Under the pieces are notes generated by a model. The model did no database searches and was not told the DNA's origin. It saw only the letters and a program-made list of their open reading frames with translations. DNA of 64,000 nt from Cladophialophora immunda (taxonomy: Eukaryota; Ascomycota; Eurotiomycetes; Chaetothyriales; Herpotrichiellaceae), in the NCBI RefSeq assembly GCF_000835495.1, contig NW_015622541.1, positions 7,688,001-7,752,000 of the forward strand, read 5' to 3'. Numbering within the stretch: the stretch's first letter is position 1; the number at the start of each line of letters is the position of its first letter. The translations under genes and the position numbers were made by a program. Of this stretch, positions 1 through 64,000 are shown one piece after another.

Positions 1-3000
1 TCAGGAGGAAGATGAGGAAGGTGCAGATCAACTCAATGAAGATTCAGATCCTGAGACCGAAATGGACTCTGAGTTTGACACGGAGGGAACTAGTGATGAC
101 GACGAGGATGAGGATGAAGAAAGCGAAGAGGATGACACGCGTGGTGGACTTCTTTCAATGCTATTCTCCAAGAAGCAGATTGCGGACATGACGCTTGAAG
201 CTGATGAACCGAATGCAGGCAAAGAAGACAAATCCGAAAGTCGCGATACTCCCCTTGTGGAAGTCCTTGAAGAACCACAGATGCCAGACAGAGAAGCGCC
301 TGAAGAGCCTCCTAGCCCTTCGCAAAACGCTACTGAGGAACTGAAGGCTGATGCCGTTGAGGAATCAAACGTACGGATTGAAACACTAACGGCTCGGGAA
401 ACTGAAGACGTCAGCATGCCAGACGCAACGCCATCCATCCACCCTCAAGTTACCCGGCTTGCTTCTGAAGACCCTGGAAGTCAGGAACCCAGCACCTACA
501 CGTCTCCTCATACCACTGCAACGAAAGTGTCAGAACCCGAGTCGGTATCTTCTATCGATGCTCATCTGGACTCTGCGCCTCCCGTTACACCTTCGGAAAC
601 AAAGCCCGCCATCAAGACGCCCGTTCCGTCCTTGCTGAGAGGTACGCTTCGTGAGTACCAGCACGAAGGTCTGGATTGGCTTGCGGATCTGTATGCCCAT
701 GGGAGAAGTGGAATTCTAGCCGATGAGATGGGTCTCGGCAAGACTATTCAAAGCATTGCACTGTTAGCTCACCTTGCCGAGGTTTACGAAGTTTGGGGCC
801 CCCATCTTATCGTCGTACCTACCAGTGTCATGCTGAACTGGGAAATGGAGTTCAAAAAGTTCTTGCCGGGATTCAAGGTTCTGACGTATTACGGCAACCT
901 CGAGGAACGGAAGCAAAAGAGGAGAGGATGGATGGCGGATGACAGCTTTAATGTCTGCATCACATCGTACCAGTTGGTCTTGCAAGATGCAAACTCTTTC
1001 AAGAGACGAAGGTGGCATTACATGATTCTGGATGAAGCTCACAACATCAAAAATTTTCGTTCAGAACGATGGCAGACCATGATGACGTTCAACACTCGAG
1101 CCCGACTCCTTTTGACCGGAACACCTCTTCAGAACAATTTGACCGAACTTTGGTCCCTTCTTTTCTTCCTCCACTATGGTCAAGAGAATGAGGGCGAGGA
1201 CGACGCATTCGCTGGCCTGAAAGAATGGTCGGAATGGTTCAAGAGGCCCGTGGAGTCGATTCTGGAGCATGGTCGCCAGGTTCTGGATGAGGAGGATCGA
1301 GAACAGGTTGCGAAACTTCACAAAGTCATCCGACCCTTCCTCCTTCGTCGACTGAAAGCGGACGTGGAGAAACAGATGCCCGCCAAATATGAACACGTTG
1401 AGATGTGTCGTTTATCCAAACGTCAGCGGCAATTGTATGATGGCTTCATGTCCAGAGCGCAGACAAAAGAAACGCTGGCTTCGGGCAACTATTTGTCAAT
1501 CATTAACGCCCTGATGCAGCTGCGCAAAGTTTGCAATCACCCCGACCTTTTTGAGACACGACCGATCAATACATCGTTTGCCATGCACAAATCCGCAGCT
1601 GCTGACTTTGAGATCAAGGACCTTTTGGTTCGTCGGAGACTAATGCTGGACGCCTCGAACGATCTAGACCTCGACTTCTTACGGCTGGCGCCTATTTCGG
1701 AAGAGCGGATGTCCATGATTGAGGTAATCGAGACTACTAAACGACATGCCTACAACAAATTCAAGGCCTTGAGAGAGGCTCAGTCCCGAAGGGTCTTGTC
1801 GTCTTCCCACAATAGTATCCATCCCGATAATGCCAGCTTGTGGCGCGCCGAGACTCGGCTCGGTGTGCTCGGATCCCTTGAGAATGTTGGTCGGAGAACC
1901 CGGCTTCAGGAGTTGGACCGTACAATGTATTACGAAGCATACAAGCACCATCAGCATCCAGTTTACGGACGTGGACTGATTGAACTGTTGACCATAAATA
2001 CGACTCATGAGAGACTGTCCAGGCTATCGCCACACAGAGTTTTGAGCCAATTCTGGGATAAAAGCCAGCCGATGCAGTCTTTTGATCTTGTTCATTCTGT
2101 GCAGTCGAGGTCTGAACAGATGCAACCATTCATCGACAAGTATGCATGTGTCACTCCCGCCGTGGTGGCCACAGATCTCTATACCAGGACTGTAACAGAC
2201 GCCGGGGCCCAAGCGATACGAGAAGCAGCAGAAACAACCTTGAAGGGAGACGAAGAGGACCCATTCCACCTCGCGCGCATGAAACTTTCCATCGCGTTCC
2301 CCGACAAACGCCTCCTCCAATATGACTGTGGCAAATTGCAGAGATTGGACAAACTACTTCGCCAGCTCCAAGCCGGGGGCCACCGCGCATTGATCTTCAC
2401 GCAGATGACCAAAGTTCTCGATATCCTTGAACAATTCCTCAACATTCACGGCCATCGATACTTGCGACTCGACGGCGCCACAAAGATTGAGCAGCGACAG
2501 ATACTCACCGAGAGATTCAACAACGACACGCGTATCCTGTGTTTTATTCTTTCTTCCCGTTCTGGTGGACTCGGCATCAACTTAACCGGAGCAGATACCG
2601 TGATCTTCTATGATCTCGATTGGAATCCCGCCATGGACAAGCAATGCACCGACCGGGCGCACCGCATTGGCCAAACGCGAGACGTCCATATTTACCGCTT
2701 CGTCTCCGAGCATACCATTGAGTCGAACATTCTCAGAAAAGCCAACCAAAAGCAGATGCTCGATGATGTGGTCATCCAGGAGGGTGATTTTACTACGGAC
2801 TACATGAACAGGATGACTTATCGAGATATGCTTGATGAGGATGCCGAGGAGGATGAGGCCGGGAAGGCGATGGATCGTGTCTTGGGCAACGAAAAAACTA
2901 GTATTGGGGTGCTGGAACAAGCCGAAGACCAAGAGGATCGTACGGCAGCCAAAGTGGCGGCGAGAGAATTGCAGCATGCAGATGAGGGTGATTTTGAGGA

Positions 3001-3274
3001 CGGGAGAGCCAGTGCCACGCCGAGAACTCAGACGGGTGATGCCAGAAGTACACCTGCATTTGGTGGTGTGCCGAATGGGCCCTTCGGAGCGACCGACACG
3101 GCCATCATCGAGTCGCAAGAAGATGAAGAGAGGATCCATCACATTGATGAGTACTTCATTCAATTGCAAAGGTACCTGATGAGGGACATTCCGCTTGGAC
3201 CAGGTAAAGATTCAAAGAAAGGAAAGAAGGGGAGGAGAGGACGCGACGAACACCGCGTTCGGAGAGTGCGATGA
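1..3274 (+). CDS. SWR1: SWR1 chromatin-remodelling ATPase, 3' part (5' end outside window)
   Basis: Catalytic subunit of the SWR1 complex, which uses ATP to exchange H2A for H2A.Z in nucleosomes in the nucleus. The frame is already open at base 2, so the N-terminus with its HSA domain lies upstream. The visible 1090 codons start with an acidic Asp/Glu/Ser-rich stretch (histone-chaperone-like in this family). The SNF2 ATPase lobe follows, with Walker A DEMGLGKT near 721-750 and the DEAH box at 1031-1042. A long INO80/SWR1-type insertion spans roughly 1430-2380. The second lobe has the motifs SGGLGINL and DRAHRIGQ (around 2560-2674) and runs into VIQEGDFTTDY, which is typical of SWR1 rather than INO80. 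The tail is lysine/arginine-rich and stops at 3272-3274. I see no intron in the visible part. SWR1 is preferred over INO80 because of the acidic N-terminal region and the post-helicase motif. Confidence 0.93.
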   Translation, partial: QEEDEEGADQLNEDSDPETEMDSEFDTEGTSDDDEDEDEESEEDDTRGGLLSMLFSKKQIADMTLEADEPNAGKEDKSESRDTPLVEVLEEPQMPDREAPEEPPSPSQNATEELKADAVEESNVRIETLTARETEDVSMPDATPSIHPQVTRLASEDPGSQEPSTYTSPHTTATKVSEPESVSSIDAHLDSAPPVTPSETKPAIKTPVPSLLRGTLREYQHEGLDWLADLYAHGRSGILADEMGLGKTIQSIALLAHLAEVYEVWGPHLIVVPTSVMLNWEMEFKKFLPGFKVLTYYGNLEERKQKRRGWMADDSFNVCITSYQLVLQDANSFKRRRWHYMILDEAHNIKNFRSERWQTMMTFNTRARLLLTGTPLQNNLTELWSLLFFLHYGQENEGEDDAFAGLKEWSEWFKRPVESILEHGRQVLDEEDREQVAKLHKVIRPFLLRRLKADVEKQMPAKYEHVEMCRLSKRQRQLYDGFMSRAQTKETLASGNYLSIINALMQLRKVCNHPDLFETRPINTSFAMHKSAAADFEIKDLLVRRRLMLDASNDLDLDFLRLAPISEERMSMIEVIETTKRHAYNKFKALREAQSRRVLSSSHNSIHPDNASLWRAETRLGVLGSLENVGRRTRLQELDRTMYYEAYKHHQHPVYGRGLIELLTINTTHERLSRLSPHRVLSQFWDKSQPMQSFDLVHSVQSRSEQMQPFIDKYACVTPAVVATDLYTRTVTDAGAQAIREAAETTLKGDEEDPFHLARMKLSIAFPDKRLLQYDCGKLQRLDKLLRQLQAGGHRALIFTQMTKVLDILEQFLNIHGHRYLRLDGATKIEQRQILTERFNNDTRILCFILSSRSGGLGINLTGADTVIFYDLDWNPAMDKQCTDRAHRIGQTRDVHIYRFVSEHTIESNILRKANQKQMLDDVVIQEGDFTTDYMNRMTYRDMLDEDAEEDEAGKAMDRVLGNEKTSIGVLEQAEDQEDRTAAKVAARELQHADEGDFEDGRASATPRTQTGDARSTPAFGGVPNGPFGATDTAIIESQEDEERIHHIDEYFIQLQRYLMRDIPLGPGKDSKKGKKGRRGRDEHRVRRVR

Positions 3275-6200
3275 TTTAACGTCGAGTCGATTGAGAGGCG
3301 ATGCCGGCTACGAGAAAGGCGAACGGCAGCGTTCGAAGATCGTCCTATGGATGGGCAGATTGGTTGCCCTCAACATGTAAGAACAGTTTCAGATGACCAA
3401 ATTCTTGAGCTTATCGGGAGTCCACAAGACCAGAGCGATGGCTGGGTGCTTGTGTGTATAGGCCCTCATTTGAGAGGTCGAGGCTTGAGAAGAACGAATG
3501 TAACAAAAATAAATGATTAACTCCCACGCGCATCCCTTGTCCTATTTCTTGTCATGTTCGGAGAAGGGGCTATCTCTCTTTTTTTTGCGATATCAGCAAC
3601 CGATGGCTTCGCTGTGCCTTCATTCCACATGCCGCGCCGAAAGATTCAGGGAAATGTGTCTGTGCTGAGTGAGACCACAGGCCCATGAGGTCTTCACCCC
3701 TCGCATGCGCGGTGGTGAGATGGACTGGTTGCGGAACAATCCACCTTGTTCGAACAGTGGCGGGTTGGAGCGAGTGGTGAGCCACGGTCGCTGTGCTGGG
3801 TACGTGAGAGTGCGGTGAGCGCGCAGAGCGGACCTAGGGCAGCGATCCACAGCGAGGATTGCCATACCATGCCGTATCCACGCCCCTGCTTCCAGGGGGT
3901 GGAATCTTGAGCAGATTTGTGGGAATAACCTCCTGCCAAGGTGGTGTGATACCAGCATCGACCTACCTTTTCGATTGGAGTTGTAGCGCAGGGTGGGTGA
4001 TGCGTCTCTACAGTTGGTGCTGAGATCAGATCTGGAAAAATGCCAGGATTCAATCCACATGGCTCTTGAGAAGGGAGTGGAAGGATCAAATGTTTCGAAT
4101 AGGATAATTCTCGAACGGTGGCTCGCCTTCGCCTATCGTGTAAACGACCTCTGTGGTTAGCCAGCTTGTGAGTCGACTAAGATTGACCTTCATGGGGTGT
4201 TCTTCCTGAATGTCGAGGAACTCTGAGACAGCCACGAAAATGACGGTGGCGGTACAAACCTCAGGCGGAAAGCCCAACGAAGGTGAATACTTGTTTGCGC
4301 GAGCCTCTTGAAGTTTGGATGACTTTCAGAGACATCAGATAACTGTGGTATTCCAGGCTCGTTAGCCTTGCCGACTATCCGCACCTGGTATTTTCATGTT
4401 GAATTAGCCCTAGAGTTAGATGGGTGGGGTGTGAGGAAAACGATGAGACTTCGCTCTGTTGAATTGAAGTGTTTCTGCCCTGCCATTTGCCTTCCAACTG
4501 GTATTGTTGAGCCAGCCATTGTCTTTATCAGCTAGAGGATTTCACTCATCGCGTGAGAGCAGGGTATAATTCGTCAGCTGGAGTACGTTGACCGTTACTT
4601 CTCGAATGGAGAGTAGATACTAATTGGTCCGGCAAGGCCGAATACTCCGTACTGTGTAGGGATTCCGTCATCTTGTGCCGTGTTCTGGGGCCAGCTCATC
4701 TGCATCTGCAGACTGGAGTCGCATTTCGCATCACTGAGTAGGGCGTCTTCGGCTGGAGTGCGCTGTTTGAGGGAAAGATTGGGACAAGGGTGTAAGGCGA
4801 GGCTGGAGAAAACCAGGGATGCGGGACACCGTTGGGGACTCCTCGAACATCATGATTCGTGATGAGTCGCTGGCTTTCATCTCCGGCATCAGTTGACGGG
4901 TAATTCCTTGCGTTGTGCTCCCCAGCAAAATCATCTTAGCCAAAGGAGGATAGATGCATGGTCAAAAGAACCCAGAAAGTTTGTCGCGATGAATGTGGAC
5001 ACAGTTTGCGGGATTTTCCAGTCTCTTTGATTCGAAGGGCTCCAGGCGACGATGCTAGCGGCCTGGTAGAGTTGATAACTTTGCTGGACCTGGTATAGGA
5101 CCGCGACAAGCTGCAGGATGTGGTGGATTGTGCTGAAGGCAGTCTCCAACGCTGACTCACGCCTGTGTTCGTCGTTGGAAAGAGGGGGAAGTATGGTGCG
5201 CCCGCATCTCCACGATCCCACACTGTGGCGTTGGCCAAGACGGCAACGAGGGCTCGAGCGCGATCAGATGGTCTGTTCGGAGAGGGAAATGTTCGAGAAA
5301 AGTCAGCCCAACTACGCTCTCTGGTTTAGCGCGCTTCGTGTCCTTGGTTGGAAGGGATTTTAGTAGATGCGCCCAGCTCAAGCCACTCTCTCTGCAAGTC
5401 GATGCGATCCCCACTGTTACTTGGTCCAGGGGCGTATTTGCAGAGGCAAAGATAAAGTGACTTGCCTGGAGCAGCCGTAAGAAGTCCGAAGACTTGTGGC
5501 AACTCTGATGGGTCCATCTTCATGTGGCTCGGTGCGAATTGTCCCTTTGTTAAGGCACAAGGTACACAAAGTCTCCGCCCTATCTGACGGGTGATCGGGG
5601 TCCGGGTGCCCCAGTACCACCTTGGTCCACAAAGGCGTCCGTATTTTGGTGAATGAGGGCCTCTGGTCAAAGTTTTTCCCTTGAGCCAAAGCTGCCTTGT
5701 TCTAAATCGAACGGAGTGACCATTGCCATAGAACACCATAGAGCAGTCGTGGCCCCAGGTCGCCCATTATTGTGACAGCTTGGCCTATGTCACAAGCAGG
5801 ATGTTGGTGTCCTGCAAATACGATGTTTGTTGGACAACTGGGCCTGTGCTCTGTCTTTGATCCGATTGCTCCTTGGCCAGCCACCAAGGGATGATGAGTT
5901 TGAGTTTTGGAATAGCATGTCATCTGCCGATCGCTGGCTGGGCGGATTGGGAACTCAGGGCTAAAGACGCCACTAAACTTGGCCGCGGTGTTTGAGCCGT
6001 CAGCCCAGAAGACGGATCCCCCCAGATTGTTTGTTGGCTGGCCGATCACAAGGCGGAATCCCAGCCCGGCGCCGCGCCAAAAGGGCCCTTCCACCTCTTG
6101 AGCAAGGCGTTTTCTTGTTGATTCTTGTTGTCACCCAAGCCTGCTGAAGCTTTTGAGGAGCCAAGGCTTCGCTGATTGATCGTACAGAGGAGGCCTGAGA

Positions 6201-7222
6201 GACTTCAGCCTCTTTGGGGGAACACGGAGGATTAGGTGGTACATCTAGTGCACGTAGATAGGGCGTTGGGAAGGCATTGCAGGGGGTGCGTAGGATTCCT
6301 GTGCGTTCAATAGTCGTCATCCAGCCGTGTCGAGCACTTCTCAGCAACTCAAAAATCATAGCCGGTGGTGGTGGCCAAGTACCCGATGAGGACATGTATA
6401 GCGCAAGGACCGCCAGGACGGCAAAGGCATTTCGGCGCGACGAGTGGGCGAGGGGGCGCAGAGTGACCAGTTGCCAACTTAGTCTCGCGTCTGGCCGCCA
6501 CGGTCGGAGGTGAGGAGGTGAAGAGGCGGAGGAGGTTCGAGGCCGAAACGAGTAGTGAGGTTGGTGAGGTGAGGGTGACTGCGCGCAGCCCCATCTTTCC
6601 CGTCGTCGCCCGTCTATCTCATTGGCTTTCTCTCACGTCAAACCGCCTGCTCGTCAGTGCAATCCCAGCTTTTCCTGCATCTCCTTGCTGGCCCCAAGCC
6701 TTGCCATTGATGTTGCACAAACCACCTCGCTGCCGCCTCCAATGGCTGCCTGCGCTGCCGCCCTTGCCCCTCTTCCTGCGCCCACCCCCCTTGTCGTGTC
6801 GTGTGATGGCGTCCCCCTCCCTTCTCTCGGCCCAACAATGTTCCTATTTCCGAATCACGACTCGATCAGCGTCACTCCAGAACTTGGCTCCCCCGGTCTC
6901 TCCCTCCACATGCTGATGCGCAGATGCACCAGTGCCACAGGGTACCCATGGATGGGGAAGTGACAAGGGTAGCGAGATGAGGAGCACTCTGCGAAAGTCC
7001 AATCTGTGCGAGACCAACCGTACCTGGAACTGATCTTCGCTCTTGTCTACTATTCCGGCTCCCTGTGCTGCAACTTTTGCCCTAGTGAAGCTGCCTCACC
7101 CTGCAAAACATTCATAAAGAGCTCGTCCCTCCCCCTCCTGCTCAGCTTGTCCTTCCTCTCCCCTCCCTTGTGTCATCTTGCTTTGTACACCCACTACCCC
7201 TTCAGAGATCTTGACCGCCACC
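3275..7222. other. gene-free stretch between SWR1 and the sugar transporter
   Basis: Almost 4 kb without a frame that reads like a protein; the open frames here have no family resemblance and no coherent splice pattern. The left end is the SWR1 3' UTR. The right end is the promoter and leader of the transporter, with a pyrimidine-rich tract at about 7125-7200, a common feature upstream of well-expressed filamentous-fungal genes. Confidence 0.6.
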
Positions 7223-9403
7223 ATGTCTGACCTCAAGGATGGCATTGCTCAGGAGCACCGGCGATCGAGTGTGCTCTTCGCCGACGAGTCCAAACGCAAA
7301 GCCAGTGTTGCTCAACTGACGTCCAACACCAGTGGAGAGTAAGTCGGTTAAGGTTGAAGCTGTCGTGGGTGCTGTCCTCGCTAACACGCCGTGCAGAGTC
7401 CGCAATCCTCTCGTTGGGATTCCGCGCGAACAGATGCTCCAAGATGTCGAGAACTACGCCAATGAAAACTCCTTGACCGACATCCTGCCGCTCTTGAAGA
7501 AAGGTGCCCTAGTTGCTCAAAGCCCCCATGCTATCGAGCATATTCCCGAACTGGACGAGTCCGACCGTGTGCTCCTCCGTGAGGAGGTCACCCATCGTTG
7601 GAGACACCCCAGGACCCTCTACTTCACCATCATCCTCAACTCGATCGCTGCGGCTATTCAGGGCTGGGATCAAACTGGCTCCAATGGTGCCAACTTGACC
7701 TTCCCCGTCGCCTTCGGTATTCCTGATTCTGGTCCCGTTTGTGAAGCCAAGGGCAACTGCGAAGACAACTCATGGCTCATTGGTTTCATCAACTCCTGCC
7801 CTTATATCGCCATCGCCTTCTTGTAGGTGTCGTCCTTCTATTCGGCATTGATCTACTCTAACTTTTACAGCGCCGGATGGATCTCTGACCCCCTGAACGA
7901 CCTCCTCGGCCGTCGTGGAACTATTTTCGTCGGTGCCATCTTCTCTCTGCTCGCGCCCATCGGTTCAGCTTGTACTCAACACTGGGGCCAATTGGTCGCA
8001 ACCCGTATCCTGTTGGGTATTGGTATGGGTCTCAAGGAAGTGACTGTCCCTGTGTTTTCGGCTGAAAATGTAAGTCCGACTCGACATCTCTCAAGGAGAC
8101 GCTTGGAGTTCGCTCCCCAAAGCTCCGAGTCATTGTTGCCAATAGAGCGTGTGATCGCTAACAGCAACACAGTCCCCAACAAACATTCGTGGTGGTCTCG
8201 TTATGTCCTGGCAAGTTTGGACGGCGTTTGGTATCTTCCTGGGTACTTGCGCGAACCTAGCGGTCAAAGACACTGGCGACATAGCGTGGCGCCTGCAGCT
8301 CGGATCCGCTTTTATTCCGGCTGTGCCTTTGGTCCTTGGTATCTGGTTCTGCCCTGAGGTAAGTCGTAAAGCGCAACGCCCAGAGAGCCTCTCCACTGAC
8401 CCGTCGTCAGTCGCCTCGTTGGTTGATGAAGAAAGGCCGTCACGCCCAAGCATACAAGGCTCTACTCCGACTCCGAAGAAGCCCCCTACAAGCTGCCCGC
8501 GATCTTTACTACATTCATGCCCAACTTGTCCAGGAAGACATTCTAGTCGAGGAGTCTGCCGTGGCCACTCACGGTAACATCATCACTCGGTTCATTGAAT
8601 TGTTCACCATCCCACGTATTCGACGCGCAACTCAGGCTTCGGGTATCGTTATGATTGCCCAGCAGATGTGTGGAATCAACATCATCGCTTTCTACTCATC
8701 CACTGTCTTCTCCAATGCGGGAGCCAGCGTGACTGGCTCCTTGCTTGCCTCGTGGGGCTTTGGTCTGGTCAATTTCCTCTTCGCCTGGCCCGCCGTCTGG
8801 ACGATCGATACGTTCGGCCGAAGAGCCCTATTACTTTTTACGTTCCCCAACATGTGCTGGACCCTGTTGGCGGCAGGCTTTTGCTTCTGGATTCCCGAAA
8901 GCAGCGACGCCCACCTCGGTCTCATCGCGCTGTTCATTTTCTTGTTCGACGCGTTCTACTCGCCTGGCGAAGGGCCTGTACCGTTTACCTATTCTGCCGA
9001 AGTGTTCCCACTGTCACATCGTGAGGTTGGCATGTCTTGGGCCGTGGCCACCAACAACTTCTGGGCTTCGGTCTTGTCTCTGACGTTCCCTCGTATGCTC
9101 CAGGCCATGAAACCACAGGGCGCATTTGGATTCTACGCCGCACTCAACATTGTCGCCTTCGTCATGATCTTCTTATGGCTTCCAGAGACCAAACAACGAA
9201 CCCTCGAAGAATTGGATTACGTCTTTGCCGTGCCCACTCGCACACACATGCACTATCAAGTCAACCAAGTGCTGCCATACTGGTTCAAGACACAAATTCT
9301 TCGGCGCAAGGGTCTCACTCCCCCACAGCTGTACAAGTTCGATTCGGACGACTACGTTGGGTCTGACCGCGAAGAGGTCACCGAGAAATCGGCCGATGTT
9401 TGA
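7223..9403 (+). CDS. MFS sugar/polyol transporter A (5 exons)
   Basis: Plasma-membrane sugar-proton symporter-type protein of the MFS sugar porter family, about 639 residues. Exons by eye: 7223-7338, 7397-7822, 7871-8069, 8173-8358, 8411-9403; all phases agree. The ATG sits in a near-ideal context, GCCACCATGTC. Family marks are [12 protein letters not shown] in the first membrane region, LLGRRG in the loop 2-3 signature, FCPESPRW formed across the last intron, DTFGRR after TM8, [17 protein letters not shown] and the [11 protein letters not shown] end signature. A cytosolic N-terminal extension of about 100 residues ([10 protein letters not shown]) is shared with transporter B at 55869-58191. 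The substrate cannot be read from sequence; inositol, hexose or polyol are all possible. Confidence 0.9.
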
Positions 9404-10210
9404 GCTCCCTCTGCCTGGTGTCAAATTACCCAAAAGGGCACATGGCGGATGCCTCCAGACGATCTTTAATGAGTATGGGTGGAAAGCATAGTTGTTATTC
9501 AAGATTGATCACGTCGATCGCTAAATCCCACACGACACTACTTGAACTGTGTTGGAGGTTGAATGGACTATCCAGTCTACGCTCATCGTACCCGGACATT
9601 ATACCCCCTTTGCCGTCATGGTACGCAGGTAGATAGTCTAAGCAGTTTCAATGAAGCCTTTATCTGACCATGCCTTGACCTGAATATTTTCGTCGCTACC
9701 GGTCATTCTTCTGCCACCTTTTCGCCCGCTCTGTATCCAGTCGTGCTCAATGACAACGGTCCTGCCCTGCCGCAGGGGTTCTCCACGATGGCACGTCACC
9801 GACCACAAAAGCAGAGAGATCTACAAGATGTGCAGGAAATGGGATTTCTTACCTCAGCACCTTAGCTTGGGGCACCAGCCGGCACCGTTGTGGGAGGCAC
9901 GGGAGGATCGAAGGACGTTGTCGATCGTTGCGAATCCTTCCGGTCGGTGCGTGTGTTTGTGGATGAGGGACCCAGCATTTCACCCCATGGGCCACTACCT
10001 ACCTAGGTACTTAGTACTCGGTACTCTTGACGGCTCCAGAGTGGAGGCTCACCAGGCGGCGCCTTGTGGCTAATTTCCTGGCAGTGGGAATGGATCTGCA
10101 TTTGCATGCGGGAGGGCCAGCAACCGGCTTGGTTCTTCAAAATTATGAATCGCACCCGTTGGTAATGTACGCGAGAGTCAACTCGTGACATGATATGGCG
10201 CTGGGCGAGG

Positions 10211-10275
<65 letters not shown>

Positions 10276-11049
10276 TCTCTCTCTCTCTCCCCTTCCGACT
10301 GCTTGTTGGATCCTCAGGAGTCAGGATTGCTGACATCTGGGTCCGCTGGCAGATCTCTGAGGATTTCTCCAGGAACAACGACGGCCATGCTGGCCAGCTA
10401 TGTTAGGACTCGGGTTCCATCACTGGCACATTACTACGGAAGCGGCAGTGGGTACGGACACAGAGAGGCTTGGTGCTGGCTGGGGAGAGGTACTCGTAGG
10501 TATCTAACTTGAGGCTGCCAGGGGGCTCTACCACTAGTGGTCGAACAACAAGTGACTTCTCGACTCGGAATGAACAAACCCTTGGAAGGTTTGAGCCCAT
10601 GTTCATAATATGTGAAAGCACCATCGCACATCAAAGATCTGATCCAATCTCGATGCCGGACGCCCCAAAAGGGCGAAACTGTACGCACTCACGAGGCCCA
10701 GTTAGACCGGCCGCTCAAAATCGTCTTGAGCCTAATCATGAATCATCGGCGTCATCGTCACAAAGTCGTCGACGTTTCTGAGGGTGTCAGCTTGGCACTG
10801 TACTTTCTGCAGCTCTTCTGTTGTTTCTCACCCGCGATCCGTAGGACTTGTTGGTCTGATGGTCGCTGGCTTTGTTATGCGCATTACCGACCCCGTTATT
10901 CAATTTGTTGCCCCTGCCATGACTTTTCGGAGGATTCGGTGCCGCAGCGGTGATGGTGAAATGGCGCGTCTCGAAGCTTCTGGGCGATATCGTGAAGGCA
11001 CAGTTCTCGGCGCTCACGTCGACTTCTTCTCGCTGCCCGAGCTGCTAAT
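9404..11049. other. intergenic region (convergent 3' ends)
   Basis: About 1.6 kb between the 3' ends of transporter A and the minus-strand low-complexity gene. It holds the CT microsatellite at 10213-10289 and otherwise nothing recognisable. Confidence 0.6.
10213..10289. repeat. CT/GA dinucleotide microsatellite
   Basis: Uninterrupted (CT)n from 10213 to 10270, a single CC break at 10271-10272, then more CT repeats to 10289. It is the longest simple repeat in the window and lies in intergenic DNA. Open frames across it (poly-Leu-Ser or poly-Arg-Glu) are artefacts of the repeat. Confidence 0.97.
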
Positions 11050-12231
11050 TCATGCATTTGCATTGGTCGTCTTGGATCGCGTCTCCAATTTGGGCGGCTT
11101 TCTTCGAGCCGGGGGCTGGTCAGCCTGGGCCGTGGTTCCTGTTGGTCTGGTCTCCAGCTTCTTGGGGGGTTTCCTCGGCGCATTTTCATCTGCCCTTGGT
11201 TGAGATTGTGTCCTGGACGTCTGACTAGGTGGTTTTGGAGGAGGAGCAGCTTGGTGCTTGGAAGGCGCCTGAGGCTTTGTCGGGGGTTTTGGTTGTTGGG
11301 CCTGATTTGATGCTTTCGCGGCCTTGGGCTTAGTTCCAGCTGGAGGAGGAGAAGGGTTGTCCCCTTTGGACTTTCCTCCTAGTCCTGGGATCGACGGCAT
11401 TGACGGCATTGAAGGCATAGAGGGTATTTTTGGCATCGACGGCATACTCGGAATGTAGCTGGTCAGATCCTTGACCCATTGCTGGTAATCCGCCTGACCG
11501 CGCCCCCCGTCATCGCTCTGCATAACCTCCAGTTCCTCCTGGGTTGGCGCCTTGGTCTGCTGGGCTTGCAACACCATCTTCTCCAGCGCCTTCTTCTGGC
11601 TCGACGTGGCCTCCCAGTTCGGAAAGTCGCCCACGATACTCCTGACGCCGTGACTGGCCATCTGGCCCAGATCCCAGAACGGCCCACTGATGGCACCGTA
11701 CGCCGAGCCTACGCCACCCCCTAGCAACGCGCCCGCCGAAGACACTACGCCGCCGACCAGCGCGCCGGTCAACTTCCCCAGTGTCACGCCCGGTTGGACG
11801 CCGAGGCCCGCGCCGGCCGCGAGGCCCTGGAACGCGCCTGAGCGGGTGTACTTGGCAGCTTTGCCGAAGGACTCGGCCTCGATCTCCTTGTTGACGGCCT
11901 TGGCCAGGATCTCTTCGCGGGCGTTGGGGTCGGCGGCGCCATACGCGGCTTGTCGGAGCTCGTAGGCCTTCTTTGCGGCTTCGAGGGCCAGCTGGGCGCT
12001 CACGGACGAGCTTTGTTTCAGATCGCGCTCGGGGATGGCGGGTTCGCTGCTGGTAGGAGTGGGAGGTGATGATGCATCGTGGGCTTTGGGTTTGAGTTTG
12101 GGATTTGGGGCACTTTGACTATCTCGCTGTGGCTGTGGCTGTGGCTGTGGCTGTGGCTGTTGCTGTTGCTGCTGTGTCCGTGTTTGCGGCTTCTGAGCCG
12201 TCGTCTTCGGTGGCAGCTTCTTGGGTGGCAT
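11050..12231 (-). CDS. Gln/Pro-rich protein with glycine-zipper segment and PSMP repeats
   Basis: Single-exon gene for 393 residues, not a family I can name. Residues 1-75 are Lys/Pro/Gln-rich with a poly-Q run and QP repeats at about 20-35, encoded by a (GGCTGT)n-like repeat. Residues 75-130 are a predicted helix. Residues 132-185 are very rich in Gly and Ala with GxxxG spacing (a glycine zipper), which could insert in or peripherally bind membranes. Residues 258-285 repeat the triplet-like unit PSM/PSMP about seven times. The tail is basic and Pro-rich with two PPK(K)LETR motifs. The glycine-zipper, PSMP and PPKLE order is repeated in the DUF726 protein at 40872-44627, so the two may work at the same membrane or derive from a shared exon set. 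The ATG at 12231 follows a promoter of about 2.1 kb. Confidence 0.7.
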   Translation of the reverse strand: MPPKKLPPKTTAQKPQTRTQQQQQQPQPQPQPQPQRDSQSAPNPKLKPKAHDASSPPTPTSSEPAIPERDLKQSSSVSAQLALEAAKKAYELRQAAYGAADPNAREEILAKAVNKEIEAESFGKAAKYTRSGAFQGLAAGAGLGVQPGVTLGKLTGALVGGVVSSAGALLGGGVGSAYGAISGPFWDLGQMASHGVRSIVGDFPNWEATSSQKKALEKMVLQAQQTKAPTQEELEVMQSDDGGRGQADYQQWVKDLTSYIPSMPSMPKIPSMPSMPSMPSIPGLGGKSKGDNPSPPPAGTKPKAAKASNQAQQPKPPTKPQAPSKHQAAPPPKPPSQTSRTQSQPRADENAPRKPPKKLETRPTGTTAQADQPPARRKPPKLETRSKTTNANA

Positions 12232-14344
12232 CTCAGCTGACAGACGGGTCTCTGCGAATAACTTGATCCCTGTGAGAGTTAATTATATGTATCGTCCGTG
12301 CGAATGCGTAACTTGTGGGGGAGTTCGGTTTTATGGCGCTGCATCCTGGGGCGGATATCGACATGCGCACCCGTACGTCACTGTTGCTCATCGCCACTGG
12401 GCCTCGTGAGATCGTCATGATCTGCTTGCGGATCGCGCCACAACGTCTGTGGATAATACCATGAGGGTTGAATCTTAGATGCAGCGTGTATTCTGCGTCA
12501 GAATGTGCCACCTTGACTAGCTGATGAGTTCGACTAGCCCAACCAACTACATCGCCTCGATACCTCCTCCTTAGTTAGGGTTTCCGTCCGTCTGGAATGC
12601 GAGCAGTCCCTGGACGACAAGGGATGAGACACACAGATATTGTCAAGAGTATGAATACATCTGGTCCAAAGCAATGACATTCCCGGTTCTGACGGCCCAA
12701 AATCAAGCGGGGGCGTTGCACAGGAATCTCTGCCGGCTGGGATCTCATTTCCATCAACTCCCTCAGTTTATCCTTCTTTCCACGACAAGGCTATAGCGCT
12801 GGACTCCTTTGCCAGCCGTGCCAAAGCGTAGCAGGCGCGCAACACAATGGCCAGCAAACGAATTAGACCTTCCCCCTCTGACGATACACTCTCTGCGCAT
12901 CTCTCGGTGGAAGACTGCGTCAACGACTCTACAAGCACCTCCATCCCACACGCCTAGCGGCCACACCACGTGCGCTTCGTCCTACGGTATCATCTAACCA
13001 CCCATCTGCCGCATGCGAGCACCGCCGTGGCGTACAGGGTGACTTTTGCTACAGACGAAGAGGGGCCACAGCAATGGCGACATGGCAGCGGGGGCTCTCG
13101 GAAGGCGGTTGGGAGGAGCTGCTCCAGCGTCCCGGAAGTATAAGAATCCGTTCTCGCTACCGATATGACTGAACCATGGCATTGCAACGATGGCATGGCT
13201 TTTCCAATTCGCAGACACAGATCCCTCGCGTCGAAGGGTTTCTCCACTGCGACACAGCGTCGGGGCTTCAGTTTGCGAAGCATTGTCGATGCAGGCTCGG
13301 GAATTGTTGATGCTAGACCACCAGGAGCGTATCGGTTGACAATTGCCCTCCAAAAGCAGAGATCGAGATGCTGGGCACTCCGAAGAATTGCGATTTTGAC
13401 TATCTCTCTACATTGCTTTGCGCAGTGGCCACTGCGGAGACGCGCTCATCACCAAGAAAAGAATCCATCCCAACAAACCCCAAGACACTTTGGCCTCGTC
13501 AAGTGCAAAGGCCGCTTCGTCAGGCAGACTAAACAACATCTCATTGAGGACCCTGCGGTACAGTCCACCTCAATTACCTGAGATCCAGGGAGGGAAGCAA
13601 TTGCTTCAAGGCGATTCAACTCTGGCTGCGACAGGATCTGCGGGCTCTTTCCCCTCTTCCCGTAGTGCAAATCCTGGTTCTACAGCGTCATGTCGATCCA
13701 TAACCAATTCGACTTTCGTGGGCCGGATGCCGCAAGCGAGTTTGCCAAATCGGACTCTAAGCCCAAGTTGACCCCGGAGGGGGAAAGCGAGGTTGTTACA
13801 AACAGCAAAGGCCCGAGCATTGGGCAGATAAACCTGTTGCAACGAATGCTGAGTCCACCAATCAATCTGCAGAGCGATTGCTCGCTCTCCAGCAAGCAGT
13901 CAGGGTCATATACTGGCATATGGCCCTTAACCCATATCTGGATGTCTCAAGAGCAATCTGAAGTGTTTGTCAGGACATTCCGTCGCGCTCCGTTGGTTCC
14001 ATTTGGCGCAGTTCCTCTGCGCCATCGTTTTCGCCCTGTTTGCTGTGAGTAGTGCTTTCCAATACATCCGTCGGTCCCTGTGGCATCAATGGAGGACAAC
14101 CTGAGTCCAAGAGAAGCACCGCATCTGTCAATCTCCTGGATCTGTGCATCGCCTGCCAGATAGCGACGCTCAGGTGGTTCAGACCCGCTTCCGACCCCGC
14201 TTGAAGGCTTTGATAGTCGCAAAGGTCTACTGCCGGGTTGAGCATGGAACGCTGAGTCGATTTTCGAAGCTTTAAATCCGTTGAGTGGTTGCAGTTGCTC
14301 ATGGCTCGGAGCCACCGTCCTCGATCACCTCGAGCGGACTTGGA
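12232..14344. other. intergenic region upstream of the Gln/Pro-rich gene
   Basis: About 2.1 kb holding the promoter of the gene ending at 12231 and the 3' side of the gene at 14345-16246. Scattered open frames on both strands look random and no RNA gene was recognised. Confidence 0.55.
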
Positions 14345-16246
14345 TCATGGACCCCACCATCGAGTATTTCCTCTCACACCCTCAGTTTCGTATGCAGACT
14401 CTTCCTCTTCAAATTTCAATCTTTCCACAACCTGACGGGCTCGGAAACTTTTCACAAACTTCCAAGCCTCTGTGTCGGCCAGGTTCCACGCCTCTGCCAC
14501 GTTACGGATTTTGAGCACAGCCTCATCCTTACTGTTGATGGTTCCCCTTGCCTTCTGTAAGAGGCTGACCTCAATTGCGGCCTGCTCTTCCGTTGGCGGA
14601 CTAGGATCAGAGGCCTTCTTACGATCGGCGGGGAGACCAGCAGGTGTCTTGGCCCAACGCTCAGGTCCGGGCACTGGAGGCAGAGACTCACCATGAGACA
14701 CTGTCGTTCTCGGGATGGGAAAGCCAAAGTGCCAGTCGAGATGCGTGAGCCAATCTTCTGGAAATGCTGCGACCTCCTCCTGTGCTGGACGGGCGTCATT
14801 AGTAGGCGATTTTGGTGGAGGGGGCGGCGGATTGAACGACGCAGGAAAATGCTCGGTGGTAAACCACAAGGAACGACTACTGCCATATTCTGATGCCACC
14901 GCATCCTTTAAGGCCACCACACGGCTCGGGCCTCCACGACCGTCTCCCAATATATCCCGCGTGACTGCAGTTATCCAAGGATCTCGCTCAGTGTATCGCC
15001 TTATGTGAGCAACGGATACGGCATCAGACTGGTTTGTCAGCGTGATCATCGTATAAGGGTGAGGCACAACAGCAATTGTAAACAAGGAAGATGTATTCCT
15101 GAACGAAGGAGCGGTCGTGATCCTCAATTTCGAGCCGGTGCACGGAGAGCATTTCGGTCGATTCGGTGGACAAGATGATTGCAAGAGAGAGCTGGGACAT
15201 TCCGCAAGGAGACGGGCTAGGTCCTTGGACGGCTGAACAAGAGTGAAGGTGTGGGCTGCAAGAGGCTGCAGGACCGCAATGCCAGCACTGAAAGTGTTTT
15301 GCCACATGACATGAAGATGAGCGATCATGAGTTTGTTGAGCGAACGTCGACCCTTGTTCACATCTTTGGCGATCAATTCTGCCAGAATAGGGTATTTGGA
15401 AGCGATTGTCTGAGGATCATAATGGGCGATGGATGTTGGCTGTTCGATCGCAAAGCGCTCCGGGTCGATGGCATCTGTGACGGTCTTGAAAGAGCTCAAC
15501 TTCATGTTGTCGAGTGCGGATCTGATGGCATCATCTATTTGGGTCTTTTCCCCGGCAAACAGGCCAGACCCCAAGCCTTTAAACTTGGTAAGTTGGGGAT
15601 ATTCCCCTCGTCGCAGGTAAAACAAAAGATCATCGTCAACAGAGCCCATGGGTAGGCAGTACCAGCTGGCAAGCAAGCCGGTCCCCATATGACCCCAAGC
15701 CAACCACTGCCGGAAGTCTTGTTCCAGGACTGCGGGCATGCCCTTTGCGTGTAACGTCTGATATAGTGGATGGCTCATGGCCTCAGCGTCCGTCAGAACC
15801 ACCGGTCGAAATCCACGAGCCCACCAGGCCCGCCTCCATGTCAACAGAAACTCCTTATCGATGCTCTTTGTCTCGTCATCTCTTTTGACTGAAGTATCAT
15901 AGAATGTGTAGATCGGAGGCCGTTCTGCCAAAGGAGGCAAGACGACTCGATCTTCGTCGAGCGTCACAGAGGAGGAAAAAGGATTGAGCCATTTCCAATC
16001 GCTGTACCATGAGCTGTCTCCATGTGTGCTATTCTTTTGTTCAGGAGGTTTGTGCGCCGAACTCTGGAAGGACCAGCGGAGGTTGGGAACAGTGAGTTTG
16101 GGTATCACATCTCGGAGGACTTCTGGGTATGGTATTGCATCGATAACAGCAGCAGTAGAGGGACTCGAGGTCGAAGAGAAGATTATGAGGCCGCAAATGA
16201 AGACTGCCGCGGTGACAATGTACCGGGTGAAATGGCGAGGCGGCAT
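14345..16246 (-). CDS. conserved fungal type II membrane protein, secretory pathway
   Basis: Single-exon gene, 633 residues if translation starts at the ATG at 16246. The frame stays open upstream to 16387, but that extension is low-complexity, while the 16246 start gives a basic cap followed by one hydrophobic anchor (YIVTAAVFICGLIIF). The rest would be luminal: IYTFYDT near residue 100, then the strongly patterned LLTWRRAWWARGFRPVVL segment and LPMGSVDDDLLFYLRRGEY. I recognise this pattern from uncharacterised Pezizomycotina proteins. The type II topology and the acidic DDD after a Gly-Ser would suit a Golgi glycosyltransferase-like enzyme, but this is only an inference. The C-terminal third is Pro-rich, then helical and charged. 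It is divergent from LYS2 with about 450 bases between the start codons. Confidence 0.72.
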   Translation of the reverse strand: MPPRHFTRYIVTAAVFICGLIIFSSTSSPSTAAVIDAIPYPEVLRDVIPKLTVPNLRWSFQSSAHKPPEQKNSTHGDSSWYSDWKWLNPFSSSVTLDEDRVVLPPLAERPPIYTFYDTSVKRDDETKSIDKEFLLTWRRAWWARGFRPVVLTDAEAMSHPLYQTLHAKGMPAVLEQDFRQWLAWGHMGTGLLASWYCLPMGSVDDDLLFYLRRGEYPQLTKFKGLGSGLFAGEKTQIDDAIRSALDNMKLSSFKTVTDAIDPERFAIEQPTSIAHYDPQTIASKYPILAELIAKDVNKGRRSLNKLMIAHLHVMWQNTFSAGIAVLQPLAAHTFTLVQPSKDLARLLAECPSSLLQSSCPPNRPKCSPCTGSKLRITTAPSFRNTSSLFTIAVVPHPYTMITLTNQSDAVSVAHIRRYTERDPWITAVTRDILGDGRGGPSRVVALKDAVASEYGSSRSLWFTTEHFPASFNPPPPPPKSPTNDARPAQEEVAAFPEDWLTHLDWHFGFPIPRTTVSHGESLPPVPGPERWAKTPAGLPADRKKASDPSPPTEEQAAIEVSLLQKARGTINSKDEAVLKIRNVAEAWNLADTEAWKFVKSFRARQVVERLKFEEEESAYETEGVRGNTRWWGP

Positions 16247-16694
16247 TGCGCTGATTGGAAGAAGCGAGTGACTGACAAGAAGGGAAAAAGAAGCAGGAAA
16301 CAACAGCCGAGGGCTTGAACGCGCCAAAAGAAGTCTATTGCAAGGGCAGAAACATTTTTGCGAGGATGAGGGTTGTTGTAGGATCAACAGGCCCGTCGAG
16401 TCGTCAACAGACTGATGGCTGTGATGGAAGCGTCGATGATTGCGCCATTGGAAATTGTGACAGGTTCGTTAGAGTCCGGGGAAACAGGGCGGGTGGAGAG
16501 CAGACCAATAGGAGCATAGTATACTGCCAAGCCCGCCGCCAGTCCCGCAGCCTCTCGTGCATCGGCGGGCGGCGCTTCTCCGGCGGAGCATTCGTCAAGG
16601 AACCGCAAAGATAATTTTTCCCTTTTTCTTTTCCTGGCCCAGAGCCTGGTTGACTCACTCGGGCCTCATCGATTTTCTGCAGACGTTCCCAGCG
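16247..16694. promoter_or_regulatory. bidirectional promoter of the type II membrane protein gene and LYS2
   Basis: 448 bases separate the two divergent start codons. The interval contains the LYS2 5' leader and the TCCGGCGGA site annotated separately. An in-frame ATG at 16557 upstream of LYS2 is unlikely to be used, because family members begin near the ATG at 16695. Confidence 0.6.
16579..16587 (+). promoter_or_regulatory. TCCGGCGGA, match to the yeast Lys14 consensus TCCRNYGGA
   Basis: Seen directly: TCCGGCGGA, 108 bases upstream of the LYS2 ATG. The known S. cerevisiae Lys14 element is TCCRNYGGA, found upstream of LYS genes and induced by aminoadipate semialdehyde. The match is exact, but a nine-base site with three degenerate positions can occur by chance, and presence of a Lys14 orthologue in this fungus is unproven. 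Confidence 0.4.
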
Positions 16695-19600
16695 ATGGCT
16701 AACGGGGCTGCTCACGTCGAGCACCTGGCCTGGTGGACCCAGCACTTGCAAGACCAAACGATATCGCCTTTGACTAGAGACTACCCTGAAGCCACTGCGG
16801 AGAATGTACCCAAACGGCCCATCGAAGCAGCCGAGTCGCTCGCTGCTCCGGTCACCACCAGAAATGCCTTGAAGGCACTGTCCAGTCTCGCATCATTCAC
16901 CGCTATCATTCAGACGGCTCTCATTGTTCTGGTGAGCAGATTAACGGGGGATGAGGACATCAGCATTGGCACTAACGCAAAAACTAACGGCCCTCCATTT
17001 GTCCTCAAAGCAGCTGTTGTCGCTTCAGACTCATTTTCGCAGCTGCTCAAGAAGGTGCAAGAGCTATCTGGCCAAGCGGCCGAGAAGATTGTCCCACTTG
17101 CAGATCTCCAGACAAGCTTAAAGAGACCGGTCCTATTTCGCTTTGCTGTTATCAATAGCAACCAAGATGGTGCTAGTTTGCCTGGCAGTGCTGAGACAAC
17201 CGACTTCTTGCTGTCTTATTCGTGCTCTGCCGAGGGCGATCTTCGCCTGACGGCGCGGTACAACCAGCGTCTTGTCTCGAGTGCAAGGATAGCCGGTATT
17301 CTCGCCCAAATTACGCAGCTGCTGGAGAATGCCGCCGCCGATGCCAATGCTCCTGTTGGGGCTATCGTGTTCGCCACTCCTCATGAGCAGGCTCTTATAC
17401 CCAATCCGACCAGCGATTTGGAGTGGTCGTCTTTCCGTGGCGCTATCCACGATATTTTTGCTGCGAATGCCGAAGCCTATCCTGGTCGCACATGTGTGAC
17501 GGAGACCAAATCTGAGGATGGGCCAGAAAGGCAGTTTACTTACCAGCAAATAAACGAGTCCTCCAATATCCTTGCGCATCATCTGGTCCAAGCTGGCCTG
17601 GAGAGGGGCGATGTCGTTATGATATACTCTTATCGAGGAGTCGACCTAGTAGTTGCCATCATGGGTATCTTGAAGGCTGGGGGCACGTTTTCGGTTTTGG
17701 ACCCTGCCTATCCACCTGATAGACAAAACATCTATCTTGACGTCTCAAGACCAAGAGCGCTTGTCATTATAGATAAAGCCACTCAAGATGCTGGTGAGCT
17801 TTCAGAGAAGGTACGAAACTTCATAAATGGCAACCTGGACCTCAAGACAGAAGTTCCTGCTCTGCGTTTGCGGGACGATGGCGTTCTTCAAGGTGGCGAA
17901 GTTGCCGGAAAGGACGTTTTTGAATCTGTCCGGGACCTCAAGGCCAAAGGTCCTGGTGTTGTGGTTGGACCCGATTCTGTTCCCACTCTCTCTTTCACTT
18001 CTGGCTCTGAAGGGAAACCGAAAGGTGTCAGAGGTCGCCATTATTCATTGGCATTCTACTTCGACTGGATGGCGGAGACGTTCAACTTGTCCGAGAAAGA
18101 CAAATTCACCATGCTCAGCGGCATCGCACACGATCCTATTCAAAGAGACATTTTTACACCTCTATTCTTGGGCGCGCAGATTCTCGTGCCATCAAAGAAT
18201 GATATCCAGAACGAGCTGCTAGCCGAGTGGATGAAAGAGTATGGCGCGACAGTGACACATCTGACACCGGCGATGGGTCAAATTCTGGTTGGAGGTGCAA
18301 CTGCAAAATTTGAAGAGCTTCACCATGCCTTCTTCGTGGGGGACATCTTGATCAAGAGGGATTGTAGATCCTTACAGAGCCTGGCACCAAACGTCCGCAT
18401 TGTCAATATGTGGGGAACAACAGAGACTTCTAGGGCGGTAAGTTACTACGAGATACCTTCATGGAACGAAAATGATGCCTTCCTCGATGGCATGAAAGAT
18501 GTCATCCCCGTTGGCAGAGGAATGCATAACGTTCAGATGCTCGTCATAAACCGTTTCGACCCGACCAAGCTGTGTGCAATCGGCGAAATCGGAGAAATCT
18601 ATATCAGAGCATCAGGGCTTGCAGAAGGATATCTAGGGATTCCTGAGCTTACGGCGAAGAAATTCGTCAACAACTGGTTCCCTGGTCACGAAAAAGGCCT
18701 TGAGTCGGATAAAGCCAGGTTTGAGCAAAAATATAAGCACGAGCCTTGGGCACAGTATTACCTCGGGCCTCGTGACCGCCTCTATCGAAGTGGAGATCTC
18801 GGCCGCTATACACCAACAGCAGACGTGGAGTGCTCCGGCAGGGCTGATGATCAAGTAAAGATCAGGGGCTTTCGGATCGAACTTGGGGAAATTGACACCC
18901 ACCTGTCTCGACATCCGCTGGTGCGCGAAAATGTCACGCTTGTGCGAAGAGACAAGTTTGAAGAGCAGACTCTTGTCAGCTACATTGTGCCCCAGATGAA
19001 AGCATGGTCGCAATTCCTTGCCGAAAAGGGCAAAGAGGACCTCCCAGATGATGGAACTCTGGTCGGGAGAGTCGAACGATTCCAACTGCTCCAGACCGAG
19101 GTGCAAGAGTATCTGCGGACGAAGCTGCCTGCTTACGCTGTTCCTTCGGTAATAGTGCCAATGAAAGCGATGCCTTTGAATCCAAATGGCAAGGTCGACA
19201 AGCCAAAGCTGCCTTTCCCGGACGCAGGAATACTCTCGGCACGGACGCGGCGGAAGTCTTCCATGCTACAGCAGCTCACAGAGGGGGAACTAGCGCTCGC
19301 ACACATTTGGGCCAAACTTGTTCCAGGACTGATCCCGCGGACCATCAGACCGACGGACTCCTTCTTTGCTATTGGTGGTGAAAGTATGAAAGCCCAGCAG
19401 CTCGCATATCAGGTCAGAAGAACGCTCGGGGTGAATCTGCCAATCAGCAGGATATACAATCGACACACTCTCAAGGAGATGGCTGCTGTCATTGACCATC
19501 TACGAGCAGCTGATTCTTTGGGCGGTGGAGAATCTGTCGAGGTCAAGGACAGCTCCCAACCCAATGGTCTTAAGGCCGAAGACCAATACGGCAATGATGC

Positions 19601-20930
19601 CCCCATAATGGTCAAGTCGCTACCTTCCTCGTTCACTTCTGCTTCTCCAAATCTTCCTTCAGCGCCAGTGGTGTTCCTCACCGGGGCGACAGGCTTCTTG
19701 GGATCATTTATCTTGAAAGATCTGTTAGACCGCCAAAATCCTCAAGTGGAGAAAATCTTTGTCCTGGTTAGAGCCAAAGATGAGACAGCCGCACTATCCC
19801 GAATTAAAACAACATGCCAGGCTTACGGTGTTTGGGATGATTCATGGAAATCTCGAATCCACTGTGTCCCAGGCGAACTAGGACCGACGCAACTTGGCAT
19901 TCCCAACACAGAATGGAAGCAAATCGTTGACGAAGTTGACGTTGTTATTCACAACGGTGCTCAAGTCCATTGGATCAATACGTACGAAATGCTCAAGCCT
20001 GCTAACGTTCTCGGTACTATTGAAACCATGAAGATCTGCGCGCAAGGCAAACCCAAACTTTTTGCGTTTGTTTCCTCCACCAGCGTGCTGGACCACGAAC
20101 ACTTTGTGTTCGAATCAGAACGCATCATCGCCGCTGGAGGCGAAGGAATCAGCGAGGACGATGACTTGATGGGGAGTCGAAAAGGATTAGGTACCGGCTA
20201 TGGGCAGAGCAAATGGGTAGCAGAATACCTTTGTCGCGAAGCCGGACGACGAGGTTTACGTGGCTGCATCATCAGACCTGGCTACGTGCTTGGCTCCTCC
20301 AAGACTGGCGCCACAAACACGGACGACTTTTTAATTCGGATGCTCAAGGGCTGCATTCAACTTGGGACGCGGCCGAACATTAACAACACCGTCAATATGG
20401 TCCCAGTGAACCATGTTGCTCGCACCGTTGTGGCATGTGCATTCCATCCTCCGTCTCCTCGTGGAGTCAGCGTGGCTCAGATCACGGGGCACCCAAGATT
20501 GCGATTCAATCAATACCTTGCGGCACTCCAGACCTATGGCTATAAGGCGGACCTAACGGATTACGTTCCTTGGGCTTCCTCGCTCGAGCACTACGTGAGC
20601 ACGCACGCCGATTTCGCACTGATGCCACTCTTCACCTTTGTCGCCAATGACCTCCCCTCGAATACCCGCGCACCAGAGCTGGACGACAGCAATGCGGAGA
20701 AAGCACTGTATGCAGACGAGAAGTGGACTCGAGAAGATGTTAGTGCGGGAAGCGGTGTCACAAAGCGCGAGATCGGCCTGTATCTGGCTTATCTGGTCCA
20801 GATCGGATTTCTCCCGCCTCCAAATGCTGGCAATGATCAGGATGGGGTTAAAAGTTTGCCAGAGGTGACGGTCTCGGATACACAGCGCGAGGCTTTGTCA
20901 AGCGTGGGTGGTAGAGGCGGCTTGGCTTGA
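16695..20930 (+). CDS. LYS2: L-2-aminoadipate reductase (alpha-aminoadipate reductase)
   Basis: Cytosolic enzyme of the fungal lysine pathway. It adenylates alpha-aminoadipate, loads it on a carrier domain and reduces it with NADPH to the semialdehyde. Single exon, 1411 residues, close to yeast Lys2 (1392). Domain order: condensation-like N-terminus, adenylation domain with FTSGSEGKPKGV, WGTTETSRAV, YRSGDLGRY and NPNGKVDKPKLP, carrier domain with FFAIGGESMKA (phosphopantetheine on Ser897), and a thioester reductase Rossmann domain beginning FLTGATGFLG (about residue 991) with catalytic YGQSKWVAE. All core motifs are intact. The start at 16695 (MANGAAHVEH) is chosen because the open frame upstream has no family resemblance. 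It needs a separate Lys5-type phosphopantetheinyl transferase, which is not in this window. Confidence 0.97.
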   Translation: MANGAAHVEHLAWWTQHLQDQTISPLTRDYPEATAENVPKRPIEAAESLAAPVTTRNALKALSSLASFTAIIQTALIVLVSRLTGDEDISIGTNAKTNGPPFVLKAAVVASDSFSQLLKKVQELSGQAAEKIVPLADLQTSLKRPVLFRFAVINSNQDGASLPGSAETTDFLLSYSCSAEGDLRLTARYNQRLVSSARIAGILAQITQLLENAAADANAPVGAIVFATPHEQALIPNPTSDLEWSSFRGAIHDIFAANAEAYPGRTCVTETKSEDGPERQFTYQQINESSNILAHHLVQAGLERGDVVMIYSYRGVDLVVAIMGILKAGGTFSVLDPAYPPDRQNIYLDVSRPRALVIIDKATQDAGELSEKVRNFINGNLDLKTEVPALRLRDDGVLQGGEVAGKDVFESVRDLKAKGPGVVVGPDSVPTLSFTSGSEGKPKGVRGRHYSLAFYFDWMAETFNLSEKDKFTMLSGIAHDPIQRDIFTPLFLGAQILVPSKNDIQNELLAEWMKEYGATVTHLTPAMGQILVGGATAKFEELHHAFFVGDILIKRDCRSLQSLAPNVRIVNMWGTTETSRAVSYYEIPSWNENDAFLDGMKDVIPVGRGMHNVQMLVINRFDPTKLCAIGEIGEIYIRASGLAEGYLGIPELTAKKFVNNWFPGHEKGLESDKARFEQKYKHEPWAQYYLGPRDRLYRSGDLGRYTPTADVECSGRADDQVKIRGFRIELGEIDTHLSRHPLVRENVTLVRRDKFEEQTLVSYIVPQMKAWSQFLAEKGKEDLPDDGTLVGRVERFQLLQTEVQEYLRTKLPAYAVPSVIVPMKAMPLNPNGKVDKPKLPFPDAGILSARTRRKSSMLQQLTEGELALAHIWAKLVPGLIPRTIRPTDSFFAIGGESMKAQQLAYQVRRTLGVNLPISRIYNRHTLKEMAAVIDHLRAADSLGGGESVEVKDSSQPNGLKAEDQYGNDAPIMVKSLPSSFTSASPNLPSAPVVFLTGATGFLGSFILKDLLDRQNPQVEKIFVLVRAKDETAALSRIKTTCQAYGVWDDSWKSRIHCVPGELGPTQLGIPNTEWKQIVDEVDVVIHNGAQVHWINTYEMLKPANVLGTIETMKICAQGKPKLFAFVSSTSVLDHEHFVFESERIIAAGGEGISEDDDLMGSRKGLGTGYGQSKWVAEYLCREAGRRGLRGCIIRPGYVLGSSKTGATNTDDFLIRMLKGCIQLGTRPNINNTVNMVPVNHVARTVVACAFHPPSPRGVSVAQITGHPRLRFNQYLAALQTYGYKADLTDYVPWASSLEHYVSTHADFALMPLFTFVANDLPSNTRAPELDDSNAEKALYADEKWTREDVSAGSGVTKREIGLYLAYLVQIGFLPPPNAGNDQDGVKSLPEVTVSDTQREALSSVGGRGGLA

Positions 20931-21958
20931 GGTTGGCGTTGAATGTCAATGCTATCGACATACCCATAGACTTGGTTAGAGGCGCAAAAGACAGGGGCCC
21001 AAAAGTCCTATTGCTCTCAGAAAATCTCATTGAAGGTCTCCTACCAACACCAATAATAGGCCTGTTCTTTCCGAACTTGATGTGCGAAAAAAATACTTTG
21101 CGACCTTTCCTTGAACCAGCAGAGCAATCTATCGTGAACATCAGAGATTCGCTTATGAGACAACCTCATCTGTCCTCACAATTTGCTTCCTGGGCAATTC
21201 CAGATTATTCGTTCCAGCCTTGCAAACGACTATCCGAATGGGATCCATACTAGCTTCACGCGGCGGGGCAATGAGGGGAATTCTTGTGCCATTACCAGAA
21301 CAGCAACAGTATACCGAGGGTAGCCAGGTTTACGAGCAAGTCAAGCTGAGAGTCCTATACGGGATATTCTTGCAATTGAAAAGACAGCAGGGCTAGACGT
21401 GTTTTAGGTGGCGACCCGAGGCCCGAGGAGCGCAAATGGAATAGCTTCGAGACGCTGTACATCGTCGCTCCGCATGCGGACGTTATCTCCATCATGCCAC
21501 TTCCTTGGAGGACATGCGGAGGAGCATCCACATGTACTTACAAGGAGTCTGATTTGATAGCGAAGGCAAGGGTCGTCGAGAGGACTATCTGATATTGTCC
21601 TGCTCAGATACGGCCCCCTCGCGCTTCACACCCCAAGTTCATCAGCGTTGCGAACTCTAGGTTGCCAGTGGACCTACCCTACCTCTGTATATATTCGACC
21701 TCCATCCGAGGCCCAGGACTTGGTGACAATGCTTCGACCAGGTCTGATGGGAGGAACCTACCGGTGATACGGCTATCTACTGCTTATGCTCTTACTTGTT
21801 TCGTCAACACCGAGGCTGTACACGGTTAAATCTTATCGTTCAGCTCCTCCCCAAAGGATTCCGGATCTGTGGTACTTGAAAGTCTTGGTATATCTTGGTT
21901 TGCGCAGCACTCTAATGCATTTGGATGAAAACACCATCTATCTTTCGTTAGAGCAAAA
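20931..21958. promoter_or_regulatory. LYS2 3' region and promoter of the Baeyer-Villiger monooxygenase
   Basis: About 1 kb without coding potential. It contains the perfect 12-base palindrome TCCGCATGCGGA at 21469-21480 and a second half site CATGCGGA at 21513-21520, a CCG-N4-CGG geometry of the kind bound by Zn2Cys6 dimers. This is suggestive because such a regulator is encoded nearby, but not proven. Confidence 0.4.
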
Positions 21959-23908
21959 ATGTCTGTCGAAACGCTTTCGGTTTCCCAAGTGGCTGAGCCT
22001 GTCCTTACCAAGTCCAGTAACCTGACGGTTAAAGAAGTTGAAGACGATCTGGGATTCGATCCTGATGCCCTCAAGGCCAAGTACCTTGCTGAACGGGAGA
22101 AACGTATCCGCGCCAATCCCAATGGAGTGGAACAGTACCGTGCGATTGAAGGCTCGCTGTCCCATTATCTCGATGATCCATGGGCAGGTCAAGATGACAA
22201 ACGCGAACCGTTGGACATCAGCACCGAAGTTGTAATCATCGGCGCTGGGTACGGAGGGGAGTTGATGGCACATAACCTCAAGCAGAATGGGATCGAAGAT
22301 TTCAAGATCATTGAGAAAGGTTCGGACTTTGGGGGAGTTTGGTGGGTTCATCCTTCCCTCATTATTGATTTCAGCCCTGACTTGTAGTGTTCTAGGTACT
22401 GGAACCGATATCCAGGAGTCCAATGCGATATTGAATCCTATGTCTACATGCCCATGCTGGACCACGTTGGATATGTCCCCACAGAAAAGTATGCGCGTGG
22501 ACCCGAACTTTTGCAACACGCACAGAAACTGGCCAAAGAACTTGGACTTTACGAAAAGGCAGTCTTCAAAACTGAGATTCTAAGCATTCACTGGCAAGAA
22601 GAGACCGCGACTTACTCAATCAAAACGAACCACAACGACAACATCCAGGCACGCTTCGTTGTAGGCGTTGCCGGGTCACTACACCGACCGAAACTCCCAG
22701 GCTTCCCAGGGATCGAAACTTTTAAGGGCCACAGCTTTCACTCCAGCCGTTGGGATTACAAGTACACGGGCGGAGACGCCACTGGAGGAGGGCTTGTTAA
22801 TCTTACTGATAAGAAAGTTGCAATTGTTGGGACTGGAGCTACCGCCGTCCAGATTGTGCCAAATATCGCGCCTTGGTGCAAGCAGCTCTATGTCTTCCAA
22901 CGAACACCCTCGTCCATTGATGTGCGGAACAACAGACCTACGGATCCAGATTGGGCTAAAAGCCTTACTGGGAGATGGCAGAAAGAGCGAATGGATAACT
23001 TCAACACGATCGTCTGCGGCGGACATCAAGACGTCGATTTGGTCAACGACGGTTGGACAGACATTATTCGTAACCTATATCCCTCCCGAGAAGCAGCAGG
23101 AGCAATGGGAAAAGAAGAGATGGCCAAACGGCGACAAATTCTAGACTTTCAGAAGATGGAACAAATCCGCAAGCGCGTCAATGCCATAGTCCAGGACCCT
23201 GTGACGGCTGAGAGCTTGAAGCCGTACTACAATCAATTTTGCAAGCGGCCTTGCTTCCACGACGAATATCTCGCGGCCTTCAATCGGCCCAACGTACAAC
23301 TTGTCGACACCAAAGGCCAAGGTATAGACCGCCTGACCGAGAAAGGAGTGGTCGCCAACGGGGAGGAGTTTGAAATTGATTGCTTGATCTATGCCACAGG
23401 TTTTGAACGTGCCACTAGCTGGAGCCACCGCGCTGGCATGGAGGTCTATGGCCGTGATGGGAAGATCCTCGGGGAGAAGTTCTCAGACGGCCCCAGCACC
23501 TTCCAGGGCTGGGTCAGCAAGGACTTCCCGAACTTCTTTATGATCACGACCCTTCAGGCTTTTGTGACGGCGAATTTCCTCCACACCACCGCGATCCAGG
23601 CAGAGCATCTCGCCTATGTGGTTGCGGAATGCAAGAAGAGAAACATCCGCTCGGTTGAGCCGACCCAGGAGGCCGAGGACAAGTGGGTCGAGACGATCAT
23701 CGAGTCGGGCGTCAACTCGAGAGCCTTCCACACGGAATGCACGCCCGGGTATTACAACAATGAAGGCCAGATCACCCGGAAGCTGGCGAAGAACCAGTGG
23801 TACGGAGGCAGTCCGTTGTGGGTCATTAATATGCTGAGGGAATGGCGCGAGGCTGGCAAACTCGAGGGTCTCGCAACAACTTTTCACCCCGAATCTGATA
23901 CTGCCTAG
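21959..23908 (+). CDS. FAD-dependent Baeyer-Villiger monooxygenase
   Basis: NADPH/FAD enzyme that inserts an oxygen atom next to a carbonyl, turning ketones into esters or lactones. Two exons, 21959-22341 and 22396-23908, joined so that the FAD-domain segment reads GGVWYWNRYPG; 631 residues. Seen motifs are the FAD-binding GAGYGG at residue 95, the BVMO fingerprint FxGxxxHxxxW(D) complete at residues 237-248, the NADPH-binding VGTGATAVQ and a C-terminal YATGFE. A flavin-containing N-oxide-type monooxygenase is less likely, since the fingerprint is the BVMO form. Like steroid and phenylacetone monooxygenases it has a long N-terminal extension (about 85 residues). Neighbouring SDRs could supply the ketone and the thioesterase could process a downstream acid. 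The substrate is unknown. Confidence 0.93.
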
Positions 23909-24265
23909 ACCGCCTTTGATTGGGGCAACTGGGGCGTTTTCCTCTTTTTTGATGGCTTGTGTTGATAGTCTTCTAGGATCTAGTAGCTACTGCATCAATA
24001 AGATATGAATTGGCAACCTGGAACCTGCCACGAACATGATTCCTGACTCCTTCTTCCAACAGATTCTGCCAATGCATTCATGGCATTATTCCATCTTCTT
24101 TCTTGGTGATGCATCATTAACTTTCTCAGTGCGACAGAAATGGGGCCACACCTTTCATTCTGGCATTTGAAGGAGCCAAACGCATGGATTTATGATGTCC
24201 GTGACAGATATCATCTTTAAACGCTATCGATGTTGCACAAAAGAAGCAGTACAGTTTCACCAACA
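23909..24265. other. convergent 3' intergenic region
   Basis: 357 bases between the stop codons of the plus-strand monooxygenase and the minus-strand SDR; A/T-richer than its surroundings, as expected for two 3' UTRs. Nothing else seen. Confidence 0.6.
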
Positions 24266-25298
24266 TCAGTAGAGCTTGACATCCAGCTTCGACATGGCTT
24301 CACCCAATCCTCCGCCACAGATAAACGCGGCCTTGTCATCGCTGAACTCTGGTCGCTGCCTGTAATGGACGTTTTCGCCACTGCATTCGGCAGCCTGCCC
24401 CGTCAAGCTACTATCATCAATAAAACTCATGAAAGCCTTGACAATGGTAGAAGCTGGCGTGATGTATTCCTCTGGGCAAGTGAAGGAATAGATTTTCGTC
24501 AACGCCGTGTGGACAAGACCTGGTAGAAATGAGCGTTGGCAGCCCTTACCCGGGAGCACGGCAAATTACCTGGGCAAATGCAGTTCACAGTGATGGGTTC
24601 CCCGAGTTCCTTGAGTCGTTGGCCCAAGGACCTTGTCAATCCGACAACCTGCGAAGGTCAATGTCAGTCAGTCACATTCCCATCCTGTGAGAACAGGCAT
24701 GAAGGTTTTACCCCAGACTTTGCAGCCGAATACAGCGGAACGGTACTTCCGGTGTAAATCCCGGCCATGCTGGAGGTGAAGATGAGCTTGCCGGCCTTGT
24801 CTGGGTTCTTGCGGAAGTAGTGGAACGCCAGCCACGCGCAGTAGATTGGTCCGTAGAGATCAATATCAATCACGGCCGTGTTGGGCTTCGGAGGCGTGCC
24901 ATCTTCTCGGTCTTGCTGCTGTGCGTAGAAGCTGATCCGGTCGCCAATCCCCTGTGGTCCTAGAGTCAGATTCATGAATGCAACCTTCCTCGTGTGGGCG
25001 GAGAGTCGGGGTATACAGCATTGCCATAGACCGCATCAAGCCGTTCCCATTCTTTCCAGGTTCGAGCAAACGCAGCCGCGATCTCTTCGTAGTCTGCCAC
25101 ATTTGCCTTGATGAAGATCGCCTGGCGCCCGCACGCCTTTGCGACCGCTTGCCCGGTTTCCTCGTTGTAGTCGACGATAGCTACGTTCCAGCCCAGTTTC
25201 AGGAGGTGCTCGACCACGGCAAGCCCCATTCCAGATGCGCCTCCTGTGACAAGGCATACAGGGGCACCGCTACGCGCATCACCATTGAGAGTGCTCAT
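24266..25298 (-). CDS. short-chain dehydrogenase/reductase 1 (4 exons)
   Basis: NAD(P)-dependent alcohol/ketone oxidoreductase of the classical SDR type, 284 residues, similar in style to fungal 15-hydroxyprostaglandin-dehydrogenase-like SDRs. Exons in coding order: 25298-25017, 24951-24712, 24648-24570, 24519-24266; phases are consistent. The cofactor motif TGGASGMG lies at the N-terminus, the structural NAG motif is created only by joining exons 1 and 2, and the catalytic YSAAK lies at the end of exon 2 before VVGLTRSLGQRL. The start at 25298 (MSTLNGD) is preferred over an in-frame non-ATG extension. It is convergent with the monooxygenase and divergent from the Zn2Cys6 regulator, so it may share the regulator's promoter region. 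The natural reaction may be oxidation of an alcohol to the ketone used by the monooxygenase. Confidence 0.9.
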
Positions 25299-26782
25299 TT
25301 TTGCCTTAGTTGCCGCGAGCTGGATGGATAGCAAAGTACTTGAGATGGGGAATGTTTCTGGATACCTCCCCAAACATTTCCCACTGTCTTCTGCTCAGAG
25401 TTATCAAACAGCAAGTATGCCAGAAGCGTTTACGTGATCACACGCACAGGCGATGTCAAACCGAGGGTCTTTGCGAAAAAGGGGTTAACCGGACCCCAGG
25501 GTGGGGTAAAGACCATGGCCACACCAATGCACTCCCCGGACGACTGCACATGCCGAAACCCTGTTCCAACGGCTAGGAATCGAAGAGAGTTGGCTCGCCA
25601 AGGGGGTGGTACTTGCTTCTTTTGTATGCCAGATAACCGAGGGCATCGCTCTGCAAGCCGCGGGCACCTGCTGCGACATACTCATTAACCCAGGTGTTTC
25701 TGGCGACTGTAAATCTGCCCCCGGTCACATTCTGTAACATTTGACTACGTGAATGGATTGAATGGCAGGCGCCGGGCAACCTTTCGCCGCTGGCGCAGCC
25801 CTGGGCCTCGTTCTCGCGATCTCTGTTCGGGAATGGCCTCAGGAAATCGCCCCTCGCGCACTACGGCGGCCTCGTATATTCTTCAACAAGCAAAGGCCGA
25901 GGCAGCAGCCTCGAGCTTGTGCACTCGATCTTGAAGATGTCCACCCGTTGCTCTGTTCGCATGGGGGCACACACCGTCGAAGCTGCTTTCGGCCACTCAG
26001 AGACTATGGCGCCATGAATGAGGCACGGGTGATCTCAGCGAGCAAATGCACAACAAGAGCCACGCGGCGCAAGTGCTGGCATTATCTGAAAAAGAAGATG
26101 TTTCCAATTCGAGGATTGGGGCCGATTGAGAGTTCTCTGTGAACGGCCTTAATGAATAGGACGGCAGTAACCATGGTAAGTAAGACCAGGTGGATGGGCC
26201 CCACGACAGACCACTTATCATTTTTGTTCAGGAGTCACTATAGCCACAAGTAAAAGTGAGCGCCAAGATGCTCTTGGTGCTTCGCAGCTTCCATGCCGCT
26301 GTGAAATACGCTTCATATTGAAAATATCGTCGTCTTCATTCAAACATAATCTTCTTTGTATTCCCCGAGTCGAACAGCCCACCCCAAGATGAACGTTGTG
26401 GGGTTCCTGCGTAGAATGCTCTAGGTATCTCTCTATGTTCTTCGTAAGCAACAGCGCCAGAGTTTACTACGCGGGTAGGCCGCAGGAAGCTCCCTGGTGG
26501 ATCTCAGTGGCCTCGTGTTATATGCAGCCTTGTTTTAACCAGGCTATGTGCGAGTGCTATTTGATTGGCCGAGATCAGGAGGGTTCGCTAGACTGGAGAC
26601 CCTGCGGAGAGACGCTAGCCTGATTAGGCATATAGCTCTCCAGTTTCCGGTGGAACTTCCTTCGTAACCGACAATCCCCGCATTCCCGTGGTGGCGCAAG
26701 CATGCGATTAACCCGAGGATAACTCGAACTATCGACGCCTACAGCACACTTCCTTTTTACATGAATAAGAAAACAAGCTTCG
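25299..26782. promoter_or_regulatory. divergent promoter region of SDR 1 and the Zn2Cys6 regulator
   Basis: About 1.5 kb between divergent start codons. Open frames in it show no family resemblance. It probably carries cis elements of both genes, but no specific site could be called with confidence. Confidence 0.5.
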
Positions 26783-29219
26783 ATGCTTCTTGACATCGCG
26801 ATTTCCCATATCAATCTACCCGCCATGCACCCAGCAGAATCGCCGCCGTCGACCTCGTCGCCGTTGTCGGTTTCGGATCGGCAGCGAACTGGATCTCAAG
26901 GCCAGGCGGCAGATGCGATCGGGGCACAGTCCCGCGCGAAGAAAGGTGTCACCCATCGTCGAGCTACCCAGGCATGCCTGCGCTGTCGCTCTCGCAAGGT
27001 CAGATGTGATGTCACCCACAAGGCTGGCTACTGCACCAACTGTTTGCTAGACGGTGCAGAATGTCGAGTTATGAAGTGCAGGCGTCGTGGCCACAGAACT
27101 AGTGAGCATTACGCTCTGCAAGCTTCACAGAATTTGGATTCAAACCGAAATGCGAGCGTCGGATCGACGACCCTTGCTGGAGAAGGGGCCTTCTTGATTG
27201 AGCGACCTCCCGAGACACCTGAAGAAACAAGGCAATCGGCAAATGAATGGGAAGATCGAGAGAGCACCCGACCAGATGCCAGTCTCAGTTCCTTGCAGCA
27301 GTCGAGACTGGGTCGAGGCAGCTCCGTTTCCAAGGCACCAGAGTCGCACGGCTTCATACTGTCCTTGTCGGAGCAACCGGACCTTCCAATCCCAAACGAT
27401 ACAGTTGAGCAGGATGAAAGCCCTGTCGACAGAAACGACGGTTTGCTTTCAGCCCCATCTACGCCACCGCCCCTTCCGCAAAATGGACCAGGCTGGCACA
27501 CAGCCTTGCCGGATTTCATTGAAGCCTTCCCTCTGCGCAGCCCCAACGACCTAGAATTCTTGAGGCAGAGGTCGGTTTTTGTCTTACCGCCGCCACAACT
27601 CCAACGCGTGATAATCGACCGGTTCACCGAGTTCGTGCATCCGCTCCTCCCAGTCTTAGATCTCCCGGCGTTCCGAGGAGCAATATTTGGTGAGAAGCCA
27701 GGACAGAGGGTGTCTTTGCTTCTCTTCCACGCTGTCATGTTCGCTGGAGTGGGAGCCGTTGAAAGTGAGATTGTTCTCCGGCAAGCTTACATGAGTAAGA
27801 CTACCGCTAGGCAGACGTTTTACGAGAAGGCCAAGGTGAGAATGCCGAATGTATGTCCTTGATGCAGAATCTGACGCGGTGGACCAGACGCTCTTTGAAC
27901 TGGAGACGGAGAAAGATCGTATTGTTATCTGTCAAGCATCGCTCTTTCTCATCGGATGGGCCAGTAGGAGTAACTTGAAGGATGCCACTTACTGGCTCGG
28001 CACTGCCATTTCCCAGGCTCACGTTCTGAAATTGCACCGATCAGAGCAGACCAGCTCAATGAATCCCCCTAAACAGCACCGGAAGCGGAATCTTCGCCGG
28101 ATATTGTGGTGGAGTATTCTCATGAAAGAATGCGATCTTTGCATGTCCATCGGTCAGCCACCGCGCGTATGGCCATTCGGCACGCCAATGTTGACCATGA
28201 GCGATCTTGGGCTGGAGGAGACGGGAGCTCTTACGATCGACAGCCTTGCCCCTCAATCCCAACAAGCGCTCGATCCACTTTCCCCGGCGCTCGCCACGGT
28301 GTGCATCTTGAAAGCTAAGCTTTGCTGGCATATCTATCGCATCATGCGCAACATACACGAAGACCTTTCGCCCTGGGATGGTCAGCCATGCGCCAACCCA
28401 CTACCATTTCTGAGACAATACATGGTCCAAGAACTTTACCGTTGGCGGTCAGAGATTCCCATCGAGCTAAACAGCAAAAATCTGCTCCGGGACGGGTTAG
28501 GGGGTACTCCACGCAGTGTCACGTGGGCAGTATCCGTGGTTGAGATGATATACTGCGCCGCACACTTCCTCGTCCACCGGGACGGTATGCTCATGGACGA
28601 TATCTCGGAGCACATCAGCCCAGACTCTGTCACTGACCGCTGTCCGCCCACAGACTATAGCCGGTGCTTCCTACGCCAGGCCGCCAATGAAACAACTGAG
28701 ATACTGGAAGCGCTTCTTAACTGCGGACTGGCGAGGTTTTTACCTCCCTCTTCCCTGATCAACATGTGCCTGGCTGCCTCGACCTTGTTCCGAGACGCCA
28801 ATTCCGCCGACCCAGGCACGCGCAAAGCCAGCCTCCAGAAAGTGGATGTGTGTATCAAGGTCTCGAAACTGCTGGCGGACATGGCACCGAGCATGAGGGA
28901 GGTTGTCACAAAAATGCAGGATGCCAGAACAGGATATCAAGGCCGGCCTTCTCGACCAGGACCGCCTTTAAATTCCGGATACGCGCCTCAATCAAACATG
29001 ACCCTGACCCAAGCGAACTTGGAGGACAGGAGTGAAATAGATCATCAATCATTATCGGGCAGCACTTTAGAGGTCAGCAATACCGGTGCCGAGGATGGCA
29101 ATGCCTCAAACGGCTATGTAGCACCGGTGTCATACGAGTGGAACTTGGACGACGAAGACTTCGGTCTCGCGGGGCATGCATTACTGGATTTTGATCTCAA
29201 CGGGTACACTTGGGCATAG
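26783..29219 (+). CDS. Zn(II)2Cys6 transcription factor with fungal-specific TF domain
   Basis: Nuclear DNA-binding regulator of about 794 residues. Exons 26783-27835 and 27888-29219. The intron of 52 bases is set by frame continuity across EKAK|TLFELETEKDRIV; an earlier AG at 27866-27867 gives the wrong phase. The binuclear cluster reads QACLRCRSRKVRCD followed by YCTNCLLDGAEC (about residues 72-95). A basic, Ser/Pro-rich linker leads to the fungal_trans middle homology region from about residue 270 (FTEFVHPLLPVLD, then KECDLCMSIGQPPRVWP). The acidic C-terminus (NLDDEDFGLAGHALLDFDL) looks like an activation domain. Translation could also start at the second ATG at 26825. Its place in the middle of the enzyme group makes it the likely pathway regulator. 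Confidence 0.92.
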
Positions 29220-29731
29220 GGTTTCTAATGATGACGGCAGGTTGTAAATGAGCCGAATTGGGACTTGGGCTGGGGAGAGAATGTTGAGTGCATGTCATGC
29301 ACCACGGGCATAGCCGAGCAGGCTACTTTTCGAGTGTCCGGTAATGGAAATTGAAGTGATATGGGCGCATATATTGTTTATTGTCCGTCCAGAAATACCC
29401 TCCAGCTAGTGCGAGAAACAAAGTTCTCATTCTGTGCCCGTGGCCGACGTGCCGAGCGTGGATCCCCAGTAGAATCCCAATCTGTAAAGAGGGCCGAAAG
29501 AATGAGCAAAAGATCCGTCTGTAGGCGATCACATCCAGGTCGTGACAGTCGCAACAATGCCATATTCGGCCCGAGGTTGGGGTTTGGGTATCACGGCGGC
29601 TTCGCATGCCTCCTAATAAAGCGGGGGAACGCGGGCATGACATATTACCAGGCTGGTGCTTGAAGGAGGGTTGAGGAACCACTGAGGCTGCCGGAACAAA
29701 GATTTCTCACGTAAACTGTGGTCCGGCGACG
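29220..29731. other. intergenic region, promoter of SDR 2
   Basis: About 0.5 kb between the regulator's stop and the start of SDR 2. No gene or repeat was recognised. Confidence 0.5.
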
Positions 29732-30820
29732 ATGACTGATTTGAACATCACGGACGCCGATATAGGTAAGCCACTCGTTCCCGTCACCGAAGAGATCGGG
29801 ATACATGTCATTGCCGATGGAGGTCGTCTGGGTCGAAGCTGACACAAGTGTCAAAAGGCGACAAGCTCCGAGGGAAGACTGCCGTTGTCACGGGGGGTTC
29901 TTCAGGGATTGGGCTCAGCATTGTGCAGAAGCTCGCGGCGTCGGGCGTGAAGGTCCTGGTCGGGGATGTCCAGCCCCTGAGGGAGGCCGTGGACGGCGTG
30001 CTGTACATGAAGACGGACACAAGCAGCTGGGAGGAGCTGCTCAGTCTCTTCAAACGCGCGGTCAAGGAATGGGGCCGAATCGACATCGTCATCCCCAACG
30101 CCGGGATCGGCGACAAGGGCGATTTCTTCGACAAGGTCGACGAGCACGGCGACCCGGTCAAACCCAGATTCGACTGCCTGAACGTCACGCTGATCGGGCA
30201 GATGTACACGGTGAAGTTGGCCATGCACTACATGCGGCGGCAGGAGCCGCAGGGGGGCGTCATCGTCTCGACCGTGTCGAGGGCCGGGTACGTGGCCGAG
30301 AGCATCCCGGTCTACGGCGCCGCGAAGCACGGCATGGTCGGACTGATGCGGGCACTGCGGCCCCTGACCAAGACCTGGAACATCCGCATCAACAGCATCG
30401 CGCCGGGCATCACGGACACGCCCGCCCTGCGCACGCTCCCGGACCTCGTGCCCAAGCTCTGGAACAGCGGCGTGATCCCCATGAACACCAGCGACGACTG
30501 TGCCCTGGCCGCGGTCTTCCTCTGTGCCAACGCGGACTACAACGGCAGCACGATTTTCATCAACGGCGGGAAATACCGCGAGGTCGAAAGCGGCTATCAG
30601 CGCCATTTGAAGGACATCATGGGCAATGATCCGCGCCTGAGCATGACGCCGGAAGAGAAGAAGATTCTAGGTGAGTGGATCTCCTGCATACTCAGGGATG
30701 CGTGCTGACACCCTAGCGAAGAGGATATCTTTACACCGAGTAGTAAATATTAAGTCCAGACATACCGGGATTGGAAGCGGGAGATCTAGTGTTGAGTCTG
30801 CCGGGGTCACCGAGGGATGA
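29732..30820 (+). CDS. short-chain dehydrogenase/reductase 2
   Basis: Classical SDR, about 285-320 residues. Exon 1 (29732-29765) encodes MTDLNITDADI, the short leader typical of fungal SDRs of this class. Exon 2 starts at 29849 (or at a tandem acceptor nine bases on, 29858), leading into LRGKTAVVTGGSSGIG. The NAG motif is present (IPNAGIG) and the catalytic pair is YGAAK near 30310-30325. The 3' end is uncertain. A GTGAGT donor at 30671 with a GCTGAC branch site and CCCTAG acceptor at 30716 suggests a last exon 30717-30820; if unspliced, translation stops at 30708. Base composition of the coding part is notably GC-rich compared with SDR 1. As a cluster member it may catalyse a second alcohol/ketone step. 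Confidence 0.82.
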
Positions 30821-32816
30821 GGCTGTGCGGACACCGAGATGCCATATCGTTCGGGGAAAGAAGGCTAAGCTCTGTTAGATGGCTATATAAAGTCTCTCAT
30901 GCCTAGGGGTCAGATGGCAAAGATGAAACGGAACGCCTGCCATCTTTTTCTGGGCTGCCCGACCGCCTCGGTTACCTCAGCCTTGCCAAGCTCATCTCTG
31001 ATATACCCATACCTCCGTTATAAAGGCAGGTAGCAGTTGTGCCCCCACCTTCTTGACATGCTGAAACCCTGAGGTTCTCCCGAGTAAAGCATCGCTAGTC
31101 GTTATAAGGAAGAGCACGAATGACCAGCCCGCAATGAATAGCTAGGGGCTCTTCTGCATGATATACCTAACGTTCTGAGCCTTCTTCTATGGTGATGACT
31201 CCGGCCCAACGACGTCAGTGATCGGGTTCCCACGGGTGAGCTGAGCGCCTCCCGAAACTTGGGGCACCGTTGGCGTGCTGAGCAACCTACACGAAGCATG
31301 GTACTTTGACCGGATCGGACGCCGCGTTGCTATGCTCGTTGGGCCAGCTGGCCATTATCATCCCCGCCTCGACCCTCCTGTGCGTGTTCTGAGTCTCGTA
31401 TGAAAACACGGGTGACACGGCGCGAGCGTACATCATCTCGCGGTGGTGGCAATGTTCCTCTTCCTGGTCGGCTACGCGGTGATATTCAACAGCTGCTGCT
31501 TCACAGACATCCCCAAGATCCTGCCGACACCCATCCACATGGAGGAGATCTGCGAGACTGGTGAAGCGGATGGGGATGGCGTAAAGATCGAGACCAAGAA
31601 AGTCAACGCCAATAGCAAGCTGGCCTCCGTTGCAGAGCATTATGAGCATACTGTCTGAAGCGAAGTGGAGTTTTAGATCGCATGCACGAAGTCAGTGTGG
31701 CCCCGCCCAAGCCTTGGTGCCCTCAGGGCTCGAGGACGCTCATAACCCTCGGCCATGTTCTATACAACCTCAGAAACAGAAAGGGAGACAATGAAAAGGA
31801 GTGAAAAAGGGAGTATTCTGCTTTGACCGAGGGAAGGCTGTACCTAAGGGGATATCGGACCGCGGCAACTCGGCAAGCAACGGGGGGCCAATATCACCAC
31901 CACAAGCTTGCTGAGCGGGCACGGGTATCAGCAACGCATCTTTGAAATGAAACAAGCACCGACTAGCCAAAGCCATACTTACTATCCCGAGAAGTAATTA
32001 GCTGCCCGAATGATTTCGACCTTTTGGCAGGGCTGGGTTGAGGGAAGCACAAATGTAAAATCATAGAGCTGCTTCTGCGCATAGCATAGCATAGCACGTA
32101 TCCTCACTCTCAGGAACTCTTCCTGCTCCGTCGCGTAGCAGGTCCATATGATCAAGCGATTGTATTGTTAGGGGTGATATAATAGACTAACTGTGACCGA
32201 GTGCATGGCCCTGATTGACAGAATAGATCTCGACATGCCTGTAACGGGTTTTGCAGTGGATCTCTCGATTCCAGGCGTTTGACCTCCGTCTAGTGGTGTT
32301 TACGGGTAGTCCTGGGAAGAGAGTCCGAGTAGTTTGAAGCCACCGGGAGCCCATCTTGATGACTCTGATATGGCTTCCAGCGGTCCACCGTTTTGTAATC
32401 AAGTCGTACGGATATCTGGTCAAGCGATTTTGTTCGGAAAACTGAGTCGCCGAGGGACGAAGTCGTTGACACGTTCAGATTGACTCGGTCAGACCATTAG
32501 ACCGCCGTCCCAAGATGAGCCTTGTGTGGCGGATTCTCCACTATTATCTAGGTGCCATCCACATAGCCATGCAGCTAGCCGACGAAATTGCTGGATGAAA
32601 TAACTTCCCGATAACTCCTTGTGGTTGTCTCCAAGCCGAGCTAGCTGCTGGGCACGTCGATTCAACTTAATCGGCTATTGCCATGTTGTTATTGGGTGTT
32701 GAGTAGATTCCCAGGACATAACTCGGATAACCCAACCCCAACAGCGACCTCGCATTTTGTTGTTGGTTGAATCGAAATATCTTCGCGGAAGAGCGGACAC
32801 AGAGCCACAACAAGCC
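30821..32816. other. long intergenic region containing a transporter relic
   Basis: About 2 kb, unusually long for this cluster. Apart from the decayed MFS fragment at about 31299-31660 no coherent gene can be built here. Confidence 0.6.
31299..31660 (+). pseudogene. decayed MFS transporter fragment
   Basis: Translating the plus strand in three frames in turn gives pieces of one MFS sugar-porter-like protein in the right order. WYFDRIGRRVAMLVGPAG carries the DRxGRR loop signature. After a shift comes LAIIIPASTLLCVF, with a stop directly after it. After another shift comes VAMFLFLVGYAVIFNSC then ILPTPI, the TM8-9 region with the E(I/L)xPT-like motif. At least two frameshifts and one stop break it, and neither the N-terminal half nor the C-terminal signature is detectable. 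It therefore looks like the remnant of a deleted transporter that may once have served the cluster. The match rests on recognised motifs, not on an alignment. Confidence 0.5.
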
Positions 32817-33457
32817 ATGACGACCAGCAGACAGACCAGCCAACAAATGTAAGAAGACGGTTCTTGTCCTGAGCCCAACTCTGATATATCGTCCATTAAC
32901 CATGACCGTGCAGCTCCTCCCCATACTATGATCCCACCCGGGCCGACACATCGGTGGATCCGCGGTATGTGATGAAGGGGGTCGACTTCTCGCTCCCGCT
33001 CAAGGAGCGGGTGATGGAGTACCAGAAGAACTTCCTGGCGGATCCCAACTTCGACGGCTTCGACGCGTACGCACTCCGGAACAACGTGCGGTGCATCTCG
33101 GTGACGCCGACGCGGACAGAGTGGGAGCTCGAGATCCTGCCGCACCTCTGCAACAAGGGCGGCAAGCTGCACGGCGGCGCCGCCGCCACGATCATGGACA
33201 ACTTGACCACGACCACCCTCATCGCCGGGGCCAGGCCGGGGTATATGGACGTCGGGCACGTGAGCCGCAACATCAACATGACGTATCTGCGGCCGGTCGT
33301 CGAGGGCGCCACGGTGAGGGTGGTCTGCGAGCTGGTCTCGGGCGGCAGGACGCTCGTCAACATGCGGGGCGAGATTCTCATGGACGGCAAGGTCTGCGTG
33401 ACGTGCCTCCACGACAAGGTCTTCTTGCGTCCGCCGCCCGAACCCTCCAAGCTGTGA
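32817..33457 (+). CDS. hotdog-fold thioesterase (4HBT/PaaI-like)
   Basis: Probable acyl-CoA thioesterase of the Acot13/PaaI type, 191 residues. Exon 1 32817-32848 (MTTSRQTSQQ) and exon 2 32914-33457, joined by a 65-base intron GTAAGA...GTGCAG. The catalytic hotdog region reads GGKLHGGAAATIMDN, with the HGG turn and following Asp of the family, then SRNINMTYLRPVVEGATVRV. No start ATG exists in the main open frame before residue 40, which supports the two-exon model. It would hydrolyse a CoA or other thioester in the cytosol or peroxisome. The C-terminus PSKL is only a weak PTS1-like ending. It is the last gene of the putative cluster. Confidence 0.85.
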
Positions 33458-34464
33458 CCCGCCTCCAGCTCACCGGGGGATGTGCTTGGTGTGATACTGG
33501 TGAACGGACGGGCATAGACATCTTGGGCTTGTGGGGACGATGGTTGGCGATCCGGCAGGTGGAACGAATAGAACGACCAGACAATCAGGAGGCTCTTCCT
33601 TTGTGACAGGGACTGAGATATAGAGTTGCGATAGACCATGCCACTATTTCTGTTTTGCGGGGGCGCTGGAATTTCATTGTCAACAGGTAACAAGTACAGA
33701 GCACAGACCGAACATTGCACATCTGTTTATCGCAAGGCGCGATGGCCGCCGGAGCTGGTTGAGGCTGGCATGAATAAAGATTCCCAACCACGAGGGACCA
33801 CCCATCCTTTCATGTTTCGAGGTCCAAAATGTCTCTACGGACCCTCTTTGGTGTGAACCGAGACCTATGGTTCGAGAAACTGACAAAGAGCAGGCTGCAG
33901 CCTCGCAAATCCACGGAACCTCAAGAACCTAATGCGACTCTTATCGCAGCCTTCTCTTGGCTAAGCCACACACTCTGGTGGTGAGTTTGCCTCAGCCTCT
34001 TCAAAGCGTTCTTCTTGGAAGCGGAACTTGATCTGCCGGAGAATAAAGAATTCAGACCCTTGGTTCGCTCCGAGGGAGAGGTCATGGATCCCCAAATGAG
34101 ATGAGGACCTCGAGGAAATGGCTCCCGCAACCTGAAAACCCGCACTGCCCATCACCATCTAACCTTGGACATGCCTCCACTTTCCACCACTTGTTCCATG
34201 GTTCAACGTGAAATGGGAGACGGTAAGTTATATGTGACAGGAAATGAGAGGCGCGGTCCCGGGATACCTGAACCACGCCACGCTTTCTGGACATCTGGCG
34301 CGGGAGAAGAATAAATGCGTGGTCCTCGCATTCCCTCAACATTGTGCACTCTAGGACACTCCCTCCCTTGCTTTTCAGGTCAGTCGCTCGCTTTTCGCCA
34401 TCTTGCCTGTGACCTATCGACAATCCTTAACGAGAAACAGACCGATTTAAGCTCTATCACTGCG
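33458..34464. other. intergenic region and 5' leader of the next gene
   Basis: About 1 kb with no recognisable gene. The right end (34315-34464) is open in frame with the following gene but reads like a leader. Confidence 0.5.
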
Positions 34465-36930
34465 ATGGGTGCAGCCGTCTCAGCGGTCAGAGGCGCGGCC
34501 GTGGTTGGCGCAGAAGTCGCCGCGGCAGGTGCTGAGGCGGCAGAGGCTGTCGTCATGACTGGAGGGGCGGCAGCAGGAGACATGGGCTTGGTAGGTCAGA
34601 CGGCAAGCAGGGTCGCCTCGTCTTCCGGGTCGACAGATTTCTTTTCGGCACTAGGAAGCACGGCCTCGGATTCTTCTGCCTTTCGAGGCGTAACTGCGTC
34701 CGAGGCATCTGGACTGGAAGGCCCGCAGCAGTTGGATCCTATATTCTACGGACCGAGGAGACCACACTCAGTACCTCCATCATTCTCCAAAGGGAGGCCA
34801 TGGGACGGGCCAGGATTCAGAAACCATCCTGCTTCGGAGGGGGGAGCATACCGAAACTGGGACTTCACAGAGCAAGGAGTACCCCAGGGGGCATCCCCAA
34901 AGGCCGCAGAGTTGTCATCATCCTCGACCTCGACCGAGTCAGGATTCCTCCGCGACCTCAAAGGAAAAGAGACCGTCCATGATTGGTACAGAGGATTGTC
35001 GCCTGTCTCTGACACGGGAGCAACAGCAGGCTCAGTGTCATCGGGGGAAATCTCGGGCTCGGTGTCAAGAGGGTGGTCGACCGAAGCAGTCGATGGATCC
35101 CAGCCGGAACTGTTCCCAGAGGCTTTCTCGGAACCTCGTACGCCCTCCCAGATATCGTCGACCGGAGCAGAGGCAGGTTCAAGACCGAGACCGGTGTCAG
35201 ACTCGGAGGAGTGGCTCGCATCATCGGAAGACTCGACGGGCACGGTCGTCCACCATACTCCTCCCAATAACCCCAACTCCATGGAAGCAATCGATGGATC
35301 GGCGGAGTGGCTCTCAGGGTCGGAGCCGTCGTCGGTGGCGGAGGGGTCAACCGAAGCGGTAGCGGGATCCATGGCGCAATCCGAGGGCGAGGTGATAGAA
35401 GGAGAGGTCATCTACGACGGGCATTCACTCCCAGCGGGGTCGGGAGAGTCCACAGGAACCGTCGTTCACCATCCGCCGCCAGGAGGAGGAGCAGCTGCAG
35501 GAGCGGCGGCGGAAGGGGGGGCACCAGCCAAGGTCAACAGATGGCAAGACACGTGGAGCGTCAACGAGATCCTGCGCCTGCCGGAGGAAACGAGATTCCA
35601 CATCCTCCGCGGCGCGTCGGAGCCGGCGCCCCTTTTCTACAAGCCGGGTGCGGGAGTCCAGGCGAATTTGCACACGTTCTCCAGCTTGGGCAAGGCAGTC
35701 CGAGCCTACATCAAAAAGGAGGCCGCCTTCACGGGCGAGGAGGTCAGCATGATTTTCGGCCGGAGGCCAGGGAAGATGACGGGCGCAGAGTATTTGGCGC
35801 GGGTGGGCAAGCCGGTGCGCCCCAGCACGGCCAAAGAGCTCAAGGCCATGTCCGGCGAGGATTTTGCAAAGTTGACCGGGCCGGAACTGCAAAAGTTGAC
35901 TCCATTTCGGTCGAGAAGCAATGCCCTCACTACCGCCTATGGAGTCACCGCCTATGCCGGGATTCTGGCCGGCTACACCTATGGGAACACCATGGGCGAA
36001 CTCCACAAGAACAAGATGAAGGAGAAGTACAAGGACGTGCACAAGCGCGAGCTTGCCTCACCTGTGATGGACCGTCCGAGTATGCCGCAGACGACCCTCG
36101 TCGTCACGCAAGGTCTGACCTGGATGTACACTGACCCACTCCCGGCACTGGGCATATACACCGCCAACGACACCACGTCCTCGGTGTTTGACGGCGATTA
36201 CATCACGGTGCCCATGTCGACCGGCGCCGAGTATGCACTCACCTTCCCTCCCGAGGTGCAGCGGATTCACCTCACCAACGCCGGCCCTCGGCCACTCTGT
36301 GTGGCAGGAGTCAACATCACGACGTTGGACAGCTACTGGGTGAGCTTGAGCGGCAACCTGGGGGAGCATTTCGACGTCGACCACTATGAGACGGGCCAGC
36401 AGGTCATGAATGGATCGACGTCGTGCACCTGGATTGACCACAACCCGGACGGCGTCGGGATTGCCGGGTTGACTTTCGAGCTGGTCCCCAATGCTGAGGT
36501 GCCTCAGGGGGTCAACGGCAGCGTGCCCTTCATCTGGCCTTCAAACGACACCCACCCGGCAGATATGGCAAGCAGCACCGAGCGCTTTGACTTCAGCGAG
36601 CACCTGGTCAAAAGCCAATTGACCAAGTCGAGCGCGAAGCGACTGTGCGAAAACGAGTACAGCGAGGGCCCCCACTTTGTGAGTCTGAGCGAGAAGTTGT
36701 ACTGCGACATGGAGACTCGCGTCGTCTATCCTACCTGCGGAGCCGAGGCTGGGGGCGGCGTGTGCTTTGACGTCGACCAGGATAAACTGGTCGAGGCGGA
36801 GGAGGGTAGCAAGGAGGAATCCGAGGTTGAGTCCGAGGGCGTGCGTGGATCGTTTACCAAGCGGCGGGTCGAGAAGGCGAGGAGGACCAAGGTGCTCAAG
36901 AGCTTCAAGCACGTTCATGTGTGGGAGTGA
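34465..36930 (+). CDS. uncharacterised fungal protein with predicted N-myristoylation site
   Basis: 821 residues from the ATG at 34465; an in-frame ATG at 34315 would add 50 residues that look like a translated leader. The chosen start gives MGAAVS, fitting the MGxxx(S/T) N-myristoylation pattern, followed by an Ala/Gly/Val-rich helix. Residues of about 60-380 are low-complexity, Ser/Gly/Glu-rich, with imperfect repeats such as STGTVVHH(T/P)PP (twice) and S(T/M)EA(V/I)DGS (three times). A more ordered middle part (VNEILRLPEETRFHILRG) follows, then a short Gly/Ala/Tyr-rich hydrophobic segment (TTAYGVTAYAGILAGYTYG). The conserved C-terminal region has Cys at RPLCVAGVNIT and STSCTWIDHNPDG, reminiscent of an uncharacterised Pezizomycotina domain. 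The tail is acidic then basic. No function can be assigned. Confidence 0.72.
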   Translation: MGAAVSAVRGAAVVGAEVAAAGAEAAEAVVMTGGAAAGDMGLVGQTASRVASSSGSTDFFSALGSTASDSSAFRGVTASEASGLEGPQQLDPIFYGPRRPHSVPPSFSKGRPWDGPGFRNHPASEGGAYRNWDFTEQGVPQGASPKAAELSSSSTSTESGFLRDLKGKETVHDWYRGLSPVSDTGATAGSVSSGEISGSVSRGWSTEAVDGSQPELFPEAFSEPRTPSQISSTGAEAGSRPRPVSDSEEWLASSEDSTGTVVHHTPPNNPNSMEAIDGSAEWLSGSEPSSVAEGSTEAVAGSMAQSEGEVIEGEVIYDGHSLPAGSGESTGTVVHHPPPGGGAAAGAAAEGGAPAKVNRWQDTWSVNEILRLPEETRFHILRGASEPAPLFYKPGAGVQANLHTFSSLGKAVRAYIKKEAAFTGEEVSMIFGRRPGKMTGAEYLARVGKPVRPSTAKELKAMSGEDFAKLTGPELQKLTPFRSRSNALTTAYGVTAYAGILAGYTYGNTMGELHKNKMKEKYKDVHKRELASPVMDRPSMPQTTLVVTQGLTWMYTDPLPALGIYTANDTTSSVFDGDYITVPMSTGAEYALTFPPEVQRIHLTNAGPRPLCVAGVNITTLDSYWVSLSGNLGEHFDVDHYETGQQVMNGSTSCTWIDHNPDGVGIAGLTFELVPNAEVPQGVNGSVPFIWPSNDTHPADMASSTERFDFSEHLVKSQLTKSSAKRLCENEYSEGPHFVSLSEKLYCDMETRVVYPTCGAEAGGGVCFDVDQDKLVEAEEGSKEESEVESEGVRGSFTKRRVEKARRTKVLKSFKHVHVWE

Positions 36931-37498
36931 GTTTGCCGACAACTGGAGATGAGGGTGTATGTACGTCCCTACATAGCCCTCTGCTCCTAGATATTCAAGA
37001 ACGAAAAAGCGTAGGCACCATAGACGGTAATTTACGTGGCCATTGATATTTAGAATCCCCTGCTAGGCTCTTTTCAAGGCAACAGCAATTCTTTCTTTCG
37101 TACTCGGATCGAGCAGTGATGAGGTGGCTGACGGAATTGGGCGGTGGCTGCGCACCCCTCGTGCATCTAACCGCATTGGGAGCTATTGACGAGAAACGGG
37201 GCTGTGTTGTGCATTGATCCCCTCCCAACCGTATGGAGTACACCCGTTGATTGATTTCTTTGTTGGAGAGAATAGCTATGAAGAGTTGCACTAGGTGCCT
37301 GTCAAAGTAAGAGGGACAAGGGAGTGCGTCCTCCGTATATATTCGTGGTCGCCACTCAAAGCATTGAGGCCGGTGCTTTCTTTCTCTATCATCCACCACT
37401 CAGCATTAAAAACGTCCCTTTGAACACCCCCGGCTTTCCACTGCAAGAAGTCATCAAGAGGCAGGCCTTACTTGACCACTCGCAACTCAATCGCAACC
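36931..37498. other. intergenic region
   Basis: About 0.57 kb between two plus-strand genes; 3' UTR and promoter. Nothing specific seen. Confidence 0.5.
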
Positions 37499-38155
37499 AT
37501 GTGCCGAGGCCACCATCATCATTACAACTCACCGGCCCCATACGGTGCCTATGTCCCGCCCGCTCCCTATGGCGGCATGAACACAAACACCCGCAACCAA
37601 CCTCTTGCTCTCCAGGACCCCAACGGAGCAACCATGTACCTCACCACAACCACGTCCACAACCAACTGGGGCAGCGAGTATTGCTCCGGCTGCGGCCGTC
37701 GAGCCCACAGATGCCGCTGTGACCGTCGGGGCTACTATTCCCCCAACGCCTATGCGGTCAGCAATGGCTACGCCGGTCCCTGCAACTCGTCCTACCGCCG
37801 CGGCCGCCGGAATCGCGGTCCTGTGAGCCTCTTGGTCTCGGCCGGCGTGGCGCTGTATCGGCATCAAAAAGCGAAGAACGAACAAAAGGAGGAAGAGAGG
37901 AGGGCCAGGGGCATCGAGTTTGAAGAGGAGCTGAGAAGGGAGGAAGGCGAGTATCAGAGGGAGAGGATGGAGAAGCACGGGGACCCGAGAAGGCGCCGAC
38001 AGCAGGATGAAGAGTTCGAAGACGAGCCTGACGACGAGTTTGATGATGAGGTGGCTCTACGGGAGCGGGAACAGCGTGCCAGGGACAGGGAGGCGCAGAG
38101 ACCGCAGTACAACGGTGAACAGCCACCTTCATATGAGGCTGCCATCAAAGGATGA
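37499..38155 (+). CDS. small Cys-rich / charged protein with C-terminal PPxY motif
   Basis: 218 residues, single exon, starting MCRGHHHHYN at the ATG at 37499; the frame is open upstream but without another ATG nearby. The N-terminal half is Pro/Tyr/Asn-rich and contains CSGCGRRAHRCRC (about residues 61-73), a possible small zinc-binding knuckle. A short hydrophobic patch (VSLLVSAGVALY) is followed by a highly charged Glu/Arg coiled-coil segment and an acidic stretch. The protein ends PPSYEAAIKG, a PPxY motif of the kind bound by WW domains of Rsp5/NEDD4 ubiquitin ligases. It could be an adaptor or ligase substrate at membranes; this is inference, as the family is unnamed. Confidence 0.72.
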   Translation: MCRGHHHHYNSPAPYGAYVPPAPYGGMNTNTRNQPLALQDPNGATMYLTTTTSTTNWGSEYCSGCGRRAHRCRCDRRGYYSPNAYAVSNGYAGPCNSSYRRGRRNRGPVSLLVSAGVALYRHQKAKNEQKEEERRARGIEFEEELRREEGEYQRERMEKHGDPRRRRQQDEEFEDEPDDEFDDEVALREREQRARDREAQRPQYNGEQPPSYEAAIKG

Positions 38156-38680
38156 ATGCCCATCTGCAAGCGCGTGAGATGGGAACAGGACGATATGAGA
38201 GGATGGTTCATGGCAGCGACTTTTGATCTGATGCTTTTTGTCTTTCTCCAGTGAAGCCGAAGTGACGAGAAAAGTGAAATGCTTGGCACTGCTGCCCACG
38301 AAGTAATACAAGACATTACCGGTATTATATCCCTCTCATCACGCTGCACTAGCCCCCAACGGAAGGTGGTGCCAGTACCGTATTACTGCGACAATACAGG
38401 CGTCATCGTCTCACTGTGCAGGTCACAGCCGGTGGCGGCATCAGTGACTTCATCATGCGCAATGCCACAGGATGATGGGAGGGGATGGCATGATGTTGCT
38501 TTTTCTCTCTCCAGGCAGCATTCAATTCTCTTCCATACAAACCACGCATCCTACAACATCCTAGAATCCGTTGAATCCTTCTCTCCTACCCTCTCATCCC
38601 TTCGCCCTGTGCTTCTCCTCATCTGAGATCCTCTCTCTGACCTGTTCTGTGGCTGCCTGCATCGCCAACCATCCCTCAAA
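38156..38680. other. intergenic region
   Basis: About 0.5 kb with a CT-rich tract just before the next start codon (around 38570-38640), probably the promoter and leader of the gene at 38681. Confidence 0.5.
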
Positions 38681-39994
38681 ATGTCGACCACCCCCAATGG
38701 CTACACCGACGAGAAGGATCCTGAGATTGAGGTCCTTCCAGCGCCGGCAACTTCCACGCCCCCAGTGAAACGGACCTCTCTCGCAACCCGTCTGCTCAGA
38801 CTCGTTGCTACCGTCTTAGGCGCTCTTCTGGTCTTCAAGGCGCTTTGCAGCGTGGTTGGGTCTCAATCCGGGGGCCTTTCGAGACCGTGCCACGGTATGA
38901 ATCACAAGATCCCCGGTTATATCCCACTACTGTTCGACGACGATGGCCACCATCAGCACCCGTTCCCACCCATCGACAAGTGGAAACCTTTCAACGGCAC
39001 CACGCATTTCGAATTCGACCCCGCCCAAGCCAGTGGCCTTTCCGTCCGAGGGCCAAAGGTGTTTGGGAAGGTCGTCTTTGAGACCTCCAAGTTGTCCAAC
39101 AAGGTCGTGATCGATCTGGACATCAAGACCAACAAGAAGGACAAGGACGGCGAGGTCACGATCGGGGAAGACAATGGCCACCTCACCATCAACACTCCGT
39201 CGACCGGCAAGCTCAAGACCCACACCGCCGCCACAATCCAGATCCCATCCAACATCATTGGAGAATTCGCACTTCCCAGGTTCGAAGTCGATGTTCCCCG
39301 CCACATGGTCGACTTCAGTCAGCTGCCCGAGTCCCTTGAAATCGGCACCTTCACGGTCCGGGTGGGCAGGGGATTCGTCAAGCCTGGCCCCGTGCACACC
39401 AACACGACCCAAATCTCGATTGGCTATGGCGCTCTCCGCGGTGCCCTGACCCACGCCCGCGACGAGACCAACGTCGACATAGGCCGGGGCAACGTGACAC
39501 TCAACATCCCCTCCATCTCTACGGGCGACCAGGGCTCGACCCACATTCACCTCGGCCACGGCCACCTGAACGGCAGCCTGGCGATCTACAACTCGACCAA
39601 CATCGACATCGGCAGCGGCGGCATCTACGTCAATGTCGCCTTCAAGTCGGCCGCCCCACGAGCCACGCTCTCGACGCGCATCGCCTCAGGCAGTTCGCGC
39701 GTCTTTGTCGACTCCATCGCCGCGGAGCGTCTCTTCGAGTCGTCCCACACGTCCGTCGCGGGCGACCAGCTGATCACCTACCCCGCGAATTTCCAAGGCA
39801 CGGTCGACGCGCGAGGCATCGTTGGGGACATCAAGCTCGAGGGGAAGGACCTGGCTGTCGAGAAAGTCATCGGCGGCATGGTGGGCCGACAGGGAGATAG
39901 CGACCGGAACTCGATCAGCGTCAAGACCGTCCGGGGCAAGCTGGACATTCTTGTCGGGGACGAGCCGACGGCGCAGCAGAGCCACAGCTGCTAG
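38681..39994 (+). CDS. uncharacterised single-pass membrane protein with beta-rich ectodomain
   Basis: 437 residues, single exon, ATG at 38681 in good context (TCAAAATGTCG). A short cytosolic N-terminus (about 30 residues) with a basic cap precedes one membrane helix (LLRLVATVLGALLVFKAL). The rest would be extracellular or luminal, with N-glycosylation sequons such as NGT, NTT, NVT and NST. The ectodomain alternates short beta-like segments (SLAIYNSTNIDIGSGGIYVNV), which recalls repetitive beta-solenoid or DUF4097-like adhesin folds seen in other uncharacterised fungal proteins. No catalytic motif was found. The gene is convergent with the DUF726 gene. Confidence 0.75.
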   Translation: MSTTPNGYTDEKDPEIEVLPAPATSTPPVKRTSLATRLLRLVATVLGALLVFKALCSVVGSQSGGLSRPCHGMNHKIPGYIPLLFDDDGHHQHPFPPIDKWKPFNGTTHFEFDPAQASGLSVRGPKVFGKVVFETSKLSNKVVIDLDIKTNKKDKDGEVTIGEDNGHLTINTPSTGKLKTHTAATIQIPSNIIGEFALPRFEVDVPRHMVDFSQLPESLEIGTFTVRVGRGFVKPGPVHTNTTQISIGYGALRGALTHARDETNVDIGRGNVTLNIPSISTGDQGSTHIHLGHGHLNGSLAIYNSTNIDIGSGGIYVNVAFKSAAPRATLSTRIASGSSRVFVDSIAAERLFESSHTSVAGDQLITYPANFQGTVDARGIVGDIKLEGKDLAVEKVIGGMVGRQGDSDRNSISVKTVRGKLDILVGDEPTAQQSHSC

Positions 39995-40871
39995 GCATCT
40001 GCCTTGCTTGGGTAGGTAGGCACGGTCTCGGAGAGCTGCTGCCTGGAAGACGCCGCCGGTAAGGGGGCATGTTGAATGTGTATGTATACGTGATCTGGGC
40101 CTGCGATATCAAAATGGGCGACATTTGGCTGTAAAAAGGAGAACAACAAAGGCAAACAAAAACGGGGAAAATGGTAGGATAATACCTTCATTCGTCTTAT
40201 AAGTGGGATAGGGCTTCCACCCAAAAAGTTCATGCAGCCTCTGTAATCAGACAAGGCCAAGGAACAACATGTCGATATTCTTCCACGTCTGCTTGTTTTC
40301 ATCTCCTCCGCGCTCTTGATCTTGTAGTTTTCCCCACTCTCCCTATCCTTCCGACCTTACTCCCATATCGTCACATACACACCCTATCTGAATCACTCAC
40401 CCATGGTTACCCAGGCAGGTGGTATATACGAGTGCGAGATGTCTCCGACGTATGAGGCCTCCTACTCATTCCTAGAGACCAAAGCACAGAGAAGGGTGTG
40501 ATATACGTGCATGAGGCAATCCCGGCCGCGAGTCGCGAAGAAGAAAAGGCAAGGATGAGACAGTGAAAGGTATTCGAATGGACTTGTGTGCCCCAAGAAA
40601 CTCATCACCCGGAAAACTGTACGATTTTAAGAGACGTCAGTGCTGTGGATATAAATATGAATACAACCATGCAGTGCTCCCAAGCCCAACAAGGTGACCA
40701 AAGCCGTAGTCCGTGGTCCGTGGTCGCACCCGAACCTTTTACATGTTACATGCCATCGATGTGATGTGATGAGACAATGGCCTCCTCTTTTCCTACCCAC
40801 AGAAACTAAATTTCCCGTTGAAGCAATCATCTGATATAGAAGCTTTCACTGCGTCTCAGGCGCAGTGCCAT
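39995..40871. other. convergent 3' intergenic region
   Basis: About 0.9 kb between two convergent genes; no gene recognised. Confidence 0.55.
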
Positions 40872-43800
40872 TCAACTTTTCCCGAACCCAACTGTCCGTC
40901 CCAGGCCGGAGATCATGCTGCCGCCCGTCCTCAGCGCGCCACCCGCGGCGTTCTTGCCAGTTTCACCGGCCCTGCTCGCTGCATCTGTGGCTGACGAGGT
41001 GACGCCCTTCGCAGCACCTGCGCCAGGGACAGAAGGTGTGGCTACAGGGCTTGAAGTCTCTTTAACTCCCCTATTCTTCTTCTCTGTGTCCTTCGTGGCG
41101 TTCTCACCCTGTTTGTATCCCGCCGCGCCGGTGGCCGCATTCCCAGCCCTCTTGGCTGCGGCCGCTGCGTCCTGGGAGAGACTTGCCAGCCTCTCGCCGA
41201 TGGCCGCGGGAGTCGGCGCTGCGGGAACTTGGACCTGTTGACTCGAGCTCCTCCGGGGTCCCAGTTTCGGCGGCGGCGATCTCACGCCACCACTGCTGAC
41301 CTGCCGTATGAGACTCGGTGTTGGGACTGACGTGGACGGCGTGGGGACTCCTGAAAGTGGAGGGCCGAGTTTTGTCGGAGACTTGACGCCCCCAGATGGA
41401 GCGTGATCGAGCTTGGTCGGTGGGGATTTCATGCCAGAGGGAGTCCTGTCCAGCTTTGGCGGGGGCGACTTGATACCAGAGGGGATCCTGTCGAGTTTTG
41501 GCGCCGGCGGCGACTTGACTCCTGATGGGATCCGGGCGAGCTTGGGCGGTGGCGACTTGACACCTGCCGGTGCCTTCTCCAGTTTCGGTGCTTCTTGCGC
41601 TGCTTTGGTCGCGGCGCCTGTCTTTGACTCGGACGATCTCTTCTCAAGTTTTGGTGGCGGTGGTCTCTTCCCGCTCTTCCCTGCGCGTCCAAATCCCATG
41701 CTAGGCATGCTAGGCAGATAGGCCGCTGCTCTAGAGGTATAGCTCTGCCCGGTTTTGACTGCGCTCTGAGCAGTATCTGCTGCACTTTTACCGGGGTCCT
41801 GGGATAGACCCGGTGCTGCCTTGCCCGCTTCACCAACTTTGTCGGCGGTGGTATCCAAACCTTTTCGTACAGTTTCAGTCGCGTTCTGCACGGTTGTCCC
41901 CGCTGCTTCAGCTGCCTCACCCGCTTTATCTTTGAGTGGAGCCGGTGTGCGATCTTTTGCTTGATGAATAATTGGGGTCTGGCGGGTGACACGCCTGGTG
42001 GACTTGACTGCGGGATTGTCCTTGGGGTTCAACGCGTTCTCGACCGTCGGTGTGACCACGTCGGACACTGTGCTCGCTGTGCCCTTGGCAGCGGCGGTGG
42101 TAGTCTCTGCCGCCTTATTTGCAGATTCCGTCGCCTTCTCTGTCGCTGCTTTTGGTGGTGCCTGGGATTTCCCTTTGATGCCGCTTGAGAGGGAAGGCAT
42201 GCTCGGCAGAGAAGAGAGATATTGCGAGGCTTGTTGGACATAGCTTTGTGTTTGGCTTGTTGCTCCCTCTGCACTCTTGGGTGCCTGGCCTGTGAGTTTG
42301 CTGGCGTCTGTGGCGTCCGGTTTCTGAACTGCGTTGGGATTGGAACGGTTGATGTGTGGCATACTCGGCAGGTGTTTGTAAATGTAGGTTGCATAGCTCT
42401 CTGTTGAAGCTTGGGCGTCCTTGACTGTTTGACTGGCGACATTGCCAGCCTGGGTAGGGTCCTGTCCGGCCTTCTGTAGATTGCTCGCCAACTTTTGCGC
42501 ATCTTGCGCACTTGGGACACTCGGCACGTAGAAATACTCGATCGCCCTACTCACCAGGCTCTTCTTCGTCTGCTCCTGGATCTTCTTTTCCAACTCTTCG
42601 GCCTCTTCTTCGCCTTCAGCGGCTTCGTCTACCTTGCCGCCATGGGACTCCCTCCTCATCAGCCATCTTCTCTGCGCAGCAAGAGACTGTTTCTCCTCTT
42701 CCTTTTCCATCTCTACTAGCTCTTGCTGTTCTCGTTTGACGGCGTCCATGTCGATATCCTCAAAGCCAATCTTCTTGAGAATGGCGCCGATCAGGTAGCG
42801 GTAGCGCTGGTGGCTGCTGACATCCTCCGAGACATCGAAGTTTTCGACCGACCTCAGGCCTTCAACCTTTTGCAGTCCAGCCACTCCATACTGAATGGCT
42901 GACGTACGGTACATGAAGCCAAGGATGTAGTCGTTGACCGAGAAGACATTGACGAGTCTGCCCGCGATAACACTGCGGAGGACTCTCCAGTCGCTAGTAT
43001 CGCTGGGTGTTGGTGAGCCAATCATGACGGCATTCTCAATGATTCCAAACTCCTTTCTCTTCGCCAGACTCATGAGACAGGTGTATATGACGCGAGCTCC
43101 AAGCGAATATCCGATGAGGGTGACTGGACGCTCGCCTTGTGCGCGATTGACCAGGGCATCCGCCAGGACCTCACCCGCCTTGTCGGCACGACTTTTCGCA
43201 ACGCTGAAGGGGTTATCAATGACCCTTGCGACCTTCATGAGGGCCATCGGCCACATCGCCGCGGCAAGTTCTGCGAAGATGGTCCGTGATATGATTTCTT
43301 TCTGTGCATATCCCCAGGCCGCCGATTGGACCATGCCGTTCATTGCATTGCCCAAGTTCAGCAATGCTTCCAGTTCGTACTTCAACGCAAAAACCTCGGC
43401 GCCTGTACCCAAGGACCGCCATGGTTTCACCACCTCCTCTTTCTCGGTCAACCAACCTGAGATGCCAAGGGTGACGCGGAGTTTGTGGTCATGTTCACTT
43501 GCGTCTTGTGCACCTTGAGCTTCATCTTCGCTGGTCTTCTTGTCACTGCTGCCATGAACAGGCAGGAACTGAAAGTCCTCGACTTCACGTGCATACGAGT
43601 CCATCATCTGGCCCGTCATTCGTCCGCCATATGCACCAAACAGTCCACCGACGAGGACAGCACTTCCTGCTACGGAGCCCAGGTATGCAGCTGCGGATGT
43701 AGCACCAAGCCCGAGTCCACCCATGACAGAGCCGACACCTGCTGCGACGAGAGGAGCTGCCATACCGCCCGTGACACCGAGAATTGCAGCACCAGCCGCA

Positions 43801-44627
43801 GTTGCGTAGCGAACTCTCCATTTTCGAGTCTCCTCATTCTCCTTGATCTTCTTCATCTTCTCCTCGTCGGCTGTCAGCTCTTTGGCCGCTTCGAGTAGGC
43901 CTTTGGCCGTCGCGTACTCGTCTTGCTCGAAGGCCTTCAGGGGCAGTTTCAGTGATGATGTCAAGTTGAGCAGCAGAATGCGAGAATACGCATTGTAGTG
44001 CTCCAAGGACAGGAGCAGCAAGAGCAAAGAATGGAGGACCAGCGTTCGCCTGTCCATGGGCAGCTTCGTCAATGGAGTTTTCGTGGGAGGGAACAGGTCT
44101 TTGAATTTCAGGTTGACCACTCTGGACCCAGCCTCCATGACTCTGGCAGTGGTGACTGGTGCCTGAGGCCTTGATAATGTGGCATTGGCGCCCTTCCGAA
44201 CTTGTTCTTGAGCGGTGCGTTCACTGTTGACGACTTGGCCAACCCGCAGGATGACCTGCTCGCGCCACTCGTCAAAGGCCTTGAGAGAATTCTTCTTGAG
44301 GTTCTTCATCTTCAGCGTTGCCAGATCCTTGTCGATCTCAGCCTTCATTTTCCGTTCGCGGTCGTACGCAGAGACGTCGACGTTTGCTGGATCCACTGCC
44401 ATCATCTTCTCCTCCTCGGTCATACCTTCTCGGAGGAGCGTTTTGTCCAGGCCTGCTGTTGAACTGAAGTTATCAAGAATCACTTTGCGCATTGACTCGG
44501 TGATGTTTGCAATGAGCAGTGTTAGATCTGCTCGTTGGCCTGTATTTAGGACGCTCGTAAGGTCTGTCTCATCTTCACTACTCGTCTGGGCCTTGGTGGC
44601 TGGCTCGGCAACAGTTTGTTCGGACAT
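40872..44627 (-). CDS. DUF726 alpha/beta-hydrolase family protein (Mil1/TMCO4-like) with long repeat tail
   Basis: 1251 residues, single exon. The ATG at 44627 (MSEQTVAEP) is the first real start; three upstream codons are open but begin with GTG. The DUF726 region spans roughly residues 110-620. It has a hydrophobic stretch (LVLHSLLLLLLSLEHY), a Gly/Ala-rich double membrane or glycine-zipper segment at about 275-340, and the hydrolase nucleophile elbow GYSLG with Ser508. IGSPTPSDTSDWRVLRS and VNDYILGFMYR follow. Yeast Mil1 (YFL034W) binds the AP-1 adaptor and human TMCO4 is the relative; lipase activity is predicted but unproven. The extra C-terminal 600 residues, absent from short family members, are Ala/Lys/Thr-rich with three YLPSMP-type motifs and a block of SPPPKL repeats. 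Confidence 0.88.
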   Translation of the reverse strand: MSEQTVAEPATKAQTSSEDETDLTSVLNTGQRADLTLLIANITESMRKVILDNFSSTAGLDKTLLREGMTEEEKMMAVDPANVDVSAYDRERKMKAEIDKDLATLKMKNLKKNSLKAFDEWREQVILRVGQVVNSERTAQEQVRKGANATLSRPQAPVTTARVMEAGSRVVNLKFKDLFPPTKTPLTKLPMDRRTLVLHSLLLLLLSLEHYNAYSRILLLNLTSSLKLPLKAFEQDEYATAKGLLEAAKELTADEEKMKKIKENEETRKWRVRYATAAGAAILGVTGGMAAPLVAAGVGSVMGGLGLGATSAAAYLGSVAGSAVLVGGLFGAYGGRMTGQMMDSYAREVEDFQFLPVHGSSDKKTSEDEAQGAQDASEHDHKLRVTLGISGWLTEKEEVVKPWRSLGTGAEVFALKYELEALLNLGNAMNGMVQSAAWGYAQKEIISRTIFAELAAAMWPMALMKVARVIDNPFSVAKSRADKAGEVLADALVNRAQGERPVTLIGYSLGARVIYTCLMSLAKRKEFGIIENAVMIGSPTPSDTSDWRVLRSVIAGRLVNVFSVNDYILGFMYRTSAIQYGVAGLQKVEGLRSVENFDVSEDVSSHQRYRYLIGAILKKIGFEDIDMDAVKREQQELVEMEKEEEKQSLAAQRRWLMRRESHGGKVDEAAEGEEEAEELEKKIQEQTKKSLVSRAIEYFYVPSVPSAQDAQKLASNLQKAGQDPTQAGNVASQTVKDAQASTESYATYIYKHLPSMPHINRSNPNAVQKPDATDASKLTGQAPKSAEGATSQTQSYVQQASQYLSSLPSMPSLSSGIKGKSQAPPKAATEKATESANKAAETTTAAAKGTASTVSDVVTPTVENALNPKDNPAVKSTRRVTRQTPIIHQAKDRTPAPLKDKAGEAAEAAGTTVQNATETVRKGLDTTADKVGEAGKAAPGLSQDPGKSAADTAQSAVKTGQSYTSRAAAYLPSMPSMGFGRAGKSGKRPPPPKLEKRSSESKTGAATKAAQEAPKLEKAPAGVKSPPPKLARIPSGVKSPPAPKLDRIPSGIKSPPPKLDRTPSGMKSPPTKLDHAPSGGVKSPTKLGPPLSGVPTPSTSVPTPSLIRQVSSGGVRSPPPKLGPRRSSSQQVQVPAAPTPAAIGERLASLSQDAAAAAKRAGNAATGAAGYKQGENATKDTEKKNRGVKETSSPVATPSVPGAGAAKGVTSSATDAASRAGETGKNAAGGALRTGGSMISGLGRTVGFGKS
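41340..41660 (-). repeat. tandem SPPPKL(x)RxPSG(x)K repeats in the DUF726 protein
   Basis: Six imperfect copies of about 14 residues each, with core SPP(P/A)KL followed by a PSG(V/I/M)K link. Each copy offers a minimal proline-directed kinase site (KSPP) and a PPxKL pattern that could bind SH3 domains. The DNA copies differ by point changes, so the array is not a recent expansion. Confidence 0.85.
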
Positions 44628-45357
44628 GGTGTCCACTGATGCTCAAATCACTTTGCTCCACACGGTGCAAACACAAGATTGTATTCTACCGCCTAGGTAA
44701 AGTCCAATCTATCCACGCTCGACGGATAGGAACAGGAGGTTGAGCGGCAGAGATCAGCGAAACCGCATGAAGATCTGACGAGCGGAAAGCCGTTGGACTG
44801 TTATGAAGCACAATAGACAATAAGACTTGGGAGGAGTTGAAAGTGTGGCGGTGCAGGTTGTCCTGATGTCGATGATCAAAGCTGGCGACGGCTGAAGGGG
44901 GGAAATGACGTATGGGAAACTGGTCGGGCATATCACGATGCTTGTTCTTCCATCTCTTTGCCCCCTGTTCCCTGCCACACACAAACACGCACGCAGATGA
45001 ACGATCGATCGCTGGGATTGGCGCTGCTCGCGGATCGTGGGAGAAAGAGGACCTGGGAATCGCAGCCAAAGAAAGACGTTCAAACTAAACACGACGTGTT
45101 CTTACTTTTTGTGTAACATTGCGTTCCGTCGTTATCGAATCTTGTCCTTGCGTGGGCTCGTTTTCTTAGGGGGTTTCCGCCCCCAGAAAGTCTAGAATCG
45201 TACAAAGTGACCTATAGTATGCGATTGCCGGCCGATCCACATCACTCCGGTCGCCTTGCTTTTTATAAAAATGCAGCGTGAATGCCTGCTGGGCAGTGGC
45301 AGCCTAAAGAATGGTCCCAAAGCTGTTGACTTGGTTAGCAATACACTCCAAAACATT
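44628..45357. other. promoter of the DUF726 gene and 3' region of AHA1
   Basis: About 0.7 kb; both flanking genes are on the minus strand. No gene seen. Confidence 0.5.
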
Positions 45358-46459
45358 TCAACCAGTGTGCAAGACGTACCCAAATGTCTGCTTGATGCTG
45401 CGAACGTAGTAGCCTTCCCAATTTCTCTGCACCACTTCCTCTTGTCCAACCGGTACCCCGGTCCACGTAACGCGCATGTTAGTCACTCGGTCGACATCGT
45501 TCTGGTCGAAGAAGATCTCCTGGGTGCTCATGTGTCCTTCGGGCCACTGCGCTAATCTCCATTTCTGAATAATCTTCTTTGGGGGCTGGAGTTCGACAAA
45601 CTCCCCAGTTACATTGCCATCGAAAATAGAGAACTTCCCGCCGACTTTGGCGCCCTCGAATAGTCGAGGAGGGGCGCGTGTGAACGCTGCAAGGCGCTGG
45701 GGATCGGTAAAGGTCTGGTACATTTCTTCTGCCGTTGTGCGAAACTCATCCGTCGCAACGACTGTAGTCGTGTTGATGGACGATTTTCCGCTTGTGGAGG
45801 TTGTGGTAGGGGCAGGAGACAAAGGTTTGCGTTCTTTTTCAGGATGCCACGTGGGAGTTGCGAACCCACTCGACGGGTTGGAGCCAGGCGCGTGTTGAAG
45901 GTCTTTGCCATGCTCCTCGATCAAGGCGGGCCCGAATTTAGAAAACACTTGTCGAAGCTGAGGGACCAACTTCGATCGGACAAGATCTTTAACGGGCTGT
46001 TTCTCTTTCTTCTCGGAATAGATGTCAATCTCAAACTGCCAAAGTTGTCAGTCATAGTCCGAGCAAGTTTCGCACGCTTCGTCAATGTGGTACATACCAC
46101 GTAGTCATCAGGCTCCGTGTCATATGCGCATTCCGGGACTCTGATACTCCCGCCAACGTCGGTGCCATCTTGGGTCTTGCCTGTTATAACGAATGAGCCA
46201 CCTCTTTCACCATCCTCTTTAGGTGTAGGCTTGTACCTTCATATTCTAGTTGTAAAGCAACATCAAAGATTGTGATGACTTTGCCCTTTCGCTGGCTCAC
46301 CTCCACGTCGCCGTCCATCGAGGTCAGTTTTGTGATCTTTGCCGACACTCCATCCTCTTCCGCCGAGACCTTCTTGACTTCTGTGTCTAAATACTCCCTG
46401 GCCCAGGGACCAGCGTCTTTGTTGACCCAATGCCAGTTGTTCGGGTTGTGGAGGACCAT
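45358..46459 (-). CDS. AHA1: activator of Hsp90 ATPase
   Basis: Cytosolic co-chaperone that binds the Hsp90 middle domain and stimulates its ATPase, 334 residues. Exons in coding order: 46459-46237, 46201-46098, 46035-45358. The N-terminal domain has NPNNWHWVNKDAGPWAREYL, the classic Aha1 start, and continues over the second intron as DDYV|FEIDIYSEKK. A Ser/Thr/Pro linker of about 50 residues leads to the C-terminal AHSA1 domain (TAEEMYQTFTDPQRLAAFTR to WEGYYVRSIKQTFGYV). The first intron would be only 35 bases (GTACAA...AAAGAG), very short even for fungi. Phases fit exactly with it; otherwise the gene carries a frameshift there. Confidence 0.93.
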
Positions 46460-46937
46460 GGTGGGGAGGGATTGACAGGATATCAAGACGTCAGATGGGG
46501 GTTCCTGTTGTAGTTGCGGCACAAATCAGTCCCAAGTTCCGCAGAAACAAAACCGTGCACTGTTACTTGTAGGGGGAATGTTCAGATTGTAGGCTCAAGG
46601 CCATGGAAAGCTGATCCGCATGTAAAGAGTACAAGTCTTCTCAGACTGGTGCCAGCTGGATTCTCATCATAAGAAGCAAGAGGGGAGCAGGAGCATGTTC
46701 ACTCTCTACATACCTTTGGACAGCAGTTTAACGAGGCATCAGTGCTTGTGTGAAAGATCGCGTGTCAGGAACAAGGAAAAGATTATCGACTGCTTCGCAA
46801 CGGAATTGGAGAGAATTGGAGAGAAAAGGTGCCTGACTCGCTGGCAGCGGCTTCGGCATCGAAAAAGGAAAAGAAACGAAACGAAATCGAATGCGTGCCA
46901 AGCTTCTGTGAGAAACTCTCCTCGACACTTCCGTAGG

Positions 46938-46973
46938 CAGCCTTGCCAGCCTTGCCAGCCTTGCCAACCTTTT
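46938..46973. repeat. 9-bp tandem repeat
   Basis: CAGCCTTGC three times in a row, then a diverged fourth copy CAACCTTTT. Intergenic, about 480 bases upstream of the AHA1 start codon. Confidence 0.85.
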
Positions 46974-47189
46974 GAGCAATCACAATCGATCTTCATTTCG
47001 CATACTCACGATAATGAGAATTGGCGGGTCTACCTAATACCGAGTAGTTACCACGACCACGCTATGATGAAACCCCTTCGTTTCTGAGGGCTGTAAACCC
47101 CAACAGCCATTTGCTGCCCTCGTAACCCAAGAGCGCCCAGTGGCCTTCACTGAAATAATCAATACTCCGGTACAGTGTGGCAGTCGGTA

Positions 47190-47450
47190 TGTCCCGTGTC
47201 ACCATGACAAGCTTTTTCAAAGATCTCAGCTTTGCACTCGCATTCGCAGTCGACAATGTCCCACCATGATAAACTCTTTGCAACACCCCAGCTTTGCACT
47301 TGCATTTTCGATCACCAATGTCCCCTGTCACCATGATAAACTCTTTGAAGCACCTCAGCTTTGCACTCGCATTTCCGGTCACCAATGTCCTCTGTCACCA
47401 TAATGAGCTCCTTCAGAGTCCTCAGCTGCGCACTCGCACTCTCCTAGTCG
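47190..47450. repeat. tandem repeat of about 66 bp, four copies
   Basis: Four diverged copies beginning TGTCC at 47190, 47257, 47319 and 47386; lengths about 67, 62, 67 and 65 bases. Each contains CACCATGA/AA near its start, CTCAGCTTTGCACTCGCATT or a variant in the middle, and ends with (G/A)TCACCAA. The lengths are not multiples of three, and no reading frame crossing the array resembles a protein family, so it looks noncoding. It ends 27 bases short of the EAF3 stop codon, in that gene's 3' UTR. Confidence 0.85.
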
Positions 47451-47476
47451 GCGTCAACTCGTTCTTGCATCCGTTC

Positions 47477-50400
47477 CTATCGGGCATTCTCGATGTATTC
47501 CGCACTTGGTTTCTCATATTTCGCACAGAAGTATTTCGTACTGTTCCTCGACAGCCAGATGCTGAATTTGCTGAGTTCGGTCTTCAAGCGAGCAACGGCT
47601 TCCAAGTCCATGTTCGTCTGGGCAATCATTTCCGGCAGGTTGACGATCATGCGTGTGAGATGTTCGGCACCGTAGCAATCGCCGGGACCTTTGCCCTCCC
47701 ATTCCTTGTAACGACCGGACTCCCAGAGCTTCCTAACCTGTCCGCAGCGTCGTGATCAGCATGTAGACGGGAAAAGAGACCATAACGCTAAAGAATGACT
47801 TACCTCTGCTAGTTGACTTCGCTCAAAGCGATACAGTAAGATCTTACCAACTGCTTTCTCAAAGTACATCTTTAGTCCAGCACAGAACTCCTCCAGAATG
47901 TCTGCTTCGGGCGAACACAGGCGGCGATTCATCTTCTCTTCGTTGAAATATTCGTCAATGATGAAGTTCGCTGGAGCTTGACTTGGCAAGGGGACGAGAA
48001 GAAGGGATTTCGTGACATTCTCCCAGTCGTCAACGAGGAGATTTTTCAAATGGTCGGGGATGGTGATGCGTATGGATGGACGGGTGTAGAACGCGTCTTC
48101 CTGTGAAGGCATGTTCAAGTAAGCAGGTGTTCCTCGTTCAAGGTCAAAATGATGGAAAAGGGACTCGGCAATCTTTGCGAGCTGTAGCATTGGAAAAAGA
48201 CCACGGAGCGAGGGGGAGCCAGATCCATTTCCATAACCGGCATCCTGGGTATTTCCTAGGGAGTCAGATCCATTTCCATATCCGGGGTCCTGGGTGTTTC
48301 CTAGAGGGTTACTTTGAACGCGATCAGCTGCTCCAGATTCGACCACTTCTGCAGCCAGAGCAAGAACATCCAGTCCTGTGATGGCTCGGGTAGCAGGGAC
48401 CCTGGCACGCAAGGCAACGTCGAGATTGTCGCCACTCAAGTTCGCAAACTCCTGTTGTCTATCGTCGACACTGCCTCGTCGCCCGTAGCTCTCCTCGTCC
48501 ATAGAGATAGAAAAGTCGCATTCACGGCCAGCCTGTTTGCAGGGATGGCAGACCGGCTTCACTCCATCGCATTTCACGCCGAATTTGACACACTTCTTGC
48601 ACCTCTCCTCAGATTTATCGGTGGTGACCTTGCCAAAGGACCGACTTGCTCGGGCCGCGTCTTCAAAGGCACGGTCTGTGGCCAAGCTGGCGAGGACGTT
48701 AAGAGCATAGTGGTCGTCGTTGGGTCTTCCCTTGACCTTGGTGACGAACGCGTTTATAATCTTCGCTTCGTTCTCTCGCTCCCACTGGTCCCAAAAGGGT
48801 GCGTTGTCTGGCACTTCCTTGAGAACCCAGTGGGGGCGGTTCTCAAGTACGCTGTATGGCATTTTGACCAGGAGTTCTTCACGGACCCAGACGAGGCAAT
48901 GGTCAGGGATGCACTTGAGATGTTCCTTGGTCCACCCGAGGGGGAATCTGTCGCCATCGCGGTTTATCTTCTCGATGAGGCGATAAGGGAACTTGAGGGC
49001 ATCGAGAGGCGTGTTTGATCCAGGAGGATCAACCTCAAAAGGTGCTCCAGGAGCGATTGTCGCGGGCGCAGCCCCGTGATCCTCGTTATCGCTATCGATA
49101 TCGGAGGGCAGCTCTTCGAAATGCGGCGGCAACTGGTGTTTTGGTCCGCGGTGTTGTTGCATTGTGTACGACTTCCCTCTCTTTCGCGCGTCTGGTTTGG
49201 TGGCAGTACTGCTGCGCAGCGTTTTTGAACTGGTGGAAGATTGCGAGGACGGAGTTGGTGATGAAGCGTGGGTTTGGTTGATTGTCCTCGAAAAGGAGGT
49301 GGCCATGGACTGAATCTGGGACTTGACCTTGGCGGTGGAAACCGCCGCTGCGGTCCTAACGCTCCTCCTGAGAGAAGTGACAACATTTACTTCACTTTCT
49401 TCGTCCTTGATGCCTGCGAATTTGTCTTCCGGCTTTGCATCAGAGAGCAGTTCATCACTTTGCACGCCCTCACCGTCAGGATTCGCGGTGATGTGGGAGC
49501 GATTAGAACCAGAAGCTTGCTGGGCCTTTGGTTGTGCTTTTGTTGCATCAGATTTCTTTCCAACATTCGCTTTCCCTTTACCACTGACAACTTTCGTATC
49601 TTTTGTGCGAGATGTGACAGTCTCAGAGTTTGACAATGTCTTTTTCGACAGCCCAGCTGGCACGTTATGAGGGCTAGGGGTTGCAGCATCGGCCTTCTTT
49701 GTGGCGGCAGAACTGCTCAACTTGGACGCGGTCTTCTTCGTCGTCTTTTTGGCAGAGGGAGCGGCCACTGAAAGTTGTTTCGAATTTGCTTCTGCAAGAG
49801 CAGTCGTGGCTTTGACCGCAGCTTTGCGGGGCACATAGACAAATTGTCGCAGATCTATCTCGTCATTCCGTCGTTGTTCCACGCTCTGGCTGGGCTTAGA
49901 GTCCTCTTTGCCGTCCTCGGTTGTTAGCTTGTCCTCTTTGTCATCCAAGGTTGTCGGCTGGTCGCCGTTGTCATCCACGGTTGTTGGCTTGTCCTCTTTG
50001 CCGTCCGGGGTCTTTGGCTTATCCTCTTTATCGTCCGCGGTCTTTGGCTTGTCCTCATTGTCATCCACGGTTGTCGGCTGGTCCATGTTGTTGTCCACAT
50101 CCGAAAGATGGGCGATGATACTTGTGATCGATTCAGCATCCAAGGGGTTTTCGATATCCAAGTTGGGTTTGGGAAGCTTCTTCACCTTTGAAGCATACTT
50201 GCGGGCCTTCTCGCTCGCGGGCAGATCGGCAATCCAGGCTATCATATCAAAAGGGGGGATATCATCATGACGGGAATCACGATCACGAACACGGGTGCGC
50301 TTGTGGGACGGGGAATCACCACCAACCTTTTCCAGATCGTTATCTCTTGCGCGTTTGGATCCCCTACCACCGGCAGCAGGGACAGAAGATGTGCGCTCCT

Positions 50401-51036
50401 CTGACCCTCTGCCAGATCCAATCTCTGAGCCTTGTCCTCGACGGGTCTTGCCAGCCATCTTGGGGTTGGCTTTGAGAATTGCCTGTTGGCGCAGGTGCGC
50501 TGCAAGTTCTCGGTTATCCTCTGTTGGCTTTCGGAGACGATCCTGGGGGACCCAGTCGTCCCAGCTGGAAGAGAACCGATTAGCTTTTGATGACTTGGGA
50601 GGTTTGGGGGATGGGATGGGAGATGAAAAGAATTTCTTTTCGCGAAGAGATTTATGTGGTGGCAGGAGGTGCCGACACTGGACGTGAATGTGCAAAATTC
50701 ACGGTCGGACAGGTTCAGCTGCCAACACAAAATCCACAGTCGCTGCGCGAAACGAAAACAATGTCCCGTTGCGTGAAGCAACTCGGCCTCCACGAACACA
50801 GAATGGCAAATTCACAGGAAAAGGACGCGAACAAAGGTAACCATGGATGAGACAGAAACTCACGTGTTCTTCCAGCCTTTGTAGTGGACCTTGTAGTGGA
50901 AGGGTGATTTCGTCTCTTTGGGATCTGTTCTTTTCACGTCTGTGATTTTGGCATCATACAACATCTCTCCATGGAAACAGAGGGCTTTCTCATCCTTCTG
51001 GAACAGTGGTTTGCTGTCACTCGACTGTGGAGCCAT
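47477..51036 (-). CDS. EAF3: EAF3/MRG15 chromatin protein with 742-residue in-frame insert containing a Zn2Cys6 cluster
   Basis: Chromodomain/MRG subunit of the NuA4 acetyltransferase and Rpd3S deacetylase, which reads methylated H3K36. Exons in coding order: 51036-50864, 50564-47804, 47737-47477; 1064 residues. Residues 1-137 are the chromodomain ([31 protein letters not shown]) and the usual basic linker ending RARDNDLEK. Residues 880-1064 are the MRG domain (TRPSIRITIPDHLKNLLVDD, LLYRFERSQLAEVRKLW, YGAEHLTRMIVNLPEMIAQT). Between them lie 742 residues absent from normal Eaf3 proteins of 320-400 residues. Removing 48101-50326 leaves a canonical 322-residue protein in frame, with GT at one end and CTTCACAG at the other. 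Whether the insert is always translated, spliced out or both is open. The gene is divergent from the kinetochore gene at 52315. Confidence 0.9.
48221..48310 (-). repeat. two 45-bp in-frame repeats in the EAF3 insert
   Basis: Two nearly identical 15-residue units containing LGNTQD(P/A)GYGNGS. The two DNA copies differ at only a few bases, so the duplication is fairly recent. Confidence 0.85.
48518..48601 (-). other. Zn(II)2Cys6 cluster inside the EAF3 insert
   Basis: Cys713-x2-Cys716-x6-Cys723-x6-Cys730-x2-Cys733-x6-Cys740, the exact spacing of fungal binuclear zinc clusters, with basic residues between the first cysteines (CKKCVKFGVKCD). The usual RR/RK-rich first loop is replaced by KK and VKFGVK, so DNA contact may be weaker than in classical regulators. 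Confidence 0.85.
49904..50083 (-). repeat. six 30-bp in-frame acidic repeats in the EAF3 insert
   Basis: Six consecutive 10-residue units of the type D(K/Q)P(T/K)T(x)DD(N/K)E. All units keep the frame exactly, and changes between units are mostly conservative. Confidence 0.9.
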
Positions 51037-52314
51037 GAGAACGATGGAGTTAGACAGAGGCGTTAATCCCGGATTTCACAGGACAAAGGGGGAGATTTCG
51101 AGGCGGGTTGATGAGAAGTGGAAGAAACTCCCGACAGCAGTCCTCACACTGAAGAAGACTCGATCCACACGATCAGGAAATTCGAGGAGACAAAGAAAGA
51201 AGAAAAACACAGGGAAGAAGAAGGGAGCAGACAATGGTGAAGATGTTGTCAAGGCATCGAAGGGAGAGGCAGCGACTTGCCATACAGACCGAGCGACAGA
51301 GCCAAGGCGAAGCCGGCGCTCATTGGCTGGCGAGAACGCGTCGTTCATCCGAAGTTTTTCCGATCCGAGATGTTGGTGAGCGTCGGTCGGGCCTTGGAGA
51401 CCCAGCAACATCCTGTTCCCAGGAGAGAATTGACCAGAGATCTCGTTGACCTTTGTTTGGGAAGCCCAGAAAAAGTGAGAAAGGAAGTCCACGGACCGCT
51501 GTTGGTTATCCTGGTCGTGCGCTCGTGCAGTGTCCAAAGGGTATTTCACATCGACACACGCGTTTGCTGCCAAAGACCACCAGGCAGGCTTTCCCCGACT
51601 ATTCTACAGACAGCGACACGATTCGGCTACTCTTATGGCTTACACGGATCTTCACATTGCTTCATGAACAAGACACGACCGTCGCAGCTCCAACAGACAA
51701 AGACATTTGGAACTAGTGGGGCAGCGACACCAGCAATCTGCTCGCCCTTTTCTGTGACGGATTGCTCAGGGCACAAACAGCCTTGAGACACGAGAAGGAG
51801 TCATTTTTGCGCTGCTGGTACGTGTATTGCAAAGTCTATTGGAGAAGCAGAGTTAGGAGCTGTCGTTGCGACCACAAGGCTACCGTTTCAGGGGATATAT
51901 TGCGGGGCAACAACGAAAGGAATATCTGAGGAGCGGGTCTGCGTTCTCGGCGGCGAAAGAATACAAGGAAAATACCGTAAACTTCACATTACTTGAGGTA
52001 AAAAGGGAGAGCGCGGACGGCCAGGGTGGCAGCATAAAGCTGCAGGCTCAGGAAACTACGGCAGCTGTCGCCAAATACTTGGATAGGTCCAGGGAAGTCG
52101 ATTGCAGGGAGAACTTCATTCCAGTTGGTTACACCCCAAGCGAGAGCGCGAGTGGAAGGGTGCTACTCTAGGTCAGTGGTACCGCGCTCCGAGGCTGCAA
52201 GTCCAAAGAATCTACTTCCTCGTTTGCGGCGCGAGGCTGTGACGACGAGAAGGCATTCAGCCAAAAGAATCAGCGGCTTCAGGATAAGAAACCGCCATCA
52301 TCATAACGAACGCC
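51037..52314. promoter_or_regulatory. divergent promoter region of EAF3 and CNL2/NKP2
   Basis: About 1.3 kb between divergent start codons. Purine-rich stretches occur near 51180-51240. No gene was recognised; open frames on the plus strand here are unpatterned. Confidence 0.5.
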
Positions 52315-53106
52315 ATGCCACCCCACACACCCTCCGAGTCAGAAATCCTCACATCGTACCTCCTCCACCCGTCACCGCTCCCGACAATCCTGCCGTACAA
52401 ATCCTTCCTGGCACTTGTCCCTCCCAGCGCGTCGTCCTCTGCACGACAGCACCCGACCGAGCTGAAGCGACTGTACCGAGACCTGCAGTTTCAGAGGGAC
52501 ATTGTCATTGACGACGTGAGACGACGGATCGAAGACGAGCGTCGTCGCAGCGTCGAACTCACAGCGCGGCTGGGGAGGCAGATTCGCCGGGAGGAGGAGG
52601 GATTGAGGAGGGGCAGGAAGCGGAAAAGGAAGGAGGGTAGCGCTCGCGGCGACGACGGTGACGACGGCGACGACGATGAGAAGTCAGATAGTGACGTCGA
52701 TAAGGAGGAACAGGAGACACAATTCGACACGGCGCTCCACGACGGACGAGCGCTCGGCAACACGCTGCCCACCGCGACCGCAAAGCACAACCATACAACC
52801 ACCACACTCCTCGCTGCAATGGCCACCGCCGGTGAGGACCTCACCGCCGAGATCGCAGACCTGGAGGCCCAGATCGACGCGCTGCGCACGCAGGCCAAGG
52901 ACACCATTGGGAACCTGAGTGACTTGCGATACGGACGGTTTGCCATGTCGAGCGGGCGGATGAGCGGAGACCGGAAGAGCAGCGGCACAACCACCACGCA
53001 CACCGACACTGCCAAAACCAGGGACGAGCTGCTGGACGAGTTCAAAGACGATATGGTAGCTGCAATCAAGGGGTTGAAAGATAACCTGGTGAAGGCAATG
53101 TCGTAA
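52315..53106 (+). CDS. Cnl2/Nkp2-family kinetochore protein
   Basis: Component of the inner kinetochore (CCAN/Ctf19-Sim4 complex), nuclear, 263 residues, single exon. The N-terminus reads SESEILTSYLLHPSPLPTIL followed by FLALVP and a RLYRDLQFQRDIVIDDVRR helix, the pattern of the Cnl2/NKP2 family (S. pombe Cnl2, S. cerevisiae Nkp2). Coiled-coil segments at about residues 55-105 and 165-205 flank a very basic stretch (RGRKRKRKEG) and an acidic Asp run. The protein is longer than yeast Nkp2 (153 residues) because of this low-complexity middle. Start at the first ATG, 52315. Confidence 0.82.
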   Translation: MPPHTPSESEILTSYLLHPSPLPTILPYKSFLALVPPSASSSARQHPTELKRLYRDLQFQRDIVIDDVRRRIEDERRRSVELTARLGRQIRREEEGLRRGRKRKRKEGSARGDDGDDGDDDEKSDSDVDKEEQETQFDTALHDGRALGNTLPTATAKHNHTTTTLLAAMATAGEDLTAEIADLEAQIDALRTQAKDTIGNLSDLRYGRFAMSSGRMSGDRKSSGTTTTHTDTAKTRDELLDEFKDDMVAAIKGLKDNLVKAMS

Positions 53107-53598
53107 GGGCAGACACGCGAAGATTCGGGAGAGGTCAAAGGAGATCGGAAAAGAATCATGTTCGTGAGGTCCATAACTACGCTGTTTCATGAAGTAGAGT
53201 GACTGGGCAAGCACCAGCTCAGGACCACGTCTTGGTTTCCATCCAAATGTCATTTTAACTGCCATAGGATCTCGAGATCTGTCAAATATCTGTCTCCCGT
53301 GTGCGCCCGAGGAGGGCCCTGCATCGATAGGTCGAATGATAGGAAGAAAGCAAAAGGGGGCAGAGGGCAAACAAATGCATCATGACATTTTGCATATGGA
53401 TGCCGGTTTCCTGATTTTCGTAGGTCATGCATAACATGGTAGGTAAATACATATACCATAAGACCAAATCCATTCCATGATTGTCAGTTGATTCCCGCTC
53501 AACAACTCCCGTTATGTCGTTGATAGCTCCGTGCCGTCTCCTCCTGAGGGACCGTCTCGTCCTCCCCCGTGATCTGCTTCGCTACCGACTCCCCTAAT
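53107..53598. other. convergent 3' intergenic region
   Basis: About 0.5 kb between the kinetochore gene and FBP1; two 3' UTRs, nothing else seen. Confidence 0.55.
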
Positions 53599-54852
53599 CT
53601 ACTTGTGCGCCGCAATGACTTTCTCCATCTCTTCTTTGCTGCCCATGAAAATTCCGCTTCGGTCGTGGATACCTTCCGGCTTGACCTCCAACATCCTCTC
53701 CATCTTGCTGTTCACTGCCATGCCACCCGCATTCTCCATAACCAGCGCCATCGGCGCACACTCGTACAGAATCCTGAGTTTTCCTTTGGGTGATTTCTTA
53801 TCCGCCGGGTACGCGAAGATGCCTCCGTACAGTAGTGTGCGATAAGCGTCAGCAACCATGGATCCAATATAGCGGGCGCTGTATGGTTTGCCGCCCTTTT
53901 CAGTAGGGTATTTGAGCGACTCAAAGTAAGCCTTTGTTTTGTCGGTCCAGTAGAGGGAGTTTCCTTCGTTCACAGAGTAGATGGCACGCTTCTTAGGGAT
54001 GCGCATATTGGGGTGTGTGAGAATGAATTCTCCTAGGGCATTGTCCTGAAGGCCGTCTACATTAGTACGGAAAATACTTGTGGTGTATACAGGGGAAAGA
54101 ACAGGTGACTCCTTACCAGAGTGAATCCATTGACCGAGCCGCCTTTCATGGTGATGACGAGTTGCGCAGAGGCGCCATACATGGTGAACCTAATTTTGTC
54201 AGTACTCTTCTACGTTTCCATAAGATGAAATCCCAGTTTTGGACTTACCCAGCAGCAAGCAGTTCCGTACCCGGCATCAGGAGATCTTCCGGAGAAGGTT
54301 TCTTGCCCACGACACTGTCTGGCAACTTCATAATCCCAAAAATGGTTCCTACACTGACACCAGCATCCAGATTGCTCGACCCGTCAATGGGGTCGCAGGC
54401 CACAACATATCTGGCATCGTGGCTTTCGTCAAAGTATATCACCTCCTCCTCTTCTTCCGAGACGAGAGCTCTGACCTTTCCGGAACCCCGCATTGCGGCC
54501 ACGAAGAGGTCATTGCCAATCACGTCGAGTTTTTTCTGATCATCGCCCGTCGTGTTCGAAGAACCAGCTAGACCGGTGAGATTGATCAAGGTGGCACGAC
54601 GGATATAGTAGGAAATGGATTTGAAGGAGAATTGAAGGGCATGGCAGAGCAGTCTGCAAGCATACACAATGTCAGCCGCGTGATGCTATTTGCGAGAGAA
54701 ATGGATGGGCAAACGGACGTAAAGTCACCGGTGGCTTCCTTGTGTTTCGACTGTTCTTCTGTCAGGAATCTAGTGAGAGTGATGATGTCTGTGTTGATTT
54801 TCTCCGTGCCAGTACCGGTAGACTGGCCATTGGTATCTCCGTTGGTTGCCAT
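53599..54852 (-). CDS. FBP1: fructose-1,6-bisphosphatase
   Basis: Gluconeogenic cytosolic enzyme that hydrolyses fructose-1,6-bisphosphate to fructose-6-phosphate. 352 residues, the normal length. Exons in coding order: 54852-54719, 54653-54249, 54189-54117, 54045-53599; phases are consistent. Seen motifs are LVSEEEEEVIYFDE and the metal-binding signature CDPIDGSSNLD, then FTMYGASAQLVITM over the second and third exons, and the C-terminal active-site region LRILYECAPMALVMENAGG. The first donor is GTCCGT, a poor match to consensus, but the splice GDFT|LLCHALQ is fixed by protein conservation. In fungi this gene is normally repressed by glucose; no specific CreA site is called here. All catalytic residues appear intact. 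Confidence 0.97.
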
Positions 54853-55868
54853 ATTTGCAGCTCCTGCTCCTACAGTGACTCGAGATAGGAAAAAGAACGG
54901 TCGAATCTGAGAAATCGGAGTGGGTGATGTAGGGCACGCGATGGGTATATTGGCCCTCGGTAGAATGGAAGACGGACGTCAGAGGAACAGAAGCGACGAA
55001 AACTGGGGATGCAGAAGCCTGGGCTAGCAATGAGAAATGGCTCAGGTGGAACAGATATCAAGGAAGAACAGAAGCCAGATATCTCAGGGAAAGCCAGTGG
55101 TTTTAAGGAGAAGTAGCTGCTCTCAATTCCGACAGCCCCATATCGGGTGGTGGCAGCAGGGCGAGGCATTGTCAACATCATTGTTTGGCCCTGGTGGCCC
55201 GTCTGCGGGAGATGATGGCAGTGGATGCTTCTCCGCATCAGACAGTCGATCCGAGTCGAGTCGCTCTACAAATGGGAGACATGGAAAAGGCAGTGAGGGA
55301 CATGTTGAGTGGATGGAGGGATGGAGGGGCAAAACTGCGCTGCGCATTGACGACTGACGGCAGCCGAGGAATCAACGTCCCGACTTCTTCCGGTGGGCCT
55401 CGCTCTGCACGTGATATCACATGGGCGACGAGGCTGAGGCTTCTGGTTACACTGAATGCACTTTAGCAGAGCAAAAATACTTTTTCCACGATGCACACCA
55501 GTACACGGGATGCTGCAAGTCTCCCCGGTCTCCAATTGTGGACATATTATTCGAGAGAGGCTGGTAGGCCATTGCAATCGCCAAATTCCGCTGGCTGAGC
55601 TCGGTAAACATCAGCCCGAGCAACACCCGTCGGGCACTTTCGGAATGGGTCGACAGCAAGGTCCAGAGCCCAGATGATCCCCAATCCCCATCGTTCTTCT
55701 ACTCGCCCAGCGTTTCTACATACTTCACGTTTGCCCAGGCTTTCTCCGGATAATAGTTCAGCAGCAACAGCAAATCTACCCCCAGTGGCCCCTAGACCGG
55801 AACCCAGATATCGTAACACTTACTCAGCCAAACCCTCAGCACACTTGACAAAGCAATGATTTCATATA
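54853..55868. promoter_or_regulatory. FBP1 promoter and 3' region of transporter B
   Basis: About 1 kb; both flanking genes are on the minus strand. No gene recognised. Confidence 0.5.
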
Positions 55869-58191
55869 TCACGCTTCATTCACCTTCTCTGCTCGGTGGT
55901 AAAATGGTGGCAACGGTTCGAGTTTCTGCCTCAAAACCCACACGCGGAAATGCCAGACAGCATTCTTCATCTGGTAACTCATATGCTTACGAGTGCTGAC
56001 ACTGAACACTTGATCCAGTTCTTCGAGGGTCAGGGCCTAGAAAGAGTGAGTCAGGACCGTATACGAAGCAGAGATATGTTCGATCAACGCGTACCTTGGT
56101 TTCGGGAACGAACAGAAGAATCAAGACCCATAGGATGATACACCATGCCCCGTACCATCCAAATGCACCCTGAGGCTTGAAAGCCGTCAAGAGATGAGGC
56201 CAAGAGAAGCTGAGAATGAAGTTGAAACACCATGTGGTGGCCGTCGCGAAACTCATACCGACGTCCCGAACATGCACGGGGAATGCTTCTGCCGAGTACG
56301 TAAATGGCACAGGGCCTTCGCCGGGCGAGTAAAAGACCTGCGGGACGACTGTCAGAAGATTTATGGATCCAGAAAGGACTTTACTTACCTCGAATAAGTA
56401 CATGCCCGTCGTAACCATCCCAACTTTGGTCTTGGTGTCATGGAACCAGAAACTGAAGCCAGTCCACAACAGGAAGATGGCCAAGAAAGGGAACGTGAAG
56501 AGCAGGAGATTGCGACGCCCCCAGCGATCGATGGTGAACACGGCAGGCAAAGCAAAAACCCAATTCAGGATGCCTGTGCCCATTGAAGCCAACAAAGCCG
56601 ACGTTATTGAGTACCCGGAACTGACAAATATGGTCGTCGAGTAGTAAGCAATGACGTTAACGCCACAGAATTGCTAGAAAACGCGTCAGTATCAACGTAT
56701 GCAACATGGATTCGACGATATCTCAGGTGGGTAGAGCAAGAGGGTTGGGTATCATACCTGCCCGAACATTACTATCCATGACGCCAAGGTGGCTCGTCGA
56801 TTGCGGGGAACAGTGAAGAGCTCAATGAACTGTGTGACCAAATTCTTGCCTTTGTGGGCCTTGCGTTCAAGTTCCACCCCGATGTAGGTGTAGTAGGTAT
56901 CTCTTGCGGCTTGGAGGTCTGTGAACCTCAGGCGTTGGAAGGATCGGAATGCCTTCTCTGGATGATTATGCTGGATGTACCATCTATGGAACATTCGTTA
57001 GCAATTCTCTGTTGAAGGACACACAAGGGGCTCCGGGGCGTCTTGGGAGGTTTCTTCCCACGTACCTGGGACTTTCAGGGCAGAAGTAGACTTGCGCACA
57101 GACGATAAGCGGAAGGACAACAGTGCTGCCGAGCATGAGTCTCCAGCCAAGATCTGGAGCGAGTCCACCGAATGCCACGCCCATAATGTTTCCAAGCATA
57201 ATGCCTAGAAAGCCGTTAGAGGACGAGACCACACGGATCACCCCAAGAGACTTACCGAATGCTGTCCACATTTGCCACATCATAACCAGCGCGCCACGGA
57301 TTGGGGCTGGGGTGCACTCGGCAGAGTAGACTGGTACCGTAGAAGATTTGGGACCAATTCCAAGGCCTTAGGGGAGTATTAGCATAGCTTCACATGGGAG
57401 CGCGACTGCGAAAGCAAGAGAATCGACTTACCGAGAACGAATCGTGCCAAAAACAGATTGACCCAGGAATTAGCAACCCCTTCCCACACCGAGGCAACTG
57501 CGGCAATGAAACAAGAGATGAAGATCGTTCCTCGACGAGCAAAGACCTTGTTGCACGGCTCTGTAAGCCAGCAACCGAGAACAGCACAGCACACTGGACT
57601 TTTCATCAGCATTCAGCCGGAGAAATCTCCCACATTCTGCGAGAGTTCTGAGCAAGTCGGGTGCTTACAATATGGTGCACCGACGACTAGTCCAGTCAAG
57701 TTGTCAACCATGTCTTGGCTGAACCGCTTGGTGGTGACGTTGAGTTGCTTGAGATAGAGTGCCTGTGCACCGTTGTTCACCGTTTCGTCCATACCCTGCA
57801 CAGCAGCCGCCAGCGAGCACATGATAACCAACCAGTAGAGAGTGAATGGTTGAGACCAGCGGTGGGTGTGCTCTCGCTCGAGGACTTCACGGTCTTCGGG
57901 CGATAGCTCGACAATACCATCAACGGCATTGGGTGATTGAGCTACCAACGCACCCTTGCGGAATGCCTCGATATACTCCATGAGATTGTTATCTCTGCAG
58001 AAGACCTCGACTTCTTCCAAGAGTTTCTCCTTAGGGATATCGGAAAGCGGATTCTCAAATGCGGCGCTCAATTTGGTCATGTCAACGTCCACGAAGGACT
58101 TCTTGCGGGGAGGAGCATTTTCAACATTAGTGGCAGTACGCTCACTGTCACCAGAGCGCCTGTCGTAGAGATTTTTTTCTTTTTCAGCCAT
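55869..58191 (-). CDS. MFS sugar/polyol transporter B (8 exons)
   Basis: Sugar porter family membrane protein, 618 residues. Exons in coding order: 58191-57669, 57593-57432, 57366-57256, 57204-57066, 56983-56758, 56673-56389, 56337-56095, 56036-55869; all phases agree. Marks are QGMDETVNNGAQ in the first membrane region, CPESPRW across an intron, IDRWGRR after TM8, [17 protein letters not shown] and ETKALTLEELD at the end. The loop 2-3 signature reads VFARRG, with Ala in place of the usual Gly of GRR. The N-terminal extension ([18 protein letters not shown]) and whole architecture match transporter A at 7223-9403, so the two are paralogues. B has eight exons against five in A. The substrate is not predictable; start at the ATG at 58191 (MAEKEKNLY). 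Confidence 0.91.
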
Positions 58192-59442
58192 GTTATTTGA
58201 GCAATGAATTTGACGTGAATGAGAGCCCAGGACTGCGTTAGAGAATCGCTTCAGAGGGGACCAAAAGCAAGCGCCTATTGTGTCTGAGGGGAACAAGCAA
58301 ATGGGACCAGATATGTCAAGAGAAGTCAAGACATTCTTGTATTTCTTACCACAACCCACCTTCAGGGCGGGCCTGGTCCTGTATCAACGCGCCGCACGCT
58401 CGATGGCAGGGCGGGATCATAGAGATCAACAACCGACGTCATGGTGTCCGTCGGGCCACCGACAGGACCATGCGGTTGATGGGGGTATCCAGGTAGAATT
58501 GGGGGTGGATGCCGCGCCTGATGAGAGCAGTCCAATAGCATCCCGTGGTTAGCTATTCAGACGGAACATAAACACAGACCGTTCAGTTACCCCTTGACCC
58601 TATCGACAGTGGGTTGTAACAGTATCCTTGTGCGATAGACGTCAGAGCGGCAAGTCGATCATCTGTGCTAATTCGGAGGTTTTCAGGGTTGCAACGCGGG
58701 TGATGAAAATGATGTGAATGATGTGACGCCGATCGAGATCGAGCTCTCCCTCGAGGCAGGAGGCACAAAAGGCCCTGACGCCGATCCTGGCCGTCTTGGG
58801 TCTTGGCTCTCTGCCGAGCCTCGGGCTCCACTCTCCTCTCCACCGGCTCCATTGATACTCCGGGTCACGTGGTGTGCCGACTATCCTGAGCCCTATCCCT
58901 CTCCACGGGCCGGAAGCCTTCTCCCATGTACTATGTAGATACGTAACCCTTGGCCGTTTCGCCCACCCTCCGCTCGTAAACTTGATCGTATACCCTATGC
59001 CTTGGGTAGACTCACACCAGGCGCAAATCTCGGCACGATAACTATTCTCAATTGGGAAAAGGTTTGCACTGCGAACGAAGCTAAACTCTTTTGCCGGCGG
59101 TATTCGTGACTAGCTTTGCCATATCATTATTATGACACTTTCATGTAGTCTAGCATACTCGTAGTATCTACAAACACCTATGAAGGGTTGTACGAGTAGT
59201 TGTGTCCTGAGAACATGGAACCCTCGAATTGATATCGTACAGACGACTGCTACTACTATACCCAATACGATCCGAAGGCAAAGAGGGAGTCGCCAGGATA
59301 GGAAACGACTAGTCCATCATCGTATTGTGCACAAGTCCGGTCATTCCTTCATTATTCATAGCCATACATACTAGTGAGTCGCTCAGTTGGTATCATCTCA
59401 ATGCCGTCTTCTGAACCTCCCCCCGGCAAGAATGCTCCCAGG
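58192..59442. promoter_or_regulatory. promoter region of transporter B and 3' flank of the scaffold gene
   Basis: About 1.25 kb. Nothing recognised beyond A/T-rich stretches around 59090-59350. Confidence 0.5.
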
Positions 59443-62400
59443 TCATTCCGCGGCCTGTAGGGATTCATCCCAGCCACCGACACTTTCTAAGAACATCTTG
59501 ACCTGTCCTTTCTTTCCTTGCAGGGCACTCCCCAGGGCTTCGAGCCATTGTTCCTCAATCATTGCCACTTGCTGCTTCAACTCTGCGGTAGCTGTTCTCT
59601 CTTGCTCGTCTCGAACTTTCTTGGGGTCCTCTCCTGATACTGGGCCATCCAGTTCGGCGCGAGCTCGCCGGGCTTCAGCAGCTCGACCTGTTGCTGCTAT
59701 TAACCCAACTTTGACTTCATGGAGCAGACAGTGGAGGTTGCTTTGGGATTCTATGAACTGATACGTCGATTTCTCCGCGTGATCAAGCAATGTGAAAAGG
59801 TATTGTTGCGGAAACTGCCGGTATTCGGGGTTCTCGGCATATTCAGCGTCGGGAACCGCAATGGCGCCGAACCGATCCAAGTCATCGGGAATCTTATGGA
59901 GCAGATCCAGCAATCCAGGCGCGATGTCCCAAAACGCAGACGACTGCAGCTGGACTTCGTCTCGAACATGGTCTGCAACGAGGTCGACAAAGCGTTGATG
60001 ACGGACCAGTGCTTCTTCATAAAATGCCTTGTGTCGCTCGGCACTGTCGCGATTGAAGAAATCCTCTGTGTCTCGGATCTTGTCGAAATTACTCACCTGG
60101 TGATAAGGTAGAAGCACAATGGCTTTGTATTTGTCATTCCGCGCGGTGAGGAGGTCGAATATTTCCTTATGGACAGTTTCCCGGGTTTCAAACAACCACT
60201 TCAACTGGGTGAGATACTCTAAGATTTCGGGCATAGCATCTCCCTCTTGTTGTGGTCGATCGAGGTCCGAAGCCTGCATGTCTGCCTCCAGCTGCTCGGC
60301 CAATGCAGTCATGTGGGCACTGAGTTGCCTTGCACGCTCATGGAGCATTTCGTGCATCGGGTTGATCACCACGTCCTGCAACGTATCGAACTCCGCTTGA
60401 AGGCAGGTTTTCTCAGACATGTTCTCCTCCATCTTGAGGGCCTGCTCCGCTTCTGCAGCTTCCGCATACGTGATACTGCCCTCGTTGATCTGTGCCGAAA
60501 TATTGGTCCGAAAGTTCTTCTGCCCCTCAGCAATCTTGCGTTTGTGCTCGGTCCTCAAAGCCTCAACACTCAAGTCATGGCGTGATTTCCTATTCTGTAA
60601 TTCACTCAAGTCACTGAGTGTTCGGACGAGCTTCCGATACGTGGCCAACTTCGGATGGCTGTTGTTGACGGCAGGGTGGTGTCGAGGGTATGGTGGAGGT
60701 AGAGTAATGAACCGTGAGATATCAAGCCCAACTGGAGACAATGGATCTGGTGAGGTGGTCTGTTGCATCTGTTGAGGCTCGAGGTCCTCGTAGATGCCAA
60801 ATGTCTCTGGGTTGGCTTTTTCAGCAGCATAGCCTTCTGTCGAGCTGTATACTTCGTTGATATTGGTTGGTGTCGCGGACTCGGACAGCACTTCTTGCAT
60901 CGACAGGGCAGAGAGACCCATATATTTGGACTCCCTCTTCGACCTTTTCATCTTGTTCGATACGCTGTCAGTTTCCGAGCCAGTTTGTGACTGCCACCAT
61001 CGGCTAGCAGTTCGACCGCGGGAACTGAGTCCATCGTTACTCATACTGGCAATCGGTGAAAGCTCTGGGCGGTACTCCTTTGACCACATCTCGCTAAGTT
61101 GAGTCGGATCGATCCGCATCCCGTGCATAGGTGATCGCATTCTGCCGGGTGCCGTAGCTCGTACCTCACCTTGGCCAGTCGTCCTGAGATCACTGAAGAG
61201 CCGCTGTTTGCCTTCCTCTGGATTGAAAGTTCCATCAGCAAACGGGGTTGGATAATGCTGCCTCCGGATCTTCGACTCCTCGACCACAAATTCCATAAAA
61301 AGCTGCAATCTCTCTAGCTCGGTGTTTGCTTGGCTCTCCCTTACGAGAAATTGTTGATGCCGCCGCGAAGCTTCTTCCATGAACGGATCATATTCAACTT
61401 GGGCGAGTTCAGACACCGAAGACGCTGTTGAAGGAAGAACACTGTGCGCAGAAGTGGGGTTCTTCTGACTCAGTGGTGGTGTAGGCAGCGACTTTGGCGG
61501 GACCAGCGGTGTTCGGCTACTCCTCAATGACAAGCCGGGAGGAAACGGTGAATCTAGCGGTTGATAATCGAGATCGTTACTTCGAAGTCGGTTCCTGGTC
61601 CTGCTGCTGGTCCGTAGACCTCTTCGAGCAGTTTCGGGGCTGGCTCGTTCTGGTGCCAATGAGCTCAAGGTAGGTGATTGTTCGGGACTAATACCGCCCG
61701 GGCTCAAGCCGTCGAGCCAGGGGTCAGTATCAATGGTTAAGGCGCTGAGATCGGCCAGTTGAGCCTCGTGAAGACTACGGCGTTGCTTCCGACGTTCCAG
61801 CAGACCTTTTGCAGAGGAGACTCGGAGAGCAGCGCTTCTGCTCAAACCAGTAGTCGTCGAGCCCGGTCGATCGAGGTTTGTGGTCTCAATATGTAACGGC
61901 ATCGGGGTTCTGGAGCTAGATCGATGAGTAGACTCATCCCTCCAATTTGCAGGTGTAGGAGGCATGGGGCTGAGAAGAGGCGCATGCAGTGGTACGCGAT
62001 GACTTGATCGATTGCTGGGTCCAGCCGCCGGTGGTTGAGTAAGAGCCCGACTTCCACCTGCACTCTGTGACCTTGAGGCCGATGGAGGTGGACCTGGAGG
62101 CGGACCAGGTAGAGGCATTCCTGGAATCCAACTTCTCTGTTTGGAAGATGATCTCGACGACGATTCTTCTTGACTCGGAACCGATGGCGGCTGAGAAGAA
62201 TATCCATCCGCGGACGCAGCTCTTCTTGACGCTGGCGGAGCGGGATGTTGTCCCAGGTTTGCATCCATTGGTGGATAAATAGGCACGTTCTGCTGCGCGG
62301 CCACCGTATTTATCGACAGAGATGTTCCTAGAGGATGTCTCGCCACACCCAAGGCAGAACTTGGCCGGGATCCATGTTGCTGCGACGATATACTCAAGCG

Positions 62401-63236
62401 GCCCTGGTGGTGGTCGAAACCACCGGATCGCCCTGAAGGGCCGAAATATTTTGGTCCATTTGTGTCCGTGATGGTCTGGCCGCTGTCACCTAGAGAATGA
62501 GATCCCTGGTTCAGTGGTGACAGCACTCCCACAGTACTATTTGGAGTGTTTAACTGGGATTGATTTCCAGGAGCTGTGAACGTCGAGTCCGCAGGCGATA
62601 TAGTCGACCCAGCACTGGTGGCCTCACGAACAGTAACACCTGTCGCTGCAGCGGCAGCAGCTGAATACGGTGGCGGTGGATTGGAAAGCCCTTCTGCACA
62701 CAGAGTCAGACAAGTCTCTTTGCTCTCAGAATACCGATATACCTTCTGCTTGAGGCCCCGGATTCCGACAATCTGATCCAAATGACGTTCTTCGACTCCC
62801 TCCCACCCACTCCCTAGGGTCATAAGGCACGTTGTAGTTTCCCGACACTCTTGCAGCCATCGGTATAGCACTTTGAGGACTTGGGACAGGCGAATTGATG
62901 TACGTCGGCGAGAAGGGACCGTGCAACAAAGGAGCGGAGACGGGACCTGGAGACGACAGACCACGCGCAGAGACAATGTTGATGTTCAATGGCGGTGGAA
63001 GGGGGACATGGCCGAGGCGCACTGAAGAGGCCGTAGACTGGCCATCCCTCGGTGGTGGTGGTGGAGGAGGGAGAGGAATAATGACGGTGGGAGTTCTTGG
63101 GGAGTGTTGATATTGAACCTGGGCATGTTCAGCCGCAGTCAATGGTCGGCTTTCGAAACGCTGTTAGCCTGTCCTGCCTAGGAGCTCTAGATTGTGACAA
63201 GGAACCACATTCTTCGACGTAAACATACAAGGACAT
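59443..63236 (-). CDS. large Pro/Ser-rich protein with conserved helical C-terminal region, function unknown
   Basis: 1221 residues in a three-exon model: 63236-63229 (only ATGTCCTT), 63149-62743, 62693-59443. The tiny first exon is inferred because the main frame begins without an ATG; splicing gives MSFRPLTAAEHAQVQYQ. Residues up to about 560 are Pro/Ser/Arg-rich and disordered, with a poly-Pro run near residue 25 and PPPPY (a PPxY motif) near 145. A patterned segment (EYDPFMEEASRRHQQFLVRE, then LQLFMEFVVEESKIRRQHYP) comes next. The last 420 residues are helical and coiled-coil-like: FRTNISAQINEGSITYAEAA, LTARNDKYKAIVLLPYHQV, FFNRDSAERHKAFYEEALVR. This C-terminal part resembles uncharacterised Pezizomycotina proteins. 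A cytoskeletal or membrane scaffold is plausible but not shown. Confidence 0.8.
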
Positions 63237-64000
63237 AGTGTGAAGAAACAGTCTTGCCCAACCGCCCAGTTGAGATTGGTGGATTAAGCGCCCACACGGT
63301 TCAAGTCACATTCGCGCATCGTGGGCATCGCATCCTGTCTGGCACCGGTAGCCATACTGGTCTTTCGATTCACCAACCCGACAGCAGATGAAGTTCTCCG
63401 TCGATAGAAAGCGGAATATCAATAGAGACAGAAACAACGAGCTATCCGCAACCTGATCTTGGGCGAAGGCGATAGATGGGAGGCATGGAGGGCGATTGCG
63501 GAAGTGGGGACAGGAGAGTACGAGTGGCAGACGTTGTTGCTATTCTTTGCCCTGAAGCCTGCAAGCCAAGCCTAGAACAATTGGTCGCTTACAAGTCGTT
63601 AGCCAACACCATGGGGGAAGAGGGTGTCTGCAGGGCATGTGGCCGGAGAATAACTCGGGCTCTGGGTGGCCTGAGTCGAGAATATTTGGACGCTGACGGG
63701 CCCGGTGCGAGCAATGTGCAGGAACCCAAAGCGGATGCGGGATGGCGGGCAAGCCTCGCGTGAGTTGAGTCAGCCAATGAGGCCTGGGGGGGTGAAGAAG
63801 AGCAGGCGGGCGGGAGAAAATAGCAGCAGCTAGAACTCATGGGGAACAGGCACACCTATTGTTCAGTACCTCAGGCATAAGCATCTCGCCCAGAAGGCCA
63901 GCTGTGCCCGCGAGACGGGGAAGCTGAGGGCCCGGCATTTGCCCCTAGCCTTAACGAGAACGCTCGCGTCGAAAACTCGTTCGCTTGACCTTCCAGTCTG
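63237..64000. promoter_or_regulatory. promoter region of the scaffold gene, to the window edge
   Basis: About 0.76 kb upstream of the gene ending at 63236. A 95-codon plus-strand frame at 63476-63763 has no recognisable features. No gene called. Confidence 0.45.

Follow-up and report, generated by a model that had tools for sequence, protein, structure and literature searches.

An open 742-codon segment between the chromodomain and MRG halves of EAF3 in Cladophialophora immunda: a possible coding intron at a junction that bears inserts in other fungal genera

Introduction

Eaf3 serves NuA4 and Rpd3S, and reads a histone mark laid down during transcription. The EAF3 gene of the ascomycete Cladophialophora immunda contains, exactly where its chromodomain and MRG halves should meet, a long open segment with GT and AG at its ends, which raises the question of whether this segment is an ordinary exon, an ordinary intron or, depending on the transcript, either of the two. 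The present work addresses the coding nature of the segment, its occurrence in relatives and in other genera, the quality of its splice sites, and the explanations that can be given for it.

Organization of the EAF3 locus

The window, i.e., the whole stretch of 64,000 nucleotides that was analysed, lies within contig C1 of an assembly of 42.2 Mb in 39 contigs. On its minus strand, EAF3 consists of four ordinary exons, two ordinary introns and the open segment (Table 1), and a genome search detected this locus as the sole MRG-domain site. The product has 1,064 residues with the insert and 322 without it. Two normal halves meeting at DNDLEK/EDAF had been claimed from a first inspection and agree with the gene structure; removing the insert restores the exact junction found without insert in other fungi. 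The MRG domain reaches 100.6 bits against a PF05712 cut-off of 22.8, and Eaf3 chains in the PDB match the product in a sequence search (best E 3.2e-20). The Tudor-knot/MSL3 chromodomain (PF11717 and PF22732) is annotated on P0002, a separate C. immunda record which equals the window product outside the insert; a fragment devoid of exon 1 scores only 18 bits for the chromodomain, below the cut-off of 28.

A tandem array of 3.8 copies of ~62-67-bp units (47189-47438) occurs just 3' of the EAF3 stop codon. Neighbouring genes with Pfam matches encode DUF726 (40872-44636, minus strand), AHSA1 (45358-45969, minus), a Cnl2/NKP2 family protein (52315-53106, plus) and a sugar transporter (55987-56595, minus), and three long open reading frames, at 59443-62976 (minus, 1,177 aa), 34315-36930 (plus, 871 aa) and 38681-39994 (plus, 437 aa), have no Pfam match at E 0.01.

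Table 1. Features of the EAF3 locus, in window coordinates and in the order of transcription
Feature	Position	Strand	Size	Remarks
Exon 1	51036-50864	-		CDS from ATG at 51036; first part of chromodomain; reading frame and splice sites, protein as P0002
Intron 1	50863-50565	-	299 nt	GTGAGT...CAG; branch motif GCTAAT 15 nt before 3' end
Exon 2	50564-50327	-		Remaining chromodomain and basic linker; last residues DNDLEK
Open insert (putative coding intron/exitron)	50326-48101	-	742 codons	GTTGGT...TTCACAG; open frame, codon usage, homologues in 3 species
Insert residues 1-12	50291-50326	-	12 residues	VGGDSPSHKRTR; 10/12 positions invariant in 4 species (alignment)
In-frame coding repeat	49901-50084	-	30-nt unit, 6.1 copies	Also 90-nt unit, 2.0 copies
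Conserved insert core	48743-49060	-	~106 residues	P0002 residues 560-665; 70-86% identical between species
Zn2Cys6-like motif	48503-48601	-		CX2CX6CX6CX2CX6C; below Pfam cut-off; spacing read by eye
Branch-like GCTTAC	48119-48124	-		A 19 nt before last G of insert; one mismatch to RCTRAY
Exon 3	48100-47804	-		First part of MRG domain, starts EDAF; PF05712 E 9.1e-29
Last intron	47803-47738	-	66 nt	GTAAGT...CAG; branch motif GCTGAT 18 nt before 3' end
Exon 4	47737-47477	-		End of MRG domain and stop TAG

Coding nature of the insert

The in-frame insert claimed in the preliminary description was confirmed: its 2,226 nt are divisible by three, start with GTTGGT and end with CTTCACAG. The sense frame is free of stops, each of the five other frames containing between 12 and 46, so that the usual marks of an exitron, a 3n length, the lack of an in-frame stop and GT...AG ends, are all found. 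An assembly error, which had been named as a possible outcome, is ruled against by P0002, which has the same 742 codons; the two sequences differ by 9 substitutions and no indel, all of them within the insert (9/742 versus 0/322; Fisher P 0.064), which points to a C. immunda strain other than that of P0002, or to a very close relative, as the source of the window.

Codon usage in the sense frame resembles that of the flanking EAF3 exons and of 47 long ORFs taken from 264 kb of the genome. When scored against 60-codon windows of these ORFs (0.146 +/- 0.10), the insert reaches 0.186 in frame, none of the other five frames scoring above 0.009; the sense frame is the best in 9 of its 12 sixty-codon windows, another frame in the remaining 3. 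Neutral drift of the insert, simulated with substitutions only in 20 runs each, would introduce a mean of 11.6 stops at 67% amino acid identity and of 15.4 stops at 55%. Owing to this codon usage, to the presence of all 742 codons in P0002 and to homologous inserts in three more species, the insert reads as real coding sequence.

Organization of the insert

Besides the features listed in Table 1, the insert shows a 45-nt in-frame duplication (48214-48304). Pfam, NCBIfam and PDB-sequence searches with the inserts of the four species returned nothing above a curated cut-off or with a convincing E-value. The Zn2Cys6-like motif falls short of Zn_clus membership (PF00172, 17.1 bits versus a cut-off of 21, E 0.006), and PF00172 matches only two of the four inserts at all; as judged by eye, the six-Cys spacing is complete in C. 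immunda and Fonsecaea nubica and broken in the models of Cladophialophora psammophila and Fonsecaea erecta. Structure prediction gives pLDDT values of 46.7 for the core and 49.4 for the Cys motif, too low to be interpreted as a fold.

Some other origins were considered and rejected. An intein is discounted, as no Hint/intein family occurs among the Pfam or NCBIfam matches of the four inserts. A paralogue or source gene in the same genome is discounted too, the search having returned, besides the insert, a single weak match (30% over residues 556-666, E 9.5e-4) which contains one stop and spans the Zn2Cys6-like region; P0004 of C. psammophila used as a query matched the EAF3 locus only. As for short introns within the insert, the only candidates are a GTGTGT at 48593, which resembles a strong donor, and a 149-nt stretch (48449-48301), the latter frame-breaking.

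Relatives carrying the same insert

Searches with the insert protein found four protein clusters, all of them EAF3 of Cladophialophora and Fonsecaea, and no clear relative outside EAF3 among the 7,992 candidates scored, a scope within which distant relatives may be missed. Homologous inserts occur in F. nubica (P0003), C. psammophila (P0004) and F. erecta (P0005), and the frame is open in all four species including C. immunda, as read from protein models. The inserts are 48-57% identical at aligned positions between these species, and the flanking sequences are 82-95% identical on the chromodomain side and 90-95% on the MRG side (three pairs having MRG).

Depending on the species, the models treat the segment differently. 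Those of C. immunda (P0002) and C. psammophila (P0004) run straight into MRG, with similar sequence up to the junction. In F. nubica, the insert-bearing model ends after ESGTAPCI, before MRG, and two adjacent models share the gene, AYO20_06344 comprising the chromodomain and the insert, and AYO20_06345 the MRG domain only, starting MTLQ/EDAF. The F. erecta model splices from inside the Cys motif to EDAF and thereby removes the 3' part of the insert. The stops or splicing-out in relatives that had been named as evidence against a coding insert are thus seen in part, at the level of models. According to the genome reports, GeneMark-ES was used for an ab initio annotation of these two Fonsecaea genomes (PMC4974309; PMC5640708), so that the gene structures of F. 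nubica and F. erecta are predictions.

The EAF3 model of F. pedrosoi has 322 residues and is identical to the two halves of F. nubica (137/137 and 185/185 residues), which suggests that either the insert was lost exactly in F. pedrosoi or it was spliced out by the annotators. Since the halves coincide, a full Eaf3 in these siblings would most simply result from splicing. The F. pedrosoi short form stands for a cluster of 5 sequences, the MRG-only model for 10, and P0002 for a single one; no short C. immunda EAF3 record occurs among the matches listed (best 120 of 451), the C. immunda model found being the long one.

Inserts at the same junction in other genera

A search with the 322-residue form gave 451 matches, of which the best 120 were taken, and the resulting comparison set comprised 124 proteins (P0002-P0125). 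Within this set, 22 of the 124 proteins, from 14 genera, carry an insert at the chromodomain/MRG junction; 15 were recognized by pairwise alignment and 7 by inspection (P0003, P0005, P0083, P0103, P0107, P0122 and P0124). The genera are Cladophialophora, Fonsecaea, Xylographa, Lambiella, Loxospora, Pleopsidium, Alectoria, Usnochroma, Xanthomendoza, Seirophora, Candelina, Chaenotheca, Sclerophora and Vezdaea. For 8 species the placement was checked, in the Eurotiomycetes, Lecanoromycetes, Candelariomycetes, Coniocybomycetes and the Vezdaeales (class uncertain); the other insert-carrying species are placed according to their usual classification. Twelve genera of lichens and their relatives, from three further classes and the Vezdaeales, are accordingly newly found to have predicted EAF3 models with junction inserts. 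A lineage-specific sequence, as proposed in the preliminary description, is supported by the insert itself, confined to EAF3 of Cladophialophora and Fonsecaea, but the same site is used in these 12 other genera and is not lineage-specific.

The borders of the inserts recur across genera. The first residue is Val in 11 of the 13 genera with a readable left border (the exceptions are Chaenotheca and Vezdaea, and Alectoria is unreadable), Seirophora being represented by S. lacunosa, whereas the insert of S. villosa starts with Ala. The second residue is Gly, Arg, Cys or Ser in 11/11 genera, as a G at position +5 of an intron would allow; the last residue is Gln in 13/14, Xanthomendoza excepted and Fonsecaea being represented by F. 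nubica, and the exon residue preceding the insert is K, E or D. Binomial values derived from insert composition amount to 1e-13 for Val, 2e-7 for the second residue and 4e-19 for Gln, and, when only deep lineages are counted, to 3e-9 for Val (7/8) and 8e-12 for Gln (8/9); as the genera are related and not independent, all these values are to be taken as indications. Val is encoded by GTN and Gln by CAG or CAA, so that Val/Gln borders are what a translated phase-0 GT...CAG intron is expected to leave in protein models. That this junction is occupied in 12 further genera by inserts with mostly such borders speaks for an old intron site rather than for a single fusion event.

Between distant genera, most insert interiors resist alignment. 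However, a profile built from seven Baeomycetales inserts finds those of Loxospora (1.7e-15), Pleopsidium (5.4e-9) and Candelina, which belongs to another class (6.8e-8), the best of 900 shuffles reaching 0.0059, and these inserts share in the alignment a motif resembling QDPKLKLMIAG; among the matches listed, 6 of the 9 other lichen-group inserts do not rise above the shuffles. By this criterion, some of the lichen inserts are coding sequence as well. Between black-yeast and lichen inserts, no homology was detected with HHalign, and in HMMER searches both ways the shuffles rank first among the matches listed; open introns at one site could therefore have separate origins.

General failure of splicing in the models does not explain this pattern, since only one of the 11 long models in an EAF3 alignment has a further internal insertion. 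That insertion, of 22 residues in the MRG half of P0081 (Pleopsidium flavum), is perhaps another read-through intron. Within the Teloschistaceae (family checked for Usnochroma and following the usual classification for the other models), EAF3 models of 323, 349, 373, 533 and 534 residues stand side by side. Two Seirophora inserts, measured by eye at ~26 (P0122) and ~56 residues (P0124), share their last part and end in KQ/EETF; their models seem to part-splice one and the same segment.

Splice sites at the insert borders

The ends of the insert had been called splice-like, and GT and AG are indeed present, but GTTGGT shows no enrichment among donors and the branch motif is imperfect: both other EAF3 introns have RCTRAY branch motifs, from which GCTTAC, located at a normal distance from the acceptor CACAG, deviates by one mismatch. 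Genome-wide pattern counts, restricted to short introns with an RCTAAC branch, give 90 intron-like matches for GTTGGT versus 213 backward controls, close to the non-donor GTTGCT (94 versus 233), whereas GTAAGT gives 444 versus 196. A dispersed AT-rich repeat occurs among the GTAAGT...RCTAAC...YAG matches (e.g., on contig C1 at 447747-447822, 1380640-1380715 and 4225376-4225451) and inflates the GTAAGT count. In a 264-kb sample, GTTGGT was observed 4 times versus 4.7 expected. AAG/GTTGGT is a poor donor in the C. immunda genome, and a length of 2.2 kb would be most unusual in a fungal intron. Weak splice sites fit a facultative intron and an absence of splicing equally.

Interpretation of the insert

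Taken together, the segment is on balance considered probably to be a facultatively retained coding intron (exitron) of the PTC7 type, located at an intron site older than the classes compared. The combination of splice-site-like border codons kept across classes with open, conserved interiors favours facultative retention, as in PTC7: the borders are hard to reconcile with a segment that is never spliced, and the interiors with one that is always spliced. Each of the two readings initially offered, an exonised intron with two isoforms and a lineage-specific fused module, holds in part.

Constitutive fusion, in which the Cladophialophora segment is an ordinary exon, Eaf3 always has ~950-1,064 residues and the GT and AG of the borders are relics or due to chance, is the main rival of the coding-intron reading, and is regarded as rather unlikely. 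It owes its standing chiefly to the weak donor and to the long C. immunda model, which, like that of C. psammophila, reads through into MRG and was probably RNA-guided: P0002 is inferred to derive from strain CBS 110551, whose annotation, according to its report, used RNA-seq via Trinity, Cufflinks, PASA and EVidenceModeler (PMC5595782). Constitutive fusion is at odds, however, with the short F. pedrosoi model and its identity to the F. nubica halves, with the F. nubica module model that stops before MRG, and with Val/Gln borders recurring in most of the 14 genera around interiors mostly beyond alignment.

An always-spliced intron or nested gene, whose ORF, were it expressed, would use a start of its own, is decidedly improbable. 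The short model of F. pedrosoi, with its cluster of 5 sequences, and the in-frame ATGs at insert codons 28 (the first), 81, 341 and later would suit it, but residues 1-12, which precede the first ATG, rank with the most strongly conserved positions of the insert and stand in frame with the chromodomain exon in 4/4 species. Lastly, an assembly or annotation artefact, suggested by the discordant models of the relatives (read-through, split, partly spliced or short) and by the ab initio origin of the two Fonsecaea annotations, is scarcely credible in view of the identical 742 codons in the window assembly and an independent C. immunda record, and of a coding signal lying within the DNA itself.

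If the segment is a facultatively retained coding intron, its splicing out would yield the ordinary 322-residue Eaf3 with the chromodomain joined to MRG, and its retention would continue the frame for 742 codons into a 1,064-residue protein. Between its reader and docking domains, the long form would carry a lineage-specific module made of a basic start, repeats, the ~106-residue core and the Zn2Cys6-like motif; the predicted module-bearing product of F. nubica would end before MRG. Both transcripts would presumably occur within one cell, in a ratio which the weak splice sites would allow to vary. The long form may target H3K36-methylated chromatin differently or compete differently there, and the module could direct the complex to other targets; a form that lacks MRG could instead act as a competitor of normal Eaf3.

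A broader scenario is put forward tentatively, as possible rather than probable. The linker intron of EAF3 may have been coding and optionally retained since before the Eurotiomycetes, Lecanoromycetes, Candelariomycetes and Coniocybomycetes parted, its ends being kept by splicing and its inside by translation, while each lineage rebuilt the interior, e.g., into the 742-codon black-yeast module or the LMIAG-type motif of several lichens, so that one gene would set the ratio of two H3K36me readers. Under the coding-intron reading, EAF3 may be the source of two chromatin proteins, and the presence of such an intron in a core chromatin reader, with its site shared by several classes, would link splicing directly to chromatin state. 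It would also illustrate how new domains are tried within a conserved gene while the old protein is retained, and the split, truncated and read-through EAF3 models of many fungal genomes may each hold part of the truth.

Comparison with known systems

Among the titles and abstract openings listed in a literature search, mostly of freely accessible papers, there is no description of a long or exitronic Eaf3, and no work combining exitrons with Ascomycota. An exitron is an open intron inside a coding sequence; the term was found mainly in plant and human papers. The EAF3 segment resembles plant and human exitrons in being an open intron-like stretch within coding sequence and is, to our knowledge, far longer. 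With respect to Eaf3/MRG15, it is likewise flanked by chromodomain-type and MRG domains, but a 742-residue module lies between them in C. immunda instead of the direct junction of Eaf3/MRG15.

Two fungal systems come closest. SKI7/HBS1, as presented in PMC3597508, is an ancient fungal gene, found also in Pezizomycotina, that gives two proteins through splicing; it differs by the use of alternative 3' splice sites, in contrast to the retention of a coding intron proposed for EAF3. The same text describes PTC7 of the Saccharomycetaceae as containing a coding intron whose spliced and unspliced mRNAs both yield protein, and as the only S. cerevisiae gene known to give functional proteins from both (PMC3597508). 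EAF3 shares with PTC7, as described there, a 3n intron without in-frame stop, a frame kept across species and a single gene. Both products of PTC7 are known by experiment, whereas the EAF3 forms are known from sequence and gene models; the EAF3 segment further differs by its 742 codons, by the conserved core and Zn2Cys6-like motif that these encode, and by its location in a reader of histone marks.
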